From contig NZ_CP061288.1 of NCBI RefSeq assembly GCF_018687355.1, positions 503,939 through 567,938 on the forward strand: a stretch of 64,000 nucleotides of DNA, given 5' to 3'. Positions 1 to 64,000 of the stretch are shown here, piece by piece. The first letter of the stretch is position 1; each line of letters begins with the position of its first letter. The translations under genes and the position numbers were made by a program. The notes below the pieces were generated by a model. It was not told the origin of the DNA, did no database searches, and worked only from the letters and a program-made list of their open reading frames with translations. This DNA is from Polynucleobacter sp. VK25 (lineage in GTDB: Bacteria; Pseudomonadota; Gammaproteobacteria; Burkholderiales; Burkholderiaceae).

Positions 1-1989
1 TTGCCTGATGCCTCTTTTGCTGGTCAGCAAGAGACTTTCTTGAACGTCGAAGGCATTGATGATGTTCTGAAGAAGATTCGTGAAGTATTTGCCTCGCTGT
101 ATAACGACCGCGCCATTTCTTACCGCGTTCACAAGGGCTTTGCCCATGCTGAAGTAGCCTTATCTGCTGGTATTCAGCGGATGGTGCGTTCTGACTTAGG
201 TGCTGCTGGCGTGATGTTTACCTTGGATACCGAGTCTGGTTTTGAGGATGTGGTGTTCATTACCTCAAGCTATGGTTTGGGTGAAACAGTGGTGCAGGGT
301 GCAGTGAATCCAGATGAGTTTTATGTATTCAAAACTACGTTAGCCCAGGATAAGAAGGCAATCATTCGCCGCTCCTTGGGTTCTAAGTTAATTCAGATGC
401 AATTTGCTCCTAAGGGCTCTGCAGAAAAAGTCCAGACAGTAGATGTATCTCCAGAAAAGCGGAATCGTTTCTCTTTGGAAGATGCAGATATCACTGAGTT
501 GGCTAAGTACGCAGTGATTATTGAGAAACACTACGGTCGTCCAATGGACATCGAGTGGGGTAAAGATGGTCAAGATGGTCGCATCTACATTCTCCAGGCG
601 CGTCCTGAGACTGTAAAGAGTCAGGCAGCTGGCCAAGTAGAAATGCGCTACAAGCTCAAAGGCAGCTCTAAGGTATTAGCAAAAGGTCGCGCAATCGGTC
701 AAAAGATCGGTGCAGGCCCTGTGCGCATTATTCGTGACCCAAGCGAGATGGATCGTGTACAGCCAGGCGACGTATTGGTTGCTGACATGACTGATCCAAA
801 CTGGGAACCAGTGATGAAGCGTGCTTCCGCGATTGTTACTAATCGTGGCGGCCGCACTTGCCACGCCGCCATTATTGCTCGTGAGCTAGGCGTGCCAGCA
901 GTCGTTGGTTGCGGCGATGCGACTGAGCATTTGCAAGACGGCATGATGGTTACGGTATCTTGTGCCGAAGGTGATGAAGGTCATATCTATGACGGCTTAA
1001 TCGAAACTGAAGTCACTGAGGTATCTCGCGGTGTATTGCCTGAGATTCCAGTGAAGATCACCATGAATATTGGTAATCCTCAGTTGGCGTTTGATTTCTG
1101 CCAAATCCCCAATGCAGGTGTTGGCTTGGCTCGTCTCGAGTTCATTATCAATAACTACATTGGCGTGCATCCACGTGCCGTATTGGAATATCCAAACATT
1201 GATCCCGATCTCAAGCGTGCTGTAGAGAGTGTTGCCCGTGGCTACGCTAGTCCACGTCAGTTCTACGAAGACAAGTTGGTTGAAGGTGTGGCAACTATTG
1301 CAGCTGCTTTCTATCCAAAGCCAGTGATTGTTCGTTTATCAGACTTCAAATCCAATGAATATAAGAAATTGATTGGTGGATCACGTTACGAGCCGGATGA
1401 AGAAAATCCAATGTTAGGTTTCCGTGGCGCATCCCGTTATGTATCTGAAGATTTCGGTGAGGCGTTTGCCCTCGAGTGCGCGGCAATGAAGCGTGTGCGT
1501 GAAGACATGGGCTTGGATAACGTTGAGATCATGGTTCCATTCGTGCGCACCATTAATCAGGCTAAGCGCGTCATTGATATGATGGAGAAGTTTGGCCTCA
1601 AGCGTGGCGTTAATGGCTTGCGTCTCATTATGATGTGCGAGATTCCTTCTAATGCAATCTTGGCGGATCAGTTCCTTGAGTACTTTGATGGCTTCTCTAT
1701 CGGCTCAAACGATATGACCCAGTTAACGCTTGGTCTAGATCGCGACTCCGGCATGGAATTGTTGGCAATTGACTTTGATGAACGTGATCCAGCGGTGGAG
1801 TTCATGATTGCTCGTTCAATTGATGCTTGCCGTAAGCAAAACAAGTATGTCGGTATTTGCGGACAGGGTCCATCAGACCATCCAGACTTTGCCCGTTGGC
1901 TAGTTGAGAAAGGGATTACTTCTATCTCATTGAATCCAGATAGCGTTGTTGCTACTTGGGAGATGCTAGGTAAGAACTTAAAAGCTTAA
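1..1989 (+). CDS. ppsA: Phosphoenolpyruvate synthase, 5'-truncated by the window edge
   Basis: Converts pyruvate, ATP and water to phosphoenolpyruvate, AMP and phosphate for gluconeogenesis in the cytosol. The visible 662 residues begin inside the pyruvate/ATP-binding domain ([12 protein letters not shown]); the TTG at base 1 is a leucine codon, not a start. The phosphohistidine domain carries [15 protein letters not shown] with the His at visible residue 288. The family His is about 421, so roughly 133 N-terminal residues are missing. The C-terminal PEP/pyruvate-binding barrel shows [16 protein letters not shown] and the [13 protein letters not shown] segment with the catalytic Cys. The gene ends normally and is followed by a clear intrinsic terminator. 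PpsA is favoured over PPDK by the [12 protein letters not shown] wording and domain order. Confidence 0.97.
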
Positions 1990-2011
1990 TCAACATCGCA
2001 AGCACCAAAGC

Positions 2012-2040
2012 AAAAGGCCTAGATTCTTCTAGGCCTTTTT
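2012..2040. terminator. Intrinsic terminator after ppsA, probably bidirectional
   Basis: A perfect 12-base-pair stem (AAAAGGCCTAGA with TCTAGGCCTTTT, loop TTCT) is followed by T's on the plus strand. The A-run at its left arm becomes a T-run on the minus strand, so it can also stop the converging Anbu operon that ends at 2077. Confidence 0.9.
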
Positions 2041-2076
2041 GTTTATGGATGCACCCAACGCACGTTTGCTGGAGAC

Positions 2077-2943
2077 TTACTTTTTCTTAGTAACCACCTT
2101 CTTCATTGCAACTTTCTTTGCAGGAGCTGCCTTCGGTGCTCTTCCTTTTGATGGGGGATGATTGATCGGAACAATACCCATTTTTTTAGCGGGAGTGGAA
2201 ATGTCCCGCGATTTATTCGCACCACTCCAACTTGGTTCCGCGATGGAGTTAAATGCCTCACGTAGCTTCTCGCCCCACGCTTGATGAATCATTGCGAAAT
2301 AAGGGTTTGCATCATCTAGAGTAACTAGCTTAGTGGCTTTCAGAGAATTTTTTTCATAAACCAGCATGTCTAGAGGCAACCCAACAGAAATATTACTTTT
2401 CAGAGTGGAGTCCATGGAGATGAGGGCACACTTGGTTGCCAGGTTCAGTGGCGTGTTGAAATTCAGCACGCGGTCCAAGATTGGCTTTCCATACTTGGAT
2501 TCACCAATCTGGAAGTAACAGGTCTCCGGGGTGGCTTCAATAAAGTTTCCTGCCGAGTAAACATTGAATAAGCGAGGTTTTTCACCTTTCACTTGGCCAC
2601 CAAAAATCATATTGCAATTAAATTCGAGCCCAGCCTTTTCAAGGGCTACATGATCGCGTTCATAAACTTGTTTGATCGCATCACCCACAACGACCACAGC
2701 TTCGTAAGAATTTTTAGCTGTCCAAAGGTTCTTGCCTTTAACGAGCTGTCCTTGAAGCAGAATTTCTTTAACGGACTGAGTAATAGCGAGATTGCCGGCA
2801 CTCATTAATGTAAAGAAGCGATCCTTGTTTTGAAACAAGGTCATTTTTCTAAAGGTGCCTATTTGGTCTACGCCAGCATTAGTGCGCGTATCTGATAAAA
2901 ATACAAGACCATCGTTAAGGCAAAGCCCAATGCAATACGTCAT
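2077..2943 (-). CDS. Anbu proteasome-like peptidase with basic C-terminal tail
   Basis: Anbu (ancestral beta-subunit) belongs to the Ntn-hydrolase proteasome family alongside HslV and 20S beta subunits; its physiological substrate is not settled. The start MTYCIGLCLNDG places Thr2 where the nucleophilic Thr1 would be exposed after Met removal. SDTRTNAG supplies the Asp17-equivalent and FRKM the Lys33-equivalent. At 288 residues it is about 40 longer than the roughly 240-250 usual for Anbu. The extra part, from about residue 245, is Pro/Ala/Lys-rich and ends in runs of lysine. It is the last gene of a four-gene minus-strand operon, 53 bases after the transglutaminase-like gene. HslV is unlikely because no hslU lies nearby and the operon partners are those typical of Anbu. 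Confidence 0.9.
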   Translation of the reverse strand: MTYCIGLCLNDGLVFLSDTRTNAGVDQIGTFRKMTLFQNKDRFFTLMSAGNLAITQSVKEILLQGQLVKGKNLWTAKNSYEAVVVVGDAIKQVYERDHVALEKAGLEFNCNMIFGGQVKGEKPRLFNVYSAGNFIEATPETCYFQIGESKYGKPILDRVLNFNTPLNLATKCALISMDSTLKSNISVGLPLDMLVYEKNSLKATKLVTLDDANPYFAMIHQAWGEKLREAFNSIAEPSWSGANKSRDISTPAKKMGIVPINHPPSKGRAPKAAPAKKVAMKKVVTKKK

Positions 2944-2996
2944 ACCTAAACCCTCTTCATTATTTCTTGAGATTATCTCTTAAAAGACAGGCAGAT

Positions 2997-3794
2997 CTAA
3001 GTAAGCTGTTGGATAGAGATATTGGCGCTGAGCTCTTCACCGCCGCCACCGGTACGAACACCCTTAACAGGGGCGGCAGAGTAGTAGTCGCGTCCAATAG
3101 CTAGCCTGATATGGCGTGAATCGATCAAGCAAGCGTGGGTGATATCTACGCTAATCCAGATCCCTTTTTCGATGTCACTACAAAAGTCGATCCAGGCATG
3201 GCTAGCTAAATTAGGCGATTCTTCGGCAAAGAAATATCCGCTGACATATCGAGCTGGGATTCCAGAGGCACGGCATAGGCTCAGCATAATGTGGGCATGA
3301 TCTTGGCAAACACCCGATTTCATAGCAAATGATTGGGCTGCAGTGGTAGCAAAGTTAGTCTGTCCAGGGGTGTACACAATTAAACCCTGAACTGCTTCAG
3401 CGAGTTTAAGTACTTGATCAACCGAATTTTTCTTGGGAATACTATAGGAAAAATATTTCAACATTTCCTCGGTTGGCTCTGTCAAATTGGTTTGTTGTAA
3501 CAGGTAATAAGGTGATACTGCTTTGGCATCGTCGATGAATTCAAATGCATCTTGGGTATGCACTTCGCCTTCAGCCTCAATCATCATTGAGGTGTAGGGA
3601 CTCTCTTGCACAAATACGCTGCAGGCATTTCCAAAAGTATCGATAGAGTTGGATGCCTTAATTGGAGTGCTAATCTTCCACCTATCTACCTGTTGACCTG
3701 CAATAGTTGGTGGAGTCAAACGTAATTCTTGAATGGAGTAGCGCACTGGTGTTTCATAGCGATATTCAGTGCGGTGACGAATCTTTAGGTGCAT
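2997..3794 (-). CDS. Transglutaminase-like cysteine protease of the Anbu operon
   Basis: This is a 265-residue transglutaminase-core family protein with the Cys-His-Asp triad visible: Cys163 in SGVCQDHAH, His199 in ASHAWIDF and Asp217 in WISVDITH. The N-terminal 90 residues form the beta-rich domain common to bacterial members (HRTEYRYETPVRYSIQELRL). No signal peptide is seen, so it should be cytosolic. Bacterial members act as proteases or amide hydrolases more often than as cross-linkers. It sits 18 bases downstream of the alpha-E gene and upstream of Anbu, an association known in many proteobacteria, which suggests that it makes or trims a peptide handled by the operon. The specific substrate is unknown. 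Confidence 0.9.
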   Translation of the reverse strand: MHLKIRHRTEYRYETPVRYSIQELRLTPPTIAGQQVDRWKISTPIKASNSIDTFGNACSVFVQESPYTSMMIEAEGEVHTQDAFEFIDDAKAVSPYYLLQQTNLTEPTEEMLKYFSYSIPKKNSVDQVLKLAEAVQGLIVYTPGQTNFATTAAQSFAMKSGVCQDHAHIMLSLCRASGIPARYVSGYFFAEESPNLASHAWIDFCSDIEKGIWISVDITHACLIDSRHIRLAIGRDYYSAAPVKGVRTGGGGEELSANISIQQLT

Positions 3795-3812
3795 ATATTC
3801 TTTTATAAAGTC

Positions 3813-4790
3813 TTAAGCAACCGCAAGTGGGATGAGGTATGCATTACTAAACTCATCGGCTACGTGATTGATGCGCTCTAAGAAGGCTTCAATAAACTCT
3901 TCTAGGCCTTGCTCAAATACCTCATCAATATCGGAGTAGTCTAGGCTTGCTTTAAGTTTGCCGAGTAAGCGCTCAATTTCTTTTGATTGTTGATTCTTTA
4001 CCTCGGAGATGAGGGGGATTAGTTCGTTGACGCAGCAAACTAAGGAGCGCGGCATTTGTTTATTGAAGATCAAGAGCTGAGCTACCTGCTTAGGGGTTAC
4101 TTGATCTGAGTAGATTTGGCGATAGATCTCAAATGCTGAGACTGAGCGCAGTAAAGCTGCCCAGTGATAGAAGTCAAAGAAGTTCCCATCTGAGCCTTCG
4201 TCAGAACCCTTGGCGGGGTTCAACACTTTGATTGCGGCCTGATCTTCATATTTGTTTTCAAGAATACGTGCAGTGTTATCGGCGCGCTCAAGCAGCGTTC
4301 CTACGCTAATAAAATAAAAGGCTTCGTTCTTGAGCATCGTGCCATAGAGAACGCCTCTAAATAGATGGCAGCGGTGCTTTACCCATTCCAGCAGGCGACT
4401 CGGATCAGCTTGATGCCTTGCCTCCAGGATGCGCTGCAGTTCCAACCAGGTAGTATTTTGAGTTTCCCAAACCTCGGAGGTTATCTTGCCGCGGATGACG
4501 CGAGCATTTTCGCGTGCAGCAAATAAACAGGAGACGATGCTGGAGGGATTGCTGGTTTCATAAATCATGAAATCCAATACATTCTCGCGGTTAACCACAT
4601 CATATTTACTGAGAAAGGCTTCTTCTAGTTTAGAAATCGTCAGTAATTTTTTCCAACTTTGCTCTAAAAACTCAGCAGGCTGCGGAAGAAGGGAGGTTTG
4701 ATGATTTACATCGAGCATGCGGGCGGTATTCTCTGCACGCTCGGTATAACGGGCCATCCAGTAAAGACAATCAGCGGTACGACTTAGCAT
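3813..4790 (-). CDS. Alpha-E domain protein (DUF403 family)
   Basis: This 325-residue, largely helical protein starts MLSRTADCLYWMARYTERAENTAR, the hallmark opening of the alpha-E family (abbreviated here to its well-conserved positions Leu2, Arg4, Trp11, Tyr15 and Glu17). No catalytic motif is known for the family and none is visible. It is almost always encoded beside a circularly permuted ATP-grasp protein, as here, where it lies 17 bases downstream. An upstream AAGGAA ribosome binding site supports the start. A partner or scaffold role for the ATP-grasp ligase is an inference from context. Confidence 0.9.
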   Translation of the reverse strand: MLSRTADCLYWMARYTERAENTARMLDVNHQTSLLPQPAEFLEQSWKKLLTISKLEEAFLSKYDVVNRENVLDFMIYETSNPSSIVSCLFAARENARVIRGKITSEVWETQNTTWLELQRILEARHQADPSRLLEWVKHRCHLFRGVLYGTMLKNEAFYFISVGTLLERADNTARILENKYEDQAAIKVLNPAKGSDEGSDGNFFDFYHWAALLRSVSAFEIYRQIYSDQVTPKQVAQLLIFNKQMPRSLVCCVNELIPLISEVKNQQSKEIERLLGKLKASLDYSDIDEVFEQGLEEFIEAFLERINHVADEFSNAYLIPLAVA

Positions 4791-4807
4791 GTGTTTCCTT
4801 ATTTCCC

Positions 4808-6220
4808 TTACTTTTCCAGCACCCAGGTGTCTTTAGTTCCGCCGCCTTGGGAGGAATTCACTACTAAAGAGCCTTCTTTGAGTGCAACCCTAGTCAATCC
4901 ACCGGGAACCATCTTGATGGTTTTTCCTGAGAGGACAAAGGGTCTTAAATCAATATGTCTTGGCGCAACGCCTGACTCTACAAAAGTAGGACAGGTAGAT
5001 AGCGCTAAAGTAGGTTGAGCAATATATTTATCTGGATTAGCAATGAGATGGGTTCTAAATTCTTCAATCTCTGCTTTGGTGGATGCGGGACCAACCAACA
5101 TACCGTAGCCGCCAGCACCATGTGTCAGTTTGACTACTAGTTTATCTAGGTTTGCTAGGGTATAGGCTAAGTCATCCGTCTTGCGACATTGGAATGTGGG
5201 TACGTTATTGAGGATCGGTTTCTCGCCTAGATAAAACTCAATCATCTCGGGAACATACGGATAAATAGATTTGTCATCAGCAATGCCTGTGCCAATTGCA
5301 TTGGCTAATGTCACATTACCAGCACGATGGGCTGACAATAAACCAGCAACTCCCAGCGTGGAATCTGAGCGGAACGCTAATGGGTCTAAGAAATCATCAT
5401 CGACACGACGGTAGATCACGTCTACTCGCTCAGGGCCTTGAGTGGTGCGCATAAAGACTTGTTCGTTCTTAACAAATAAGTCCTTGCCTTCTACAAGCTC
5501 AACACCCATCTGCTGTGCAAGATAGCTGTGCTCGAAGTACGCCGAGTTGTACATACCTGGTGTCAATACAACCACATTGGGTTTTTTAACGTCATCCGGC
5601 TTAACGGACTTTAGGCATTCCAATAAAAGATCTGGGTAATGCTCTACAGGGGCGATGCGATATTTTTGGAAGAGATCGGGAAAGAGTCGCATCATCATCT
5701 TGCGGTCTTCAACCATGTAAGACACACCAGAAGGAACGCGCAAATTATCTTCTAATACGTAGAACTCACCTTCGCCAGCGCGTACGATATCGATACCGGC
5801 AATTTGCGCATAGATGTCACGCGGCACGCTGACGTTACGCATCTCAGGACGATACTGTGCGTTGTTGTAAATCTGTTCAGCCGGAACAATGCCTGCTTTA
5901 ATAATTTCTTCGTCGTGATATACGTCATAGATAAAGCGATTTAGTGCCTTTACGCGCTGACGCAATCCAGCTTCAAGTTGTTCCCATTCTTTGGCAGTAA
6001 AAATGCGAGGCACTTGATCGAAAGGGATGGTTCTTTCAGAGCCTAGATCATCACCATAGACGGCAAAGGTAATGCCCACTCGTCTGAAGATCAGATCGGC
6101 TTCGGCGCGCTTGAGACCCATGAGGGTGTCACTCTGCTGCTTCAGCCAATTGTGAAAAATTTCGTAGTGGGGGCGCGCTTTGCCTGAGGCGTCGAGCATT
6201 TCATCAAAAGGCAATTTCAT
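4808..6220 (-). CDS. Circularly permuted type 2 ATP-grasp protein
   Basis: ATP-grasp enzymes join a carboxylate to an amine or thiol using ATP; this permuted subgroup is a predicted peptide ligase with unknown product. Visible landmarks are the FDEMLDASGKARPHY opening, RRVGITFAVYGDD, the PSGVSYMVEDRK segment, HGAGGYGMLVG as a glycine-rich nucleotide loop, and the C-terminal PRHIDLRPFV stretch. I chose ATG at 6220 (470 residues) because homologues begin close to FDEM. An in-frame ATG at 6292 would add 24 residues that do not resemble the family, and neither start has a strong ribosome binding site. It is the first gene of the Anbu operon. Confidence 0.88.
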   Translation of the reverse strand: MKLPFDEMLDASGKARPHYEIFHNWLKQQSDTLMGLKRAEADLIFRRVGITFAVYGDDLGSERTIPFDQVPRIFTAKEWEQLEAGLRQRVKALNRFIYDVYHDEEIIKAGIVPAEQIYNNAQYRPEMRNVSVPRDIYAQIAGIDIVRAGEGEFYVLEDNLRVPSGVSYMVEDRKMMMRLFPDLFQKYRIAPVEHYPDLLLECLKSVKPDDVKKPNVVVLTPGMYNSAYFEHSYLAQQMGVELVEGKDLFVKNEQVFMRTTQGPERVDVIYRRVDDDFLDPLAFRSDSTLGVAGLLSAHRAGNVTLANAIGTGIADDKSIYPYVPEMIEFYLGEKPILNNVPTFQCRKTDDLAYTLANLDKLVVKLTHGAGGYGMLVGPASTKAEIEEFRTHLIANPDKYIAQPTLALSTCPTFVESGVAPRHIDLRPFVLSGKTIKMVPGGLTRVALKEGSLVVNSSQGGGTKDTWVLEK

Positions 6221-6352
6221 AGTTACTAAACTAATGCCTTTATAAAAGCTGGAATGAATGATTTGTAGCGGCTTGGTGCTAAATTGCACCATAAAAGTGC
6301 ATAAATGCTCAGATATTCGCCCTGAGGGCAGTCTACCCTAGTATTTCGCTGA

Positions 6353-6805
6353 TTAGGCGTTTAGATCGCCTCTAGCAATACGTCCTTTTTGGACTTCCCA
6401 CTCACGTTCTTTGGTTGCGGCGCGTTTGTCATGTTGCTTTTTGCCTCTAGCCAGGCCAATCTCACATTTGACATTGCCTTTGGAGAAATGCAGGTTGAGA
6501 GGAACTAGGGTGTAGCCCTTTTGCTCTACCTTGCCAATGAGTTTGCGAATTTCAATGGCGTTCAGAAGGAGCTTTCTGGTGCGCGTGTTATCTGGCAGGA
6601 TATGGGTAGAGGCTGAGAGTAGCGGGGTGATATGGCAGCCAATCAAAAATAGCTCCGCCTTGCGAATGACGACATACGCTTCTTTAATGTGCACGCGACC
6701 TGCGCGGATGGCTTTTACTTCCCAGCCTTCCAGTACAAGCCCTGCCTCAAAACGTTCCTCGACAAAATAATCGAAGAAGGCTTTTTTGTTATCGACGATA
6801 CTCAT
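6353..6805 (-). CDS. smpB: SsrA-binding protein SmpB
   Basis: SmpB binds tmRNA and brings it to stalled ribosomes for trans-translation. The 150 residues start [22 protein letters not shown] and contain the conserved [12 protein letters not shown] element and the [10 protein letters not shown] segment of the OB-fold core (first part given only through residue 22 landmarks: Asn6, Lys7, Phe11, Glu16). The basic C-terminal tail ([10 protein letters not shown]) is the part that enters the decoding centre as a helix. The length is typical. It diverges from ratA with only 25 bases between starts, so promoters overlap the 5' regions. No tmRNA gene was recognised in the window. Confidence 0.96.
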
Positions 6806-6830
6806 ATTTATTTAGCTCTCAAGAACGATT

Positions 6831-7262
6831 ATGGCAGACGTCTACAAGACCGTTTTAATTGGCCAATCAGCCGACCGCATGTACGGTTTGGTGACTGATG
6901 TTGCCCGCTATCCCGAGTTCCTGCCTTGGTGTGGCGGGGTAGAAATTTTTGAGCAGACCGAGACCGTGCTCGACGCCAAAATCAACATCAATTTCAAGGG
7001 CATTACCCAGTATTTCCACACGCGAAATGTCAATCATCGCCCTGAAACCATTGATATGGTGTTTGTAGACGGCCCGTTTAAGCATTTTTCTGGGCAGTGG
7101 AACTTTATCCCCTTGCGGGAGGATGCTTGTAAGGTGGAATTTAAGCTTCACTGGGAGTTTAAGAGCGTCATCCTCGACAAGATCATTGGCCCAGTTTTTG
7201 GCCACATTGCAGGTACATTCGTCGATTGCTTTGTAAGGCGTGCCGAGGACCTCTATGGCTGA
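6831..7262 (+). CDS. ratA: RatA/Coq10-type START-domain protein
   Basis: This single-domain SRPBCC/START protein is 143 residues long. Family members are RatA, reported to block 70S ribosome assembly in Escherichia coli, and Coq10, a ubiquinone-binding protein. The opening VARYPEFLPWCGG and the GPFKHFSGQW segment are typical. The neighbourhood smpB / ratA / rnfH is the classic proteobacterial arrangement. Its stop overlaps the rnfH start by 8 bases, implying translational coupling. Whether it acts as toxin or quinone chaperone cannot be told from sequence. Confidence 0.88.
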   Translation: MADVYKTVLIGQSADRMYGLVTDVARYPEFLPWCGGVEIFEQTETVLDAKININFKGITQYFHTRNVNHRPETIDMVFVDGPFKHFSGQWNFIPLREDACKVEFKLHWEFKSVILDKIIGPVFGHIAGTFVDCFVRRAEDLYG

Positions 7263-7605
7263 GCGCTCGCTAGACCTGATTCTCTGTGATGCCAGGCAGG
7301 GGGAGCCAGAACTAAGGCCATTCAAACTCATTTTGGGCTCTGAAGAGACTGCAACAGTTGGCTTAGCCCTGATGCGGGCTGGTATCGCCTTTGGTCAAGA
7401 AGACCCTGTTTTAGCCAGAAAAGGCTGCTTTGGGGTCTTTGGCAAGCGCAAGGATTGGGATAGCCCGATTTATGCTGGAGACCGCTTAGAGCTTTATTCA
7501 CCGCTATTAATTGACCCTAAGACGGTTAGACGCAAGAAGGCTAATCAGAACCAGGATGCCAAATTCCAGGCTGCCGCAGCTAAAAGAAAGGCTAGGAGGC
7601 TATAA
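7255..7605 (+). CDS. rnfH: RnfH family ubiquitin-like protein
   Basis: This is a 116-residue UPF0125/RnfH protein with a predicted beta-grasp fold; its function is unproven despite the name. Conserved features are the AGIAFGQ region, GVFGKR and the GDRLELYSPLLIDPK block near residues 75-90. The start at 7255 is chosen over the in-frame ATG at 7240 because a GAGGA site lies about 7 bases upstream of 7255 and homologues begin here. The C-terminal 25 residues are Lys/Ala/Gln-rich. It is the second gene of the ratA-rnfH pair. A perfect TATAAT overlaps its stop codon, probably serving guaB. Confidence 0.88.
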   Translation: MAERSLDLILCDARQGEPELRPFKLILGSEETATVGLALMRAGIAFGQEDPVLARKGCFGVFGKRKDWDSPIYAGDRLELYSPLLIDPKTVRRKKANQNQDAKFQAAAAKRKARRL

Positions 7606-7606
7606 T
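7601..7606 (+). promoter_or_regulatory. Candidate -10 element for guaB overlapping the rnfH stop
   Basis: A consensus TATAAT covers the rnfH TAA stop and lies 25 bases before the guaB ATG, giving a predicted leader of about 15-20 bases. No good -35 hexamer stands 16-18 bases upstream, so the promoter call rests on the -10 alone. Confidence 0.35.
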
Positions 7607-7622
7607 CTGTTTTTGCGACTAG

Positions 7623-9095
<1,473 letters not shown>

Positions 9096-9131
9096 CAACT
9101 ATAAAAAGCTGAAATAAAGGCTGATCTTTTC

Positions 9132-10739
9132 GTGCACGACAAAATACTGATTCTCGACTTTGGTTCACAAGTAACTCAACTGATTGCTCGGCGCGTGCGC
9201 GATGGGCGCGTGTATTCAGAAATTCATCCGTACGACTGCGATCCAGAATTTATTCGTAAGTTCATTCAAGAACAGGGTGGCAAGGGCATCATCCTTTCTG
9301 GCGGTCCTAGCTCTGTAACTGAAGAGGGTAGTCCACGTGCGCCACAGATCGTTTTCGAGCTTGGCGTCCCTGTTTTAGGAATTTGCTACGGCATGCAAAC
9401 CATGGCTACCCAATTGGGTGGCGCAGTTGCTTCTGCAGAGTCATTGGGTAAGGCTCGTGAATTTGGTTATTCAGAAGTGCGTGCACATGGCCACACTAAT
9501 TTGCTCAAAGGCATTCAGGACTTTTCAACTAGTGAAGGTCATGGCATTTTGAAGGTGTGGATGAGTCATGGTGACTCAGTCACTGCATTGCCACCATCAT
9601 TTAAGTTAATGGCTTCAACCGAGTCCTGCCCAATTGCTGGTATGGCCGATGAAGCGCGTCGCTTCTATGCCTTCCAATTTCATCCTGAGGTAACTCATAC
9701 TATTCAAGGCACTGCCATCATTGAGCGCTTTGTGCACGAGATTTGCCAATGTAAACCTGACTGGGTCATGGGCGATTACATTGCTGAAGCTGTTGAGAGC
9801 ATTCGTAAACAAGTTGGCGACGAGGAAGTCATTCTTGGCTTATCTGGTGGAGTTGACTCTAGCGTTGCCGCAGCCTTAATTCATCGTGCAATTGGCGATC
9901 AACTCACTTGCGTGTTTGTTGATCATGGCCTGCTTCGTCTGAATGAAGGCGACATGGTCATGGAGATGTTCGCACGTAACCTGGGTGTAAAGGTAATTCG
10001 GGTTGATGCTAAAGAGAAATTCATGGGTGAGTTGGCTGGTGTTGCCGACCCGGAAGCCAAGCGCAAGATCATCGGTAAAGAATTTGTAGAAATATTCCAG
10101 GCTGAATCCGGAAAGATTCAGAATGCCAAATGGCTTGCTCAAGGAACAATTTACCCAGACGTGATTGAGTCTGCAGGTAAGGGTAAGAAGGGCGCGCATA
10201 CAATTAAGAGTCACCATAACGTTGGTGGCCTGCCTGAAGATATGCATCTCAAATTATTGGAGCCATTACGTGAGCTCTTTAAGGATGAGGTGCGTGAGCT
10301 TGGTGTTGCGCTAGGTTTGCCGCGCGAGATGGTATATCGCCATCCATTCCCAGGCCCCGGGCTTGGTGTTCGCATCTTAGGTGAAGTTAAAGCAGAATTT
10401 GCCAGCTTGTTACAACGTGCCGACGCAATTTTTATCGAAGAGTTGCGCAATACGATTGATGAGGCAAGTCAGAAGTCTTGGTATGACCTTACTAGTCAAG
10501 CCTTTGCTGTATTCCTCCCAGTGAAATCTGTTGGCGTGATGGGCGATGGCAGAACATACGAATACGTTGTTGCTCTTAGAGCGGTACAAACTCAAGACTT
10601 TATGACTGCGCATTGGGCTCATCTGCCACATGACCTGCTTGGTAAAGTATCTAACCGCATCATCAATGAGGTACGTGGTATCAATCGAGTTGTATACGAC
10701 ATCAGCGGAAAACCGCCAGCAACAATCGAGTGGGAATAA
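9132..10739 (+). CDS. guaA: GMP synthase (glutamine-hydrolysing)
   Basis: GuaA aminates XMP to GMP using ATP and glutamine. The 535 residues hold a class I glutamine amidotransferase domain with nucleophile Cys85 in GICYGMQ and the FHPEVTH His/Glu pair. Then come the ATP pyrophosphatase P-loop ([13 protein letters not shown]) and the C-terminal dimerisation domain ending IEWE. Translation starts at GTG 9132; the [17 protein letters not shown] opening matches family N-termini, so no upstream ATG is needed. It is followed after 30 bases by the DUF455 gene. Confidence 0.98.
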
Positions 10740-10769
10740 GGGGCGGGCTACACCAGCCTACTATTTCCT

Positions 10770-11567
10770 ATGCTTGAGTTACGAGAAGCTTCACTCGCAA
10801 TCCTAGCAAGTACGGATGCACAAACCAAAGTAAGTCAGTTGCTAAAGCTGTTTACTGAATATCAAGAGCAACGAGTAACCCTGGATGTTTCTCTTAAACT
10901 TGATTCTCAAAATCTCGCTCTTCCTGGTCGCCCAGTAAAGCCGGAGCTCGTCCTTCCAAAGCTCGTTCCCAAAAGAAGAATGGATACGCTTGAGGGTAGA
11001 GCGGGCTTATTGCACTCTCTGGCGCATATTGAATTTAATGCCATGAATCTTGCATTAGATGCAATCTGGCGCTTTCCGGAAATGCCCAAGGAATACTATG
11101 AGGATTGGCTTAAGGTTGCTAAAGAAGAGGCTTACCACTTCAGTTTAGTAAACGAGCATTTGCATTCGCTTGGGTTTACCTACGGAGATTTTCCTGCTCA
11201 CAATAGTTTGTGGGAGATGGTTGAAAGAACTACCGATTCAGTCATTGCTCGCATGGCACTAGTTCCAAGAACAATGGAAGCGAGAGGGTTGGATGCAGTA
11301 CCTTCAATTCGGGATCGTTTTAAGCAAATAAAAGAAGTTCGTGCGGTTGAGATTCTGGAGATCATTCTGAATGATGAGATCGGCCACGTTTTGATTGGTA
11401 ACCGCTGGTTTAATTTCTTATGCAGTAAAGACAAGCTTTCCCCGATTTCTGCTTATCGAGAGTTGGCTGCTCAATATCGGGCACCCGTTCTCAAGGGGCC
11501 ATTCAATATAGAGGCTCGCAAGCAAGCAGGCTTTACAAGTGAAGAGTTAAATCTTCTTGGGGCATAG
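10770..11567 (+). CDS. DUF455 ferritin-like protein with complete diiron ligand set
   Basis: This uncharacterised family (COG2833 type) has a ferritin-like four-helix fold. Carboxylate-bridged diiron ligands can be read directly: Glu88 (AHIEFNA), Glu120-x-x-His123 (KEEAYHF), Glu170 (TMEARGLD) and Glu203-x-x-His206 (NDEIGHV), in the E / ExxH / E / ExxH order of MiaE-like and related oxygenases. The length is 265 residues with no signal peptide. It lies 30 bases after guaA and only 3 bases before the radical SAM gene, so the two are surely cotranscribed. A hydroxylase or oxidase role is inferred from the metal site; the substrate is unknown. Confidence 0.82.
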   Translation: MLELREASLAILASTDAQTKVSQLLKLFTEYQEQRVTLDVSLKLDSQNLALPGRPVKPELVLPKLVPKRRMDTLEGRAGLLHSLAHIEFNAMNLALDAIWRFPEMPKEYYEDWLKVAKEEAYHFSLVNEHLHSLGFTYGDFPAHNSLWEMVERTTDSVIARMALVPRTMEARGLDAVPSIRDRFKQIKEVRAVEILEIILNDEIGHVLIGNRWFNFLCSKDKLSPISAYRELAAQYRAPVLKGPFNIEARKQAGFTSEELNLLGA

Positions 11568-11570
11568 TCA

Positions 11571-13475
11571 ATGAGTATCAAGGTATTAAGCCTCATCCCA
11601 CCAATGACCCAGCTGAATACGCCGTATCCTTCTACAGCTTATCTCACTGGATTTTTAAGGTCGCGCGGCATTGATGCGGCTCAAGAAGATCTTGCTCTAG
11701 CTCTCGTACTGAGCTTTTTTACCCCCGACGGGATGGCTGAGATTCGCGCAGAAGCGCTGAATACCCCTGAAGAGAATCGCACCGCAAGTGTCAATTTTTT
11801 CTTAGATTATTTTGATGCTTATCAATCCACAATCGCACCTGTCATCACTTTTTTGCAAGGTCGTGATAGCACTCTAAGTCATCGCATTAATACTCGAGAG
11901 TTTTTGCCTGAGGGGCCGCGCTTCGCTTCGCTTGATGCATTTGATGAAGAAGAGTCTACTGATCCTTTGGCTTGGGCCTTCGGCGCTTTGGGATCGCAAG
12001 ACAGAGCGCGCCATTTAGCCACTCTTTATCTCAATGATTTATCCGATGTATTACGTGATGCGGTTGATGATCGTTTTGAATTCGTGCGCTATGCCGAATC
12101 CTTGGCAAGCAGTCAGCCCACTTTTACGCCGCTAGCAGATGCACTGAGTGCAAAACCGACGCTGATGGATCTACATTTACAAGGGTTAGCCAGCAAAGCG
12201 ATTGAGCGCCATCGGCCGAACCTAGTACTTTTATCAGTCCCATTTCCCGGTGCAATGTATGCGGCTTTACGCATCGCTCAGGTAATTAAAGATACTCATC
12301 CAGATATTAAGATCGCTTTAGGTGGAGGCTATGTCAATACCGAGCTACGGGAGTTATCTGATGCCCGCATATTTGATTATGTTGACTTCATCACGCTAGA
12401 CTCAGGAGAGAGGCCTTTGCTCGCCTTGCTTGAGCATCTCAATGGCAAGCGTTCAGCCGAGAGATTGATTCGCACGTTTATTCGTAACTCGGGTAAGCAA
12501 GTGCAATACCTAAATTGGCAAGAACCGGATGTCCCTTTTGAAGAGGTGGGGACGGCAACTTGGGATGGCCTGCCGTTAGATTCTTATCTATCGCTTCTCG
12601 ATATGTTGAACCCAATGCATCGATTATGGAGCGATGGTCGTTGGAATAAGTTGACTGTTGCGCACGGCTGCTATTGGAAGAAATGTAGCTTCTGTGATGT
12701 ATCGCTTGACTACATTTCCCGCTATGAAACAGCTTCTGCAAGTTTGTTAGTGGATCGCATTGAGCAGATTGTTGCTGAGACCGGACAGACAGGTTTTCAT
12801 TTTGTGGATGAGGCTGCACCTCCAAAAATATTAAAAGCTTTGGCCGAGGAGCTCATTCATCGCAAGGTTCTGATCTCATGGTGGGGCAATATTCGTTTTG
12901 AGAAAACCTTTACCCCTGACTTGGCTGAGCTCCTGGCAAAAAGTGGCTGCATTGCTATGTCTGGTGGTCTTGAAGTAGCCTCTGATCGCTTGCTTAATCT
13001 CATGAAGAAGGGCGTGTCTGTTGAGCAAGTAGCCCAGGTCACCAAAGGATTCTCAGATGCTGGTATCTTGGTACACGCTTATTTAATGTATGGTTTTCCA
13101 ACGCAAACAGTACAAGAAACAGTCGATGCCTTGGAGTATGTAAGACAACTTTTTGAGTATGGCTGCATACAAAGTGGCTTCTTTCACCGCTTTACTTGTA
13201 CCGTGCACTCCCCCGTAGGCATGAATCCTCAAGAATATGGAATTGAGCTCATTCCATTGCCTGAAATCACTTTTGCTAAAAATGATGTGCTCTTTATTGA
13301 TCCTACCGGCGTTGATCATGAGGCGCTAGGGCAGGGCCTAAAGAAGGCTATTTATAACTATATGCATGGCGTTGGTTTTGATATCAAGGCTAAAACTTGG
13401 TTTGAGGGGCTAGGGGTAAATGTTCCTAATACGACCATTCCCAAAAATTTCATCGAGAATGCCTTGTATCGATAG
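11571..13475 (+). CDS. B12-binding-type radical SAM protein
   Basis: This 634-residue protein has an N-terminal region (about 190-310) resembling a cobalamin-binding Rossmann domain (LLSVPFPGAMYAAL, ALGGGYVNTEL) and a radical SAM barrel. The cluster motif is GCYWKKCSFCDV, with Cys367, Cys372 and Cys375. That is CX4CX2C rather than the textbook CX3CX2C, a variant seen in some B12-type members. I see no DxHxxG base-off motif. MSGGLEVASDR and YLMYGFPTQT fit the SAM-binding part of the barrel. Only 3 bases separate it from the diiron DUF455 gene. The reaction is unknown. Confidence 0.85.
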   Translation: MSIKVLSLIPPMTQLNTPYPSTAYLTGFLRSRGIDAAQEDLALALVLSFFTPDGMAEIRAEALNTPEENRTASVNFFLDYFDAYQSTIAPVITFLQGRDSTLSHRINTREFLPEGPRFASLDAFDEEESTDPLAWAFGALGSQDRARHLATLYLNDLSDVLRDAVDDRFEFVRYAESLASSQPTFTPLADALSAKPTLMDLHLQGLASKAIERHRPNLVLLSVPFPGAMYAALRIAQVIKDTHPDIKIALGGGYVNTELRELSDARIFDYVDFITLDSGERPLLALLEHLNGKRSAERLIRTFIRNSGKQVQYLNWQEPDVPFEEVGTATWDGLPLDSYLSLLDMLNPMHRLWSDGRWNKLTVAHGCYWKKCSFCDVSLDYISRYETASASLLVDRIEQIVAETGQTGFHFVDEAAPPKILKALAEELIHRKVLISWWGNIRFEKTFTPDLAELLAKSGCIAMSGGLEVASDRLLNLMKKGVSVEQVAQVTKGFSDAGILVHAYLMYGFPTQTVQETVDALEYVRQLFEYGCIQSGFFHRFTCTVHSPVGMNPQEYGIELIPLPEITFAKNDVLFIDPTGVDHEALGQGLKKAIYNYMHGVGFDIKAKTWFEGLGVNVPNTTIPKNFIENALYR

Positions 13476-13535
13476 TGCATTTATGCAAATTGGGTTTACT
13501 ATAGTTTTAATGCTTTAAATACTCCAGGGGATTAA

Positions 13536-14237
13536 ATGAATCTATCGCGCCGCACTTTCATTGCTTCTGCCGCCTTGGCTCCAGTAGCCTGTGGAGTGCC
13601 ATTGTCGTATCAGCGAGGAACTCCTGTTGCTCAACCCAAGCCAATTCCAACTGTAAGAGCGCCTCAAGTGGGGCAAGAGTGGACATACGTTAAGCGTGAT
13701 GTTTTCGATGGAAAAATTCGTGGCCTTATTACCGAACGCGTTTCTAGTGTTGGTCAAACTATTGTGATTGATCGTTGGGATGAGAATGGTGGCGGACTCC
13801 CTAGTGAAATTCAGGGTCCTTGGGGTATGGTCCAGACAAGCACATCTTGGCCGCGCTTATTAAGTTTCAATCCTCCGCTACCTTTGTGGCCTCTAGAGTT
13901 AACTTCGAAGTGGAGCAAGCAGTTTGATGTCAAATATAGTTTAGGCGGATACTCCGAAAATTCTTATGGTTGGCAGGAATATATGAGTGCGCACGGATGG
14001 GAGCAGATTACCGTACCTGCTGGCACTTTTTTAACCTTACGTTATGACAATCTCATTAATTACGAGAGTAATGATGACAACAAGACTGATTGCATACGTA
14101 AGGAGAGTATTTGGTTTGCGCCCAGCATAGGTCGCTGGGTAGCGCGTGAGTCTTCTGGCTCATATATTATTGTTGGTCAAGGGGGCATGCCCATCTTGGA
14201 GGATAAATTTCAATGGCAACTCACTGCTTACAAATAA
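13536..14237 (+). CDS. Exported protein of unknown function, paralogue A
   Basis: I do not recognise the family. The N-terminus is twin-arginine-like (LSRRTFIASAALAPVAC, Arg5-Arg6, Phe8) and ends at Cys19 in a poor lipobox (PVAC), so Tat export, possibly as a lipoprotein, is likely. The mature part (about 40-233) shares RAPQVGQEW, EIQxPWG, WPLEL, VPAGTF and WFAPSIGRWV with the next gene, showing tandem duplication. The PAGTF...WFAP...GRWV pattern is seen in several periplasmic beta-rich DUF proteins. It is preceded by a TATAGT at 13500-13505 without a clear -35. Confidence 0.7.
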   Translation: MNLSRRTFIASAALAPVACGVPLSYQRGTPVAQPKPIPTVRAPQVGQEWTYVKRDVFDGKIRGLITERVSSVGQTIVIDRWDENGGGLPSEIQGPWGMVQTSTSWPRLLSFNPPLPLWPLELTSKWSKQFDVKYSLGGYSENSYGWQEYMSAHGWEQITVPAGTFLTLRYDNLINYESNDDNKTDCIRKESIWFAPSIGRWVARESSGSYIIVGQGGMPILEDKFQWQLTAYK

Positions 14238-14941
14238 ATAGCTTGCGCCGTCTTACTGTCTTGTTATTGCCCGCCATCCTGGCGGCTTGTATTTCATCTC
14301 AGCCATTTCCTAAAGGGCAGATTGTGCCTCAGCCTGCACCCACTCCTGCGGTTAGAGCGCCTCAAGTTGGTCAAGAATGGGTTTATCAAATTAGAAATGT
14401 CTTTAATCAAGAGATTATTGATACTGTCACTGAGAAAGTAGTTTCGGTTGGCAGCGAGGTACGCATTGCCCGATCTGGAGTTAAATCAGGACCGCTTCCC
14501 GATGAAATTCAATCACCCTGGGGATTTGTGGTTCAAGATCCTCATTGGAAGCCAACCCAGAAATTCCTCAAACCCATTCCTATGTGGCCCTTGCAATTAC
14601 AGGTCGGCTGGAATGGATTCTTTACATCTCAGTATCAAGATCCAGCGCATCCTGATGGAAATTATTACTGGGGTCTTGGTATGACGGCTTCGCAGTGGGA
14701 GCGCATAAAAACTCCTGCTGGAGAGTTTTTAGTGTTGCAAGTTCATAACACGGCACCTAATTTTGTTAGTAATGACCTCTTTAGAGTTGGCAATGAGCGC
14801 CAAGAAGACTTATGGTTTGCGCCTGAAGTGGGGCGGTGGGTCATTCGCAGGAGTTCGGGTCGCTACGTCACCCCAGGTGTCTACTGGGCTAATGCTTTTT
14901 GGGAGGATTACCTGGAGTGGGAGTTAATCTCCTGGAAATAA
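14213..14941 (+). CDS. Lipoprotein of unknown function, paralogue B
   Basis: A 242-residue paralogue of the preceding gene, overlapping it by 25 bases. The signal peptide is of Sec type with a good lipobox (LPAILAAC, Cys26), unlike the twin-arginine start of its neighbour. Shared blocks are RAPQVGQEW, EIQSPWG, WPLQL, TPAGEF and WFAPEVGRWV. ATG 14213 has a GGAGG about 10 bases upstream; a TTG at 14243 just after the neighbour's stop is an alternative start that would shorten the n-region. Envelope location is likely; function unknown. Confidence 0.72.
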   Translation: MATHCLQINSLRRLTVLLLPAILAACISSQPFPKGQIVPQPAPTPAVRAPQVGQEWVYQIRNVFNQEIIDTVTEKVVSVGSEVRIARSGVKSGPLPDEIQSPWGFVVQDPHWKPTQKFLKPIPMWPLQLQVGWNGFFTSQYQDPAHPDGNYYWGLGMTASQWERIKTPAGEFLVLQVHNTAPNFVSNDLFRVGNERQEDLWFAPEVGRWVIRRSSGRYVTPGVYWANAFWEDYLEWELISWK

Positions 14942-14969
14942 GCAAAGCGCTTAAAATAGACGCATTGCT

Positions 14970-15623
14970 ATGTATACCGTAAAAGAACTATTCCCCACGC
15001 TTCAAGGCGAAGGTACCCACACTGGTAGGGCGGCAGTATTTTGCCGCTTTGCCGGATGTAATCTTTGGAGTGGGCGTGAAGAAGATCGTGCCACTGCCGT
15101 TTGTCAATTTTGCGATACTGATTTTGTCGGTAGCGATGGTTTTGGGGGCGGCAAGTTTGAAACCGCCTCCGCTCTTGCAGACGCAATCGAAGCTTCATGG
15201 CGCAGTACCTCAGCTGGTCCGCAGCAGCGTTATGTGGTTTTCACTGGTGGAGAGCCTCTCCTGCAATTGGATGAAGAATTAATTACAGCGCTTCACCAAA
15301 AAGGTTTTGAGGTTGCAATCGAAACAAACGGCACTATTAAGGTTCCTAAAGGAGTTGATTGGGTTTGCGTCAGCCCTAAGGCCGGATCTGATTTGATTGT
15401 TCTTCAATCAGATGAGTTAAAGCTGGTGATTCCACAAGCGAGTCATCAGCAATTAGAAAAGTTGATGGCCCGCTTTGAGGGAATGGATTACCGCAATCGT
15501 TTCTTGCAGCCCATGGATGGACAAAACCTCAAAAGCAATACCGAACTAGCGGTAAGCTTGTGTCAAAAGCGTCCTTTATGGCGCTTAAGTCTGCAATCTC
15601 ATAAACTCATCGGAATTCGGTAA
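14970..15623 (+). CDS. queE: 7-carboxy-7-deazaguanine synthase
   Basis: QueE is the radical SAM enzyme that contracts 6-carboxytetrahydropterin to 7-carboxy-7-deazaguanine for queuosine. The 217 residues begin MYTVKELFPTLQGEGTHTG. The cluster cysteines are Cys30, Cys45 and Cys48 (CX14CX2C) instead of CX3CX2C, the variant described for Burkholderia QueE. FTGGEPLLQ is the GGE SAM-binding motif, and CVSPKAGSD lies near the C-terminal substrate region. queD follows after 46 bases, making a queuosine pair. Confidence 0.95.
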   Translation: MYTVKELFPTLQGEGTHTGRAAVFCRFAGCNLWSGREEDRATAVCQFCDTDFVGSDGFGGGKFETASALADAIEASWRSTSAGPQQRYVVFTGGEPLLQLDEELITALHQKGFEVAIETNGTIKVPKGVDWVCVSPKAGSDLIVLQSDELKLVIPQASHQQLEKLMARFEGMDYRNRFLQPMDGQNLKSNTELAVSLCQKRPLWRLSLQSHKLIGIR

Positions 15624-15669
15624 ATTAGATCAGCGTGAGCTAAGCGCCAATATATTAAATAAGTACTCA

Positions 15670-16134
15670 ATGACAAATAAACAACCAGCCATCTCCATTA
15701 CTCGTCGTCTAGAGTTTGACTCAGGGCACCGCATTCCAAATCATGATGGACAATGTCGTCATCTGCACGGACATCGTTATGCCATTGAGGTGACTCTGAC
15801 TGGTGAGGTGGCAGATCATCCTGGTAAAGCGGACGATGGCATGGTGCTCGACTTTGGCGATATCAAGCGCTTAACCAATCAATATGTTGTTGATCTTTGG
15901 GACCATGCATTTTTGGTGGCTAAAGAAGATGAAGGCTTAGTGGCTTTCTTGGCGAGCTTGCCTAACCATAAGACAGTCATCATGGAGCATGTACCTACCG
16001 TAGAAAATTTGGCGAATGCTGCCTTTGCCATTTTGCAGCCAGTGTTTAGTAAAGCATTTAGCGGTCGCTTGGAACTTTCTTCTATTCGTCTTTATGAGAC
16101 GCCCAATTGCTGGGCTGATGTTCATCCTGCCTAA
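15670..16134 (+). CDS. queD: 6-carboxy-5,6,7,8-tetrahydropterin synthase
   Basis: QueD converts dihydroneopterin triphosphate to 6-carboxytetrahydropterin, the QueE substrate. The 154 residues show the zinc and catalytic set in FDSGHRIPNHDGQCRHLHGH: His20, catalytic Cys29 and the His33/His35 pair. VLDFGDIK and MEHVPTVENLA are the conserved T-fold substrate pocket elements. The stop at 16134 abuts the tadA ATG at 16135, so the two are translationally linked. Confidence 0.95.
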   Translation: MTNKQPAISITRRLEFDSGHRIPNHDGQCRHLHGHRYAIEVTLTGEVADHPGKADDGMVLDFGDIKRLTNQYVVDLWDHAFLVAKEDEGLVAFLASLPNHKTVIMEHVPTVENLANAAFAILQPVFSKAFSGRLELSSIRLYETPNCWADVHPA

Positions 16135-17527
<1,393 letters not shown>

Positions 17528-17534
<7 letters not shown>

Positions 17535-18181
17535 TTAGTAACCGCAATCGTTTAAGCCATTCTTTTTTGAAGGGCGCGCTCATATCAATTGCGCTCACAT
17601 TCGCAGGGGCATCAATGGCAACTGAAGAGCCGAAATATTCCGTACTTGAAAAAGAACCTCCTTTTGAAGTCCGATCCTATGCGCCAATGATTGTTGCTGA
17701 AGCGCAGGTTGATGGCGATTTAGATGAAGCATCAAGCCAGGGTTTTCGTTTGATTGCGGCCTATATTTTTGGTCAGAATCAAGTGAGCGAAAAAATTGCC
17801 ATGACAGCCCCTGTAATGGTTGAAGATCAAAAGCAAAAGAGCGCAAAGATCGCGATGACTGCTCCAGTTGGGATTGAATCCAACGCTGGTAAGTGGACTG
17901 TATCGTTTGTAATGCCTGCGGAGTACACCATGGAAACCATTCCCAAGCCGATCAATCCGCAAGTTCAGTTACGTCAAATTCCCGGAGTAAAAAAAGCGGT
18001 AATCAGCTTTACCGGTTTTTATAATCAGCAAAAAGTTGCTGAGAAAACCTTGGAACTAGAGCAGTGGATGAAGGCCCGAAATCTGCAAGCTACTGGAGCC
18101 CCCAATTTTTCACGGTACAACCCGCCCTGGACCTTACCCTTCATGCGGCGTAATGAGGTCATGATTAACCTGCGCGACTAG
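17528..18181 (+). CDS. SOUL-family haem-binding-like protein, exported
   Basis: A SOUL/HBP-domain protein of 217 residues. The start is GTG 17528, overlapping ldcA. A signal peptide (LKGALISIALTFAGASMA) should send it to the periplasm. Typical SOUL elements are EPPFEVRSYAPMIVAEAQVDG (Arg and Tyr conserved), repeated KIAMTAPV blocks at about residues 97 and 113, and the ARNL...YNPPWTLPFMRRNEV end (landmarks only: Pro-Pro-Trp and Arg-Arg-Asn-Glu). Haem binding is known for vertebrate relatives and only presumed here. Its stop shares CTAG with the converging rlmJ stop. Confidence 0.87.
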
Positions 18182-19065
18182 TTTTTGGCTTCAAAGCTCT
18201 TCAGTAAAAATTGGCCGCCACCATTGATGCCCAGGACCTTTGTCAATATCGGCAGAGCCTGCGCGAGATGTTTTTCTAGAGTCCATGGCGGATTAATGAT
18301 GAACATACCGCTTGCTTGCAGGCGCCGTTCCCCTGGCGCATTTTCAACACGTAATTCTGTATGTAGCCAAGAGCGCTTATGGACCGCTGCAATCTTTTTC
18401 AGGCGATCTGGTAATGCTGCTGATTCTCTTCTAGGGAGTACGGGGTACCAAATTGCATAGCAGCCCGTGGCAAAACGTTGCAGAGCTTCTTCTATGGCAA
18501 CTTCAAGATAGCGATAGTCTTGCTTATCTTCATAAGACGGATCAATCAGCACTATGCCGCGTCGACTTGGGGGCGGTACTAAACCCTTAAGTCGTGCAAA
18601 ACTATCTTCAGCATAAATATCAATCTGTTTAGACTGCTTTAGTTGGCCAATATTGTGGCGCAGAATATCAATCTCTTTAGGATGAAGCTCAAATAACTTA
18701 AGGCGGTCTTGTGAGCGCAACAGACGTGCCAGAATAAATGGTGAGCCAGGGTAGGTGGTGAGCTGACCTTCGACATTCTCAGCCTCAATGTATTTCAGAT
18801 ACTCTTGAATGCTCTCTGGAATTGAGGTGTTTGCATGCTTGTAGGCATCCACATATTGCATCAAGCGAAAAATGCCACCATCAGCTTCCTTGCTCACGGT
18901 GGAGAATCCATCTTGCAGACTATAGATGCCAGCCCCCGCATGAGTATCTACCATTGTGAGTGCACCAGGCTTCTCTTGTAGGTAGTTAACCAAGTGAATT
19001 AGGGTGAGATGCTTCAGGATGTCTGCATGACTTCCAGCATGAAATGCGTGTCGATAACTAAACAT
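18178..19065 (-). CDS. rlmJ: 23S rRNA (adenine-2030-N6)-methyltransferase
   Basis: RlmJ methylates A2030 of 23S rRNA. The 295 residues open MFSYRHAFHAGSHADILKH, the family signature. VDTHAGAGIY is the SAM-binding motif I. The catalytic motif IV reads DPSYE, a variant of DPPY. It converges with the SOUL gene, sharing a CTAG in which both stops are encoded. It lies 6 bases downstream of the PAP2 gene in a minus-strand run. Confidence 0.94.
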   Translation of the reverse strand: MFSYRHAFHAGSHADILKHLTLIHLVNYLQEKPGALTMVDTHAGAGIYSLQDGFSTVSKEADGGIFRLMQYVDAYKHANTSIPESIQEYLKYIEAENVEGQLTTYPGSPFILARLLRSQDRLKLFELHPKEIDILRHNIGQLKQSKQIDIYAEDSFARLKGLVPPPSRRGIVLIDPSYEDKQDYRYLEVAIEEALQRFATGCYAIWYPVLPRRESAALPDRLKKIAAVHKRSWLHTELRVENAPGERRLQASGMFIINPPWTLEKHLAQALPILTKVLGINGGGQFLLKSFEAKN

Positions 19066-19071
19066 CTTCGG

Positions 19072-19863
19072 TTATTTTGCCTTGCCAGGTATCTGGGTAA
19101 ATTGCGCCTTGATATAAAAGACGAGGGTAGCAGCCACAATAGCAATAGATAAATACTGCAAAGGAAGATTGAGCTCTAAATCCATGATTTGGGTGAGGTG
19201 GATATACATTGCTATAACGCCTCCCAGCGCAATCAGATGTGCCCATATTTTTCGAGGGCCCAATTGGTTCTCTGGAAAATAATTGGCTAGTAGAGCTCCG
19301 AACATGCCGCACCAAATACCAAAACCTGCGCCTCCCAAAACATCGGTGAGCCAGTGAGCCCCTACAGCACTCCGTGATAGACCAACTAGTGCCGCGAGTA
19401 AAAACAAGAGTAATAGTGGAGTACGTTTATTTTTATCTGCAGAAAAATAAAAGGCGCTTGCAATAGCAAATGCAGTCAGCGTATGACCGGAAGGAAAAGC
19501 TCTGTGGAGAAGTGCTTCACCGATGCGATAAAAACTTCCCTCAGTCAGTAATCCCGCGGGTCTTGGTAGATCAAACAGGCCCTTTAAAATTGAGCTAGCT
19601 AATGCGGCTATTGCGCCAGAAAAAATACCGGCAGTGAGTAATCTTGGCGCTAGCAGCAATAAGGGAAAGGTGAGTGCAAAAATGCCCCAGCCATTACCTA
19701 AAAAAGTAAGCCATGCCCAAAGTGTATCTGGGAGTAATTGCGTAAATCGATTAATGAATAAAAAGCTACTACTTTGCAACTCACCAAAATAAATTACGCC
19801 AGCCAGTGCAAGTGGAGCCAATGGAATGAACCAAGCAAAATGCGGAATTGCCTTATTGCTCAT
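19072..19863 (-). CDS. PAP2-family membrane phosphatase
   Basis: A 263-residue polytopic protein with the three-part acid phosphatase signature: KGLFDLPRPAG (Lys-x6-Arg-Pro), FPSGHTL (Pro-Ser-Gly-His) and SRSAVGAHWLTD (Ser-Arg-x5-His-x3-Asp), with about six membrane helices. Family members dephosphorylate lipid phosphates such as undecaprenyl pyrophosphate, phosphatidylglycerol phosphate or lipid A. It lies between rlmJ and a GT9 gene, with gaps of 5-6 bases. A lipid or lipid A phosphatase role is the inference. Confidence 0.88.
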   Translation of the reverse strand: MSNKAIPHFAWFIPLAPLALAGVIYFGELQSSSFLFINRFTQLLPDTLWAWLTFLGNGWGIFALTFPLLLLAPRLLTAGIFSGAIAALASSILKGLFDLPRPAGLLTEGSFYRIGEALLHRAFPSGHTLTAFAIASAFYFSADKNKRTPLLLLFLLAALVGLSRSAVGAHWLTDVLGGAGFGIWCGMFGALLANYFPENQLGPRKIWAHLIALGGVIAMYIHLTQIMDLELNLPLQYLSIAIVAATLVFYIKAQFTQIPGKAK

Positions 19864-19868
19864 TCAGA

Positions 19869-21128
19869 TTAGTGGGCTTTCGCCTTATCGGCATCTTGTA
19901 ATTGCTTCATCACTTTATCCAACACTTGCGGCACGGTGATGGCTTGCATGCAGACATTGTCATGACAAGGAGTTTTTCGGTGATTAGCGGCGCTGACGCA
20001 GGGAGAGCAAGCCAGGTTTGCAGTAATTGCGATTGAGTTTCCAACTGAGCCATACAAGGCTGGAGTTTCCGGCCCAAAGAGAACTACTGTTCTCAATGGC
20101 GTTACAGCAGAAAAATGACCCGGTCCAGAATCGTTGGTCACCATGACATCTGACAAGGTATAGAGGGGTGGCAATTCAGCAAAACTAACCTGTCCGGCAA
20201 AGTTCAATGCATTTTTAACATTAGCCACGGCGCGAACCTTCTCTACATAATCAAACTCAGCTGGCGAGCCAGTAATCAGTATGAGGTCATTTGGGTATTG
20301 TTGGTGTGTTGCTTGAATTAATTCAGAGAAACGCTGCTGCGCCCAACGACGCTGCGGCAGTAGGTCGCTTGCATTCGGATTAATCAGGATGAGACGCTCT
20401 TTACCAGGGGTGTAATTGATATTGGCCTCATTTGCCAACTTTTCAATACGTGTACGCACTTTTTCTAAAGCGCTTGGATCGATGATTGCTTGCTCTAAGC
20501 GCACTTCAGAATCAGGGATCTCAATCTTGCTAAATGGAACTTCTATTTTTTGGGCAAAAGCTGCATGAATTAAAGATAGAAAATTCTTCGTAATGTGAAT
20601 ATGCGGGTTGTAATGCACTTTGCGGGTCAGCATAAATCCACGCCACAATCCTTCACCATGGAAGATGTGGTAACCCACGCGGCGACGTGCACCACACATG
20701 CCGGTTAGTAGGGCGGTAAAACGAGAGAATAGTTCTAAGTCGATGACGGTATCAATGCGGTGCTTACGAGCAAGAATCAGAAAGCGCAATGTGTCCTTGA
20801 TTAAGCCACCCAAGCTTGATGAGTCGATCGTAAAGATATTCTCTGGCTTAACAGTATTGAGTAATGTCAGGCTGGCGCGATTGCTTTTGAAGATTAAGAA
20901 ATATAACTCAGCACCACGTGCTTTTGCATTGCGCATCGCCGGATCTACCAAAATGGCGCTGCCCATTTCAGAGAGTTCAATGAAGAGTAATTTCTTAGGG
21001 GTTTCTGGACCGCGACTGAAGATATTTTTTATGGCATCAGTGAGGGCAATCAATGGGCTCACCATTGCGCAAAGCGGTACTCCGACCCAATGATCAATGG
21101 CGCGCATCGTGTTGACACTAATAGTCAT
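19869..21128 (-). CDS. Glycosyltransferase family 9 (heptosyltransferase-like)
   Basis: A GT-B fold GT9 enzyme of 419 residues. Typical elements are LLFIELSEMGSAI near the N-terminus, LILINPNASDLLPQRRW in the nucleotide-sugar domain, and TNDSGPGHFSAV with LFGPETPALYG near the end. The family transfers heptose or related sugars to lipopolysaccharide core. The HKTP/CHDNVCM cysteine region near the C-terminus (four Cys within 25 residues) is also seen in other GT9 proteins. It sits with PAP2, an LPG-synthase-type membrane protein and GT39, so it probably acts in envelope lipid glycosylation. Confidence 0.86.
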   Translation of the reverse strand: MTISVNTMRAIDHWVGVPLCAMVSPLIALTDAIKNIFSRGPETPKKLLFIELSEMGSAILVDPAMRNAKARGAELYFLIFKSNRASLTLLNTVKPENIFTIDSSSLGGLIKDTLRFLILARKHRIDTVIDLELFSRFTALLTGMCGARRRVGYHIFHGEGLWRGFMLTRKVHYNPHIHITKNFLSLIHAAFAQKIEVPFSKIEIPDSEVRLEQAIIDPSALEKVRTRIEKLANEANINYTPGKERLILINPNASDLLPQRRWAQQRFSELIQATHQQYPNDLILITGSPAEFDYVEKVRAVANVKNALNFAGQVSFAELPPLYTLSDVMVTNDSGPGHFSAVTPLRTVVLFGPETPALYGSVGNSIAITANLACSPCVSAANHRKTPCHDNVCMQAITVPQVLDKVMKQLQDADKAKAH

Positions 21129-21145
21129 AGTTTTGCTCTAAAAAA

Positions 21146-22195
21146 TTATTTTCGTTTTAATAAAAAATAGGCGCCGGGCAAAACTGATAAGACAGTAATT
21201 GCTCCGTAGCTAATGGAGGCCAAAACAGTCAATGAGGGATTAACGCCCCACAAGGCCAAGACGGATGATAGCGTTGCCTCACGTAAACCCCATCCAGAAA
21301 TACTAATAGGAAGCATCAGCAACAAACTGAGGGCGGGCAAGCCAATCATGAGGCCTTCAATAGGTGCGTCTACTCCATAAGCCTTGAGGCAAAACAGCAA
21401 GGTCAAAATGGTAAGGAAGTGAATGCCAATCGCTAAAAAAGCTTGCGCAATATTATTTGGCCAAGCAAACGCAAGCTGGATGCCAGGCATTGCGTTGTTC
21501 ATATTGAAGCGATCCAAGAATTTTTGCAGAAGTTGCTTGCTAGGACCCCAGGCCAAGATCAGAGCAATAGCAATACCTGCTAATAGCATCACTGCCATCA
21601 CTGCATAACCCAGGTCCTGACCCCAGGCCGCTAATGTTGCTCCGCCTAATATCAAACCAATACCGCCAAGTAAATTATTGCCAGCCAATCCCAATAAGCG
21701 ATCGACTAATACCATTGCAAAACTTAGGCGCAACTTCGGGGTAGCGTGTTCCAGATCTACCGAGTGATGAAGTTCGGCGTCTAATTCTTTGGTTTCGGTG
21801 AGATTGCCGGCACTAGTTAAATGTGTCGCTGTAATTGCGCGATAGCTATCGCCGCCCAAAGTGCTCGGCAAGCCTTGGTTAATCAAACCGCCCGCAAAGT
21901 AGAGGCCGATGTAGGAGCGAATGCGGCGTGGAAATCCCACGGCTTGCATAAATAATCCCCAGCGGTATCCGCCGCAAACAAAGGCACACATCATGCTGGC
22001 TAGTGCAGCCAAAAACCATAGAGGTTGCATCTGAATGTGAGTATCAAATAGAGAGTGCCAATTAATTCCGCTGGTTGCTTTCCAGAGGAGAGCAATGGAG
22101 AGCAGGACACGTATTGTGGGCCAAGCACGCTTGAGAATGGATTTCCACCCCGATTGGGTGCTGGGATGGGGGGTCAGCTTGGCTGGTGAACTCAT
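21146..22195 (-). CDS. Lysylphosphatidylglycerol synthase-type membrane protein (UPF0104)
   Basis: A polytopic protein of 349 residues with about eight hydrophobic segments and the family elements LYFAGGLINQGLPSTLGGD and SISGWGLREA. It matches the flippase-like N-terminal membrane domain of MprF without the synthase domain. Such stand-alone proteins often sit beside glycosyltransferases and may move lipids or control them. Here it is cotranscribed with GT9 (17-base gap) and GT39. Confidence 0.85.
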   Translation of the reverse strand: MSSPAKLTPHPSTQSGWKSILKRAWPTIRVLLSIALLWKATSGINWHSLFDTHIQMQPLWFLAALASMMCAFVCGGYRWGLFMQAVGFPRRIRSYIGLYFAGGLINQGLPSTLGGDSYRAITATHLTSAGNLTETKELDAELHHSVDLEHATPKLRLSFAMVLVDRLLGLAGNNLLGGIGLILGGATLAAWGQDLGYAVMAVMLLAGIAIALILAWGPSKQLLQKFLDRFNMNNAMPGIQLAFAWPNNIAQAFLAIGIHFLTILTLLFCLKAYGVDAPIEGLMIGLPALSLLLMLPISISGWGLREATLSSVLALWGVNPSLTVLASISYGAITVLSVLPGAYFLLKRK

Positions 22196-22243
22196 AACGT
22201 AAGGATAATGCCTAAGACGCCTAAGGTCTTGAATTTGGGGGTA

Positions 22244-23740
22244 TTACTCCTTGCGGCTAGGTGTCTGCCAATTCCTGCAAAGACTGAAGTCAAATTTTGA
22301 CAAAACTCGGCCAAATCGCTCAATTTCCAGGCTGTCCAAGGGCTCACATACCTCAAAAGCAGATTTATCGCCTACTGGTATAGGGTGAGGCATGCCTGAC
22401 CAGTTAATCAGCAGTACATTTGCCCCCGTTGGTAAATTCCCAAACCATAGATCAAACTGATCCTGTCTCTGATCTAAAACAAATACCGGGGTGGGAGATG
22501 CGTACCACGCAGCACGGCTACCTAAAGTCCAGTTTTGCACAGCAATGCCATTTGCTTTAGTTGCTTTCGCTAACTCTGCTGCTTTTTGACCTGCCACTTT
22601 CCAGCCATATAAATCTGCAATTGGATTGGATTTGATTGATGCTGAGCTAATCCCGCCAGAGAAAACATACCCAAAGCCAATGCAACACAAGATTATTTGG
22701 ATGAAAAATAAAATACGTATCCATTGGCGATGCTGTGTGGCCCAGGCTTTTGCTAAACCAATTCCGGCAAATGGCGCCAGACAAAACCATGCTGGTGAAG
22801 TCCAATGAGGAAGTCCACCCCCGCCAGAGAGGCTTACAAAGATTGCAAAGGGAATGAAAAAGAACCCGAGGAGCGCAAGCAATGATATTTTTGTTGCGTG
22901 CATGCAGTCTTTTAAAAATATAAAAGACCCTAAGATAAATAAAGGGCCAAATACCAGTATCTGAATCCCAATGTAAGCGCCGAGTCTGCGCCAGAGCCAC
23001 TCGCCACCACCTCCATGAGCCAGTTGATATTTAAACGAAATCCAATCGTTTGCCCAATTCCAATATAGAACAGGGCTGATGAGTAGCAAGGCAACAATCA
23101 CTGCTAGCCAAAAACCGACCTTGGTAATCCATGGTTTTCTTGGTGCGCTCAGGAAAACAAATAACAGTGCAAATGCAGTAAAAGCCGCCGTATATTTACT
23201 GAGGCCCGCTAGACCCAATAAGACACCAGTAATAATCCAGTCACTAATTTCAAATTGATCTTTACTCAACCAACGTAGCGCCATCAACATCAGACCAAGA
23301 CTTAAGGGTGCTAATAAAGTATCTGGTAGCAAACCAATTGCCAAAATATGCAACATGGGCGCAGCAATCACAACCAAGACTGCTAACAGGCCGCATAAAT
23401 TTGCGGATGGAAGTGCACTTGTTAGATAGCCCGCATTACGTCCGCGAATCAAGTGATGTATTTCGACCGTTACTTTATAGACCAAGTAAGCGGAAAGAGC
23501 CCAAAGAAGTTCTGGGATTAAACGAATGATTCCCTCTGAAGAGGTGAGTGCCACCAGGGGCCACTGAATCCAACCCACCAAAGGTGGATGATCAAAATAG
23601 CTCCAGGCTAAATGTTGGGCATACAGGGCATAGTGAGCCTCATCAACTGAGAACTCAATTGAAAAGCCTAAGACCAGATGCACTACTGCGGCAATCAAGA
23701 TGCAGATTGCAGCCCAGCTGGAAGGTGATTGATGGCGCAT
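22244..23740 (-). CDS. Glycosyltransferase family 39 / ArnT-like
   Basis: An integral membrane GT-C enzyme of 498 residues with a dozen or so hydrophobic segments. FSVDEAHYALY holds the acidic Asp-Glu pair in the first periplasmic loop, followed by YFDHPPLVGW, and LLPDTLLAP is a second conserved loop. Family members move a sugar from a polyprenyl phosphate donor onto lipid A or protein. It is the first gene of the minus-strand envelope operon; the donor and acceptor are not predictable. Confidence 0.86.
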   Translation of the reverse strand: MRHQSPSSWAAICILIAAVVHLVLGFSIEFSVDEAHYALYAQHLAWSYFDHPPLVGWIQWPLVALTSSEGIIRLIPELLWALSAYLVYKVTVEIHHLIRGRNAGYLTSALPSANLCGLLAVLVVIAAPMLHILAIGLLPDTLLAPLSLGLMLMALRWLSKDQFEISDWIITGVLLGLAGLSKYTAAFTAFALLFVFLSAPRKPWITKVGFWLAVIVALLLISPVLYWNWANDWISFKYQLAHGGGGEWLWRRLGAYIGIQILVFGPLFILGSFIFLKDCMHATKISLLALLGFFFIPFAIFVSLSGGGGLPHWTSPAWFCLAPFAGIGLAKAWATQHRQWIRILFFIQIILCCIGFGYVFSGGISSASIKSNPIADLYGWKVAGQKAAELAKATKANGIAVQNWTLGSRAAWYASPTPVFVLDQRQDQFDLWFGNLPTGANVLLINWSGMPHPIPVGDKSAFEVCEPLDSLEIERFGRVLSKFDFSLCRNWQTPSRKE

Positions 23741-23787
23741 AGGATGATTTTAGACTCACGGAGGTGATTCTTTGGGACAATTGAGAC

Positions 23788-24585
23788 ATGTTCAAGAAAG
23801 GTCTATTACTTTTAGTCATCAGCACAGCATTATTGTTGGCTGGATGCGCTGGATTGGGCGGCGATTCTGTACAAAACGAAGCTGGACAGCCATTTAATGC
23901 AGATCAATTGCCAGCCCAAGAGGATTTGCCTAAATTCTCGGCCGAGACTGCACGTGATGGCATGCCCAATGGTTGGAATTTTTATCGCATAGCGCCATTT
24001 AAAAAGAATACGGTGTATCGCCTTGAAAACTACCAAGGCAAAACGGTGCTTAGCGCAAACTCGAAGACATCCGCTTCTGGATTGGCTGTGAAGTTACGCC
24101 CGCGCCAGGCAGCGAACTTATTTCTGCAGTGGGAGTGGAAGGCGCTTAGCCCAATTGCCAATGCTGATAATGCGGATGGCTATACCGATGATGCACCACT
24201 ACGCATATTAGTTGCATTTGATGGCAACAAATCTAAGTTACCCTTAAAAGAAAAAATGACCTTTGAGATGGCCAATCTTATTAGTGGGCAAGAGATGCCT
24301 TATGCAACCTTGATGTATATCTGGTCTGGAAAATCCCCTGTCGATACCATCATTACTAATGCCCATACTTCTCGAGTCAAAATGATTGTGGTGGATTCTG
24401 GTTGGGATAATTTAGGTCAGTGGCATAAGCATCAACGCGATTTAGCGGCCGACTATAGGCGTGCTTATGGCGAAGCGCCAGGTGAAGTCATTGGTATTGC
24501 CTTGCTTACTGATACTGATAACACCAAATCAGAAACACGTGCTTTCTACGGCGATATTGAATTGCTTCGCAAGAATTCAAAATAA
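23788..24585 (+). CDS. DUF3047 lipoprotein
   Basis: A 265-residue exported protein. The signal peptide ends in the lipobox LLAGC (Cys20). The mature part matches DUF3047: a NGWNFYRI region, LQWEWKA, and ILVAFDGNK ... LMYIWSG followed by VVDSGWDNLGQW. Its function is unknown. It diverges from the GT39 gene (47 bases between starts) and converges with copA, leaving 39 bases with no clear hairpin. Confidence 0.85.
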   Translation: MFKKGLLLLVISTALLLAGCAGLGGDSVQNEAGQPFNADQLPAQEDLPKFSAETARDGMPNGWNFYRIAPFKKNTVYRLENYQGKTVLSANSKTSASGLAVKLRPRQAANLFLQWEWKALSPIANADNADGYTDDAPLRILVAFDGNKSKLPLKEKMTFEMANLISGQEMPYATLMYIWSGKSPVDTIITNAHTSRVKMIVVDSGWDNLGQWHKHQRDLAADYRRAYGEAPGEVIGIALLTDTDNTKSETRAFYGDIELLRKNSK

Positions 24586-24624
24586 ACAGAGTATTAAAAA
24601 TTTTTGTTCTTTGTTCTTTGTTTT

Positions 24625-26913
24625 TTATTGTTGGGCAGGGCGCCAACGTTTCAGCAGCAGTGCATTGCTGAGAACACAGAAGCTTGATAGCGCCATGGCG
24701 CTTCCAGCAAGCATGGGTGAGAGATAGCCCAATGCGGCCAAGGGGATGCCGGTGGCATTAAAGATAAATGCCCAGAATAAATTTTGCTGAATCTTTTTCC
24801 ATGTCCGCTTAGAAATATCAATTGCATTTGCTACTAAATTAGGGTCACCTCTCATTAGGGTGATGCCGGCCGCCTGCATTGCTACGTCAGTACCCGTAGA
24901 CATTGCCATACCCACATCTGCAGTCGCTAGAGCAGGGGCATCGTTTACGCCATCACCCACCATCGCGACGTATTGACGTGCACCATCTTGCAACTGGAGT
25001 TTGCGAATGATCTCCGCTTTATCGCTCGGCATAATTTGCGCAAATACTTCTTTAATGCCGATCGTTTTTGCAACGCGATTAGCAGCAGCGATATTGTCGC
25101 CAGAAAGCATTACCGCACATATACCGAGGTGATGCAAAGAGCTTATGGCCTCTTTAGCATTATCTTTAAGCTCATCTCCAAAAGCGAGAATGGCAATTGG
25201 TGTCGAGAGTGCTTGGGCTGATGTAGATGATTCATTAGCCATCAACACACTCACTGTTTGACCGGCATCAAAACAGGCCTGCGCTTTTTCCAGTATTACA
25301 GTGTGATGACCATTGCCCTTTAGGGATGCAATGCTTTGTAGGCTCAGGCTCTGACCTATAAAAGCGCCTGAACTGGGTTTGCCGCTGATACCAATACCAG
25401 GCATGGCTTTGCTATCGGCTGGGGTAATGGGGCTCAATCCCTTTTGCTTAGTAGCATCTAGTAGGGCCTTTGCCAGAGGATGCTCGCTTCCTAGTTGCAG
25501 GCCTGCGGCAGTTTCCAAGATGTCATCATTGGCATAAGCGCTTGATAGTGGAATGATTTCTAGCAGTCTCGGTTTACCAATTGTGAGCGTACCCGTTTTA
25601 TCAAAGGCAACCACATTCAAGCGATGTGCTAACTCTAGAACTTGAGGGTCCTTAATAAGGATGCCATAGCGTGCTGCTACGCCAGTTCCTGCCATGATGG
25701 CTGCGGGTGTTGCAAGACCTAGAGCACATGGACATGCAATTACAAGAACGGAGACCGCTCGCAAAATGGCAATCGATGCAGAGTCTAAATAAAACCAGTT
25801 CGCCAATCCAGTGATCAATGCAATCACAATGACGCTTGGTACAAATATAGCGCTGACTTGATCAACCAATTTTTGTATGGGCGCTTTTTGCGTCTGCGCA
25901 TCTTCTACCATGGAGATGATTTTGGAGAGTACGCTCTCGACCCCCACTGCTTGGGCTTGAATAACCAATAAGCCTTCGCCGTTGAGTGAGCCGCCGATCA
26001 CTTTTTCGTCAATATGTTTTTTAACGGGATCGCTTTCTCCGGTGAGTAGAGATTCATCAACATGGCTCTTGCCAAGTAAGATCACTCCATCGACAGGAAT
26101 GCGCTCACCAGGCAATACCAATACGCGGTCATTTGGAAATACTTGATCTAGTGGGAGATCACGATATTGGTCTAATGCAGAGTTTTCGGAGATGACGATA
26201 TTGCGCTCAATGACTTTAGCGTGCTCTGGCCATAGTTTTTGTAAAGCACGTATTGCTTCACTAGTTTGTTGTTTGGCTCGCGCTTCTAACCATTTACCAA
26301 GTATGACCATGCAGATGATGACTGCGGATCCCTCGAAGTAAAGTTCGTGACTTGCATGAGGTGATGCAATCATTTGGTAGACACTCAGTCCGTATGCTGC
26401 ACTCGTACCCAGTGCTACCAACAAATCCATATTGCCAACACCTGCCATCAGAGATTTGAAGCCTGCTTTATAAAAGCGCCAACCTAAGAAGAATTGCACT
26501 GGAGTTGCGAGTAACAACTGCCACTGTGGTGACAAAGACCAATGAATGCCAAATGGCATGAGGAACATGGGCAAAAAGAGTGGGGCAGAGAGTGCGAAGC
26601 CCAAAATAACGCGGCCTAGGCCATCTGCACCCCAGAATAATCTAGAGGGCGCCAACTCTGGAGTTGCGTGGGGGCTGCTGATTTTGGCTGAATAGCCTGT
26701 TTTTTGTACTAAAGCGATGATTTCATCAATTTTGACCCCAGAATCTGCTTTTAGGCGAATTTTGGCTTGTTCGGTGGCCAAATTCACGCTAGCAGCCTCA
26801 ACCCCGGGAATCTTGTCTAAAGCCTTCTCAACCCTGCCAACACAGGAGGCGCAGGTCATGCCGCCGATATCGAGAGTAAAAAGCTCTGGATTGGTGTCTT
26901 TTTGGGGTCTCAT
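24625..26913 (-). CDS. copA: Copper-exporting P1B-type ATPase
   Basis: Pumps Cu(I) out of the cytosol using ATP. The 762 residues contain one heavy-metal-associated domain (GGMTCASC, Cys at about 22 and 25), the TGES actuator loop (LLTGESDPVKK), the transmembrane CPC (ACPCALGLATP), the DKTGTLT phosphorylation site and GDGVNDAPALA. The CPC plus a single HMA domain fits Cu+/Ag+ export. It diverges from a CopZ-like chaperone gene, with 51 bases between starts. Confidence 0.95.
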   Translation of the reverse strand: MRPQKDTNPELFTLDIGGMTCASCVGRVEKALDKIPGVEAASVNLATEQAKIRLKADSGVKIDEIIALVQKTGYSAKISSPHATPELAPSRLFWGADGLGRVILGFALSAPLFLPMFLMPFGIHWSLSPQWQLLLATPVQFFLGWRFYKAGFKSLMAGVGNMDLLVALGTSAAYGLSVYQMIASPHASHELYFEGSAVIICMVILGKWLEARAKQQTSEAIRALQKLWPEHAKVIERNIVISENSALDQYRDLPLDQVFPNDRVLVLPGERIPVDGVILLGKSHVDESLLTGESDPVKKHIDEKVIGGSLNGEGLLVIQAQAVGVESVLSKIISMVEDAQTQKAPIQKLVDQVSAIFVPSVIVIALITGLANWFYLDSASIAILRAVSVLVIACPCALGLATPAAIMAGTGVAARYGILIKDPQVLELAHRLNVVAFDKTGTLTIGKPRLLEIIPLSSAYANDDILETAAGLQLGSEHPLAKALLDATKQKGLSPITPADSKAMPGIGISGKPSSGAFIGQSLSLQSIASLKGNGHHTVILEKAQACFDAGQTVSVLMANESSTSAQALSTPIAILAFGDELKDNAKEAISSLHHLGICAVMLSGDNIAAANRVAKTIGIKEVFAQIMPSDKAEIIRKLQLQDGARQYVAMVGDGVNDAPALATADVGMAMSTGTDVAMQAAGITLMRGDPNLVANAIDISKRTWKKIQQNLFWAFIFNATGIPLAALGYLSPMLAGSAMALSSFCVLSNALLLKRWRPAQQ

Positions 26914-26964
26914 ATAGAAGATAATCTACTCCATGCAAGCCGTATTCACCTCTAAAGGGCCTAT

Positions 26965-27156
26965 ATGTTGAGTTTGAAAGTATCCGGAATGACTTGTGGA
27001 GGCTGTATTAATGCCGTTACTCGGGCAATTCAGGCTGAGGACCCGCAAGCAAAAGTGCAGGCAGATTTGGCGAGTCAGACGGTCACGCTTGAGACAACCT
27101 TATCCCCCGCTCAGGCAAGCCAGTTAATAACAGATGCGGGCTTTCCAGTAGCTTAA
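26965..27156 (+). CDS. copZ: CopZ-like heavy-metal-associated chaperone
   Basis: A 63-residue single HMA domain with the metal-binding GMTCGGC and the ferredoxin-like beta-alpha-beta pattern. It is expected to carry Cu(I) to CopA, which is encoded divergently next door. An AAAGGG site about 7 bases upstream supports ATG 26965. Cys-Gly-Gly-Cys, rather than the Cys-Ala-Ser-Cys of CopA, is also found in other small bacterial chaperones. Confidence 0.9.
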   Translation: MLSLKVSGMTCGGCINAVTRAIQAEDPQAKVQADLASQTVTLETTLSPAQASQLITDAGFPVA

Positions 27157-27225
27157 TAGCAATTGTTTAGAATGTCGGCAAACCTAACAAAACCCGTAGT
27201 TTTTGTACCCAAAGGATCGTGATTT

Positions 27226-27873
27226 ATGTTCTTCAGTAAGTTAATGCCTCACGATGGTAATTTCTTCGAGCTATTCAATGAGCATGCAAGCAATATCGTT
27301 GCAGCCTCCGAATCTTTTTTAAAGTTTGTCGAGCATTACGGCGATGACGCCCTACGTGCCAAGTACACCCAAGACGTTGATAAAGCAGAGCACGCTTGTG
27401 ATGATGTGGTGAAAGAGGTACACCGTCGTTTGCACAAAACTTTTATTACGCCCATCGATCGCGATCAAATTTTTTCACTCATCAATACGATGGATGATGT
27501 GGCTGACTTATTGCAAAACGGTACAGAAGCAATGCATTTGTATAACGTAAAGCAAATGACGCCAGAGATGTTGCAGATGGCAGAGCTTTGTAATCAGTGC
27601 TGCATCAGCATGAAGAATGCTGTTGCGACATTGAAAGATATTTCCGATCCAGAAGTGGCTAAAGCCGCATTAAAGACTTGCGATGAGATTGACCACCTAG
27701 AGTCTGGGGCTGACCGCCTTTTATCTACTGCTATTACTAGACTTTTCCGTGAAGATATCGAGGTGCGCGAGCTAATTAAATGCCAGCGTATTTACGAGTT
27801 GCTTGAGGAAGTTACCGATAAATGTGAGGATGTTGCCAATTTAGTTGAAGGCATCGTTCTTGAAAACTCTTAA
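27226..27873 (+). CDS. DUF47 / PhoU-like partner of Pit
   Basis: A helical 215-residue protein of the DUF47 (PhoU-related) family. HEADDVV-type features appear as KAEHACDDVVKEVHRRLHKTF, followed by the PIDRDQIFSLINTMDDVADL core (Asp-Arg-Glu/Asp and Met-Asp-Asp conserved). Family genes are nearly always paired with a pit transporter, as here with an 11-base gap. It is thought to regulate Pit; no DNA-binding motif is present. Confidence 0.92.
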   Translation: MFFSKLMPHDGNFFELFNEHASNIVAASESFLKFVEHYGDDALRAKYTQDVDKAEHACDDVVKEVHRRLHKTFITPIDRDQIFSLINTMDDVADLLQNGTEAMHLYNVKQMTPEMLQMAELCNQCCISMKNAVATLKDISDPEVAKAALKTCDEIDHLESGADRLLSTAITRLFREDIEVRELIKCQRIYELLEEVTDKCEDVANLVEGIVLENS

Positions 27874-27884
27874 GGCGAATTAAG

Positions 27885-28895
27885 TTGCCAGCGACAGAAG
27901 TAGCTTTTTGGGTTGTAGCGCTCTTAGTGGCGCTTGCTCTTGCGTTCGATTTCATGAATGGATTTCATGATGCGGCCAACTCTATTGCGACGGTTGTTTC
28001 AACCGGGGTTTTAAAGCCACAGCAAGCAGTTGTCTTTGCAGCCTTCTTTAACTTTCTTGCAATCTTCATTTTTCATCTAAGCGTAGCTGCAACTGTAGGC
28101 AAGGGAATTGTTCATCCTGCAGCGGTTGATTTGCATGTCATATTTGGTGCCCTAGTAGGCGCGATTATCTGGAACGTGATTACTTGGTATTACGGCATTC
28201 CATCTAGCTCATCTCATGCTTTGATCGGTGGCTTGGTCGGAGCGGCATTGCCTAAGGCGGGCATGGATGGCTTAGTTTGGTCCGGAGTCATCAAAACGGT
28301 TTCCTTTATTTTTATTTCCCCTTTGGTTGGCTTCCTACTTGGTTCTTTGATGATGTTGCTAGTAGCTTGGGTTTGTAGAAATGCTAACTTAGCTAAAACA
28401 GACCGTTGGTTCCGTCGTTTGCAATTGGTATCTGCAAGCGCCTACAGTTTGGGTCACGGTGGTAATGATGCTCAAAAAACGATCGGCATTATTTGGCTCT
28501 TACTCATCATCACTGGGTACGCCGAAGCTAGCGCCAAGATGCCGCCAACTTGGACAATTATTTCTTGTTATATCGCGATTGCAATGGGCACGATGTTTGG
28601 CGGTTGGCGAATTGTGAAAACTATGGGGCAGAAGCTCACTAAACTAAAACCAGTAGGTGGTTTCTGCGCAGAAACTGGCGGTGCAATCACCTTATTTGCA
28701 GCGACAGCAATTGGTATTCCCGTTTCCACTACCCACACAATTACTGGGGCTATTGTTGGTGTTGGATCAACTCAACGCGCTAGCGCGGTTCGCTGGGGAG
28801 TTGCTGGAAACATCGTTTGGGCTTGGATCTTCACTATCCCAGCCACTGCTTTGATGTCAATGGCGGTTTACTACTTGAGTCTGATGATTTTTTGA
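27885..28895 (+). CDS. pit: Low-affinity inorganic phosphate transporter
   Basis: A Pit/PiT family transporter of 336 residues that moves metal-phosphate or phosphate with cations. The two PD001131-type signatures are present: GFHDAANSIATVV near the N-terminus and GHGGNDAQKTIGI in the middle, plus GIPSSSSHALIGG and GIPVSTTHTITGA repeats. About ten hydrophobic segments are visible. The start is TTG 27885, eleven bases after the DUF47 stop. Confidence 0.94.
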   Translation: MPATEVAFWVVALLVALALAFDFMNGFHDAANSIATVVSTGVLKPQQAVVFAAFFNFLAIFIFHLSVAATVGKGIVHPAAVDLHVIFGALVGAIIWNVITWYYGIPSSSSHALIGGLVGAALPKAGMDGLVWSGVIKTVSFIFISPLVGFLLGSLMMLLVAWVCRNANLAKTDRWFRRLQLVSASAYSLGHGGNDAQKTIGIIWLLLIITGYAEASAKMPPTWTIISCYIAIAMGTMFGGWRIVKTMGQKLTKLKPVGGFCAETGGAITLFAATAIGIPVSTTHTITGAIVGVGSTQRASAVRWGVAGNIVWAWIFTIPATALMSMAVYYLSLMIF

Positions 28896-28980
28896 GACGT
28901 TAAAAAGTAAGTGATTAATGTCACTTTCAGCAATTATTTGCAGCTACGAGTAAGCTAGCGCTAATTTAAGAAAATACTTG

Positions 28981-29006
28981 AAACCTAGATACATTCTAGG
29001 TTTATT
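28981..29006 (+). terminator. Hairpin after pit, likely terminator
   Basis: AAACCTAGA and TCTAGGTTT form a 9-base-pair stem with a 5-base loop, followed by TTTATT-like sequence. It lies between pit and apbC. The T-run is short, so it may be leaky. Confidence 0.55.
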
Positions 29007-29023
29007 CATATTAGGAGAAGGTA

Positions 29024-30112
29024 GTGTCAGTTACAGCAGAGTCAGTACAGGCAGCACTCAAAAACTTAGTCGACCCTAATACCAAGGTTGATTTTGTCAC
29101 TGCAAAGAATATTAAAAATCTCCGCGTAGAAGACGGCAACGTTTCTTTGGATATCGTGCTGGGCTATCCAGCTAAGAGCCAGTTTGATTCAATTCGTAAG
29201 TCAGTGATCAATGCTTTGCGTGAGTTACCTGGCGTAAAGAATGTGAGCGCCAATATATCCAGTCAAATCGTTGCGCATGCAGTACAACGTGGTGTCAAAT
29301 TATTACCAGGCGTAAAAAATATTATTGCAGTTGCGAGTGGCAAGGGTGGAGTAGGGAAGTCCACAACAGCAGTGAACTTGGCACTAGCACTTGCAGCCGA
29401 GGGTGCGCAGGTCGGAATTTTAGATGCGGATATCTATGGACCCAGCCAGCCTATGATGTTGGGCATCACTGGTAGACCGGACTCTATTGAAGAAAATACA
29501 ATTGAACCAATGGAAGCCTATGGTTTACAGGCAAGCTCGATTGGTTTCTTGATCGATGATGATGCCCCAATGGTTTGGCGTGGTCCGATGGTCACCTCTG
29601 CTCTTGAGCAATTACTCCGTCAAACCCGTTGGCGTGATTTGGATTACTTGATTGTGGATATGCCGCCTGGTACGGGTGACATTCAGCTCACTTTGGCGCA
29701 AAAGGTTCCTGTGACTGGATCAGTCATTGTTACTACGCCACAGGATATTGCTTTATTAGATGCACGCAAAGGCCTGAAGATGTTTGAGAAGGTAGGCGTG
29801 CCTATCATTGGCATTATTGAAAACATGAGTACTTACGTTTGTACAAAATGCGGACATGAAGAACATGTGTTTGGTACTGGCGGCGGTGAGAAAATGTGTA
29901 AAGAATATGCGGTGGATTTCTTGGGCTCTTTACCGCTCAATCTTTCGATCCGTGAACAGGCCGACGCAGGTCGTCCAACGGTAGTAGCTGACCCTGATGG
30001 CGCTATTAGCGCGATATATAAAGGCATTGCTAGACAGGTTGCTATTCGTGTTGCTACTCTATCAAAAGATATGAGCAGTAAATTTCCGAGCATTGTGGTT
30101 CAAAACACTTAA
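29024..30112 (+). CDS. apbC: Iron-sulfur carrier protein ApbC/Mrp
   Basis: A P-loop scaffold ATPase that carries 4Fe-4S clusters to apoproteins. The 362 residues comprise an N-terminal MIP18/DUF59 domain (about 1-85), the deviant Walker A SGKGGVGKST, DADIYGPS, DMPPGTGD and the cluster-binding CxxC in CTKCGHEEH. Translation starts at GTG 29024 after an AGGAGAAGG site. It lies upstream of the formate dehydrogenase locus, whose enzymes need many clusters. Confidence 0.94.
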   Translation: MSVTAESVQAALKNLVDPNTKVDFVTAKNIKNLRVEDGNVSLDIVLGYPAKSQFDSIRKSVINALRELPGVKNVSANISSQIVAHAVQRGVKLLPGVKNIIAVASGKGGVGKSTTAVNLALALAAEGAQVGILDADIYGPSQPMMLGITGRPDSIEENTIEPMEAYGLQASSIGFLIDDDAPMVWRGPMVTSALEQLLRQTRWRDLDYLIVDMPPGTGDIQLTLAQKVPVTGSVIVTTPQDIALLDARKGLKMFEKVGVPIIGIIENMSTYVCTKCGHEEHVFGTGGGEKMCKEYAVDFLGSLPLNLSIREQADAGRPTVVADPDGAISAIYKGIARQVAIRVATLSKDMSSKFPSIVVQNT

Positions 30113-30126
30113 GGCCCTGAATATTT

Positions 30127-30660
30127 ATGCGCTTTGCAGTGTTAATGCGTAAGCAAAAAATTGACAACCCATGGGTCTCGTACCGCTGGGCGCCTGCGGA
30201 AGTGCTACCTGATTTTGGGGAATTCCATAGCAATCAAAGCAATTCCATCTGGGGCCAATTTTTGGGAGCAGATGCGGATGGTGAATCCTGGTTATTTACA
30301 GGATATGAGCTTGACCTTTTTCCGGATGAGGCTGAGGGCTACTACCTGAATGTTTCCGCTAAATCTCCAAGTTGGTTTGTGATGTGGCGCCTAGAGGAAG
30401 ATGTTGAGCGCTATATTGATGAGCAATCTATTGCCTTGGCTAAGGCCGAGACAACGTTTGCTGTTCCACACCGTATTTGCGTCAGCTATAACGAGGCTGC
30501 GCGCTTGCTTGATGGCGGCGAGTCAGTGGATACCGTTCCGATGATTGAGGAGCACGCCGCTTGGTTGCAAGAGTACGTCAATGAAAACTATCGGCCTGAA
30601 CCCAAAAAGCGTCATAAGCCTGCCTCATTCAAGGGTGCTGAACGCCCAAGGGAGGAGTGA
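30127..30660 (+). CDS. DUF3305 protein of the formate dehydrogenase locus
   Basis: A 177-residue protein of unknown function. The RFAVLMRKQKIDNPWVSYRW opening, the GYELDLFPDEAEGYYLN segment and PSWFVMWRLEED match DUF3305, a family I know from formate dehydrogenase loci of beta- and alphaproteobacteria. No catalytic motif or signal peptide is visible. It overlaps the next gene by one base (TGATG). Confidence 0.82.
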   Translation: MRFAVLMRKQKIDNPWVSYRWAPAEVLPDFGEFHSNQSNSIWGQFLGADADGESWLFTGYELDLFPDEAEGYYLNVSAKSPSWFVMWRLEEDVERYIDEQSIALAKAETTFAVPHRICVSYNEAARLLDGGESVDTVPMIEEHAAWLQEYVNENYRPEPKKRHKPASFKGAERPREE

Positions 30661-31244
30661 TGGCCGAGGGATTTTTAGGTCGTTGGTCTAAGCGTAAGGC
30701 GGGTAAGGAAGTCAACGAAGTTGATCCGCCAGAAAAAAAATTAGATATCCCCAATGAATCTTCGCAGGCATCACCTGTTCAGGTCTCTCCAGAAGAGGCC
30801 CCACCGCCTGCTACCTTGGAAGACGTAGCCAAGATCGATCGTCTTGATCCAGATTTTTCTGCTTTTATGAAGCCAGATGTAGACCCGGCTGTACAGCAAG
30901 CGGCCTTAAAGAAAATGTTTACTGATCCTCACTTCAACATCATGGATGGATTGGATATCTATATTGATGATTACAGCAAGCCAGATCCATTGCCCCCTGG
31001 AATGCTCGAGAGAATGGTTCAGAGCGATATGCTCAATCTGTTTAGCAAGTCGAGCGAAGAGATTGCTGATGATGCCAAGCAAAGCATTAGCCAGGCGCCT
31101 AATCCGCAGCTAGAAGGCGACACATTGGCAGCCGAGCAGCAAAGTGATTTAACATCCACCCAACAAATACCAGCTCCACTGGATGAAGTGTCGAATGAAG
31201 TGCTAAACGAACCATCCATTCAGTCCAAACAGAAAAAAACCTAA
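30660..31244 (+). CDS. DUF3306 protein of the formate dehydrogenase locus
   Basis: A 194-residue protein starting AEGFLGRWSKRK, with a disordered Pro/Glu/Ser-rich linker and a conserved core (DPDFSAFMKPDVDPAVQQ; FTDPHFNIMDGLDIYIDDY) typical of DUF3306. ATG 30660 is preferred over GTG 30657 because the GGAGG at 30651-30655 is then four bases away. Its C-terminal 60 residues are polar and low complexity. Function unknown; always seen with DUF3305. Confidence 0.82.
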   Translation: MAEGFLGRWSKRKAGKEVNEVDPPEKKLDIPNESSQASPVQVSPEEAPPPATLEDVAKIDRLDPDFSAFMKPDVDPAVQQAALKKMFTDPHFNIMDGLDIYIDDYSKPDPLPPGMLERMVQSDMLNLFSKSSEEIADDAKQSISQAPNPQLEGDTLAAEQQSDLTSTQQIPAPLDEVSNEVLNEPSIQSKQKKT

Positions 31245-31255
31245 GAAGATAGCGC

Positions 31256-33346
31256 ATGAGTCAAAAATTAGTTTGTAACTGCAATGGCACTATGCCTTTG
31301 GATGCAAAAGAAATGGGCGTACCCATTCATCAATCTTTATGCAGACAGGAAGTAGGTTCTTTCTTAAAAGCGCTAGATGGTTCTGATTCATTGGTAATAG
31401 CATGCACGCAAGAGGGCGCACTGTTTAGTGAGTTGGCTGATCAAGCTGAAAAGCCTTTAGTTGCCCCATTGCGTTTTGTAAACATTCGAGAAGTTGCCGG
31501 CTGGACGCAAGAGGCTAAAACATCTGGTCCGAAAATTGCTGCATTGTTAGCTTTAGCTGACATGCCTGAGGCTGAGCCTGTTCCGGTGGTCAATTATGAA
31601 AGCCAAGGAAGGTTACTCATCGTCGGCGCTGGCTCCCAAGCTATTCCTTGGGCTGAAAAACTCAGCCCCTCCTTAGATGTTTCAGTGCTGTGTACTGAGC
31701 CTGGCGATCTACCGCTTACCCGCAGTTATCCAATCTTTACGGGTGTAGTCACTAAGCTAGACGGCTATCTAGGGAATTTTTCAGTCGACTGGGATCTGCA
31801 AAATCCGATTGACCCAGAGATGTGCACTCGCTGTGGCGCTTGCGTCGAAGTGTGCCCTGAAGGCGCAATTGACCTTTCATTTCAGATTGATTTAAGCAAA
31901 TGTAAATCCCATCGTGATTGCGTAACAGCTTGTGCTGGTATTGGCGCTATTTCTTTTGATCGCAAAGAGCGCGAGCGTAATTCTGAATTTGATCTCATTT
32001 TGGATTTGAGGGTAGATCCCAAAATGCGTATGAGCCAAACACCGAAAGGCTATTTCGCTCCTGGTACAGATCCCTTGGAGCAAGCGCTGGCAGTAAATCA
32101 ATTATCAGAGATGGTAGGGGAGTTTGAGAAGCCTAAATATTTTGTCTATAACGAAAAAATTTGTGCGCATGGTCGTAATGGCAAAGTAGGTTGCAATGCT
32201 TGTATTGATGTTTGCTCAACTGGCGCCATTGGTTCAATCTTTAAAAATGGCCAAGGCACTGTAGAGGTCAATCCAAATCTTTGTATGGGTTGTGGAGCCT
32301 GTGCCACCACTTGCCCATCCGGTGCAATGCGCTACAACTACCCAAGCGTTGCTCATCAGGGCAAAGAGCTGAAAACGGTCGCGAGTGTCTTTACTGCCGA
32401 AGCGCAAAAGATTAATAAAGCAATGGCCCCAAGCTTGCTTTTGCACACTTTAAAAGCTGGCACACAAATGATTGATGGTCTAGGCAGATCTTCACACATC
32501 ATGCCAAAGCGCTTTGAAGGTCTTCCTTCGTTTGTCATACCTTATGGCATTGAACATATTGCCTCAACGGGCTTGGACTTATGGCTTGGTGCTTTGACAT
32601 ATGGCTTTGCTGAGGTGACCTTGTTATTAAGCGGTGATGAAGATCCTGCATATCGTGCTGCGCTTGAGGAGCAAGTAGATTTAGCCAATAGCATTCTGAA
32701 GGCATATGGCTTTGATGAGCGCGTTCACCTGATCTTGGCGAATTCCGTTGAAGATCTATCAATAGTTTCCAAGGCAATGGGCGTATTGCGTCAGCGTGGT
32801 TCACTTACCCCTATTTGCACGCCTGCAAGCATTGGTTTGTCGAATCAAAAACGCGAAACATTAGAGGCAGCTCTAGAGCATTTGCAAAAACAAGCTAAGA
32901 CCCCGTTGCCTGAAGCTGGAGCCGTACTTCCAAAGTCTTCCTTATTGGGCGGTCTGACAATGAACAAAGATGCTTGTACCTTGTGCATGTCTTGTGTCAG
33001 TGGCTGCCCTGAGGGCGCGCTTTTAGACAACCCCGATGAGCCCATCCTTTCGTTTATTGAAAAGCAGTGCGTTCAATGCGGTATCTGCGTTCAAACCTGC
33101 CCAGAGAAGGCTTTGACTCTTGCCCCACGTTTGCAAACAGTTGAGCAGCGCAAGCAGCGGACCACCCTAAATGAAACCCAGGCTTTCCATTGCATTAGTT
33201 GTGGCAAGCCTTTTGGAACACTCAAGATGGTTGATCTCATGCTCACTAAGCTAGGCGCTCACGGTGCCTTTGCAGGTGCAGCAATGGATCGATTGAAGAT
33301 GTGTGGTGATTGTCGAGTTGTGGATATGGTGAAAAAAGAAACATGA
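31256..33346 (+). CDS. Large 4Fe-4S protein with six cluster motifs
   Basis: A soluble 696-residue electron-transfer protein. Cysteine sets run 190/193/196/200, 216/222/226 (irregular), 303/313/316/320 (irregular first spacing), 343/346/349/353, 574/577/580/584 and 605/608/611/615. They end with CISC...CGDC (646/649 and 683/686), which resembles a zinc ribbon, and there is CNC near the N-terminus. Residues 115-160 include GAGSQAIPWAEKL, a weak Rossmann-like element. It lies between DUF3306 and the TorD chaperone. Electron relay or assembly of formate dehydrogenase is the inference. No signal peptide, so cytosolic. Confidence 0.85.
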   Translation: MSQKLVCNCNGTMPLDAKEMGVPIHQSLCRQEVGSFLKALDGSDSLVIACTQEGALFSELADQAEKPLVAPLRFVNIREVAGWTQEAKTSGPKIAALLALADMPEAEPVPVVNYESQGRLLIVGAGSQAIPWAEKLSPSLDVSVLCTEPGDLPLTRSYPIFTGVVTKLDGYLGNFSVDWDLQNPIDPEMCTRCGACVEVCPEGAIDLSFQIDLSKCKSHRDCVTACAGIGAISFDRKERERNSEFDLILDLRVDPKMRMSQTPKGYFAPGTDPLEQALAVNQLSEMVGEFEKPKYFVYNEKICAHGRNGKVGCNACIDVCSTGAIGSIFKNGQGTVEVNPNLCMGCGACATTCPSGAMRYNYPSVAHQGKELKTVASVFTAEAQKINKAMAPSLLLHTLKAGTQMIDGLGRSSHIMPKRFEGLPSFVIPYGIEHIASTGLDLWLGALTYGFAEVTLLLSGDEDPAYRAALEEQVDLANSILKAYGFDERVHLILANSVEDLSIVSKAMGVLRQRGSLTPICTPASIGLSNQKRETLEAALEHLQKQAKTPLPEAGAVLPKSSLLGGLTMNKDACTLCMSCVSGCPEGALLDNPDEPILSFIEKQCVQCGICVQTCPEKALTLAPRLQTVEQRKQRTTLNETQAFHCISCGKPFGTLKMVDLMLTKLGAHGAFAGAAMDRLKMCGDCRVVDMVKKET

Positions 33347-33981
33347 GTGAAATAGAAAAAGAGAATTTATCTGCAGAAGTAGGGGATGTTGGCTTACCAG
33401 AGGATCTAGCGCGCGCAGATTTGTATGGCTTGATCGCTCGTTTTTTTCAGATGCCTCCTGATCAAGGGCTTTTAGATCAAATTGCGGCGACCGCAGATCA
33501 ATACGATGCCACTGATGACGCGCCATTAGCTAAAGTCTGGATGGACGTAGTTGAGGTTGCTAAAAATAACCCCGCCAAGGCCTGGCACGATGAGTTTGAT
33601 TTAAATTTCATTAGCGTTGGCAAGCCTAATGTTGTTCTCAATGGTTCCTTTTATATGGCCGGCCATTTAAATGAGAAGCCTTTGGTCAATATTCGTAAAG
33701 CTTTGGCTGAGTTTGGACTTGAGGCTGCACAAGAGATAACCGAAACCGAGGATCATATTTCCGCTCTTTCTGAGGTAATGCGCTATCTGATTGCGGGTGA
33801 CGATGTCGAGATATCAAACCTTACAAATCAAAGGGTTTTTTTTAACCAACACATTCGACCCTGGTATGACGAGTTGTGCGATGCAATAGAAGGCATTCCG
33901 GAGATGCATCTTTACCACCCAATCGCCTCGCTAACCCGAGAATTCCTAGCGATTGAGGGTCAAGGTTTTGACATGATTTAA
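33343..33981 (+). CDS. TorD/DmsD-family chaperone
   Basis: A helical chaperone, 212 residues, of the TorD family that guards Tat-exported molybdoenzymes while cofactor is inserted. Elements include DLYGLIARFFQMPP and WHDEFDLNFISVG, then PLVNIRKALAEFG, ETEDHISALSEVMRYL and FFNQHIRPWYDELC, which carry the family's ExDH pattern. The start at ATG 33343 overlaps the previous stop (ATGA) and is preferred to the upstream in-frame ATG at 33310. The client is expected to be the Tat-borne catalytic subunit encoded next. Confidence 0.9.
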   Translation: MSEIEKENLSAEVGDVGLPEDLARADLYGLIARFFQMPPDQGLLDQIAATADQYDATDDAPLAKVWMDVVEVAKNNPAKAWHDEFDLNFISVGKPNVVLNGSFYMAGHLNEKPLVNIRKALAEFGLEAAQEITETEDHISALSEVMRYLIAGDDVEISNLTNQRVFFNQHIRPWYDELCDAIEGIPEMHLYHPIASLTREFLAIEGQGFDMI

Positions 33982-34012
33982 TGCTGCAGTGCAACAGAGG
34001 GTAAGCCTTAGA

Positions 34013-34045
34013 TGCATTTTGTTACAACGATATGTCAAAAATGCA
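34013..34045. repeat. Inverted repeat in the fdh upstream region
   Basis: TGCATTTT and AAAATGCA are 8-base arms separated by 17 bases. There is no T-run, so a terminator is unlikely. It sits 51-84 bases before the first formate dehydrogenase structural gene and could be a regulator site. Confidence 0.4.
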
Positions 34046-34059
34046 ATAAACAATTAAAC

Positions 34060-34073
34060 TTGACGGGAATCAA
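34060..34073 (+). promoter_or_regulatory. FNR/ANR-like box upstream of the fdh operon
   Basis: TTGAC-GGGA-ATCAA matches nine of ten positions of TTGAT-N4-ATCAA. Its centre lies only about 30 bases before the start codon at 34097, which is closer than an activator site would usually be. Confidence 0.4.
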
Positions 34074-34096
34074 GAATAACAACATAGGAGCATGCC

Positions 34097-34318
34097 ATGA
34101 GCACCAAAACTACAGTTGCTTTAAGCGAGGAAAACAAGCCATCGCGCCGTAAGTTCTTTATTGGTGCAGGTGCCGCCGTTGGTGCTGTCGCTGTAGCTAG
34201 CCAAACCCCAGTAGGTAAGGCTGTTATCCAGGAAGTGACTGGCACCAAAGCAGTGAAAGATGTTGGTCAAACTATGACCGCTCACATGCGCAAGTATTAC
34301 GAAACGACTTTGATTTAA
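34097..34318 (+). CDS. Formate dehydrogenase region Tat-target small protein
   Basis: A 73-residue protein with a twin-arginine signal (SRRKFFIGAGAAVGAVAVA) starting near residue 16 and a short mature part (about 40-73). It corresponds to the small formate dehydrogenase region TAT target family. A GGAGC site precedes the ATG. It stands first in the structural operon, 58 bases before fdhA. Its role, possibly in maturation or as a small subunit, is unknown. Confidence 0.88.
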   Translation: MSTKTTVALSEENKPSRRKFFIGAGAAVGAVAVASQTPVGKAVIQEVTGTKAVKDVGQTMTAHMRKYYETTLI

Positions 34319-34376
34319 TTTTGCTTTTGTTTTAACTGTTATCCAATAAATAAAAAAACTTTCTCAGGGACAACAT

Positions 34377-37355
34377 ATGAGTCTGACTCGTAAATCCAAT
34401 ACCCCACAAAGCAGTCGTTCAACATCACGCCTCATTGGCAGCTTGTCACGTGGCTTAAAAGCTGCTGTACCAACGATGGATCGCCGCTCATTCCTCAAGC
34501 GTTCAGGAGTAGGAGTAGGGGCCGGTATCGCCGCTAGTCAATTGAGCTTTGTGCAAAAGGCATCAGCCGAGCAAAGCAAGGCCATGCTTGATGGCAAAGG
34601 CAAGATTGAAGTCAAGAGATCAATCTGTACACACTGTTCAGTAGGCTGTGCGGTTGATGCCACGGTTGAGAATGGCGTTTGGGTTCGTCAGGATGCTGTG
34701 TTTGATTCCCCAATTAATATGGGTGCTCACTGTGCTAAAGGCGCTGCCTTGCGTGAGCACGGTCACGGTGACTATCGTTTGCGTTACCCAATGAAGTTGG
34801 TTGATGGAAAGTACCAGCGCATTTCTTGGGACCAGGCCTTAACTGAAATTACTGCACAGATGAAGGGTATTCGTGAGAAGTATTCTCCGGATGCGATGTT
34901 CTTCATTGGCTCCTCTAAGCACAACAACGAACAGGCCTACTTACTCCGTAAGTGGGTCTCTTTCTTTGGTACAAACAATACAGACCATCAGGCTCGTATT
35001 TGTCACTCCACAACAGTTGCCGGTGTTGCTAACACCTGGGGCTATGGTGCGATGACCAATAGCTATAACGACATGATGAACTCTAAAGCGGCTTTGTACA
35101 TTGGTTCAAATGCTGCTGAGGCTCACCCTGTTTCAATGTTGATGCTTTTGCACGCAAAAGAAAATGGTTGCAAGGTGATCGTTGTTGATCCACGATACAC
35201 CCGCACTGCTGCTAAGTCAGATCAATACATCCGCATTCGCTCTGGCACCGACATTCCGTTCTTATTCGGCTTGCTGTATCACATCTTTAAAAATGGTTGG
35301 GAAGACAAGAAGTACATCAACGACCGCGTCTATGGCATGGAAGAGATCCGCAAAGAAGTGATGGAAAAGTGGACTCCTGCTGCAGTTGAAGAGGCTTGTG
35401 GTGTTCCTGAAGCGCAGGTTTATCAAGCTGCTAAAACCATGGCAATGAATCGCCCAAGTACGGTTGTTTGGTGTATGGGTCAAACCCAGCACACCATTGG
35501 TAATGCGATGGTTCGTGCCTCATGTATTTTGCAGTTGGCATTAGGTAACGTAGGTAAGTCTGGTGGCGGTACTAATATTTTCCGTGGTCACGACAACGTT
35601 CAAGGTGCAACTGACGTAGGTCCTAACCCAGACTCATTGCCTGGTTACTATGGCTTGGCTGCTGGTTCATGGAAACACTTCTCAGCTGTTTGGGGTGTTG
35701 ACTACGAATGGATTAAGGGTCGTTATGCGCCCGACATGATGGAGAAGTCTGGTACGACTGTTTCTCGTTGGGTAGATGCTGTTCTCGAGAAGAATGACAT
35801 GATCGATCAGCAAACAAACGTCAAAGGTTTGTTCTTCTGGGGTCATGCGCCTAACTCACAAACTCGCGGCCTTGACATGAAGCGTGCGATGGATAAGTTG
35901 GATCTTTTAGTTGTTGTTGATCCATACCCAAGTGCTACTGCTGCAATGGCTGCAATGCCTGCTGCAGAAGGTCAGGTAGTTAACAAGAATCGTAATGTTT
36001 ACTTGTTGCCTGCTGCAACGCAGTTTGAGACCTGCGGTTCTGCTACAGCATCAAACCGCTCATTGCAGTGGCGTGAGAAAGTAATTGATCCATTGTTTGA
36101 ATCTGTTCCTGACCACGTGATCATGCAAGCTTTTGCTGATCGTCTAGGTTTCGGTGAAGAGCTTTCCAAGAACTACAAGATGCTCAGCTCTAAATTTGCT
36201 GGTAAGCAATGGAAAGAGCCGCAAATTGAAGACATCTTGCGCGAGATCAATCGCTCATGCTGGACTATTGGTTACACAGGTCAAACACCAGAGCGTCTCA
36301 AAGCGCACATGAGAATGGTTGCCACATTTGATCCGAAGACTCTGAAGTCTCGTGGTGGTGTTGACCCAGTAACTGGATACGACACAACTGGCGACTACTA
36401 CGGATTGCCTTGGCCTTGCTACGGTACAGCAGCAATCAAGCATCCGGGCTCACCAAATCTTTATGACACCAGCAAGAGCGTCATGGAAGGCGGTGGTAAC
36501 TTCCGCGCCAACTTCGGTGTTGAGCGCGAAGGTAAGAGCTTGTTGGCGGAAGACGGTTCCTACTCTAAGGGTTCAGCGATCACCACTGGTTACCCAGAGT
36601 TCGATCACGTATTAGTGAAGAAATTAGGTTGGTGGGATCAGTTAACCGACGACGAGAAAAAACTCGCTGAAGGCAAGAACTGGAAGACTGACTTATCCGG
36701 CGGTATTCAGCGCGTGGTCATGAAGAACGGCTGTCATCCATTTGGTAATGCGAAAGCACGTGCCGTAGTTTGGAACTTCCCGGATGCAATTCCAACCCAC
36801 CGTGAAGCGCTTTACAGTACAAATGCGCCAATGATGCGTAAGTACCCAACATCTGCTGATAAGAAGAACTTCTGGCGCTTGCCAACTCTCTATAAGACTG
36901 TTCAAGATCAAAACTTGAATCAGAAGTTATATGAAAAGTTCCCAATCATTCTGACCTCTGGTCGTTTGGTTGAGTACGAGGGTGGTGGAGATGAGACTCG
37001 CTCCAATCCATGGCTGGCAGAACTCCAACAAGAAAACTTTGTAGAGATCAATCCAAAAGCTGCAGCAGATCGTGGCATTAAGAACTGGGATTATGTTTGG
37101 GTGAAGTCGCCAACGGGCGCCAAGATCAAAGTACGCGCAATGGTTACTGAGCGCGTTGATCAAGGAACCGCCTTTGTGCCATTCCACTTTGCTGGTTGGT
37201 GGCAGGGCGAAAACATTCGCAAATACTACCCAGAGGGTGCGGCTCCTGTAGTTCAGGGTGAAGCGGTCAACACTGCAACAACGTATGGTTACGACCAAGT
37301 CACGATGATGCAAGAGACTAAAACCACTATGTGTCAAATCGAAAAATTTGCCTAA
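34377..37355 (+). CDS. fdhA: Formate dehydrogenase catalytic (alpha) subunit, Cys type
   Basis: Oxidises formate to CO2 at a Mo- or W-bis-molybdopterin guanine dinucleotide site. The 992 residues begin with a long n-region and a twin-arginine signal (MDRRSFLKRSG at residue 34), implying periplasmic location. The 4Fe-4S ligands are Cys84, Cys87, Cys91 and Cys119, followed by Lys121. The active-site residue is Cys209 in ARICHST; E. coli FdnG has selenocysteine at this position. MTNSYNDM and the C-terminal molybdopterin domain (residues about 860-985) are present. No in-frame TGA is found, so no selenocysteine. Followed after 27 bases by the Fe-S subunit. Confidence 0.95.
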   Translation: MSLTRKSNTPQSSRSTSRLIGSLSRGLKAAVPTMDRRSFLKRSGVGVGAGIAASQLSFVQKASAEQSKAMLDGKGKIEVKRSICTHCSVGCAVDATVENGVWVRQDAVFDSPINMGAHCAKGAALREHGHGDYRLRYPMKLVDGKYQRISWDQALTEITAQMKGIREKYSPDAMFFIGSSKHNNEQAYLLRKWVSFFGTNNTDHQARICHSTTVAGVANTWGYGAMTNSYNDMMNSKAALYIGSNAAEAHPVSMLMLLHAKENGCKVIVVDPRYTRTAAKSDQYIRIRSGTDIPFLFGLLYHIFKNGWEDKKYINDRVYGMEEIRKEVMEKWTPAAVEEACGVPEAQVYQAAKTMAMNRPSTVVWCMGQTQHTIGNAMVRASCILQLALGNVGKSGGGTNIFRGHDNVQGATDVGPNPDSLPGYYGLAAGSWKHFSAVWGVDYEWIKGRYAPDMMEKSGTTVSRWVDAVLEKNDMIDQQTNVKGLFFWGHAPNSQTRGLDMKRAMDKLDLLVVVDPYPSATAAMAAMPAAEGQVVNKNRNVYLLPAATQFETCGSATASNRSLQWREKVIDPLFESVPDHVIMQAFADRLGFGEELSKNYKMLSSKFAGKQWKEPQIEDILREINRSCWTIGYTGQTPERLKAHMRMVATFDPKTLKSRGGVDPVTGYDTTGDYYGLPWPCYGTAAIKHPGSPNLYDTSKSVMEGGGNFRANFGVEREGKSLLAEDGSYSKGSAITTGYPEFDHVLVKKLGWWDQLTDDEKKLAEGKNWKTDLSGGIQRVVMKNGCHPFGNAKARAVVWNFPDAIPTHREALYSTNAPMMRKYPTSADKKNFWRLPTLYKTVQDQNLNQKLYEKFPIILTSGRLVEYEGGGDETRSNPWLAELQQENFVEINPKAAADRGIKNWDYVWVKSPTGAKIKVRAMVTERVDQGTAFVPFHFAGWWQGENIRKYYPEGAAPVVQGEAVNTATTYGYDQVTMMQETKTTMCQIEKFA

Positions 37356-37382
37356 GTCAAAAAATAAAGTCAGGAGAACACA

Positions 37383-38039
37383 ATGGCAAGAATGAAATTT
37401 ATTTGCGACACAGAGCGATGCATTGAATGCAACGGTTGTGTCACGGCCTGTAAAAATGATAACGAAGTGCCTTGGGGTGTTAATCGCCGCCGCGTTGTTA
37501 CGGTAAACGATGGCATCATCGGTCAAGAGAAGTCAGTATCAGTTGCTTGTATGCACTGTAGCGACGCTCCTTGTATGGCAGTATGTCCAGTAGATTGTTT
37601 CTACCGTACAGATGAGGGTGTTGTGTTGCACGATAAAGATATCTGTATCGGTTGCGGCTACTGCTCTTTTGCTTGCCCATTTGGCGCACCACAGTTCCTA
37701 AGCAAGGGCGCCTTTGGCTCCCGTAGCAAAATGGATAAGTGCACATTCTGTAGTGGCGGCCCTGAAGAAAATGGCAGCGTTGCAGAGTTCGAGAAATATG
37801 GCCGTAATCGCTTGGCAGAAGGCAAGTTGCCACTCTGTGCTGAAATGTGCTCAACCAAAGCATTGATCGGCGGTGATAGCGATATTATTTCTGGCATCTT
37901 TAATAATCGTGTTGCGACACGTGAGAAGAACGGTAAGTACCCAGGATCCAAGGCTTTTGGTTGGAATACAGCCTACGGCGGACCTGATGCACCTGCGCCT
38001 ACACCGACACCTGCTGCAAAAATTCCAGGAGCTAAATAA
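37383..38039 (+). CDS. fdhB: Formate dehydrogenase iron-sulfur (beta) subunit
   Basis: A ferredoxin-type electron-transfer subunit, 218 residues, predicted to hold four 4Fe-4S clusters: CDTERCIECNGC with CVTAC, CMHCSDAPCMAVCPVDC, CIGCGYCSFACPFGAP, and CTFC with CAEMCSTKA near residue 160. It has no Tat signal, so it would be carried out with the catalytic subunit. Unlike FdnH it ends in a Pro/Ala-rich tail without a clear membrane helix. Its stop shares an A with the next ATG (TAATG). Confidence 0.93.
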   Translation: MARMKFICDTERCIECNGCVTACKNDNEVPWGVNRRRVVTVNDGIIGQEKSVSVACMHCSDAPCMAVCPVDCFYRTDEGVVLHDKDICIGCGYCSFACPFGAPQFLSKGAFGSRSKMDKCTFCSGGPEENGSVAEFEKYGRNRLAEGKLPLCAEMCSTKALIGGDSDIISGIFNNRVATREKNGKYPGSKAFGWNTAYGGPDAPAPTPTPAAKIPGAK

Positions 38040-38275
38040 TGAAAGTGAATTTCAAAACTCTTGGCTTATGTTTTGCAGCAGCAACATTGTTGGCTGCTTG
38101 CTCTGAGCCACCGGAAATTGCTGCTAAGGCTGCAAAGCGTCCAGACGTAGCTCCTTACATGGGCGCCAATAATGGGTTCGTGACTAAGGGGTGGACGCCA
38201 GGCAATCAGGCTAGCTGGACTGAGTCAGTTGATAAGCGGACTCAGGGTCAAAACGAATACAGTCGCGTTAAGTGA
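38039..38275 (+). CDS. Small lipoprotein of the formate dehydrogenase operon
   Basis: A 78-residue protein with signal peptide and lipobox LLAAC (Cys21). The mature part is short and polar, containing APYMGANNGFVTKGW and NQASWTESVDKRTQGQNEYSR (Trp and Gly conserved in the relatives I recall). Start and fdhB stop overlap by one base. An assembly or anchoring role is only inferred from position between fdhB and the cytochrome b subunit. Confidence 0.8.
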   Translation: MKVNFKTLGLCFAAATLLAACSEPPEIAAKAAKRPDVAPYMGANNGFVTKGWTPGNQASWTESVDKRTQGQNEYSRVK

Positions 38276-38322
38276 TCCACTAAATAACAATAAATAAAAC
38301 GAAAACGTTTAAGGACATGTGT

Positions 38323-39384
38323 ATGAAACGATCATTTTCTAAAGTTCTACGCACTTTGGTGGTGGCTGCTGGTTTGTCGCTAACTATTGCAAGTGGAATC
38401 AGTTTCGCAGAGCGTGCGCCGATGTTGCCTTTGCCATCAGCTAGCGGAGTGGATATTCCGCCTTCGTCAGTTCCGGCAAATCCAAATGCTTTGGCAAATG
38501 GCACTAAAGCACAATCTCAGCCAGCAAACCCTTCTATTTTTACAACAGCTAATAGCGATCCATACAACTTTGTCAGCATCCCCGACAAAGAGTCGAGTGT
38601 TTTAATTCAGCGTTCCGGTCAAGAATGGCGTTTAATTCGTAACGGCGTGATTACTGTTTACGGTGGCTGGTTATTAGCCATTGCCTTCTTCGGCATTATT
38701 GCGATGTACACAGTGAAGGGTTCAATCAAACTGCACGAACCAATGTCTGGCGTAAAAATCAAACGCTTCAGTGCATTTGATCGCTTGGTTCACTGGTTGA
38801 TGGCGTTCAGCTTTTTAGCATTGGCTTTCACTGGCTTATTGATTCTTTACGGCAAGTATTTTGCAATGCCGTTAATGGGTGGGGTAGCCTACGGATCATT
38901 CTTGAATGTTTGCAAAAACATCCATAACTTTACTGGCCCCTTGTTCACTATTTGTATCGTGATCTTCTTCTTGCTCTTTGCGCACAAGAATTTGCCAGGC
39001 AAAGGAGATTTACAGTGGTATTTAACCTTTGGTGGAATTTTCAGCGGCAAGCATGTACCGGCTGGCTTTTTCAATGGCGGTGAAAAGATTTGGTTCTGGT
39101 TTGGTATGACATTCTTGGGCTTGGTAATTTCAGCATCAGGATTTGTACTCGACATGATCGTGCCATTCATGACTATTGAATACACCCGCGGCACCATGCA
39201 GATTGCTAACATCATTCACAGTAGTGCTGCGATCTTGATGTCTGCAATGGCAATGGGTCATATTTATATCGGTACCATTGGCATGCAAGGCTCAATCGAT
39301 GGCATGAAGACTGGTTATGTTGATGCTACTTGGGCTAAAGAGCACCATGAGCTCTGGTATGACGAACTCAATAAAAGGGGATAA
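38323..39384 (+). CDS. fdhC: Formate dehydrogenase cytochrome b (gamma) subunit
   Basis: A membrane cytochrome b passing electrons from the Fe-S subunit to quinone. The 353 residues begin with a signal-like segment, then about 70 polar periplasmic residues, then four hydrophobic helices. Haem-ligand candidates are the His in FDRLVHWLMA, the His in NIHNFTGP and the His in NIIHSSAA. The ATG at 38323 is chosen over 38317 because AAGGA at 38311-38315 is then seven bases away. It is longer than E. coli FdnI (about 217 residues), as in other members with an N-terminal extension. Confidence 0.92.
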   Translation: MKRSFSKVLRTLVVAAGLSLTIASGISFAERAPMLPLPSASGVDIPPSSVPANPNALANGTKAQSQPANPSIFTTANSDPYNFVSIPDKESSVLIQRSGQEWRLIRNGVITVYGGWLLAIAFFGIIAMYTVKGSIKLHEPMSGVKIKRFSAFDRLVHWLMAFSFLALAFTGLLILYGKYFAMPLMGGVAYGSFLNVCKNIHNFTGPLFTICIVIFFLLFAHKNLPGKGDLQWYLTFGGIFSGKHVPAGFFNGGEKIWFWFGMTFLGLVISASGFVLDMIVPFMTIEYTRGTMQIANIIHSSAAILMSAMAMGHIYIGTIGMQGSIDGMKTGYVDATWAKEHHELWYDELNKRG

Positions 39385-39387
39385 GCC

Positions 39388-39693
39388 ATGAAAAAAATCA
39401 TTGCTTTTACATTCTTTGCATTCGCTGGATCTTCAGCATTCGCAGCATTGCCGCCGTTGACACCTGAGCAGGCAGAGGCAGCGGCTCTAACGAAGGCAAA
39501 AGCTGCTTACGGCGATCGAGTTGGCGCTTTTCAACTGTGCCAAGCACAAAATCGTGTAGCTGATCGCTTTAAGGTAGCTGGCACTCCTGCTCCTGCTGCA
39601 TGTGTGGCGCCTCCACCATTTGTTCCGCCAGTGGTTGCCGCAGCGGCTGCACCAGCTGCTCCAGCAGCACCCGCAGCACCAGCGGCGAAGTAA
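39388..39693 (+). CDS. Secreted Ala/Pro-rich small protein
   Basis: A 101-residue protein with a Sec signal peptide (cleavage likely after AFA, residue 19). A short helical part with two cysteines follows (LCQAQNRVADRF and PAAC), then a low-complexity Ala-Pro tail with repeated APA units (residues about 82-100). It is the last gene of the formate dehydrogenase operon, 3 bases after the cytochrome b stop. I do not recognise the family; periplasmic. Confidence 0.72.
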   Translation: MKKIIAFTFFAFAGSSAFAALPPLTPEQAEAAALTKAKAAYGDRVGAFQLCQAQNRVADRFKVAGTPAPAACVAPPPFVPPVVAAAAAPAAPAAPAAPAAK

Positions 39694-40401
39694 TTAATCG
39701 CTGAGTAATTCTTGATGTAGGTAGCGTTTTGCAGCTTGCGTTTGAGGATTGGTAAAGAAGGGGCCTACGGGCCCCTTTTCTTTTATCTCGCCCTGATCAA
39801 TAAAGATGACGTGCTCGGCAATTCTTTGCACTTGGGCCAGTTGATGGGATGAAAAAATGACATTTGTCCCTTGTCGATCAAATTGACGGATGAGCTCTTC
39901 TACTTGTTCGGTGGTACTAGGGTCTAAGTTGGCGGTAGGTTCATCTAGTAAAACCAAATTGGGTTTTTGAAGGATGGCTCTACCAAGACAGAGTTTTTGT
40001 CTTTCACCTGCGGATAATTTATGTGCCGGACTATTTCCAAGCTTGCCAAGACCAACTTCTTTCATTACCTTTTGTATATCGGATTCTGAAATGCTTGAGT
40101 CTGCGTCACGAACCATTCCTAGATTGGTTGCGGCGGATGCTTTAATCATTGGAGTGTGATGTAAGACTAACGCGGTCTTTGTTTTGAAGGAATAACTTAC
40201 GGTCCCACTATCTGGCTTGATCAGCCCATCGAGAAGCTTTAGAAGCGTGGTTTTGCCAGCGCCATTCGGCCCAATGCAAGCAGTGATTCTGTCTGCAGGA
40301 ATAATAGCGTGCGGGATATTCAGAATGGTTCTGCCATCACTTTTGACGATGATGTCTTTAAGTTCAATGAACTTTTCAAAATTATCTGCGGTATTAACCA
40401 T
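39694..40401 (-). CDS. tupC: Tungstate/molybdate-type ABC transporter ATPase
   Basis: An ABC ATPase of 235 residues with Walker A GPNGAGKTTLL, signature LSAGERQ and Walker B LVLLDEP. Its sequence style and pairing with a TupB-like permease suggest tungstate uptake. I start it at 40401, where ATG overlaps the permease stop by 8 bases; the in-frame start at 40431 would lie deeper inside the permease gene. The formate dehydrogenase operon converges on it, and a plus-strand terminator hairpin lies inside its 3' end. The substrate is an inference. Confidence 0.82.
   Translation of the reverse strand: MVNTADNFEKFIELKDIIVKSDGRTILNIPHAIIPADRITACIGPNGAGKTTLLKLLDGLIKPDSGTVSYSFKTKTALVLHHTPMIKASAATNLGMVRDADSSISESDIQKVMKEVGLGKLGNSPAHKLSAGERQKLCLGRAILQKPNLVLLDEPTANLDPSTTEQVEELIRQFDRQGTNVIFSSHQLAQVQRIAEHVIFIDQGEIKEKGPVGPFFTNPQTQAAKRYLHQELLSD
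39758..39786 (+). terminator. Terminator of the fdh operon inside the tupC coding region
   Basis: AAGGGGCC and GGCCCCTT form an 8-base-pair GC-rich stem with loop TACG, followed by TTCTTTTAT on the plus strand. It lies 65 bases after the last formate dehydrogenase gene and antisense within the C-terminal codons of the ABC ATPase. Confidence 0.75.
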
Positions 40402-41095
40402 AGCGACGCTCCGCAATTTGGCGAACTGCAAAAGTAAATAAGTTAGCTAGTAAAACAATAGTCAGCAGGACTATGCCAAGGGCAAGAGCTAAAGGTAAAT
40501 CACCCTTGCTGGTCTCCAATGCAATAGCCGTTGTCATGGTTCTGGTGGAGTGATCAATATTGCCACCCACAATCATGACTGCTCCAACCTCCGATATCGC
40601 TCTGGCTAGGCCGGCAAGGACGGCAATCGTAAGGGAGAAGCGACAATCCCATATCAACCACTTAAAGCGGGATAAAGGTGGCAGCCTGAGGCTTAAAAAT
40701 GAATCTCGGTGTATTTTCCAAGAGTCTTCCAGTATTTGCCGACTAAGGGCGGCGATTAGCGGGGTTGTAAGCAACGTTTGAGCAACGATCATGCCTTTGA
40801 CTGTAAATAGCCAGCCCCACATGCCAAGGGGCCCTGTGCGAGACAGCATGAGATAGACCAAAACGCCAACAATGACTGTTGGTACTCCCATTAGAGTGTT
40901 AAGGGTCACAATAATGGTCTTTTTGCCTACAAATCGTTCAGTTGCCAGCAGGGCGCCGATCGGGAGGCCTAAGAGCGTGCCTATTAGAAGCGCGGTCAGG
41001 CTAACCTGCAGAGATACCAATACGATCCCCAGCACACCGCCATCTAGGTGGGCAAGAAGAGACAGGGCATCCTGAAAAGCTTTCAACATGGGCAT
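40394..41095 (-). CDS. tupB: Tungstate/molybdate-type ABC transporter permease
   Basis: A 233-residue inner-membrane permease with about five or six hydrophobic segments. The ABC-permease loop EAA-like region lies around ARAISEVGAVMIVGGNI, which resembles TupB/WtpB proteins. It is the first gene of the pair and overlaps the ATPase gene. No TupA binding protein lies nearby. It diverges from the BFD-type ferredoxin gene with 60 bases between starts. Confidence 0.84.
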   Translation of the reverse strand: MPMLKAFQDALSLLAHLDGGVLGIVLVSLQVSLTALLIGTLLGLPIGALLATERFVGKKTIIVTLNTLMGVPTVIVGVLVYLMLSRTGPLGMWGWLFTVKGMIVAQTLLTTPLIAALSRQILEDSWKIHRDSFLSLRLPPLSRFKWLIWDCRFSLTIAVLAGLARAISEVGAVMIVGGNIDHSTRTMTTAIALETSKGDLPLALALGIVLLTIVLLANLFTFAVRQIAERRYG

Positions 41096-41155
41096 GATTC
41101 TATCAAGGCAGTGGCAAAATGACTGTAATGAGATTGATTACCCTATTTTTGACCT

Positions 41156-41356
41156 ATGGCTGAAGTAGTTTGCCTCTGCAATGAGGTCCTCGACGTAGAT
41201 TTACGTGAGTATTTAGATGCCCACCCAGTAGACTCGATTGATGAGTTACGGGAGCAGGCGTCGATTTGTAATAAATGTATGCAGTGTCAGGAGTTGGTCG
41301 AAGGTGAAATCTACTTAGCGCGTGTTCGACGTCAGCGTGCAGCGGGACAGTTTTAA
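41156..41356 (+). CDS. BFD-type [2Fe-2S] small ferredoxin
   Basis: A 66-residue protein with the BFD cysteine pattern: CLC at residues 6-8 and CNKCMQC at 38-44, so CxC and CxxC ligands are available. Bacterioferritin-associated ferredoxin releases iron from bacterioferritin; related domains occur on nitrite reductases and elsewhere. No bacterioferritin gene is in the window. Its stop shares one base with the next ATG (TAATG). Confidence 0.82.
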   Translation: MAEVVCLCNEVLDVDLREYLDAHPVDSIDELREQASICNKCMQCQELVEGEIYLARVRRQRAAGQF

Positions 41357-42108
41357 TGAGCATCAATAAAACGACCCGTTTCACGGTGCTTAGTATGAAT
41401 GTCCATAAAGGCTTATCACCCTTGCACAGACATTCCACTATTTATCAGTTACGTCAAAAAATGCGTAGCCAACATCCAGACCTCCTTTTTTTACAAGAAC
41501 TACAGCAAGAGCATCGAGGAAGGATTCGGCGCTTTAGTCAATGGCCGCTGACGGAGTTGACACACTTTCTCTCTGAAGATTTTTGGCATGACTGGCACTA
41601 TGGAAAAAATGTCGAGTATCGCGATGGGCATCATGGTAATGCCATCCTCTCCAAGCATCCCCAGCAAAAAGGAAATAACTACGATATATCAGCATATCGT
41701 TTTGAGAGTCGCGGGCTGCTACATAGCGTTACTAAACTAGATGGCATGGATCAACCCATTCATTGCTTCTGCGTCCATCTGGCGCTCTTCGAGCATGGGC
41801 GAGAGCGGCAACTGGAGGCCATCATTGGCCATATTCAGGATTTAACTCAAAATGGCCCCACCATTGTGGCGGGCGACTTTAATGATTGGCGCAATCGAGT
41901 TAGCGCACCTATGAAGGCCGCTGGATTCGATGAGGTATTTGAGGTACTTACGGGCTCCCCGGCCAAAACGTTTCCTAGCGTCAAGCCGCTACTCGCTATG
42001 GATCGGATTTATGTGCGCGGTTTAAAAATTCATTCCGCACAAATTTTGCATGAATGGTTAAAACTATCGGATCATCTAGGCATTACTGCCGAATTGGAGC
42101 TTGAATGA
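41356..42108 (+). CDS. Endonuclease/exonuclease/phosphatase-family protein
   Basis: An EEP-fold metallo-phosphoesterase of 250 residues. The active-site signatures are LSMNVHKG (Asn), LFLQELQQE (Glu), VAGDFNDWRN (Asp-x-Asn) and LSDHLGI (Asp-His). It is encoded directly before cardiolipin synthase, overlapping it by 4 bases, the order of ybhP-ybhO in E. coli. No signal peptide is seen. A lipid-related phosphoesterase role is the inference. Confidence 0.86.
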   Translation: MSINKTTRFTVLSMNVHKGLSPLHRHSTIYQLRQKMRSQHPDLLFLQELQQEHRGRIRRFSQWPLTELTHFLSEDFWHDWHYGKNVEYRDGHHGNAILSKHPQQKGNNYDISAYRFESRGLLHSVTKLDGMDQPIHCFCVHLALFEHGRERQLEAIIGHIQDLTQNGPTIVAGDFNDWRNRVSAPMKAAGFDEVFEVLTGSPAKTFPSVKPLLAMDRIYVRGLKIHSAQILHEWLKLSDHLGITAELELE

Positions 42109-43583
42109 ATGATCTACTAAGCCTGTTTTTAAAAAATACATTTGAGCTAAATTTAAATTGGCTTCTCCTGATTCATTTTTTAATGGTCACCTACTTTATT
42201 GGCGTCATCATTTCTGTCAGAAGGCCAGTGGGAGTTGCTTTTGCCTGGATTTTTATTGTGATGACTTTCCCGGTGATGGGAATTTGTTTATATGTATTGA
42301 TTGGTGAGCGTCCCGTAGGGCGTAGTTTGACGCGCAAAATTAAACGCATGAATCGAGAGTACGCGAAAATTACAGAGCAACTACGCCAAGAATTTTCGAG
42401 CGAAAGAGCGAAGTTACCTATTGAAGCTAGGGCTTTAAGTATTTTGGCTGAATCAAAGAATGGCACTCCAGTTGTAGATGGAAATAAAGTTGAACTTTAT
42501 ACAAAGTCGCTAGATATTCTTCAGTTATTTATTGATGAGATTAATCAGGCCCAAAAGACTCTCAATATGGAGTTCTATATCTGGGCCTTGGGGGGAGATG
42601 CTGATCGAGTGGGTGAAGCTGTGATTACTGCTTCAAAACGTGGCGTAGCTTGTCGTGTTCTATTGGATTCTCTAGGTAGCAAGGATTGGTTCAAATCGTC
42701 ATGGCCAGCTCGCTTTCGAAGTGCAGGCATAGAAGTAACAGAAGCACTGCCGATACAGATTGGCCGCTTTCAGTTTCGCCGTGCAGATTTACGCTTGCAT
42801 CGAAAAATATTCATCGTGGATGGCGCTGTAGTGTGGACTGGCAGTATGAATTTAGTTGACCCACGAACGTTTAAGCAAGACTCAGGAGTTGGCGAGTGGG
42901 TTGATGCCATGGTGAGGGTCGAGGGTCCAGTAGCAGCCCAGTTTGAACTCACGTTTTCATTCGATTGGAGTGTTGATAATCCTAAGATCACTCACTTTGA
43001 TGACCGTTCTCCTGCGCCTGCGCCTAGAGAGGGTGGAGTTATCGCACAGGAGTTTGCTTCGGGGCCGGTATACCGTGATGACATCTTGTATCAAGTGATG
43101 CTCTCAGCCATTATTGATGCGCGTGAAGAGCTGACTATTACAACGCCTTACTTTGGTCCGGATGATGGCCTACTACAAGCACTTATGGCTTCTGCAAGGC
43201 GCGGTGTCAACGTTACTTTAATCGTACCCAAACTGAATGATTCGACTTTAGTAGCCTGGAGCAGCAAAAGCTTCTATCAGGATTTAATGATATCTGGTGT
43301 CAAGATCGCAGAATTTAAAGGTGGCCTCTTGCATACTAAGAGCTTATTGATTGACAGGCGCATTGCCATCTTTGGCTCAGTCAATTTTGATCAACGTAGC
43401 CTGCGTTTGAACTTTGAAATTAGCTTGATTGTTTACGACAATGACTTCTGCGCCAATCTTGAGACGTTAATTCAATCCTATTTGACGCAGTCGGATTACG
43501 TTGATCCTCAAGCTTGGGCTAAAAGACCAACATGGCATCGCTATCTTGAAAATGCAGCGCATCTAACCTCACCGCTACTTTAA
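42105..43583 (+). CDS. cls: Cardiolipin synthase
   Basis: A phospholipase D superfamily enzyme of 492 residues that condenses two phosphatidylglycerols into cardiolipin. It has two N-terminal hydrophobic helices (about 18-40 and 46-68) and two HKD motifs: His232 (HRKIFIVDG) and His410 (HTKSLLIDR), each followed by GS-x-N. The length and membrane helices fit ClsA. It starts inside the end of the EEP gene (ATGA). Its stop shares TTAA with the converging CoA-transferase stop. Confidence 0.93.
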   Translation: MNDLLSLFLKNTFELNLNWLLLIHFLMVTYFIGVIISVRRPVGVAFAWIFIVMTFPVMGICLYVLIGERPVGRSLTRKIKRMNREYAKITEQLRQEFSSERAKLPIEARALSILAESKNGTPVVDGNKVELYTKSLDILQLFIDEINQAQKTLNMEFYIWALGGDADRVGEAVITASKRGVACRVLLDSLGSKDWFKSSWPARFRSAGIEVTEALPIQIGRFQFRRADLRLHRKIFIVDGAVVWTGSMNLVDPRTFKQDSGVGEWVDAMVRVEGPVAAQFELTFSFDWSVDNPKITHFDDRSPAPAPREGGVIAQEFASGPVYRDDILYQVMLSAIIDAREELTITTPYFGPDDGLLQALMASARRGVNVTLIVPKLNDSTLVAWSSKSFYQDLMISGVKIAEFKGGLLHTKSLLIDRRIAIFGSVNFDQRSLRLNFEISLIVYDNDFCANLETLIQSYLTQSDYVDPQAWAKRPTWHRYLENAAHLTSPLL

Positions 43584-44764
43584 ATTGCTCCGCTAGCTCG
43601 CATATCTGCAATGTCAGCCTCTGCTATGCCAAGCTCTTTCAGAATGGAATCTGTGTGCTCTCCAACCGCAGGAATGGGGTCCATGCGATAGTCATAGCTG
43701 TCATTGAGGCCTGGAGGTAACAGGGCTGCAATAGCACCATTGGGAGTATCTACCTCAGTCCAGCGATTTCGCGCCTTAAGCTGCTCATGTTTCCAAAGGC
43801 CTTCCATATCATTGAGGTGGGCGTTTGCAATTTGCGCTTTCTCAAGTCTGGCGATCAGTTGTTCGGAGCTAAGCTTGCTAAAGCAGGCATCAATAATTTC
43901 TAACAGTTCAATCCGTTTTTCATTGCGCTTGAAGTTGCGATCAAAGCGCTCATCCTTTGCTAACGCTGAGTTCTCTAATACTGTCTCGCAAAATTGCACC
44001 CATTCACGTTCATTTTGAAGCCCCAGCATGACAGTCTTGCCGTCACCAGCCTTGAATGGGCCGTAGGGATAGATTGTTGCGTGAGATGCACCATTTCTTG
44101 GGGGTGGTTCTGCGCCCTTATAGGCGTAATACATGGGGAAGCTCATCCATTCACCGAGAGATTCCAGCATGGAGATATCAATAACCGATCCCTTACCTGT
44201 TTTTCCTCTCTGCAAAAGAGCTGCCAATATATTCGTATAGGCATACATACCTGCAGCAATATCAGCAATAGAATTTCCTGCTTTGCTGGGGGTATCGGGA
44301 GTTCCGGTGACTGATAAGAATCCTGCTTCACTTTGGATCAAGAGGTCGTAAGCTTTTTTATCTCGATAGGGGCCATTATTACCGTAACCTGAGATGTCAC
44401 AGAGAATGAGTTTTGGGTTCTCTTTTTGTAAGACCTCCGCAGTTAGTCCCATACGTGCAGCAGCACCCGGTGCGAGGTTTTGCACCAAGACATCAGCAGT
44501 TTTTAACAAGGTCTTGAGTGTTGCAATGGCCGCCGGTTGCTTTAGATCTAAGGTCAAGCTTTCTTTAGAGCGATTTACCCACACAAAGTGAGAGCTCAGC
44601 CCATCCACTTGCGTGTCATATCCTCTAGCAAAGTCACCGCCACCAGGGCGCTCCACTTTAATCACCCTCGCACCTAAATCCGCTAATTGACGCGTACAAA
44701 AAGGTGCTGCAATTGCGTGCTCTAGGGAGACAACGGTAATCCCATCTAAAGGACGAATACTCAT
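43580..44764 (-). CDS. CaiB/BaiF-family CoA-transferase
   Basis: A family III CoA-transferase of 394 residues that moves CoA between carboxylic acids. The nucleophile is Asp168 in SIADIAAGMYA. The opening PLDGITVVSLEHAIAAPFCTRQLADLGA (landmarks: Glu15, Pro21, Leu27) and VQNLAPG are typical. It is encoded 9 bases after an acyl-CoA dehydrogenase, suggesting activation of an acid and then its oxidation. The substrate is not predictable. Confidence 0.9.
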   Translation of the reverse strand: MSIRPLDGITVVSLEHAIAAPFCTRQLADLGARVIKVERPGGGDFARGYDTQVDGLSSHFVWVNRSKESLTLDLKQPAAIATLKTLLKTADVLVQNLAPGAAARMGLTAEVLQKENPKLILCDISGYGNNGPYRDKKAYDLLIQSEAGFLSVTGTPDTPSKAGNSIADIAAGMYAYTNILAALLQRGKTGKGSVIDISMLESLGEWMSFPMYYAYKGAEPPPRNGASHATIYPYGPFKAGDGKTVMLGLQNEREWVQFCETVLENSALAKDERFDRNFKRNEKRIELLEIIDACFSKLSSEQLIARLEKAQIANAHLNDMEGLWKHEQLKARNRWTEVDTPNGAIAALLPPGLNDSYDYRMDPIPAVGEHTDSILKELGIAEADIADMRASGAI

Positions 44765-44773
44765 AGTGTTCCT

Positions 44774-45943
44774 TTAGAAAGATCTTGGCAGACCAAGAAC
44801 ATGCTCGGCAATATAGGAGTAAATCAAATTCGTTGAAATTGGCGCTACTTGATAGAGGCGAGTTTCCCTAAACTTGCGTTCAACATCATATTCATTGGCA
44901 AAGCCAAATCCTCCATGAGTCTGTAAGCAGACATTGGCTGCTTCCCAGGATGCTTTAGCGGCTAGGTATTTAGCCATGTTGGCTTCTGGTCCACAAGGCT
45001 GGTGATTGTCAAATAACTCGCAAGCTTTGAAGCGCATGAGGTTAGCAGCTTCAGTTTCAATATAGCTATCAGCAATCGGAAATTGAATCCCTTGATTTTT
45101 ACCAATAGGACGATCAAATACAACACGGTCATTGGCATAGCGACGAGCGCGATCAATAAACCAGTAGGCATCACCAATACATTCAGCTGCGATTAATACA
45201 CGTTCTGCATTGAGGCCATCTAGGATGTATTTAAAGCCTTGACCTTCAGTGCCGATGAGGTTCTCCGCAGGAATCTCAAGATTATCAAAGAACACCTCAT
45301 TGGTTTCATGGTTGACCATATTGGCGATTGGTCTGACTTCCATGCCTTTGCCAATGGCATCAGCAAGATTCACGATAAAGATCGACATACCCTCTGACTT
45401 GCGCTGCACTTCACTCAGCGGAGTAGTGCGGGCCAATAAGATCATCAGATCAGAATGTTGAATTCTGGAGATCCAAACCTTTTGACCATTCACGACGTAT
45501 TTGTCACCCTTTTTAACTGCGGTAGTTTTAAGTTTGGTGGTGTCGGTTCCCGTAGTCGGCTCTGTAACAGCCATACTTTGGAGGCGTAGCTCACCTGATG
45601 CAATTTTTGGGAGATACATTTTTTTCTGAGCTTCGGAGCCGTGACGCAATAAAGTACCCATGTTGTACATTTGCCCGTGGCATGAACCTGAGTTGCCGCC
45701 CGAAAAATTAATTTCCTCCATGATTACCGAGGCCTCGGCTAAACCTAAACCCGAGCCGCCATATTCTTCCGGAATTAATGCTGCCAACCAACCGGCCTTA
45801 GTCATGGCATCGACAAAAGCTTCTGGATAGCCACGCTCGTGATCAATCTTTTGCCAATAAGCGGAATCAAAAGATCCACAAAGGTCACGCAATGCTTCAC
45901 GCATTTCTTGGTACTGGTCAGGCTTTGGAATAGGGTGATTCAT
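44774..45943 (-). CDS. Acyl-CoA dehydrogenase, IVD/LCAD-like active site
   Basis: An FAD flavoenzyme of 389 residues that oxidises acyl-CoA to enoyl-CoA. AVTEPTTGTDT and VNGQKVWIS line the flavin site. The usual catalytic Glu near the C-terminus (in EGT of SCAD and MCAD) is absent; the segment reads RLYQVAPIS. A Glu is present in NAERVLIAAE, the position used by isovaleryl-CoA and long-chain dehydrogenases. HGGFGFANEYDVERKFRE is otherwise normal. It is first in the operon with the CoA-transferase. Confidence 0.93.
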   Translation of the reverse strand: MNHPIPKPDQYQEMREALRDLCGSFDSAYWQKIDHERGYPEAFVDAMTKAGWLAALIPEEYGGSGLGLAEASVIMEEINFSGGNSGSCHGQMYNMGTLLRHGSEAQKKMYLPKIASGELRLQSMAVTEPTTGTDTTKLKTTAVKKGDKYVVNGQKVWISRIQHSDLMILLARTTPLSEVQRKSEGMSIFIVNLADAIGKGMEVRPIANMVNHETNEVFFDNLEIPAENLIGTEGQGFKYILDGLNAERVLIAAECIGDAYWFIDRARRYANDRVVFDRPIGKNQGIQFPIADSYIETEAANLMRFKACELFDNHQPCGPEANMAKYLAAKASWEAANVCLQTHGGFGFANEYDVERKFRETRLYQVAPISTNLIYSYIAEHVLGLPRSF

Positions 45944-46103
45944 GAAAGTCTCAATTTATAGGTTTTATGGCGTATCCGCCATTTCAGGCATTAGTTTAAG
46001 CAAGATTTGAAATTCATGGAGATTGCCCAAAACAAGGCAAAATAGGCTTAATGAAGCCCAAAAAAATCCGACCGTATCTCAGTGCCTTAGAGGGCGTTGC
46101 TTG

Positions 46104-46607
46104 ATGGACTCTATGTTCGAGCATTTTTTTGGATGGTTTGGAATGCCATCCGTTGGGTTGCCGGCGGTATTTATCAGTGCTTTTATTTCGGCGACATTAA
46201 TTCCAGCCGGCTCTGAGCCCATCTTGTTTGGCTATATCACTCTGAATCCCCATTTATTTTGGGTCGCCATTATGGTTGCTACCGTTGGGAATACCCTGGG
46301 CGGGATGGTGGATTGGTGGCTTGGCTTGATAGCGCGTAATAGCTTTAAAACAATGGATGAGCCGAGTAACAGCCGCCTTAAGCGCTGGCTTGAGAATTGG
46401 GGTCCCAAGTTGTTGCTGTTATCTTGGCTACCCGGATTGGGCGATCCTTTGTGTCTAGCGGCCGGATGGTTAAAGCTCCCATGGCAGCCTTGCCTCATTT
46501 ATATGTTTATCGGGAAGTTATTCCGCTTTATTGCATTAACCTGGCTCTTAACTTTGGTCCCCGATAGTTTTTGGCATCAGCTGGGACATTGGCTGCATCT
46601 GATTTAA
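46104..46607 (+). CDS. YqaA-family membrane protein (DedA-like)
   Basis: A 167-residue inner-membrane protein of the YqaA/SNARE-associated family with about four hydrophobic segments and the motif WLPGLGDPLCLAAGWLK. The start is ATG 46104 with GAGGG nine bases upstream; an in-frame ATG at 46023 would add 27 polar residues. Function unknown, possibly lipid transport like DedA. Its stop shares TTAA with livF. Confidence 0.85.
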   Translation: MDSMFEHFFGWFGMPSVGLPAVFISAFISATLIPAGSEPILFGYITLNPHLFWVAIMVATVGNTLGGMVDWWLGLIARNSFKTMDEPSNSRLKRWLENWGPKLLLLSWLPGLGDPLCLAAGWLKLPWQPCLIYMFIGKLFRFIALTWLLTLVPDSFWHQLGHWLHLI

Positions 46608-47308
46608 ACCGCGCAATACTTCTGCTGAATCTCATCGTTGTTTAAAAGATTCTGGGCAGTGTCATGAAACACAATCTCACCCTGATCCAAGATATAGGCC
46701 CGATCAGAAATTTTCAAAGCTTGTTGCACGTTTTGCTCGACCAGCAGAATAGTTAGGCCTTGCTGCTTTAGTTTAGCAAACAACTCAAACATCTCTTCAA
46801 CCAAGACCGGCATGATGCCCTCTGAAGGTTCGTCGAGCAGAATGACTTTAGGCTTGCCAATCATGGCTCTAGCAATCGCTAGCATTTGCTGCTCACCACC
46901 GGACATCGAGGTGCCATCTTGATTCAAACGCTCTTTGAGTCTTGGGAAAGTTTCAGCGATTTCATCTACTAAGGCGCTCATGTCGCCGGAATTCTTCTTT
47001 GCAATTACTCCAAGCTCAAGGTTTTCTTTGACAGTCAGTCCTGGAACAATGCGGCGATCCTCTGGAACGTACGCAAGGCCCAGGTGAAAGCGTTCATGAG
47101 CGGGTAAGTCTAAAAATGACGTGCCATCAATAGAGGCTTTACCTTGGCGCTTAGAAAGGAGGCCCATTAGTGAGCGTAGGGTGGTGGTTTTACCAGCACC
47201 ATTGCGGCCCATCAAGGTCACAATTTCACCTCTATTTACTTCAAGTGAAACACCTTGCAGAACGTGACTCCGGTCATACCATGCGTTTAAATTTTCTACA
47301 CGCAACAT
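46604..47308 (-). CDS. livF: HAAT-family ABC transporter ATPase LivF
   Basis: The second ATPase of a branched-chain amino acid/aromatic-type importer, 234 residues: Walker A GRNGAGKTTTL, signature MSGGEQQMLAI, Walker B KVILLDEPSEG. It is last in the minus-strand run livH-livM-livG-livF, 14 bases after livG. The substrate may not be an amino acid, because the run adjoins catabolic genes. Confidence 0.93.
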   Translation of the reverse strand: MLRVENLNAWYDRSHVLQGVSLEVNRGEIVTLMGRNGAGKTTTLRSLMGLLSKRQGKASIDGTSFLDLPAHERFHLGLAYVPEDRRIVPGLTVKENLELGVIAKKNSGDMSALVDEIAETFPRLKERLNQDGTSMSGGEQQMLAIARAMIGKPKVILLDEPSEGIMPVLVEEMFELFAKLKQQGLTILLVEQNVQQALKISDRAYILDQGEIVFHDTAQNLLNNDEIQQKYCAV

Positions 47309-47322
47309 AATTTGCTTTCTAT

Positions 47323-48078
47323 TTAACCTTGACCTAGGTACACACGACGTACCTCAGCATTATTTTGGATTTCCTCTGGCGTACCCTCAGCCAAAAACTC
47401 GCCGTGATGCAGAACTATGATGCGCTTACATAAGCCCATAATGAGTTTCATCTTGTGCTCAACCAGAATCACCGTACGTTCACTGGCAAGGGTACGAATG
47501 AGCTCCATCATGACCAATGTTTCTTCTGGAGACATGCCGGCAGTCGGCTCATCAAGTAATAGTAGGCTAGGGTTACAGGCTAAAGCCATCGCAATTTCCA
47601 GTGCACGCTGTTGGCCGTGGGCCAGGTCACCCGTTTTCTTATTTCGTAGGTGTTCTAGATTGACTCGGCGGAGCAGTTGGTCGGCGAGCTCAATAGGGCC
47701 TGGGTAGCTTTGCGCATTCCGGAGAAAGTTATAGCGTGCCGTTTCCATTTGCGCGGCAACGCGGACATTCTCATGAACGCTGAGTTGTTTAAAGACGTTT
47801 GTAATCTGAAAGCTTTTAGAGATACCAACGCGAGCAAACTCGTGTTGCTGCATTCCGGTAATGTCTTTGCCATTAAAGAGAATTTGACCGCTTGTAGGAG
47901 GGAAGGCACCACTCAAGACATTAAAGAATGTACTTTTACCTGCGCCATTAGGCCCAATGATTGCAGTCAGTGTTCCAGGCATAAAGCTAGTGGATACATC
48001 CTGCAATGCCTTGAACTTACCAAAGCTCTTGCTGACATGACGTGCTTCAAGAATAGGAGTGGTAGTTGCGCTATTCAT
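47323..48078 (-). CDS. livG: HAAT-family ABC transporter ATPase LivG
   Basis: The first ATPase, 251 residues: Walker A GPNGAGKSTFF, signature LAHGQQRALEIAMAL and Walker B SLLLLDEPTAG. The long insert between Walker A and the signature is typical of LivG. Its start overlaps the livM stop (base 48078 shared). Confidence 0.93.
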   Translation of the reverse strand: MNSATTTPILEARHVSKSFGKFKALQDVSTSFMPGTLTAIIGPNGAGKSTFFNVLSGAFPPTSGQILFNGKDITGMQQHEFARVGISKSFQITNVFKQLSVHENVRVAAQMETARYNFLRNAQSYPGPIELADQLLRRVNLEHLRNKKTGDLAHGQQRALEIAMALACNPSLLLLDEPTAGMSPEETLVMMELIRTLASERTVILVEHKMKLIMGLCKRIIVLHHGEFLAEGTPEEIQNNAEVRRVYLGQG

Positions 48079-49037
48079 TATTTCGAATCCTGATTAATTT
48101 GTAACTTACTCAGAATGGTTCCCCAGATTCCCTTAGGGAAGAACAGCACAAAGAACATAAAGACTAAGCCAACGACCGCCATCCAGTGTTTGGTAAAGGT
48201 GGTAACAACATCCTCTAGATAGAGCATGACGGCAGCACCAATGAACGGACCAAAGAATGTCCCCATGCCACCCAAGATGCTCATCATCACTGCTTGGCCA
48301 GACTGTAAATAGTGCAGTGAATCAATTGGCACAATAGAGAGGTGCAGGGCGCGCAATGAGCCTGCTAAACCGCAAATGGCAGCTGACAATACGAATACCA
48401 ATAGTTTGGTGCGAGCCACATCAAAGCCGCAAGCTGCTGCACGCTTCTCATTCTCGCGAATCGCTTCCATCACGGCCCCTAAGGGTGAACTCAGAATGCG
48501 AGAGATCAGCCAAATTGCAATCACTACAAAAAAGAGAATGATGTAGTACTTCACCAATGGATTTAAAAAGTCCACTGGAATACCCAAGACGTTAAATTCA
48601 TCAACACGAACGCCGCGCAAACCATTCTCGCCGCCGGTAAGGCTCTCTGCTTTATAAAATATGTAATACACAATTTGACCAAGCGCTAAGGTCACCATGG
48701 AGAAGTAGATGCCCCGAGTGCGAATGGCTAGATAACCCATGATGAGTCCGCCGATAGCGGCGCCAATGATGCCAATCAAAATTGCGGCGCCCCAAGGCAT
48801 TCCATAATGAACAATGCCAATACCGGTGAGGTAGCTACCGATGCCTAAAAATGCTGCATGGCCAAAGGATAGAAGGCCCATATAACCAAACAGTAAGTTA
48901 AAGCCCATGGCGAACAAACCGAAGATCAAAATATTGATCGCCAACGCTTCGTACGGCATGATGAATGGGAAGATTGCCAAGAACAGCGTACTGGCTAGGA
49001 CGCGATGACGTGCAATGAGTTGGAAAAATGAATTCAT
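48078..49037 (-). CDS. livM: HAAT-family ABC transporter permease LivM
   Basis: A 319-residue permease with about nine to ten hydrophobic segments. NLLFGYMGLLSFGHAAFLGIG and GARE/EAA-like ENEKRAAACGFDVARTKL mark the coupling loop (landmarks: Gly-His and Glu-Asn-Glu). It lies 14 bases after livH. Confidence 0.92.
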   Translation of the reverse strand: MNSFFQLIARHRVLASTLFLAIFPFIMPYEALAINILIFGLFAMGFNLLFGYMGLLSFGHAAFLGIGSYLTGIGIVHYGMPWGAAILIGIIGAAIGGLIMGYLAIRTRGIYFSMVTLALGQIVYYIFYKAESLTGGENGLRGVRVDEFNVLGIPVDFLNPLVKYYIILFFVVIAIWLISRILSSPLGAVMEAIRENEKRAAACGFDVARTKLLVFVLSAAICGLAGSLRALHLSIVPIDSLHYLQSGQAVMMSILGGMGTFFGPFIGAAVMLYLEDVVTTFTKHWMAVVGLVFMFFVLFFPKGIWGTILSKLQINQDSK

Positions 49038-49051
49038 AAATATACGGAGCC

Positions 49052-49936
49052 TTAGCCCATCGCTCCTGCTTTACCAAATAAACCTTGTGGGCGAATTAAC
49101 AGTACTACTGCCATCAAAACAAAAATGGAGAGCTCTGCTAAGTCAGGGAAGAAGAGGGAAGTCATGCTGTAGACAATGCCTACTAATAAGCCAGCAACGA
49201 CAGCGCCTACTGGTGAGCCCATACCACCAACTACGGTCACGACAAAAGACTCCGCCAAAATGGGGATACCCATTTCTGGGTTTACTGAGCGTGTTGGGGA
49301 GGCCAGAATTCCAGACAGACCAGCAATTGCACAGCCCAGTCCAAAAACTAATAGCCAAACCTTGGCAATATCAACACCAAGCACTTTCACGATCTCTTGA
49401 TCGGCGGCACCAGCTTTAATGATCAGGCCATAGCGCGTCTTTTGAATAAAGAACCAGACGCCCAAAATAATGACAGCGGTAGCAGCAATTAAGAAGAGGC
49501 GATATTTAGGGAAATAACCAATGCCTACGTTCATTGTTCCGCCAAGACCCTCGGGGGTAACTGAAGGTAGGCCTTCAATGCCAAAGGTAACGCGCATCAC
49601 TTCAATCAAAACATAAGAGAGGCCAAAGGTCAGTAGCAGGGGGTAATCTAGGCCGCGCCCATAAAGAGGTCTTACCAAGAATCGTTCAGTAACAAGACCT
49701 ATGCCGCCAGTAAGCAATGGAGTTAGCACTAAGCTAAACCAAAAGCTTCCGGTAACGCCCAAAAAGTACACCCCTAAAAATGCGCCCACCATAAAGAAGG
49801 CGCCATGAGCGAAGTTCACCACGTTGAGCATGCCAAAAATGAGACATAAGCCCAGGGCTAAAAGTGCATAAATACTGCCCAAGGCGATGCCTGTAAGCAA
49901 CTGCATGCAAAGAAGTTCAAATGAAAGACCGGTCAT
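49052..49936 (-). CDS. livH: HAAT-family ABC transporter permease LivH
   Basis: A 294-residue permease with about eight hydrophobic segments. GSIYALLALGLCLIFG and NFAHGAFFMVGA are the characteristic LivH N-terminal blocks, and GADQEIVKVLGVDIA-like AADQEIVKVLGVD is the coupling loop. It is separated from the binding-protein gene by 87 bases containing two hairpins. Confidence 0.92.
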   Translation of the reverse strand: MTGLSFELLCMQLLTGIALGSIYALLALGLCLIFGMLNVVNFAHGAFFMVGAFLGVYFLGVTGSFWFSLVLTPLLTGGIGLVTERFLVRPLYGRGLDYPLLLTFGLSYVLIEVMRVTFGIEGLPSVTPEGLGGTMNVGIGYFPKYRLFLIAATAVIILGVWFFIQKTRYGLIIKAGAADQEIVKVLGVDIAKVWLLVFGLGCAIAGLSGILASPTRSVNPEMGIPILAESFVVTVVGGMGSPVGAVVAGLLVGIVYSMTSLFFPDLAELSIFVLMAVVLLIRPQGLFGKAGAMG

Positions 49937-49948
49937 AAATGTACTCAG

Positions 49949-50013
49949 AAAAAACTCCCCGCTACCAATTGGTGTTGGGGAGTGGATCAGGGTGAATTAG
50001 TAATCCACCCTGA
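49949..50013 (-). terminator. Two hairpins after the binding-protein gene, second with a T-run
   Basis: Read on the minus strand, a TCAGGGTG/CACCCTGA stem (50013-49987) is followed by ACTCCCC/GGGGAGT (49983-49954) ending in a T-run at 49954-49949. The second loop contains the palindrome ACCAATTGGT, so the hairpin can extend. It is a credible attenuating terminator between the binding protein and livH. Confidence 0.75.
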
Positions 50014-50023
50014 AATTTTTGGA

Positions 50024-51259
50024 TTAGGCTTTGTGGCCTAGCTCTGCGCAAGAGCGCATATTTTTCTCAGTAGTAGGTTCAATCGTCAAAATATTGAAGA
50101 CGTCATACTTGTCTTTCATATTCTTAGATTTAGACTCTACGATGATGACGGTTTGTACGGCTTGATGATCGCACTTACGGTAGTACTCAGGTCCTTTGTA
50201 CCAGTCGTACTTCATATTCTCCATTGCTGCGACTACTTTTAGGGTATCGGTAGATTTTGCAATCTTTACCCCAGCCAAGACGCTCTTCACACCAGCGTAG
50301 CCAAGTGCGCCGTAATCGGAAGGCACGGAGCCGTTATACATTTTTCGGAAAGCATCATTAAATGTTTTTGCAGTTGGGATGCGATCTTCTAGACCCCAGT
50401 AATAAGATGTACCGCCAATGATGCCTTCAAAGGCCTCTGGCCCACCTGCAAGGCGTGAAGTATAGAGAAGTACTGGCGTAACAATCTTCATGCTGGATTT
50501 GAGGCCAAAGTCGGTACATTGTTTTGCCGCATTAACTAAGTCGCGACCAAAGTTACAGAGAACCAAAATATCTGGATTCAAAGCTTTGATACGTGGCAAG
50601 AAAGCGGAGTAATCAGATGCGCCCAATGGGTGACGAATGTCAGCCAAGGTGGTGGCGCCCATTTCTTTGCCGGCACGCTCAAATGCACGAACCATTTCAT
50701 GGCCGTAAGCATAGTCGGCTGTTAAGAACACAATCTTTTTACCAAAACGAGGAATAGAGTAGCGCGCTACAGCACCAGCTGTCATTGTTGGGTTTAATGC
50801 TTCGTGGAATGTGTAAACGCTCCAGTCTTTTGCTTCGTTAATTGCATCAGATTGGCTGATGGAGTTAAACAAAACTTTACGCTCTTTACATACGGCATTA
50901 ATTGAGAGTTGAGTTGCTGCGGAAAGTGAGCCAACTACAAAATTGACTTTATCTTTTTCAATTAACTCTAAAGTACGGGTTGCTGCTTCGCCTGGGTTTA
51001 GTTTGTCGTCACGCACCAAGAGTTCCGCTTTGCGACCATTAAATCCGCCGGCATCGTTAAATTCCTTGATGGCTAATTCAGCGGCCTTTACTTGATCCTG
51101 TGCCTCAGCAGAAAAAGGACCTGTCAAAGGAGTTGGGAAACCGATCTTAATAGTGTCAGCTTGAGCGTTTGCAACATTTAGCCAAAGTGGGGTGCTTGCA
51201 GCTGCAGCTCCACCAATCAACATCTGTCGTCTTGTTTGATTCGTTACTTTTTGTTTCAT
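50024..51259 (-). CDS. HAAT-family ABC transporter substrate-binding protein
   Basis: A periplasmic binding protein of 411 residues with a leucine-binding-protein-like fold (IKIGFPTPLTGPFSA; GGRVxxVSIS-like NFVVGSLSAATQLSINAV). The N-terminus carries a twin-arginine-like signal (TRRQMLIGGAAAAS, cleavage near NAQA). The start ATG 51259 is chosen because GGAGGAG lies six bases upstream; 51274 would be inside this site. It is unusual in not resembling amino-acid-specific LivJ closely, so the ligand may be an aromatic or another acid. Confidence 0.92.
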   Translation of the reverse strand: MKQKVTNQTRRQMLIGGAAAASTPLWLNVANAQADTIKIGFPTPLTGPFSAEAQDQVKAAELAIKEFNDAGGFNGRKAELLVRDDKLNPGEAATRTLELIEKDKVNFVVGSLSAATQLSINAVCKERKVLFNSISQSDAINEAKDWSVYTFHEALNPTMTAGAVARYSIPRFGKKIVFLTADYAYGHEMVRAFERAGKEMGATTLADIRHPLGASDYSAFLPRIKALNPDILVLCNFGRDLVNAAKQCTDFGLKSSMKIVTPVLLYTSRLAGGPEAFEGIIGGTSYYWGLEDRIPTAKTFNDAFRKMYNGSVPSDYGALGYAGVKSVLAGVKIAKSTDTLKVVAAMENMKYDWYKGPEYYRKCDHQAVQTVIIVESKSKNMKDKYDVFNILTIEPTTEKNMRSCAELGHKA

Positions 51260-51334
51260 GGTTGTCTCCTCCATATAAAACTTTGTTAAATAAGAATACT
51301 TTTTGTTTTTTTAAATCTTAACTGAATGCGCCTT

Positions 51335-52576
51335 TTAATGGGCGGATTCAGGCACTGCTTTCCCTTTAGCCAATAGATCGCTGATATCAATCGCGGTCTC
51401 TGCCATGACAGTATCGGCATTTCTTTTGAGCTTCTCGTTATCCCTATTGCCTTTACTACCCTGAGCTTGCATATAGCGCCCTAAATATTGAGCTCTGGCC
51501 ACTACCTGCTGACCCATTTGGAGTCGCTCCTCCCCATATGCGCTGAGTGCTGCAGGGGAGGCGCCAAGTGCAGCAATATGCTTTGCAATCACTATTGCTT
51601 CGTCAGCCGCCTTTGTAACTCCCATTCCGACATGTGGTCTGCCAACAAAAGCTGCGTCACCCATCAATGCGATTCTGCCAAAGACAATTTGCTCGGAGCG
51701 AACGTCATAGATTGCTTGTAAGAATGGGGCCGCTGTTTTTTCAAGAATCTCAGCGTATTGAGGGGCCAGAATTTCTCTAGCTACTTTGCGCATATGAGCA
51801 ATATGCTTCCAAGAGACTTTTAGTGGAGGAATGCCAGTAGGGTAGTAATGCCCATTGTCATCAGTTAAGAGGCTAACTAGCTCTTCATGCTCTGATGCTG
51901 GGCGATACCAAACAAAGTTATAGCGACGCTTGCCTGGGCGGGTATCGTTGCCAGAACCAGCAACTGGATACCCTAGCATTTGCTCGCCATTAGGTAAGCA
52001 AAAGCCAAAGCGATTAAATAGGGTCTCGAGTGTGTAATTAGATAGGCAGGCTTCATCACATACGCCGCGCCAGGCTATATAGCCAGCATATTCAGGCTGA
52101 ATCTGCGGCGCAACTTGAGCTCTTACGGCAGAACGAATGCCATCAGATGCAATCAGTAGCTCAGCATCATATTGACTGCCATCCTCACACATTACCCGTA
52201 CAGCGTTCGCATCTTGTGTAACTGACTTCACTGTCTTGCCTTGAAGATAGCGTTCAATTGGAAAGCTTTCCTTTAGCATCTGATACAAACGACTCCAGGA
52301 GGTAAGTACTTGAGGTAACTCGATCTCACCAAGACTTTGGCCGTCGGCACCTAAAGTAATGCGTTTAGTTACGGGTACACCCAGAGTTTCATCAACGGTA
52401 ACCCCAGCAGCTCTCAGTGCTTGGGCCAGAGCGTCATGAGTCACAATTCCGGCACCGCGACCGTCCATGGATCCAACGGTTTTTTCTAGCAAGGTAACGT
52501 CATGACCTTGGCGCAGCAAAATATTTGCTGCGAACAAGCCACCAAGAGAGCCGCCAATGACTAGAATTTTTGCCAT
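51335..52576 (-). CDS. FAD-dependent monooxygenase (UbiH / DHPH-like)
   Basis: A flavoprotein hydroxylase of 413 residues. GGSLGGLFAANILLRQGH is the FAD-binding fold near residue 8, GRGAGIVTH matches the loop of 2,6-dihydroxypyridine hydroxylase-type enzymes, and LMGDAAFVGRPHVGMG is the second FAD motif (GD). IASDGIRSAVR is the third, near residue 150. The start at ATG 52576 has AGGAG upstream; TTG 52579 is an alternative. It is cotranscribed with a VOC protein and the ABC importer. The substrate is presumably a hydroxylated aromatic or N-heteroaromatic. Confidence 0.85.
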   Translation of the reverse strand: MAKILVIGGSLGGLFAANILLRQGHDVTLLEKTVGSMDGRGAGIVTHDALAQALRAAGVTVDETLGVPVTKRITLGADGQSLGEIELPQVLTSWSRLYQMLKESFPIERYLQGKTVKSVTQDANAVRVMCEDGSQYDAELLIASDGIRSAVRAQVAPQIQPEYAGYIAWRGVCDEACLSNYTLETLFNRFGFCLPNGEQMLGYPVAGSGNDTRPGKRRYNFVWYRPASEHEELVSLLTDDNGHYYPTGIPPLKVSWKHIAHMRKVAREILAPQYAEILEKTAAPFLQAIYDVRSEQIVFGRIALMGDAAFVGRPHVGMGVTKAADEAIVIAKHIAALGASPAALSAYGEERLQMGQQVVARAQYLGRYMQAQGSKGNRDNEKLKRNADTVMAETAIDISDLLAKGKAVPESAH

Positions 52577-52585
52577 CAATGACTC

Positions 52586-53044
52586 CTATGTTGCTTTCGC
52601 ATCAAGAGCAGTTTTTTCTGAGGCTGGATAGTTCAATTCAATAACAATGCCATTAGGATCATCCAAAAATATTTGATGGAGTCCTATTACTGGTACGGTG
52701 CGCTCGCGATAGGAAATCTTTAATTCTTTTAACAGGTTAATTTTCTCTTCTAAGCCATTTGCAAAAAAAGCAATGTGATCAACGGCGCCAGATCCATGAA
52801 GCGAACTAGGGTCGCGCTCACCTAAATATTTTTTTAGTCCGTTTGGATCATTCTTATCGATAGCAATGAGGTGTAAGACTGCATTTGCCCAACTGCTCTC
52901 ATCACCGTTGTAAAGCCATACTCCTGGAAACGGAAACTCTGGCCTTGGGCCGACTGTTAGGCCAAGCAACTTGCTGTAGAACTCAGTAGTTTTTTCGATC
53001 TCGAGACTGCGAATAGAGAAGTGATTCAGGCTTAAGTTAGACAT
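52586..53044 (-). CDS. VOC-family protein (glyoxalase/dioxygenase fold)
   Basis: A 152-residue vicinal-oxygen-chelate protein with metal-ligand candidates His8, His90 and Glu136, plus a His at 58. Two beta-alpha-beta-beta-beta modules are visible. VOC members include glyoxalases, extradiol dioxygenases and lyases, so the reaction cannot be named. The location between TetR and the FAD monooxygenase suggests it acts on an oxidised intermediate. Nine bases separate it from the monooxygenase gene. Confidence 0.82.
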   Translation of the reverse strand: MSNLSLNHFSIRSLEIEKTTEFYSKLLGLTVGPRPEFPFPGVWLYNGDESSWANAVLHLIAIDKNDPNGLKKYLGERDPSSLHGSGAVDHIAFFANGLEEKINLLKELKISYRERTVPVIGLHQIFLDDPNGIVIELNYPASEKTALDAKAT

Positions 53045-53058
53045 GGTGACCTTTTGAT

Positions 53059-53751
53059 TTAAGCAAATAGTGATTTGGCGGAATGAAGGTAGGACTGCAC
53101 CCGATCGCGAATGATTTCTTGTTCTGTATCGGGGCTCTCAGCGGCATAGATGGCTTGCCCGTAGATCCAGCGTCTCATGCCAATGTAAAAGACGCCGCCA
53201 TGCAGTCCCATGAGAAATTCAAGTTCACGCTGCGTGGGTTTTGATGTATCTACTCTACCGCAATACTTGCGAGTTTCACGAATGAGTCTGGGTAATAAGC
53301 GGGTGCGCAAGAGTTCAAAGAAGCGATCGCTGATGGAGTGGTCACTTAGGCCAGAGAAAATCAAGATGCGCACAAAGTCATAAGTTAAGACTGTGTTGGA
53401 ATAGTCCAAATAGAAAGCATTCAATTTTTCTTCTGGAGTGAGCGAGTCATCATCTAACAACTCTTCCCATTCTGGCTTCCATCTAGATTCAAATACCTCT
53501 TTGTAAACCTCTTGAATCAGAGCATCTTTGGTTGGGAAGTAGTGGTAGAGCAGGGTGTGGGTAATGCCTAATTCTTTGGACAAATTTCTCAATTGACCAT
53601 CGATGCCATTTCTGGCAAAGAACTGAATTGCGCTATCCAATATTTGACGTTTTCTCTCAACCGTTCCCATTCTTTTTCGGATGGGCGCCATCGAGCCTTC
53701 TGAAATTTCAGCAGTATTTGGGCTGGTAACGCTATCTTCAGTAAAACGCAT
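53059..53751 (-). CDS. TetR-family transcriptional regulator
   Basis: A 230-residue regulator with an N-terminal helix-turn-helix (RQILDSAIQFFARNG ... GITHTLLYHYFPTKDALI) and a helical ligand-binding part. The first 25 residues are polar and the true start may be the internal Met21. It is divergent from the coxG-like gene across a 112-base region with a palindrome over a promoter, so it likely controls both directions. Confidence 0.9.
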   Translation of the reverse strand: MRFTEDSVTSPNTAEISEGSMAPIRKRMGTVERKRQILDSAIQFFARNGIDGQLRNLSKELGITHTLLYHYFPTKDALIQEVYKEVFESRWKPEWEELLDDDSLTPEEKLNAFYLDYSNTVLTYDFVRILIFSGLSDHSISDRFFELLRTRLLPRLIRETRKYCGRVDTSKPTQRELEFLMGLHGGVFYIGMRRWIYGQAIYAAESPDTEQEIIRDRVQSYLHSAKSLFA

Positions 53752-53783
53752 GGATTCTCAGGGTTTATCCGAATTTGGACTTA

Positions 53784-53821
53784 TTGACCACAAGTTAAAT
53801 AATGGTACATTGTTGAACAAT
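53784..53821 (+). promoter_or_regulatory. Promoter and TetR operator before the hydroxylase operon
   Basis: TTGACC (53784-53789) and TACATT (53806-53811, 16-base spacer) make a plausible promoter. The perfect palindrome ATTGTT-G-AACAAT (53809-53821) overlaps the -10 region, where a TetR repressor would block transcription. The tetR start codon is 33 bases upstream on the other strand. Confidence 0.55.
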
Positions 53822-53863
53822 TGGTAGATAAGACTCTATTCGTACAAACCCCAAGGAGATCAA

Positions 53864-54340
53864 ATGGAACTAAATGGCGAGCAACTCATATCGGCTCCAA
53901 TCCCTGATGTATGGAAGGGTTTGAACGATATCGACGTGCTGGCCAAGTCCATTCCGGGTTGCGAGGAGATCAGTCGCATCTCTCCTGAAGAGATTCATGC
54001 CAAGGTAATGTTCAAGATAGGGCCTGTTAGAGCGCGTTTTGCGGGGAAATTGCTCCTTAGCGACATCATTCCAGACCAGTCTTGTTCTATGGCCTTTGAG
54101 GGGTCTGGTGGGGCAGCAGGTTTTGCCAAGGGTAAGTCGCGGGTTGAGCTGAAGCAGGCTGAAGGAGGCACTTTGGTTACATACACGACCGAAGCCTCTA
54201 TTGGTGGCAAATTAGGTCAAATTGGCGGTCGCTTGATTAGCGCATCGGCAAAAAAGATTGCAGACGACTTTTTTCAGAAGTTTGCAAAAGAATTAGGCGG
54301 GGAGACAGTGGCGTTGGAGTCAGACGCTGGCAGCAAATAA
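53864..54340 (+). CDS. CoxG-like SRPBCC protein of the molybdenum hydroxylase set
   Basis: A 158-residue SRPBCC/START-domain protein. The opening LNGEQLISAPIPDVWKGLND and the IPGCEEI motif match CoxG, which recruits CO dehydrogenase-type enzymes to the membrane. Here the C-terminus ends shortly after the domain, without the hydrophobic tail seen on some CoxG proteins. A consensus AAGGAG precedes the start. It is the first gene of the hydroxylase operon. Confidence 0.85.
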   Translation: MELNGEQLISAPIPDVWKGLNDIDVLAKSIPGCEEISRISPEEIHAKVMFKIGPVRARFAGKLLLSDIIPDQSCSMAFEGSGGAAGFAKGKSRVELKQAEGGTLVTYTTEASIGGKLGQIGGRLISASAKKIADDFFQKFAKELGGETVALESDAGSK

Positions 54341-54452
54341 AGGAGCAGCAAAAAAGCTCTAAAACTATAAAAAGTAGTTGCAGTAAACAACTAAAGCAGT
54401 ACAAAAAATATAAAGCTAAAAAGCGAATTACATTCGTGGTGGAGGAGACGCA

Positions 54453-55307
54453 ATGAAGTCTGCAGCATTTGATTATGTAAAGCCTAAGGCATTACAAGAG
54501 GCTTTGTCTTTGCTTGAGCAGGGTGGCGACGATGCTCGCTTAATTGCAGGCGGACAAACTCTATTAGCCACATTGAACATGCGCTTGTCTGAACCTAGCG
54601 TATTAATTGATATCACTGACATTGCCGAGCTAAAAGGTATTTCCATTGTTGGGAATAGTCTGCGCATTGGTGCGTTAGTGACGCATACCGAAATTGAAGA
54701 TTCAGAGTTGGTGGCAAAGCATGCGCCGCTTTTAAAAGCTGCAGCCCCGCATATTGCGCATCGCGCTATTCGTAATCTAGGGACCTGGGGCGGCTCCTTG
54801 GCCTACGGGGATCCAGCGGCTGAATGGCCCGCCTGCAGCTTGACCTTGCGGGCGACGATGATTATTCATGGACCAGCTGGTGAGCGTCGAATTTCAGCAA
54901 ATGATTTTTTCATCGATCTCTATACAACTTCCTTAGAGCCTGATGAAATCTTGGTAGCTACTGAGATTCCACTTGCTAATCAGCAAGAGGTCTTCTATTT
55001 CCATGAGCTTGCTAGACGTCATGGAGATTATGCGGTTGCTGGATTAGCGGCAGTTGCACAAAAGCAGGGCGATATTTTGACTGGCTGCGCTTTCACTTTC
55101 TTTTCGGTTGGTGCAACACCAGTGATGGCAACAAAAGCTCAAGACTTGGTGAATGGTCAAAAGCTAACCGATGAAGTGATCGCTAAAGCAGTGACTGAAG
55201 CGCGCAATGAAATCGAAGCCATTGCAGACATCACCAATAGCGCAGAAGCGAAACAACATTTAATTGGTGTGCTTCTTGAGCGCGGACTCAAGCAGATGAT
55301 TGCTTAA
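54453..55307 (+). CDS. Molybdenum hydroxylase FAD subunit (CoxM-like)
   Basis: The medium, FAD-binding subunit of a xanthine dehydrogenase-family enzyme, 284 residues. IAGGQTLLATLNMRL near residue 30 and TWGGSLAYGDPAAE near residue 112 are the FAD-contact motifs; ATEIPL and GDYAVAG are typical too. A strong GGAGGAG site precedes the ATG. It follows the CoxG-like gene after a 112-base, very A-rich gap with no obvious ORF. Confidence 0.92.
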   Translation: MKSAAFDYVKPKALQEALSLLEQGGDDARLIAGGQTLLATLNMRLSEPSVLIDITDIAELKGISIVGNSLRIGALVTHTEIEDSELVAKHAPLLKAAAPHIAHRAIRNLGTWGGSLAYGDPAAEWPACSLTLRATMIIHGPAGERRISANDFFIDLYTTSLEPDEILVATEIPLANQQEVFYFHELARRHGDYAVAGLAAVAQKQGDILTGCAFTFFSVGATPVMATKAQDLVNGQKLTDEVIAKAVTEARNEIEAIADITNSAEAKQHLIGVLLERGLKQMIA

Positions 55308-55338
55308 GCTCAATCAATAAAAGAATTCGGAGATCAGA

Positions 55339-55848
55339 ATGAGTTTGAAGAAAAAAATTTCAATGACGGTAAATGGTCAACTGGTAAATGCAGAGATTGA
55401 GCCACGTAGACATCTGGTAGATTTTTTGCGTGAAGACTTGTATCTCAAAGGCCCGCATTTAGGTTGTGAGCAGGGTGCATGCGGGGCTTGCACCGTTAGG
55501 GTAAATGGGCAAATTATTCGTGGATGCCTCTTTCTGGCAGTTCAGGCCGATGGTGCCGTGGTTGAAACGGTCGAAGGTCTCACTAAAAATGGCGTTTTAA
55601 CCGATCTACAAGAATCATTCATGCGTCACAACGCAATGCAGTGTGGCTTCTGTTCTTCGGGCATGTTATTGGCAGCAGCAGAGTTAATTGAGAAGCAACC
55701 CAAAGCAACACGCGAAGAAGTGCGCGAATGGATTTCTGGCAATTACTGTCGTTGCACTGGCTATCACTCGATTGTGGATGCCATTGTCGATGTATTGGAT
55801 GCTCGCGCTAAGGGCCAAAAAATTAAACCTGTCCTTGCTAACGCTTAA
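55339..55848 (+). CDS. Molybdenum hydroxylase [2Fe-2S] subunit (CoxS-like)
   Basis: The small subunit, 169 residues, with two 2Fe-2S clusters. Cys43/48/51/63 (GCEQGACGACT) form the plant-ferredoxin cluster, and Cys102/105/137/139 (QCGFC and CRC) the helical one. Both are complete. It lies 31 bases after the FAD subunit and 20 bases before the Mo subunit. Confidence 0.94.
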   Translation: MSLKKKISMTVNGQLVNAEIEPRRHLVDFLREDLYLKGPHLGCEQGACGACTVRVNGQIIRGCLFLAVQADGAVVETVEGLTKNGVLTDLQESFMRHNAMQCGFCSSGMLLAAAELIEKQPKATREEVREWISGNYCRCTGYHSIVDAIVDVLDARAKGQKIKPVLANA

Positions 55849-55868
55849 GGTATTGAGGAAAACGCATT

Positions 55869-58265
55869 ATGAATAAGCCAAGTGATTTAAAAGGAATGGT
55901 GCTTGATCCGGTAACGAATGATCAACGTTATATCGGTCATAGCGAGCCAAGGCATGGTGCTCGCCGTCTGCTAGAAGGTCAGGGCACTTACATTGACGAT
56001 ATTCAGTTGCCACGTATGGCCCATGTAGTGTTTTGGCGCTCTCCAGTGGCACACATGAAGATCGGCAAAATTCATACAGAGCATGCTAGCAAGATGCCGG
56101 GTGTACTGGCGGTTATTGATGGTGTACAAATGGCAAAAATTTGTAAGCCTTGGGTTGCAACTTTAGGCCATTTGGCAGGCATGAAGTCAGCTCCTCAGCA
56201 TGCATTGGCAATTGATCGCGCTTGTTGGCAGGGCGAGCCAGTAGTGGCGGTAGTTGCTGAAACCCGTGCGCAAGCAGAAGATGCCTTGCAGCATGTCGAT
56301 GTTGAGTGGGAGGAGTTGCCAGCCGTTGTATCTATGGAAACTGCACTAGATGCAGATACTCCTGTAATACATCCAGAGCTTGGTGACAATTTATGTTTTA
56401 CCCGTACCTTAGATGTTGGTAATGTCGATGAAGTGTTTGCAACAGCAGATGTCGTCGCCGAGGCTACTTTTGGATTTGGGCGTCACACTGGCGTAACGCT
56501 TGAACCGCGTTGCCAAATTGCAGATTACAACCCAGGCGATCGTCGCTTGACGGTATATCACTCTCAACAAGCACCACACATGATGCAAGATTTATATTGC
56601 CGTCAGTTTGGGCTTTCAGAATCTGATGTGCATGTGATTTGTAAAGATGTGGGTGGATCCTTTGGCATCAAAGTTCACGCATATCCGGACGACTTTGCAA
56701 CTGTGGGTCTCGCAATGATGCTTGAGCGCCCTGTGAAGTTTGTTGCGGATCGCTTGGAATCATTTACAAGTGATATTCATGCACGTGAGCATCGTATCAA
56801 AGGCCGTATTGCCGCTAACAAAGCAGGCGATATCCTCGCATTTGAAATCGATGACTTAACTGCCATCGGCCCTTACTCGATGTTCCCAAGGACAAGCGCC
56901 ATTGAGGGTAATCAGGTGGTGAACTTGGTGGGTGGCCCATACAAGCATCAGAACTATCGCGCTCAATTAAATGTCGTTTTCCAGAATAAAACCCCAACCT
57001 GTCAATATCGTGGGGTAGGTCATCCAATTGCCTGTGCAGTTACCGAGGGTTTAGTTGATTTAGCTGCGCAAAAATTGCAGATGGATCCACTTGAGTTCCG
57101 CAAACGTAACGTCATCCCAGATGATGCTTATCCATGCTCCGGAATTTCTGGCATTAAGTTAGAAGTGCTTTCGCATGAGCAATGCTTGCGAGCAATTGAA
57201 AAAATGATGGACTACCCAGCATTACGTAAAGAGCAGGCAGAATTACGTAAGAAGGGTATTTATCGCGGTATTGGATTTGCGACCCTAATCGAACTCACAA
57301 ATCCAAGTCCCGCTTTTTATGGAGTGGGCGGTGCTCGCATTGCGTCTCAGGATGGTGCTACGGTGCGCATGGACCCAAGCGGTGTGATCTCTGTATTAAT
57401 TGGTGTGGGTGAGCAGGGCCAGGGTACAGAAGGTATCTACACTCAAATTGCAGCCGATGCTGTTGGAGTTTCAATCGATCAAGTGCGCGTAGTGACTGGC
57501 GATACTGATGTCACACCTTATGGTGGCGGCACTTGGGCGTCACGTGGCGCTGGTGTAGGCGGCGAAGCAGTTCTATTAGCCTCTCAAGCGCTGCAAGAAA
57601 ACATTATTAAGCTTGCTGGCACTATTTTAAATCGTCCTGTTACGGAACTCATTGCGCGACGTGGTCATATCTTAGACAAAGCCACTGGTGAACAGTTGAT
57701 GCCATTTAGTGAAGTGGGAAGAGTGGGTTATTTCCGTACCGATACTTTGCCAGCAGGTTTTTCTGCTGATCTGATGGTGACACGTCACTACACCCAAAAA
57801 GAATATCCATTTATCTTTACGAATGGCGTACAAGCTTCTTATGTAGAGGTTGATCCAGATACAGGCTTCGTCAAGTTATTAAAACATTGGGCAGTGGAAG
57901 ACTGTGGACGCGTGATCAATCCTATGTTGGTTAATGAGCAGGTACGCGGTGCTATTGTTCAGGGTATTGGTGGCGTTCTATTTGAAGAGTGTCTCTATGA
58001 TGAAAGTGGTTTGCTGCGTAATGGCAGCATGGCTGATTATTTAGTGCCTATGGCTAATGAGATGCCCGATATTGAAGTGGCTCACGTAGAGACTCCGACC
58101 CAGTCCTCAAAATTGGGTGCCAAAGGAGCAGGTGAAGCTGGCACTGCAGGTGCACCAGGCGCTGTTCAAAACGCAATCAATGATGCCTTGGCGCCATTTA
58201 ATGCAACCGTCTTTGATCAGCCGATTACCTGCGAAAAGATCCTGCGGGCTCTCAAGAAAATCTAA
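55869..58265 (+). CDS. Molybdenum hydroxylase large subunit (CoxL/XdhB-like)
   Basis: The molybdopterin subunit, 798 residues, hydroxylating a substrate carbon with water-derived oxygen. Active-loop residues at 378-386 read CQYRGVGHP. Form I CO dehydrogenase has AYxCSFR, so this is not that enzyme. The catalytic Glu is Glu756 in GAGEAGT. QGTEGIYTQIA and GGGTWASRGAG line the cofactor. It likely hydroxylates an N-heterocycle or aldehyde; the substrate is unknown. There is no CoxD/E/F or XdhC-type maturation gene nearby. Confidence 0.92.
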   Translation: MNKPSDLKGMVLDPVTNDQRYIGHSEPRHGARRLLEGQGTYIDDIQLPRMAHVVFWRSPVAHMKIGKIHTEHASKMPGVLAVIDGVQMAKICKPWVATLGHLAGMKSAPQHALAIDRACWQGEPVVAVVAETRAQAEDALQHVDVEWEELPAVVSMETALDADTPVIHPELGDNLCFTRTLDVGNVDEVFATADVVAEATFGFGRHTGVTLEPRCQIADYNPGDRRLTVYHSQQAPHMMQDLYCRQFGLSESDVHVICKDVGGSFGIKVHAYPDDFATVGLAMMLERPVKFVADRLESFTSDIHAREHRIKGRIAANKAGDILAFEIDDLTAIGPYSMFPRTSAIEGNQVVNLVGGPYKHQNYRAQLNVVFQNKTPTCQYRGVGHPIACAVTEGLVDLAAQKLQMDPLEFRKRNVIPDDAYPCSGISGIKLEVLSHEQCLRAIEKMMDYPALRKEQAELRKKGIYRGIGFATLIELTNPSPAFYGVGGARIASQDGATVRMDPSGVISVLIGVGEQGQGTEGIYTQIAADAVGVSIDQVRVVTGDTDVTPYGGGTWASRGAGVGGEAVLLASQALQENIIKLAGTILNRPVTELIARRGHILDKATGEQLMPFSEVGRVGYFRTDTLPAGFSADLMVTRHYTQKEYPFIFTNGVQASYVEVDPDTGFVKLLKHWAVEDCGRVINPMLVNEQVRGAIVQGIGGVLFEECLYDESGLLRNGSMADYLVPMANEMPDIEVAHVETPTQSSKLGAKGAGEAGTAGAPGAVQNAINDALAPFNATVFDQPITCEKILRALKKI

Positions 58266-58291
58266 TTACATCTGAGTTTTATTGGATTTTG

Positions 58292-58322
58292 CCCACCCTC
58301 GAGCGTCTGCTTTTGGGGTGGG
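58292..58322 (+). terminator. Weak hairpin after the hydroxylase operon
   Basis: CCCACCC and GGGTGGG form a 7-base-pair stem with a 17-base loop, followed by only TTAG. It may slow or partly end transcription between the Mo subunit and the SDR gene. Confidence 0.4.
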
Positions 58323-58398
58323 TTAGCTCATCCTGTAACATCAAGTTTTGGGCAAAGCGATATGCATGCCCTCTAGTTAACTTGATACGGTAAAAGAT

Positions 58399-59175
58399 AT
58401 GTCCACATTAAAAGGTAAAACTGCCTTAGTCACCGGCTCCACTAGTGGTATCGGCTTGGGAATGGCCATTGCATTGGCAAAGCAAGGCGTCAATATTATG
58501 GTCAATGGCTTTGGCGAAAAAGACGATGCGATTGCCAAAATTAAAGCCTGCGGAGTAGAGGTGGATTATCACGGTGCAGATATGAGTAAGCCTGCTGAGA
58601 TCGAAGATCTCATTAAGCAAACACAAAAGCGCTTTGGATCATTAGACATCCTCGTCAATAATGCTGGAATTCAGTACACGGCTAATGTTGAAGATTTTCC
58701 GGCTGATAAGTGGGACGCGATTATTGCAATTAATTTAAGTTCTGCATTTCATACAACACACCATGCGTTGCCTGGAATGAAAAAGCGCAACTGGGGTCGC
58801 ATCATCAATATCGCTTCAGTGCATGGTTTGGTGGCATCTACTCAGAAGGCCGCTTATATTGCTGCTAAGCACGGTATCGTTGGTCTCACGAAAGTAATTG
58901 CTCTAGAAAATGCACGCACCGGTATTACCTGTAATGCAATTTGCCCAGGTTGGGTTTTAACCCCCTTAGTTCAAAAACAAGTAGATGCTCGCGCAGAGCG
59001 CGAAGGTATTTCTATTGAAGCGGCAAAGACTGCCTTGGTATCTGAGAAGCAGCCATCTGGAGAGTTTGTCACCCCAGAGCAATTAGCAGCCTTGGCAGTA
59101 TTTCTTTGTGGCCCAGATGCTTCTGAAGTTCGTGGCGTGGCTTGGAACATGGATGGTGGTTGGACTGCGCAATAA
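58399..59175 (+). CDS. 3-hydroxybutyrate dehydrogenase-like SDR
   Basis: A 258-residue short-chain dehydrogenase. TGSTSGIGLG is the NAD-binding glycine loop, NNAGIQYTA a structural motif, and Ser-Tyr-Lys catalysis is represented by IASVHG and YIAAKHG (Tyr and Lys four apart). The GSTSGIGLGMA...NGFGE style is that of D-3-hydroxybutyrate dehydrogenase in proteobacteria, which links polyhydroxybutyrate or short-chain acids to acetoacetate. It is 133 bases downstream of the hydroxylase, so cotranscription is not certain. Confidence 0.87.
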   Translation: MSTLKGKTALVTGSTSGIGLGMAIALAKQGVNIMVNGFGEKDDAIAKIKACGVEVDYHGADMSKPAEIEDLIKQTQKRFGSLDILVNNAGIQYTANVEDFPADKWDAIIAINLSSAFHTTHHALPGMKKRNWGRIINIASVHGLVASTQKAAYIAAKHGIVGLTKVIALENARTGITCNAICPGWVLTPLVQKQVDARAEREGISIEAAKTALVSEKQPSGEFVTPEQLAALAVFLCGPDASEVRGVAWNMDGGWTAQ

Positions 59176-59285
59176 ACTGACCTAAGTCTCTATTTTTAGT
59201 AAGAATTCTGGATTTTGGGCTGCACATACAAAATTATCAGAATCGTTTATAGTTAGACCCATCATTACTCATAGGAGATCCTTTA

Positions 59286-59879
59286 ATGGCATCAATCTTG
59301 ACCTCTTTAGGACGTACCGTATTAGCGGGCTTCGTTCTTCTCGTTCTAATTATTTTCGCTTTGGGCGGCAACTTTAGTTCTGCTGAACTCCCATTCATTT
59401 TCCGTTGGTTGCACGTGATGTTTGGTGTGATGTGGATTGGTTTGCTCTGGTACTTTAACTTTGTGCAAATTCCTTCTATGCCAAAGATTCCTGATGAGCA
59501 AAAGCCAGCGATTGGTAAAGTGATTGCTCCTGCAGCATTGTTCTGGTTCCGCTACGCAGCATTGTTTACTGTAGTTACTGGTTTGATCGTTGCTGCATTA
59601 AGTGGTTATTTGCATCAAGCCTTCACATTACAAGCTCCATTCCGCGCAATCGGTTTGGGTATGTGGATTGCTTTGGTAATGGCCTTCAACGTTTGGTTCA
59701 TCATTTGGCCAAATCAAAAACGTGCTCTTGGCATCGTTGCTGTTGAAGCTGACGTAAAAGCAAAATCTGCTCGCGTTGCGATGTTGACTTCCCGTCTGAA
59801 TACATTGTTATCAGTGCCAATGTTGTTCTTGATGGTTGCTCAATCACACAACACTACTTGGTTCGTGATCGTTTCTTAA
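59286..59879 (+). CDS. PuuD-type urate hydroxylase-like membrane protein
   Basis: A 197-residue protein with about five hydrophobic segments. FIFRWLHVMFGVMWIGLLWYFNFVQIPSM (key residues His, Trp-Ile-Gly and Asn-Phe-Val-Gln) resembles the membrane domain of PuuD (Urate_ox_N family). It lacks the C-terminal cytochrome c domain found in longer PuuD proteins, so urate activity is doubtful. An AGGAG precedes the start. TATAGT at 59248-59253 is a possible -10. A strong terminator follows. Confidence 0.65.
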   Translation: MASILTSLGRTVLAGFVLLVLIIFALGGNFSSAELPFIFRWLHVMFGVMWIGLLWYFNFVQIPSMPKIPDEQKPAIGKVIAPAALFWFRYAALFTVVTGLIVAALSGYLHQAFTLQAPFRAIGLGMWIALVMAFNVWFIIWPNQKRALGIVAVEADVKAKSARVAMLTSRLNTLLSVPMLFLMVAQSHNTTWFVIVS

Positions 59880-59899
59880 TCACTGCCGGCTGCATAAAT

Positions 59900-59926
59900 A
59901 AAAGGCCCGCTTTGCGGGCCTTTTTG
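59900..59926 (+). terminator. Intrinsic terminator after the PuuD-type gene
   Basis: AAAAGGCCCGC and GCGGGCCTTTT form an 11-base-pair stem with loop TTT, followed by T's. It is also usable by the converging rubredoxin reductase gene that ends at 59972. Confidence 0.92.
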
Positions 59927-59971
59927 TTTCCCCCTTCCCCAGCAAAGCCGAGGAAAGAGAAGGGTGCTTTA

Positions 59972-61156
59972 TTAAGCCAGGATTGCAGGTAGTTCTTTGG
60001 TGAGGGCGCCACGTTGTGCAGTAGCTGCACCCATTAATACGAATCCTAATAACTTACCATCCGCTGACTCAAAGCGAGACTCTAGTCCGCCCTCTACAGG
60101 CGTTGTAGTCCACTTGCCTGCCGCACCCCTAGCTGGGGGCGAAACGATCGTGGCTAAGGCGGGTGTTTTTACCATTACTGGCATTGCTGGGTAGCTCAAT
60201 GCAGTGGTTTGTCCTGTTAAGGTTGGAGCTAAAGCTCTTGCTGCTTGCATGATGGGCATGACGTAAGGCAAAACCAAACCATCAACCTCTGCACAATCTC
60301 CAAGAGAAAAGATATTTTTAATATTGGTTTCTAGCTCGCGATTTACCTGGATACCAATGTCGGTATGAATACCCGCAGCTTTGGCTAATTCAAGTCTGGG
60401 CTTTAGACCAACAGCAGATAAAAAGACATCACAAGAAATGATGTCGCCATTTGCTAGTGTGACCTGCAGAGCATCACTGTGACGATCGATTGCTTGAACA
60501 GTTGTAGAGAGATGCCAATGCACGCCAGCTGCACTTAATTTACTTTGCAGTTCAAGTGCTGCAGCTTCGGGTAGAAGCCGCCCTAAGGCTTGCGGGGCTA
60601 GATCAATCACATTTACTTCATATCCGCCCAGCACTAGATCATTGGCAAACTCACAGCCAATCAGGCCGGCACCCAAAATGGCGACTTTCTTTTTGCCTGC
60701 GATAGCAGTCCGAAAACGGGCATAGTCCTCAAGATCATTAACAGTGATAACTTCGTTGGCTGCATTACCTTGAAGCGGTAAACGAATTTGATCGGCGCCC
60801 AAAGCCATGACAAGCTTTCCATAAGCTACCTCACCTTTGCTGGTTTGAATTGTTTGTGCGCCAGTATTAATTGCGCTGACGTCACATTCGCCCATGACGG
60901 TCAACTCCAGTTGTGCAGCCATACCATCAACGGGAGTGGAAATTAATTGTGCAGCTTCTTTCTTGCTAGCAAGGGCGGTAGAGAGCATAGGCTTGGAATA
61001 AAAATATCCAGGCTCTCTCGTTACCAAAGTAATTGGAACTGTTTTATCTAACTTGCGGATTTCACGGATGAGAGTGTAGCCAGCTAATCCGCTGCCAATG
61101 ATGACAATTGCGGATTGGGATTGGGGGGTGGTTTGATCCAAAACTGGGCTCTCCAA
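59972..61156 (-). CDS. Rubredoxin reductase-like NAD(P)H flavoprotein
   Basis: A 394-residue FAD/NAD pyridine nucleotide-disulfide-type oxidoreductase. VIIGSGLAGYTLIREI binds FAD near residue 18, AILGAGLIGCEFAND is the NAD site near residue 160, and NIFSLGDCAEVDG closes the FAD site. It passes electrons from NAD(P)H to rubredoxin, which is encoded 46 bases upstream on the same strand and feeds the rubrerythrin. Confidence 0.88.
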   Translation of the reverse strand: MESPVLDQTTPQSQSAIVIIGSGLAGYTLIREIRKLDKTVPITLVTREPGYFYSKPMLSTALASKKEAAQLISTPVDGMAAQLELTVMGECDVSAINTGAQTIQTSKGEVAYGKLVMALGADQIRLPLQGNAANEVITVNDLEDYARFRTAIAGKKKVAILGAGLIGCEFANDLVLGGYEVNVIDLAPQALGRLLPEAAALELQSKLSAAGVHWHLSTTVQAIDRHSDALQVTLANGDIISCDVFLSAVGLKPRLELAKAAGIHTDIGIQVNRELETNIKNIFSLGDCAEVDGLVLPYVMPIMQAARALAPTLTGQTTALSYPAMPVMVKTPALATIVSPPARGAAGKWTTTPVEGGLESRFESADGKLLGFVLMGAATAQRGALTKELPAILA

Positions 61157-61202
61157 ATAACAAAAAAGTAAGCGGGGTAAAAGTAGGGGTGCTAAATGAG
61201 CT

Positions 61203-61370
61203 TTAGCTTACCTGAACCATTTCAAAGTCGGCTTTTGCAACGCCGCAGTCAGGACATTCCCAGTCTTCTGGTACATCAGCCCAGAGGGTTCCAGCCGGAA
61301 TGCCATCTTCTGGGATGCCTTTGGCTTCGTCATATATATAGCCGCATACGATACATTGGTAAGTTTTCAT
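61203..61370 (-). CDS. Rubredoxin
   Basis: A 55-residue electron carrier. Translating the minus strand from ATG 61370 gives the two knuckles Cys6-IV-Cys9-GY and Cys39-PD-Cys42-G, with YDEAKG and the [12 protein letters not shown] block intact, so one iron is bound by four cysteines. The stop is at 61203. It lies between rubrerythrin and rubredoxin reductase, forming a complete NAD(P)H to rubrerythrin chain. Confidence 0.96.
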
Positions 61371-61431
61371 TTTGATTCCTTAAATAGTTTGCTGATTTTA
61401 AATTTAATTGCTAAATCTTTCTGCATTGCCC

Positions 61432-61917
61432 TTATTGAGCTGCAAATACCTTGGCTTTTTCTAAAGCCTGCTTGTAGTGGTTTGCATGTCGTTCTTCAAC
61501 ATTGGCTAAGGCTGCAAAGCGTTTTGCTGCTTTAGCTAATACTGCTTGGAACTGCTCTGCATGCTCTTTTGACTCTGCGATTTGCTCATCAATCTCCTGG
61601 ATTGCAGCAGCATTACCTTCTTCTACTGCTGTTTTGCGAAATGATGGGTACATTTCAGTGTACTCATAAGTCTCGCCTTCAATAGCGATCTCCAAAGCAC
61701 GCGCTGGGGTAATAGTGCCAGCAGGGTAGAGTAAATCTAAGTGGCCGAACGCATGCATCACTTCCTGATCAGCAGTGGCCTCGAAAATCTTTGCTGTTTC
61801 CTCATCGCCAGCAGCGCGAGCCAATTTTGCAAAATAACGATACTTAATATGAGCCATAGATTCGCCTGCAAAGGCAGACTCTAAGTTTTGGATGGTTTTG
61901 ATTTCTGGGCGTGTCAT
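61432..61917 (-). CDS. Rubrerythrin without rubredoxin domain
   Basis: A diiron peroxidase that reduces H2O2 using rubredoxin electrons, 161 residues. Ligands include Glu19 (GESMAH), Glu52-x-x-His55 (QEVMHAFGH), and ExxH-like sets in SKEHAEQF and EERHANHY. The usual C-terminal rubredoxin domain is missing and is instead the separate gene downstream. The start ATG 61917 has AAGGAA upstream; an in-frame ATG at 61977 would add 20 residues unlike the family. Confidence 0.92.
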   Translation of the reverse strand: MTRPEIKTIQNLESAFAGESMAHIKYRYFAKLARAAGDEETAKIFEATADQEVMHAFGHLDLLYPAGTITPARALEIAIEGETYEYTEMYPSFRKTAVEEGNAAAIQEIDEQIAESKEHAEQFQAVLAKAAKRFAALANVEERHANHYKQALEKAKVFAAQ

Positions 61918-62025
61918 TTTGATTCCTTTTTTAAGACATACGGTTTGTTGAGTCCTATTTACTGCTTTCTCAACCATGAATGCAGTGTGCGCCTTATTTG
62001 TTTATCAGTCCAATGAATCATTATG

Positions 62026-62052
62026 ATAGTATTAATCTAATTATTCGATAAT
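62026..62052. promoter_or_regulatory. OxyR-like site between rubrerythrin and oxyR
   Basis: ATAG-N7-CTAA (62026-62040) matches seven of eight core positions of the OxyR half-site ATAG-N7-CTAT. A second partial ATAA follows after seven bases. It lies in the 144-base divergent region, 22 bases before the oxyR ATG. Confidence 0.45.
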
Positions 62053-62061
62053 GGAGAGAAA

Positions 62062-62967
62062 ATGGCGTATCTTCCGTCTCTAAGACAGTTGGGGTATTTC
62101 GTTGCTTTGGCAAAAGAGCTCAATTTCACCCGTGCAGCCCAGGCTTGTTTCGTGGGGCAGTCCACTTTAAGTGCCGGACTAAAAGAGTTGGAGGATGCTC
62201 TAGGCATTCATTTGGTCGAGCGCGATCGCCAGAATGTTTCGATTACTCCAATCGGGTTAGAGGTGTTAGAGCGTGCCAAAGTAATCTTGGCGGCATCAGA
62301 GGATTTGGTTGAATATGCTGGCGCTACCGGCAAACCCATGACCGCAACTATTCGGTTAGGTGTCATTCCAACCATTGCACCATTTTTATTGCCTAAAGTG
62401 TTGCCTGATATTCGCAAGCGCTTTCCAGAGCTCAAAATTACTCTCAGAGAAGATCTCACAGCAAATTTACTTTCCAGATTGGCTGAGCACAAATTGGATT
62501 TTGCTTTAATAGCGCTGCCATATGACGTAGACGGTCTACTGGTTCAAGAATTATTTGATGATCATTTTTGGTTGGTTGCCAAGGAAGGGGATCCTGCTTT
62601 AAAGGGGAAAGAGGTGACCTTGCCAGCCAAGATGGCTGAGCGACTCCTATTGCTGGAAGAGGGACATTGTTTGCGAGAGCATAGTTTACAAGCCTGCAAG
62701 CGCGCTGACATTCGGAAAGCAGAGGGTTTGGAAGCTACTAGTCTTCTGACCTTGTTGCAAATGGTGGAGTCTGGCCTTGGAATTGCATTGCTTCCTGGAA
62801 TGGCAGTCAAAAGTAGTTTATTAAGTAACTCTGAATTAGTAGCGAAAGAGTTAGCTGCGCCAGCGCCAAAAAGAGTAATCGCATTAGTTGCAAGACCCTC
62901 TACTGCGCACACTCAAGAATTTAGTGCGTTAGCCAACTGTATTCGTGAGCAATTTGGGGTAGCTTAG
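62062..62967 (+). CDS. oxyR: Hydrogen peroxide-inducible regulator OxyR
   Basis: A LysR-family regulator of 301 residues. The N-terminal helix-turn-helix includes FTRAAQACFVGQSTLS. The peroxide-sensing cysteines are Cys203 and Cys212 (GHCLREHSLQAC), nine apart as Cys199/Cys208 in E. coli OxyR. ALPYDVDGL and GLGIALLPGMAV fit the inducer domain. It is divergent from rubrerythrin and followed by an Old Yellow Enzyme gene after 83 bases. Confidence 0.94.
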   Translation: MAYLPSLRQLGYFVALAKELNFTRAAQACFVGQSTLSAGLKELEDALGIHLVERDRQNVSITPIGLEVLERAKVILAASEDLVEYAGATGKPMTATIRLGVIPTIAPFLLPKVLPDIRKRFPELKITLREDLTANLLSRLAEHKLDFALIALPYDVDGLLVQELFDDHFWLVAKEGDPALKGKEVTLPAKMAERLLLLEEGHCLREHSLQACKRADIRKAEGLEATSLLTLLQMVESGLGIALLPGMAVKSSLLSNSELVAKELAAPAPKRVIALVARPSTAHTQEFSALANCIREQFGVA

Positions 62968-63050
62968 ACACCCCTATTACTTGCTCTGCAAAATAGATCA
63001 ATCCTTGTTAAAGTCACCCATCTTATTTATTACTTACTAAAAGGCAGCAA

Positions 63051-64000
63051 ATGTCAGGCAAAGAAATCATGTTCACTCCGATAAGTCTCGGATCCATTCA
63101 ATTAAAAAACCGATTGGTGATGGCGCCGCTTACCAGGATGCGTGCGATTGAGGGTGATGTACCAAGTCCTTTAGCCAAAACGTATTACGCACAGCGCGCT
63201 GGTGCAGGTTTGATTATTACTGAAGCCACACAAATTTCTCCTTTGGGTAAAGGCTACCCTGCAACACCAGGAATTTATTCTTCTGAGCAAACTGCTGCCT
63301 GGAAAGAAATCGTTCAAGCAGTTCATGCTAAGGGCGGTTCGATTGTTGCGCAGTTATGGCACGTTGGCCGTATTTCCCACTCTTCTTTACATCCAGAGCA
63401 GGGTGCACCAGAGGCGCCTTCTGCGATTGCGGCAGCAGGTCAAACCTATGGTGCTGATTGGCAGCTGCATAACTATGAAACGCCGACAGCAATGACAACA
63501 GCAGACATTGCTCGCTTGCTTAAAGAGTTTGAGGTAGCTGCGCAAAATGCCAAGACAGCTGGTTTTGATGGAATTGAAATCCACTCGGCCAATGGTTACT
63601 TGTTAGATCAGTTCTTGCAAGATAAGACCAATCAACGTACCGATGAATATGGTGGCTCAATTGAGAACCGCCTGCGCTTATTGGGTCAAGTCATTGAGGC
63701 GGTTAGCATGGTATTTCCAAGTGATAAGGTGGGGGTTCGTCTTTCACCATACGGCACTTTTAACGATATGGGTGATAGTGATCCAGTTGCTTTATTCACC
63801 GCTGCAATTACTAAACTCAATAGCTATCACTTAGCATACGTGCACATGATTGAGCCGCGCTCAACCAGCGCTGGCGGTGGCGACCAAGTATTAGAAGACG
63901 CCCCAATCACCTCTGAAATGTTCCGTTCTGCTTACCAAGGAAAGTTCATTACCGCTGGTGGCTATGATCAGGCAATGGGCGAGAAAGTATTAGAAGAGGA
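63051..64000 (+). CDS. Old Yellow Enzyme / NADH:flavin oxidoreductase, 3'-truncated by the window edge
   Basis: An FMN-dependent ene-reductase of the NemA/OYE family; 316 codons are visible before the edge. The reading frame is open from ATG 63051 (ATG 63069 is an alternative). FTPISLGSIQLKNRLVMAPLTR-type opening (landmarks: Lys-Asn-Arg and Met-Ala-Pro-Leu), AQLWHVGR, and EIHSANGYLLDQFLQ with the His-x2-Asn active pair and Tyr are present. NQRTDEYGG follows. It reduces electrophilic alkenes, nitro compounds or similar. The final residues and stop are outside. Confidence 0.94.
   Translation, partial: MSGKEIMFTPISLGSIQLKNRLVMAPLTRMRAIEGDVPSPLAKTYYAQRAGAGLIITEATQISPLGKGYPATPGIYSSEQTAAWKEIVQAVHAKGGSIVAQLWHVGRISHSSLHPEQGAPEAPSAIAAAGQTYGADWQLHNYETPTAMTTADIARLLKEFEVAAQNAKTAGFDGIEIHSANGYLLDQFLQDKTNQRTDEYGGSIENRLRLLGQVIEAVSMVFPSDKVGVRLSPYGTFNDMGDSDPVALFTAAITKLNSYHLAYVHMIEPRSTSAGGGDQVLEDAPITSEMFRSAYQGKFITAGGYDQAMGEKVLEE

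Follow-up and report, generated by a model that had tools for sequence, protein, structure and literature searches.

Closest described systems

Kdh (7dqx) and 2,6-dihydroxypyridine hydroxylase (DHPH, 2vou) belong to the nicotine pyridine pathway of Arthrobacter, in which a molybdenum hydroxylase is combined with a class A FAD monooxygenase (FMO); the latter falls within the same broad subfamily as the one described here. To our knowledge this pathway has no VOC or HAAT partner, and DHPH differs from our FMO in lying on a very long branch and in lacking the GRGAGI loop.

The caffeine cluster cdhABC-tmuM-tmuH-tmuD of Pseudomonas sp. CBB1, in the available part of its description (PMC4408171), likewise places a trimeric xanthine/CO dehydrogenase-type enzyme before an FAD monooxygenase acting on an N-heterocycle, whereas the genome studied here gives no HIU hydrolase or OHCU decarboxylase match, carries a VOC protein instead, and has an FMO of the PRK07236 subfamily (HpxO model 100, against a cut-off of 500). 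Two further systems act on phenolic substrates. The hcdAB operon has an FMO and then an extradiol dioxygenase, and in the excerpted account of hcdABC from Pseudomonas mandelii (PMC6222606) a class A FMO shares its operon with a type I extradiol dioxygenase, the enzyme that cleaves the FMO product; the substrate there is phenolic, the three genes include no molybdenum hydroxylase, and the dioxygenase is described as type I, class II. The acetosyringone cluster asdABCDE of Pseudomonas rhizophila, in the portion of the paper used here (PMC12911418), also holds an FMO and a VOC family gene whose function is unresolved, but it is described as narrowly distributed, acts on a phenolic substrate and lists no molybdenum hydroxylase. 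Finally, the lumichrome pathway with LumJ, from the section of the source at hand (PMC12746152), uses a xanthine-oxidase-type enzyme to prime an N-heteroaromatic ring for O2-dependent opening, but by a Rieske enzyme and a catechol dioxygenase, not an FMO and a small VOC protein.

The sequence-only reading could not name its gene combination as a pathway, and our search of the open-licence literature found no named pathway either; no substrate for this cluster or related gene sets was found in the literature. With somewhat more confidence than doubt, we read the locus as TetR-controlled peripheral catabolism of one small N-heteroaromatic, by import, molybdenum-dependent hydroxylation, FMO hydroxylation and VOC ring opening (the preferred reading).

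Organisation of the cluster

The cluster lies within the 64,000-nucleotide stretch of DNA that was analysed (the window; genome G000). Its features, with the basis of each assignment, are:

46604..47308, minus strand, LivF-type ATPase of the HAAT importer (sequence and homology to annotated neighbours)
47323..48078, minus strand, LivG-type ATPase of the HAAT importer (sequence and homology to annotated neighbours)
48078..49037, minus strand, LivM-type permease (sequence and homology to annotated neighbours)
49052..49936, minus strand, LivH-type permease (sequence and homology to annotated neighbours)
50024..51274, minus strand, HAAT substrate-binding protein, SBP (Pfam Peripla_BP_6, 1.8e-83)
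51335..52579, minus strand, FMO, class A FAD monooxygenase, PRK07236 subfamily (FAD_binding_3 and FAD_binding-like)
52586..53044, minus strand, VOC protein, single-domain, 152 residues (Pfam Glyoxalase, 1.3e-05)
53059..53751, minus strand, TetR regulator (Pfam TetR_N)
53781..53802, no strand, decayed operator copy, TTATTGACC-ACAA-GTTAAATAA (PWM from relatives)
53809..53821, no strand, perfect palindrome ATTGTT-G-AACAAT in the TetR/CoxG divergent promoter (exact match)
53864..54340, plus strand, CoxG-type protein (Pfam COXG, PF06240, 5.3e-27)
54453..55307, plus strand, CoxM-type FAD subunit (FAD_binding_5 and CO_deh_flav_C)
55339..55848, plus strand, CoxS-type subunit with two [2Fe-2S] motifs (Fer2 and Fer2_2)
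55869..58265, plus strand, CoxL-type molybdenum hydroxylase large subunit, CQYRGVGHP and GAKGAGE (MoCoBD_1/2)
58399..59175, plus strand, SDR, 3-hydroxybutyrate dehydrogenase-like; a neighbour, not core (adh_short)

Every named gene is open at these coordinates. Ten proteins (SBP through SDR, plus 59286-59879) were searched against Pfam, and the four Liv genes were assigned from their own sequence and from same-type neighbours in annotated plasmid records (59-65% identity). TetR is the first gene of a minus-strand operon that continues through VOC, FMO, SBP and the Liv genes. The divergence of an importer, FMO and VOC arm from a CoxG/M/S/L arm, as originally proposed, is thus borne out by the open frames, by Pfam and by its recurrence in relatives. 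The proposed extent of the system, through the SDR, holds for the core genes only: the SDR has no match beside the module in three loci (L140-L142) and is present in L119, where no Cox gene matched. No obvious gene for a ring-opened product adjoins the cluster in the window, a point against the preferred reading.

Occurrence in other genomes

Comparison of loci is one of the checks suggested by the sequence-only reading. The FMO and an orthologue of CoxL, the latter with at least 76% identity, occur in the identical 19 of 37 Polynucleobacter genomes on recounting. A flanking acyl-CoA dehydrogenase, used as the control gene, is found in 27 of the 37, including 11 of the 18 without the FMO, and is absent from three of the 19 with it. 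All 12 core genes, their order intact, are present in two genomes of another family (G192 and G132), and 11 of the 12 in a third family (G256), which lacks only a CoxG match. The arrangement is beyond chance, because it recurs in other genera, and the identical distribution of FMO and hydroxylase, together with the same gene set in other families, supports the view that the cluster genes form one functional unit. On Methylobacterium plasmids CoxMSL, SBP, LivHMGF, TetR, FMO and a cupin-like protein are encoded in a different arrangement, and identity to the window is 65% for CoxL, 67-70% for SBP, 43-45% for FMO and 62% for LivF.

Two observations run against the preferred reading. Two Polynucleobacter genomes (G003 and G015) keep FMO, VOC and CoxL and not the window-type importer, and in G015 no TetR match was found beside these genes; in L116, L119 and L087 the VOC-FMO pair stands with no Cox genes within their own stretches.

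Monooxygenase and VOC protein

The FMO is a member of the PRK07236 subfamily (NF005566, 463.6 bits against a cut-off of 333), and at least 6,780 of the 8,000 candidates scored matched it at E <= 1e-30. Its nearest solved relative is 2vou (2.7e-46), which is distant: its end branch in the FMO tree measures 7.4 changes per column. The loop GRGAGIVTH (FMO residues 40-48) had been likened to that of dihydroxypyridine hydroxylases, a comparison that fails, as solved 2vou reads GFGTGIVVQ there. The long branch and the differing loop rule out the FMO as a close DHPH orthologue.

For wider counts we drew on 80 named FMO loci. No part of the cluster is shared more widely than the VOC-FMO pair: VOC stands directly before FMO in 65 of the 80, its end -4 to 100 nt from FMO. 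A cupin-like protein occurs in six of the other 15, never together with VOC, and replaces it in Rhizobiaceae, Ochrobactrum and Bradyrhizobium loci. VOC residues H8, H58, H90 and E136 are invariant in 71 sequences and form a putative metal site; H8, H90 and E136 fit the two-His-one-Glu pattern, and presumably the metal-site positions, of type I extradiol dioxygenases.

Assignment of the VOC protein as a dioxygenase is a guess, because in the fold search methylmalonyl-CoA epimerase comes out level with extradiol dioxygenases and HPPD. The protein may instead be an isomerase, lyase or detoxifier of a reactive FMO product that opens no ring, an alternative compatible with the rest of the preferred reading and a real possibility, though we lean against it. 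Methylmalonyl-CoA epimerase chains top its Foldseek list (6qh4, 25-26% identity), and four invariant candidate ligands are not a bare three-ligand site; against this, the substitution of a cupin-like protein for it is in keeping with a metal enzyme that cleaves rings, and a Rhizobium operon behind the operator encodes an ACMSD-like amidohydrolase (1.4e-58 to 4ign) and an aldehyde dehydrogenase, which resemble, and would fit, steps after cleavage.

Molybdenum hydroxylase

An FAD subunit, two [2Fe-2S] motifs, a MoCoBD subunit and the GxGE glutamate place the CoxM/S/L proteins in the xanthine oxidase family. CQYRGVGHP lies at CoxL 378-386, as had been noted, and AYxCSFR, which we take to be the active-site loop of aerobic CO dehydrogenase, was not found in CoxL. 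The nearest solved relative is quinoline 2-oxidoreductase, which shares the YRGVG loop, and the top NCBIfam model is glyceraldehyde dehydrogenase alpha (NF041018), below its cut-off (533.9 against 790).

A molybdenum large subunit lies within the stretch belonging to 29 of the 80 FMO loci, in at least three subtypes: window-type (60-100% identity), Cox-type (31-34%) and a cytochrome c-linked type that we take to be NicB-like. Those of the cytochrome c-linked type adjoin OYE and DsbA-type genes. The remaining 51 stretches, some ended by contig ends, have none, and in 11 genomes with an FMO cluster lacking window-type CoxL, no CoxL of at least 50% identity was found elsewhere (best 45%); both results count against the preferred reading.

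If the substrate were an aromatic or aldehyde without nitrogen, the molybdenum enzyme would oxidise an aldehyde or alcohol, and a phenolic ring would be the target of FMO and VOC, as in asd and hcd. We consider this rather unlikely. It draws on the NF041018 match, on the OYE and DsbA-type neighbours and on asdA-asdC, where an FMO has a VOC protein beside it within a cluster for lignin monomers (PMC12911418, in the portion used), and it is opposed by the quinoline 2-oxidoreductase match with its YRGVG loop and by the FMO's closest solved relative, which, though distant, acts on a dihydroxypyridine.

Oxidation of a methylxanthine or purine at C-8 is improbable. CoxMSL would then be caffeine-dehydrogenase-like, the FMO would perform a TmuM-like C5 hydroxylation of (methyl)urate, and VOC would replace the hydrolase and decarboxylase. 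In caffeine C-8 oxidation a trimeric dehydrogenase homologous to this family is indeed followed by an FMO (PMC4408171, in the part available), and in Methylobacterium, whose CoxL and SBP share the identities with the window given above, uraH-uraH-uraD precede the FMO on one strand with an NCS1 nucleobase symporter near. The window genome, however, has no match to PF00576 (HIU hydrolase, uraH) or PF09349 (OHCU decarboxylase, uraD), families that each match in four of 14 control genomes, and this result weakens the earlier suggestion of purines or caffeine as candidate compounds. No operator was seen between uraD and FMO in two Methylobacterium plasmids, so this FMO may be part of a ura operon distinct from the cluster. 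CoxL also scores far below the xanthine dehydrogenase cut-offs, and the purine-recognising position of xanthine oxidoreductases, presumably Glu E802 in the bovine enzyme, appears to be Val in the window CoxL.

An aerobic CO dehydrogenase adjoining an unrelated importer operon, and with it CO oxidation by CoxMSL, is very unlikely: the CoxG/M/S/L set, its hits to CO dehydrogenase models and a CoxE-like VWA gene with AAA and XdhC elsewhere in the genome suggest it, but the AYxCSFR loop is missing, the scores are far under the cut-offs (TIGR02416, 448.2 against 991.15; NF040766, 466.7 against 950), and the hydroxylase occurs in the same genome set as the FMO. The statement that no CO-specific maturation genes occur was true of the window, all that the earlier reader saw, and does not extend to the genome, where AAA, VWA_CoxE, MobA-like and XdhC genes lie ~330 kb from the cluster.

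Regulator and operator

A palindromic operator pattern matched upstream of the core in 51 of the 80 loci, and its backwards control in one; the strict form was found once in each of two of seven genomes searched, at the cluster. Because the operator is conserved in relatives, the case that this TetR family controls the cluster, presumably by binding there, is strengthened. In the deep-branching Polynucleobacter locus L135 an almost perfect copy precedes CoxG. The window copy is decayed: its PWM score of 5.2 ranks fifth in the window and falls short of the mean maximum of the shuffles (10.5), so the proposal of one TetR over both arms gains from the relatives and not from the window's own copy, which does not stand out. 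That decay, and TetR identities of only 34-43% to clusters beyond the close group, weigh against the preferred reading. ATTGTT-G-AACAAT has its sole exact match in the window at the divergent promoter, and one more in the genome; on recounting, 11 of the 19 Polynucleobacter genomes with the cluster have it 1230-1246 nt from the FMO.

Importer

The Peripla_BP_6 SBP, two permeases and two ATPases, the latter four by homology, make up a HAAT importer. By our reading the SBP start is twin-arginine-like (RRQMLIG). LivF is 62-66% identical in the five CoxL-less clusters compared that have this importer, and the SBP tree separates clusters with and without window-type CoxL (100/100). In clusters without the molybdenum enzyme the importer probably takes up an already hydroxylated compound. 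Since the two groups have 127 invariant positions in common among the 416 of the SBP, they may bind similar ligands, which argues against the preferred reading.

Proposed pathway and implications

Under the preferred reading, the compound, probably an acid or amide, would enter via the HAAT importer. CoxM/S/L would add a water-derived hydroxyl at a carbon beside the ring nitrogen, with CoxG assisting assembly or docking. Using O2 and NAD(P)H, the FMO would then hydroxylate the ring, by now electron-rich, to an unstable product of the diol or triol type. The VOC protein, whose gene lies 6 bases upstream of the FMO, would open the ring, in the simplest case as a dioxygenase of one domain. Binding of the compound, or of an intermediate, would make TetR release the shared promoter region. 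The sequences establish which enzyme classes are present, how the operons are laid out, that the genes occur together, that VOC and FMO are paired and that relatives have the operator; we infer the order of steps, the substrate class, ring cleavage and TetR binding.

Tentatively, the cluster may be one form of a widespread, unnamed N-heteroaromatic module, whose core would pair a one-domain VOC ring-opener (replaced in other lineages by an unrelated cupin-like protein) with a class A FMO under one TetR operator family, with at least three molybdenum hydroxylase subtypes as optional front ends and importer specificity shifted alongside. The FMO-VOC partnership at this core could then be new, a suggestion we make with equal reserve.

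Polynucleobacter is an abundant freshwater genus with small genomes. The conserved operator offers a ready reporter for ligand screens in laboratory strains. If the preferred reading is true, a common dissolved N-heteroaromatic on which lake bacteria draw could be named, a one-domain VOC protein would gain a role in ring opening, and the cluster would illustrate how an existing FMO pathway acquires importers and molybdenum hydroxylases.

Organisation of the cluster

The cluster comprises 13 adjacent genes in a 2.0 Mb Polynucleobacter genome, and its arrangement agrees with that described in the sequence-only reading. The minus-strand operon runs in the order TetR, VOC, class A FAD monooxygenase (FMO), HAAT substrate-binding protein (SBP), LivH, LivM, LivG and LivF, with intergenic gaps of 14, 6, 60, 87, 14, -1 and 14 bases. 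TetR lies 112 bases from the divergent CoxG, which is followed by CoxM, CoxS and CoxL, the large subunit of a molybdenum hydroxylase. The LivF, LivG, LivM and LivH identities are based on homology, and the Pfam run covered the other cluster proteins. The cluster and its neighbours are:

46604-59175, both strands: the 13-gene cluster
43580-45943, minus strand: CoA-transferase III-like and acyl-CoA dehydrogenase pair, adjoining the cluster
59286-59879, plus strand: protein of 197 aa with a Urate_ox_N match

Locus-by-locus comparison of relatives led us to exclude both the SDR (58399-59175) and the protein with the Urate_ox_N match from the core, which comprises twelve genes. The Urate_ox_N match is partial (146-242 of 295); the protein adjoins the cluster in Polynucleobacter and is also present at L119, a locus without any matched Cox gene. 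The window's highest AT skew (0.254, at 48001-50000) falls over the minus-strand LivM and LivH permease genes, perhaps owing to membrane-protein codon use.

Classification of the monooxygenase and the molybdenum hydroxylase

The FMO is a member of the PRK07236 subfamily (463.6 bits against a cut-off of 333), and its closest solved structure is 2,6-dihydroxypyridine hydroxylase (2vou, 2.7e-46). The loop that had been taken as typical of dihydroxypyridine hydroxylases does not bear out that comparison, as 2vou reads GFGTGIVVQ where the FMO reads GRGAGIVTH; the RGAGI portion is invariant among relatives in a 12-row alignment.

The best solved match to CoxL is quinoline 2-oxidoreductase (1t3q, 9.2e-133), with which it has a YRGVG loop in common. 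All 13 NCBIfam models listed for CoxL score it below their cut-offs, and a CO dehydrogenase identity was rejected on the active-site loop and these model scores. Both iron-sulphur motifs are present in CoxS and two flavin-type motifs in CoxM. The genome encodes two further MoCoBD_2 proteins, each adjoining a two-[2Fe-2S] protein. Genes for AAA, VWA_CoxE, RidA-like, MobA-like and XdhC proteins lie side by side at ~894-898 kb of the same contig (G000:C1; L146:5016-9288), away from all three MoCoBD_2 genes. This group is likely a maturation set for xanthine-oxidase-family enzymes, and could mature the CoxMSL enzyme of the cluster.

Conservation across genomes

The FMO (E <= 1e-40) and the CoxL orthologue (at least 76% identity) occur together in 19 of 37 genus genomes and are together missing from the other 18, counts that are non-independent owing to shared ancestry; G028, which belongs to the latter group, has a CoxL at 35%. 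As a control, the flanking acyl-CoA dehydrogenase was found in 27/37 genus genomes; it is missing from three of the 19 with the FMO, and was rejected as a downstream pathway step because it is present in 11 of the 18 without it.

Across the order, 36 of 399 genomes have the FMO at E <= 1e-75. Two genomes of one other family (G192 and G132) hold the twelve core genes complete and in unchanged order, and one of a third family (G256) holds every core gene except CoxG by tblastn. Two Methylobacterium plasmids carry the same parts in changed order (CoxL 65%, SBP 67-70%, FMO 43-45%), with a cupin-like protein in place of the VOC protein. Other observations count against a single unit. At L116, L119 and L087, loci whose labels read Polynucleobacter or Burkholderiaceae, VOC-FMO is present with no Cox genes in the stretch; the importer near the cluster is of another type in G003 and in G015; and no TetR match was found near the cluster in G015.

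Several other arrangements were observed. In G003, a second CoxMSL set (L130:4576-11822; 58% to the window CoxL) is divergent from another molybdenum large subunit and has a formamidase-type protein and a further HAAT importer beside it. In the same genome, a PuuE-allantoinase-like deacetylase (L133:8509-9414) separates the FMO from a HAAT set of another type. On Dinoroseobacter shibae pDSHI05 and on a Loktanella plasmid (L122/L123), a CoxL of 60-61% is accompanied by a TRAP transporter and TetR. Elsewhere, window-type CoxL has neighbours of the hydantoinase, formamidase and PuuE-like kinds, each seen once or twice, with no consensus among the surroundings.

The VOC-FMO pair and putative ring opening

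FMO relatives were collected by a scan with the 12-row alignment over one genome per GTDB species, keeping the best 80 of at least 578 loci. Among these best 80, the VOC gene, by its coordinates, ends -4 to 100 nt upstream of the FMO in 65, and a cupin-like protein occurs in six of the 15 loci lacking an upstream VOC gene and never together with one. The cupin-like label reflects weak, below-cut-off Cupin_2 matches in 4/4 proteins, and a single-sequence structure model (mean pLDDT 51.2) was set aside. Within the same best 80, HAAT or ActP genes are found in 60 loci, TetR within 9 kb of the FMO in 50, and a molybdenum large subunit within the stretch in 29. Neighbouring genes were identified by a profile search of stop-to-stop frames using the 60 largest clusters; the locus-by-locus tallies of gene content and order, which include those for the Cox-less loci and the molybdenum kinds, omit eight clusters judged antisense artefacts and represent genes of the 60 clusters only. 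The FMO tree left out nine short, duplicate or odd rows plus L030, L120 and L121.

At least three kinds of molybdenum subunit occur: the window type, a Cox-type subunit at 31-34% identity, and one accompanied by cytochrome c. In eleven genomes whose FMO clusters lack window-type CoxL, the best CoxL elsewhere is at 45%, short of the 50% threshold; therefore, the VOC-FMO core can exist without window-type CoxL. Three of the eleven have another molybdenum type near the FMO.

Residues H8, H58, H90 and E136 of the VOC protein are invariant across 71 sequences. Its predicted model (mean pLDDT 88.6) resembles epimerases, HPPD and extradiol dioxygenases to a similar degree, a result that does not separate epimerase from dioxygenase. 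A Rhizobium operon additionally contains an amidohydrolase closest to aminocarboxymuconate-semialdehyde decarboxylase (1.4e-58) and an aldehyde dehydrogenase, which look like post-ring-cleavage steps. That an extradiol dioxygenase acts after an FMO is an established arrangement (PMC6222606). Two further papers describe an acetosyringone cluster in which an FMO adjoins a VOC gene of unresolved role (PMC12911418), and lumichrome degradation, where a xanthine-oxidase-type enzyme primes the N-ring before O2-dependent opening (PMC12746152).

A proposed importer shift alongside the molybdenum enzyme

The SBP tree (20 rows) splits into two groups with support of 100/100. Ten rows come from clusters with window-type CoxL, the alphaproteobacterial Methylobacterium among them. 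The other ten, which all belong to Burkholderiales genera, come from clusters lacking CoxL in the stretch; a whole-genome search in six of these turned up no CoxL reaching 50%. Of 416 positions, 127 are invariant, and 19 positions distinguish the two groups. (L112, L113, L030, L036 and L127 were omitted from the CoxL and SBP trees as near-duplicates or already represented.) We read the split as a change of imported compound along with the molybdenum enzyme, although the two groups may share one ligand, their divergence being ordinary.

A candidate operator and the purine alternative

Relatives carry a palindromic site, TATTTATC-N4-GATAAATA, upstream of VOC, SBP, FMO or TetR. Its regular expression matches 51 of the 80 named loci (best 80 of at least 578), against 1/80 for the reversed pattern. 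The strict 16-base form occurs once each in two of seven genomes searched, at the cluster, and is absent from the other five (L110 lay outside the scope of this search). The training set excluded Polynucleobacter loci, and the deep-branching Polynucleobacter locus L135 has a strong copy (27.5 against a training median of 24.1). The window's copy, at 53782, scores 5.2 and ranks fifth in the window, where the mean maximum of 40 shuffles is higher, at 10.5. The Loktanella copies score high (23.4, 17.8) and those of D. shibae pDSHI05 low (7.4).

At 53809-53821 the window has instead an exact palindrome, ATTGTTGAACAAT, one of two occurrences genome-wide; of the 19 genus genomes with the cluster, 11 have this palindrome there. 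TTGTTnAACAA was rejected as a common operator at the matching place in relatives, with only scattered one-mismatch matches outside the Polynucleobacter group, and TTGN5CAA is enriched only about twofold. Among the TetR rows listed, the recognition helix is TQPLLYRYF or a near match in relatives, against THTLLYHYF in the Polynucleobacter rows, a change that would fit a drifted operator. We infer that TetR binds the relatives-type operator or the ATTGTTGAACAAT palindrome.

A purine or caffeine C-8 oxidation route for the cluster is improbable. Its appeal lies in Methylobacterium, where two uraH genes and uraD precede the FMO, an arrangement resembling that for caffeine C-8 oxidation (PMC4408171). 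However, a whole-genome search of the window's genome gave no match to the uraH or uraD family, and in the Methylobacterium plasmids it is the TetR-CoxM gap that contains the operator, no copy having been seen in the uraD-FMO gap.

Mainly open-licence literature, searched as titles and abstract openings, yielded no description of an importer, molybdenum hydroxylase, FMO and VOC combination. The cluster is a real, conserved and, within the reach of these searches, uncharacterised catabolic module. Three new proposals about it are the most specific: ring opening by an FMO-VOC pair, the operator, and the division of the importer into two groups.
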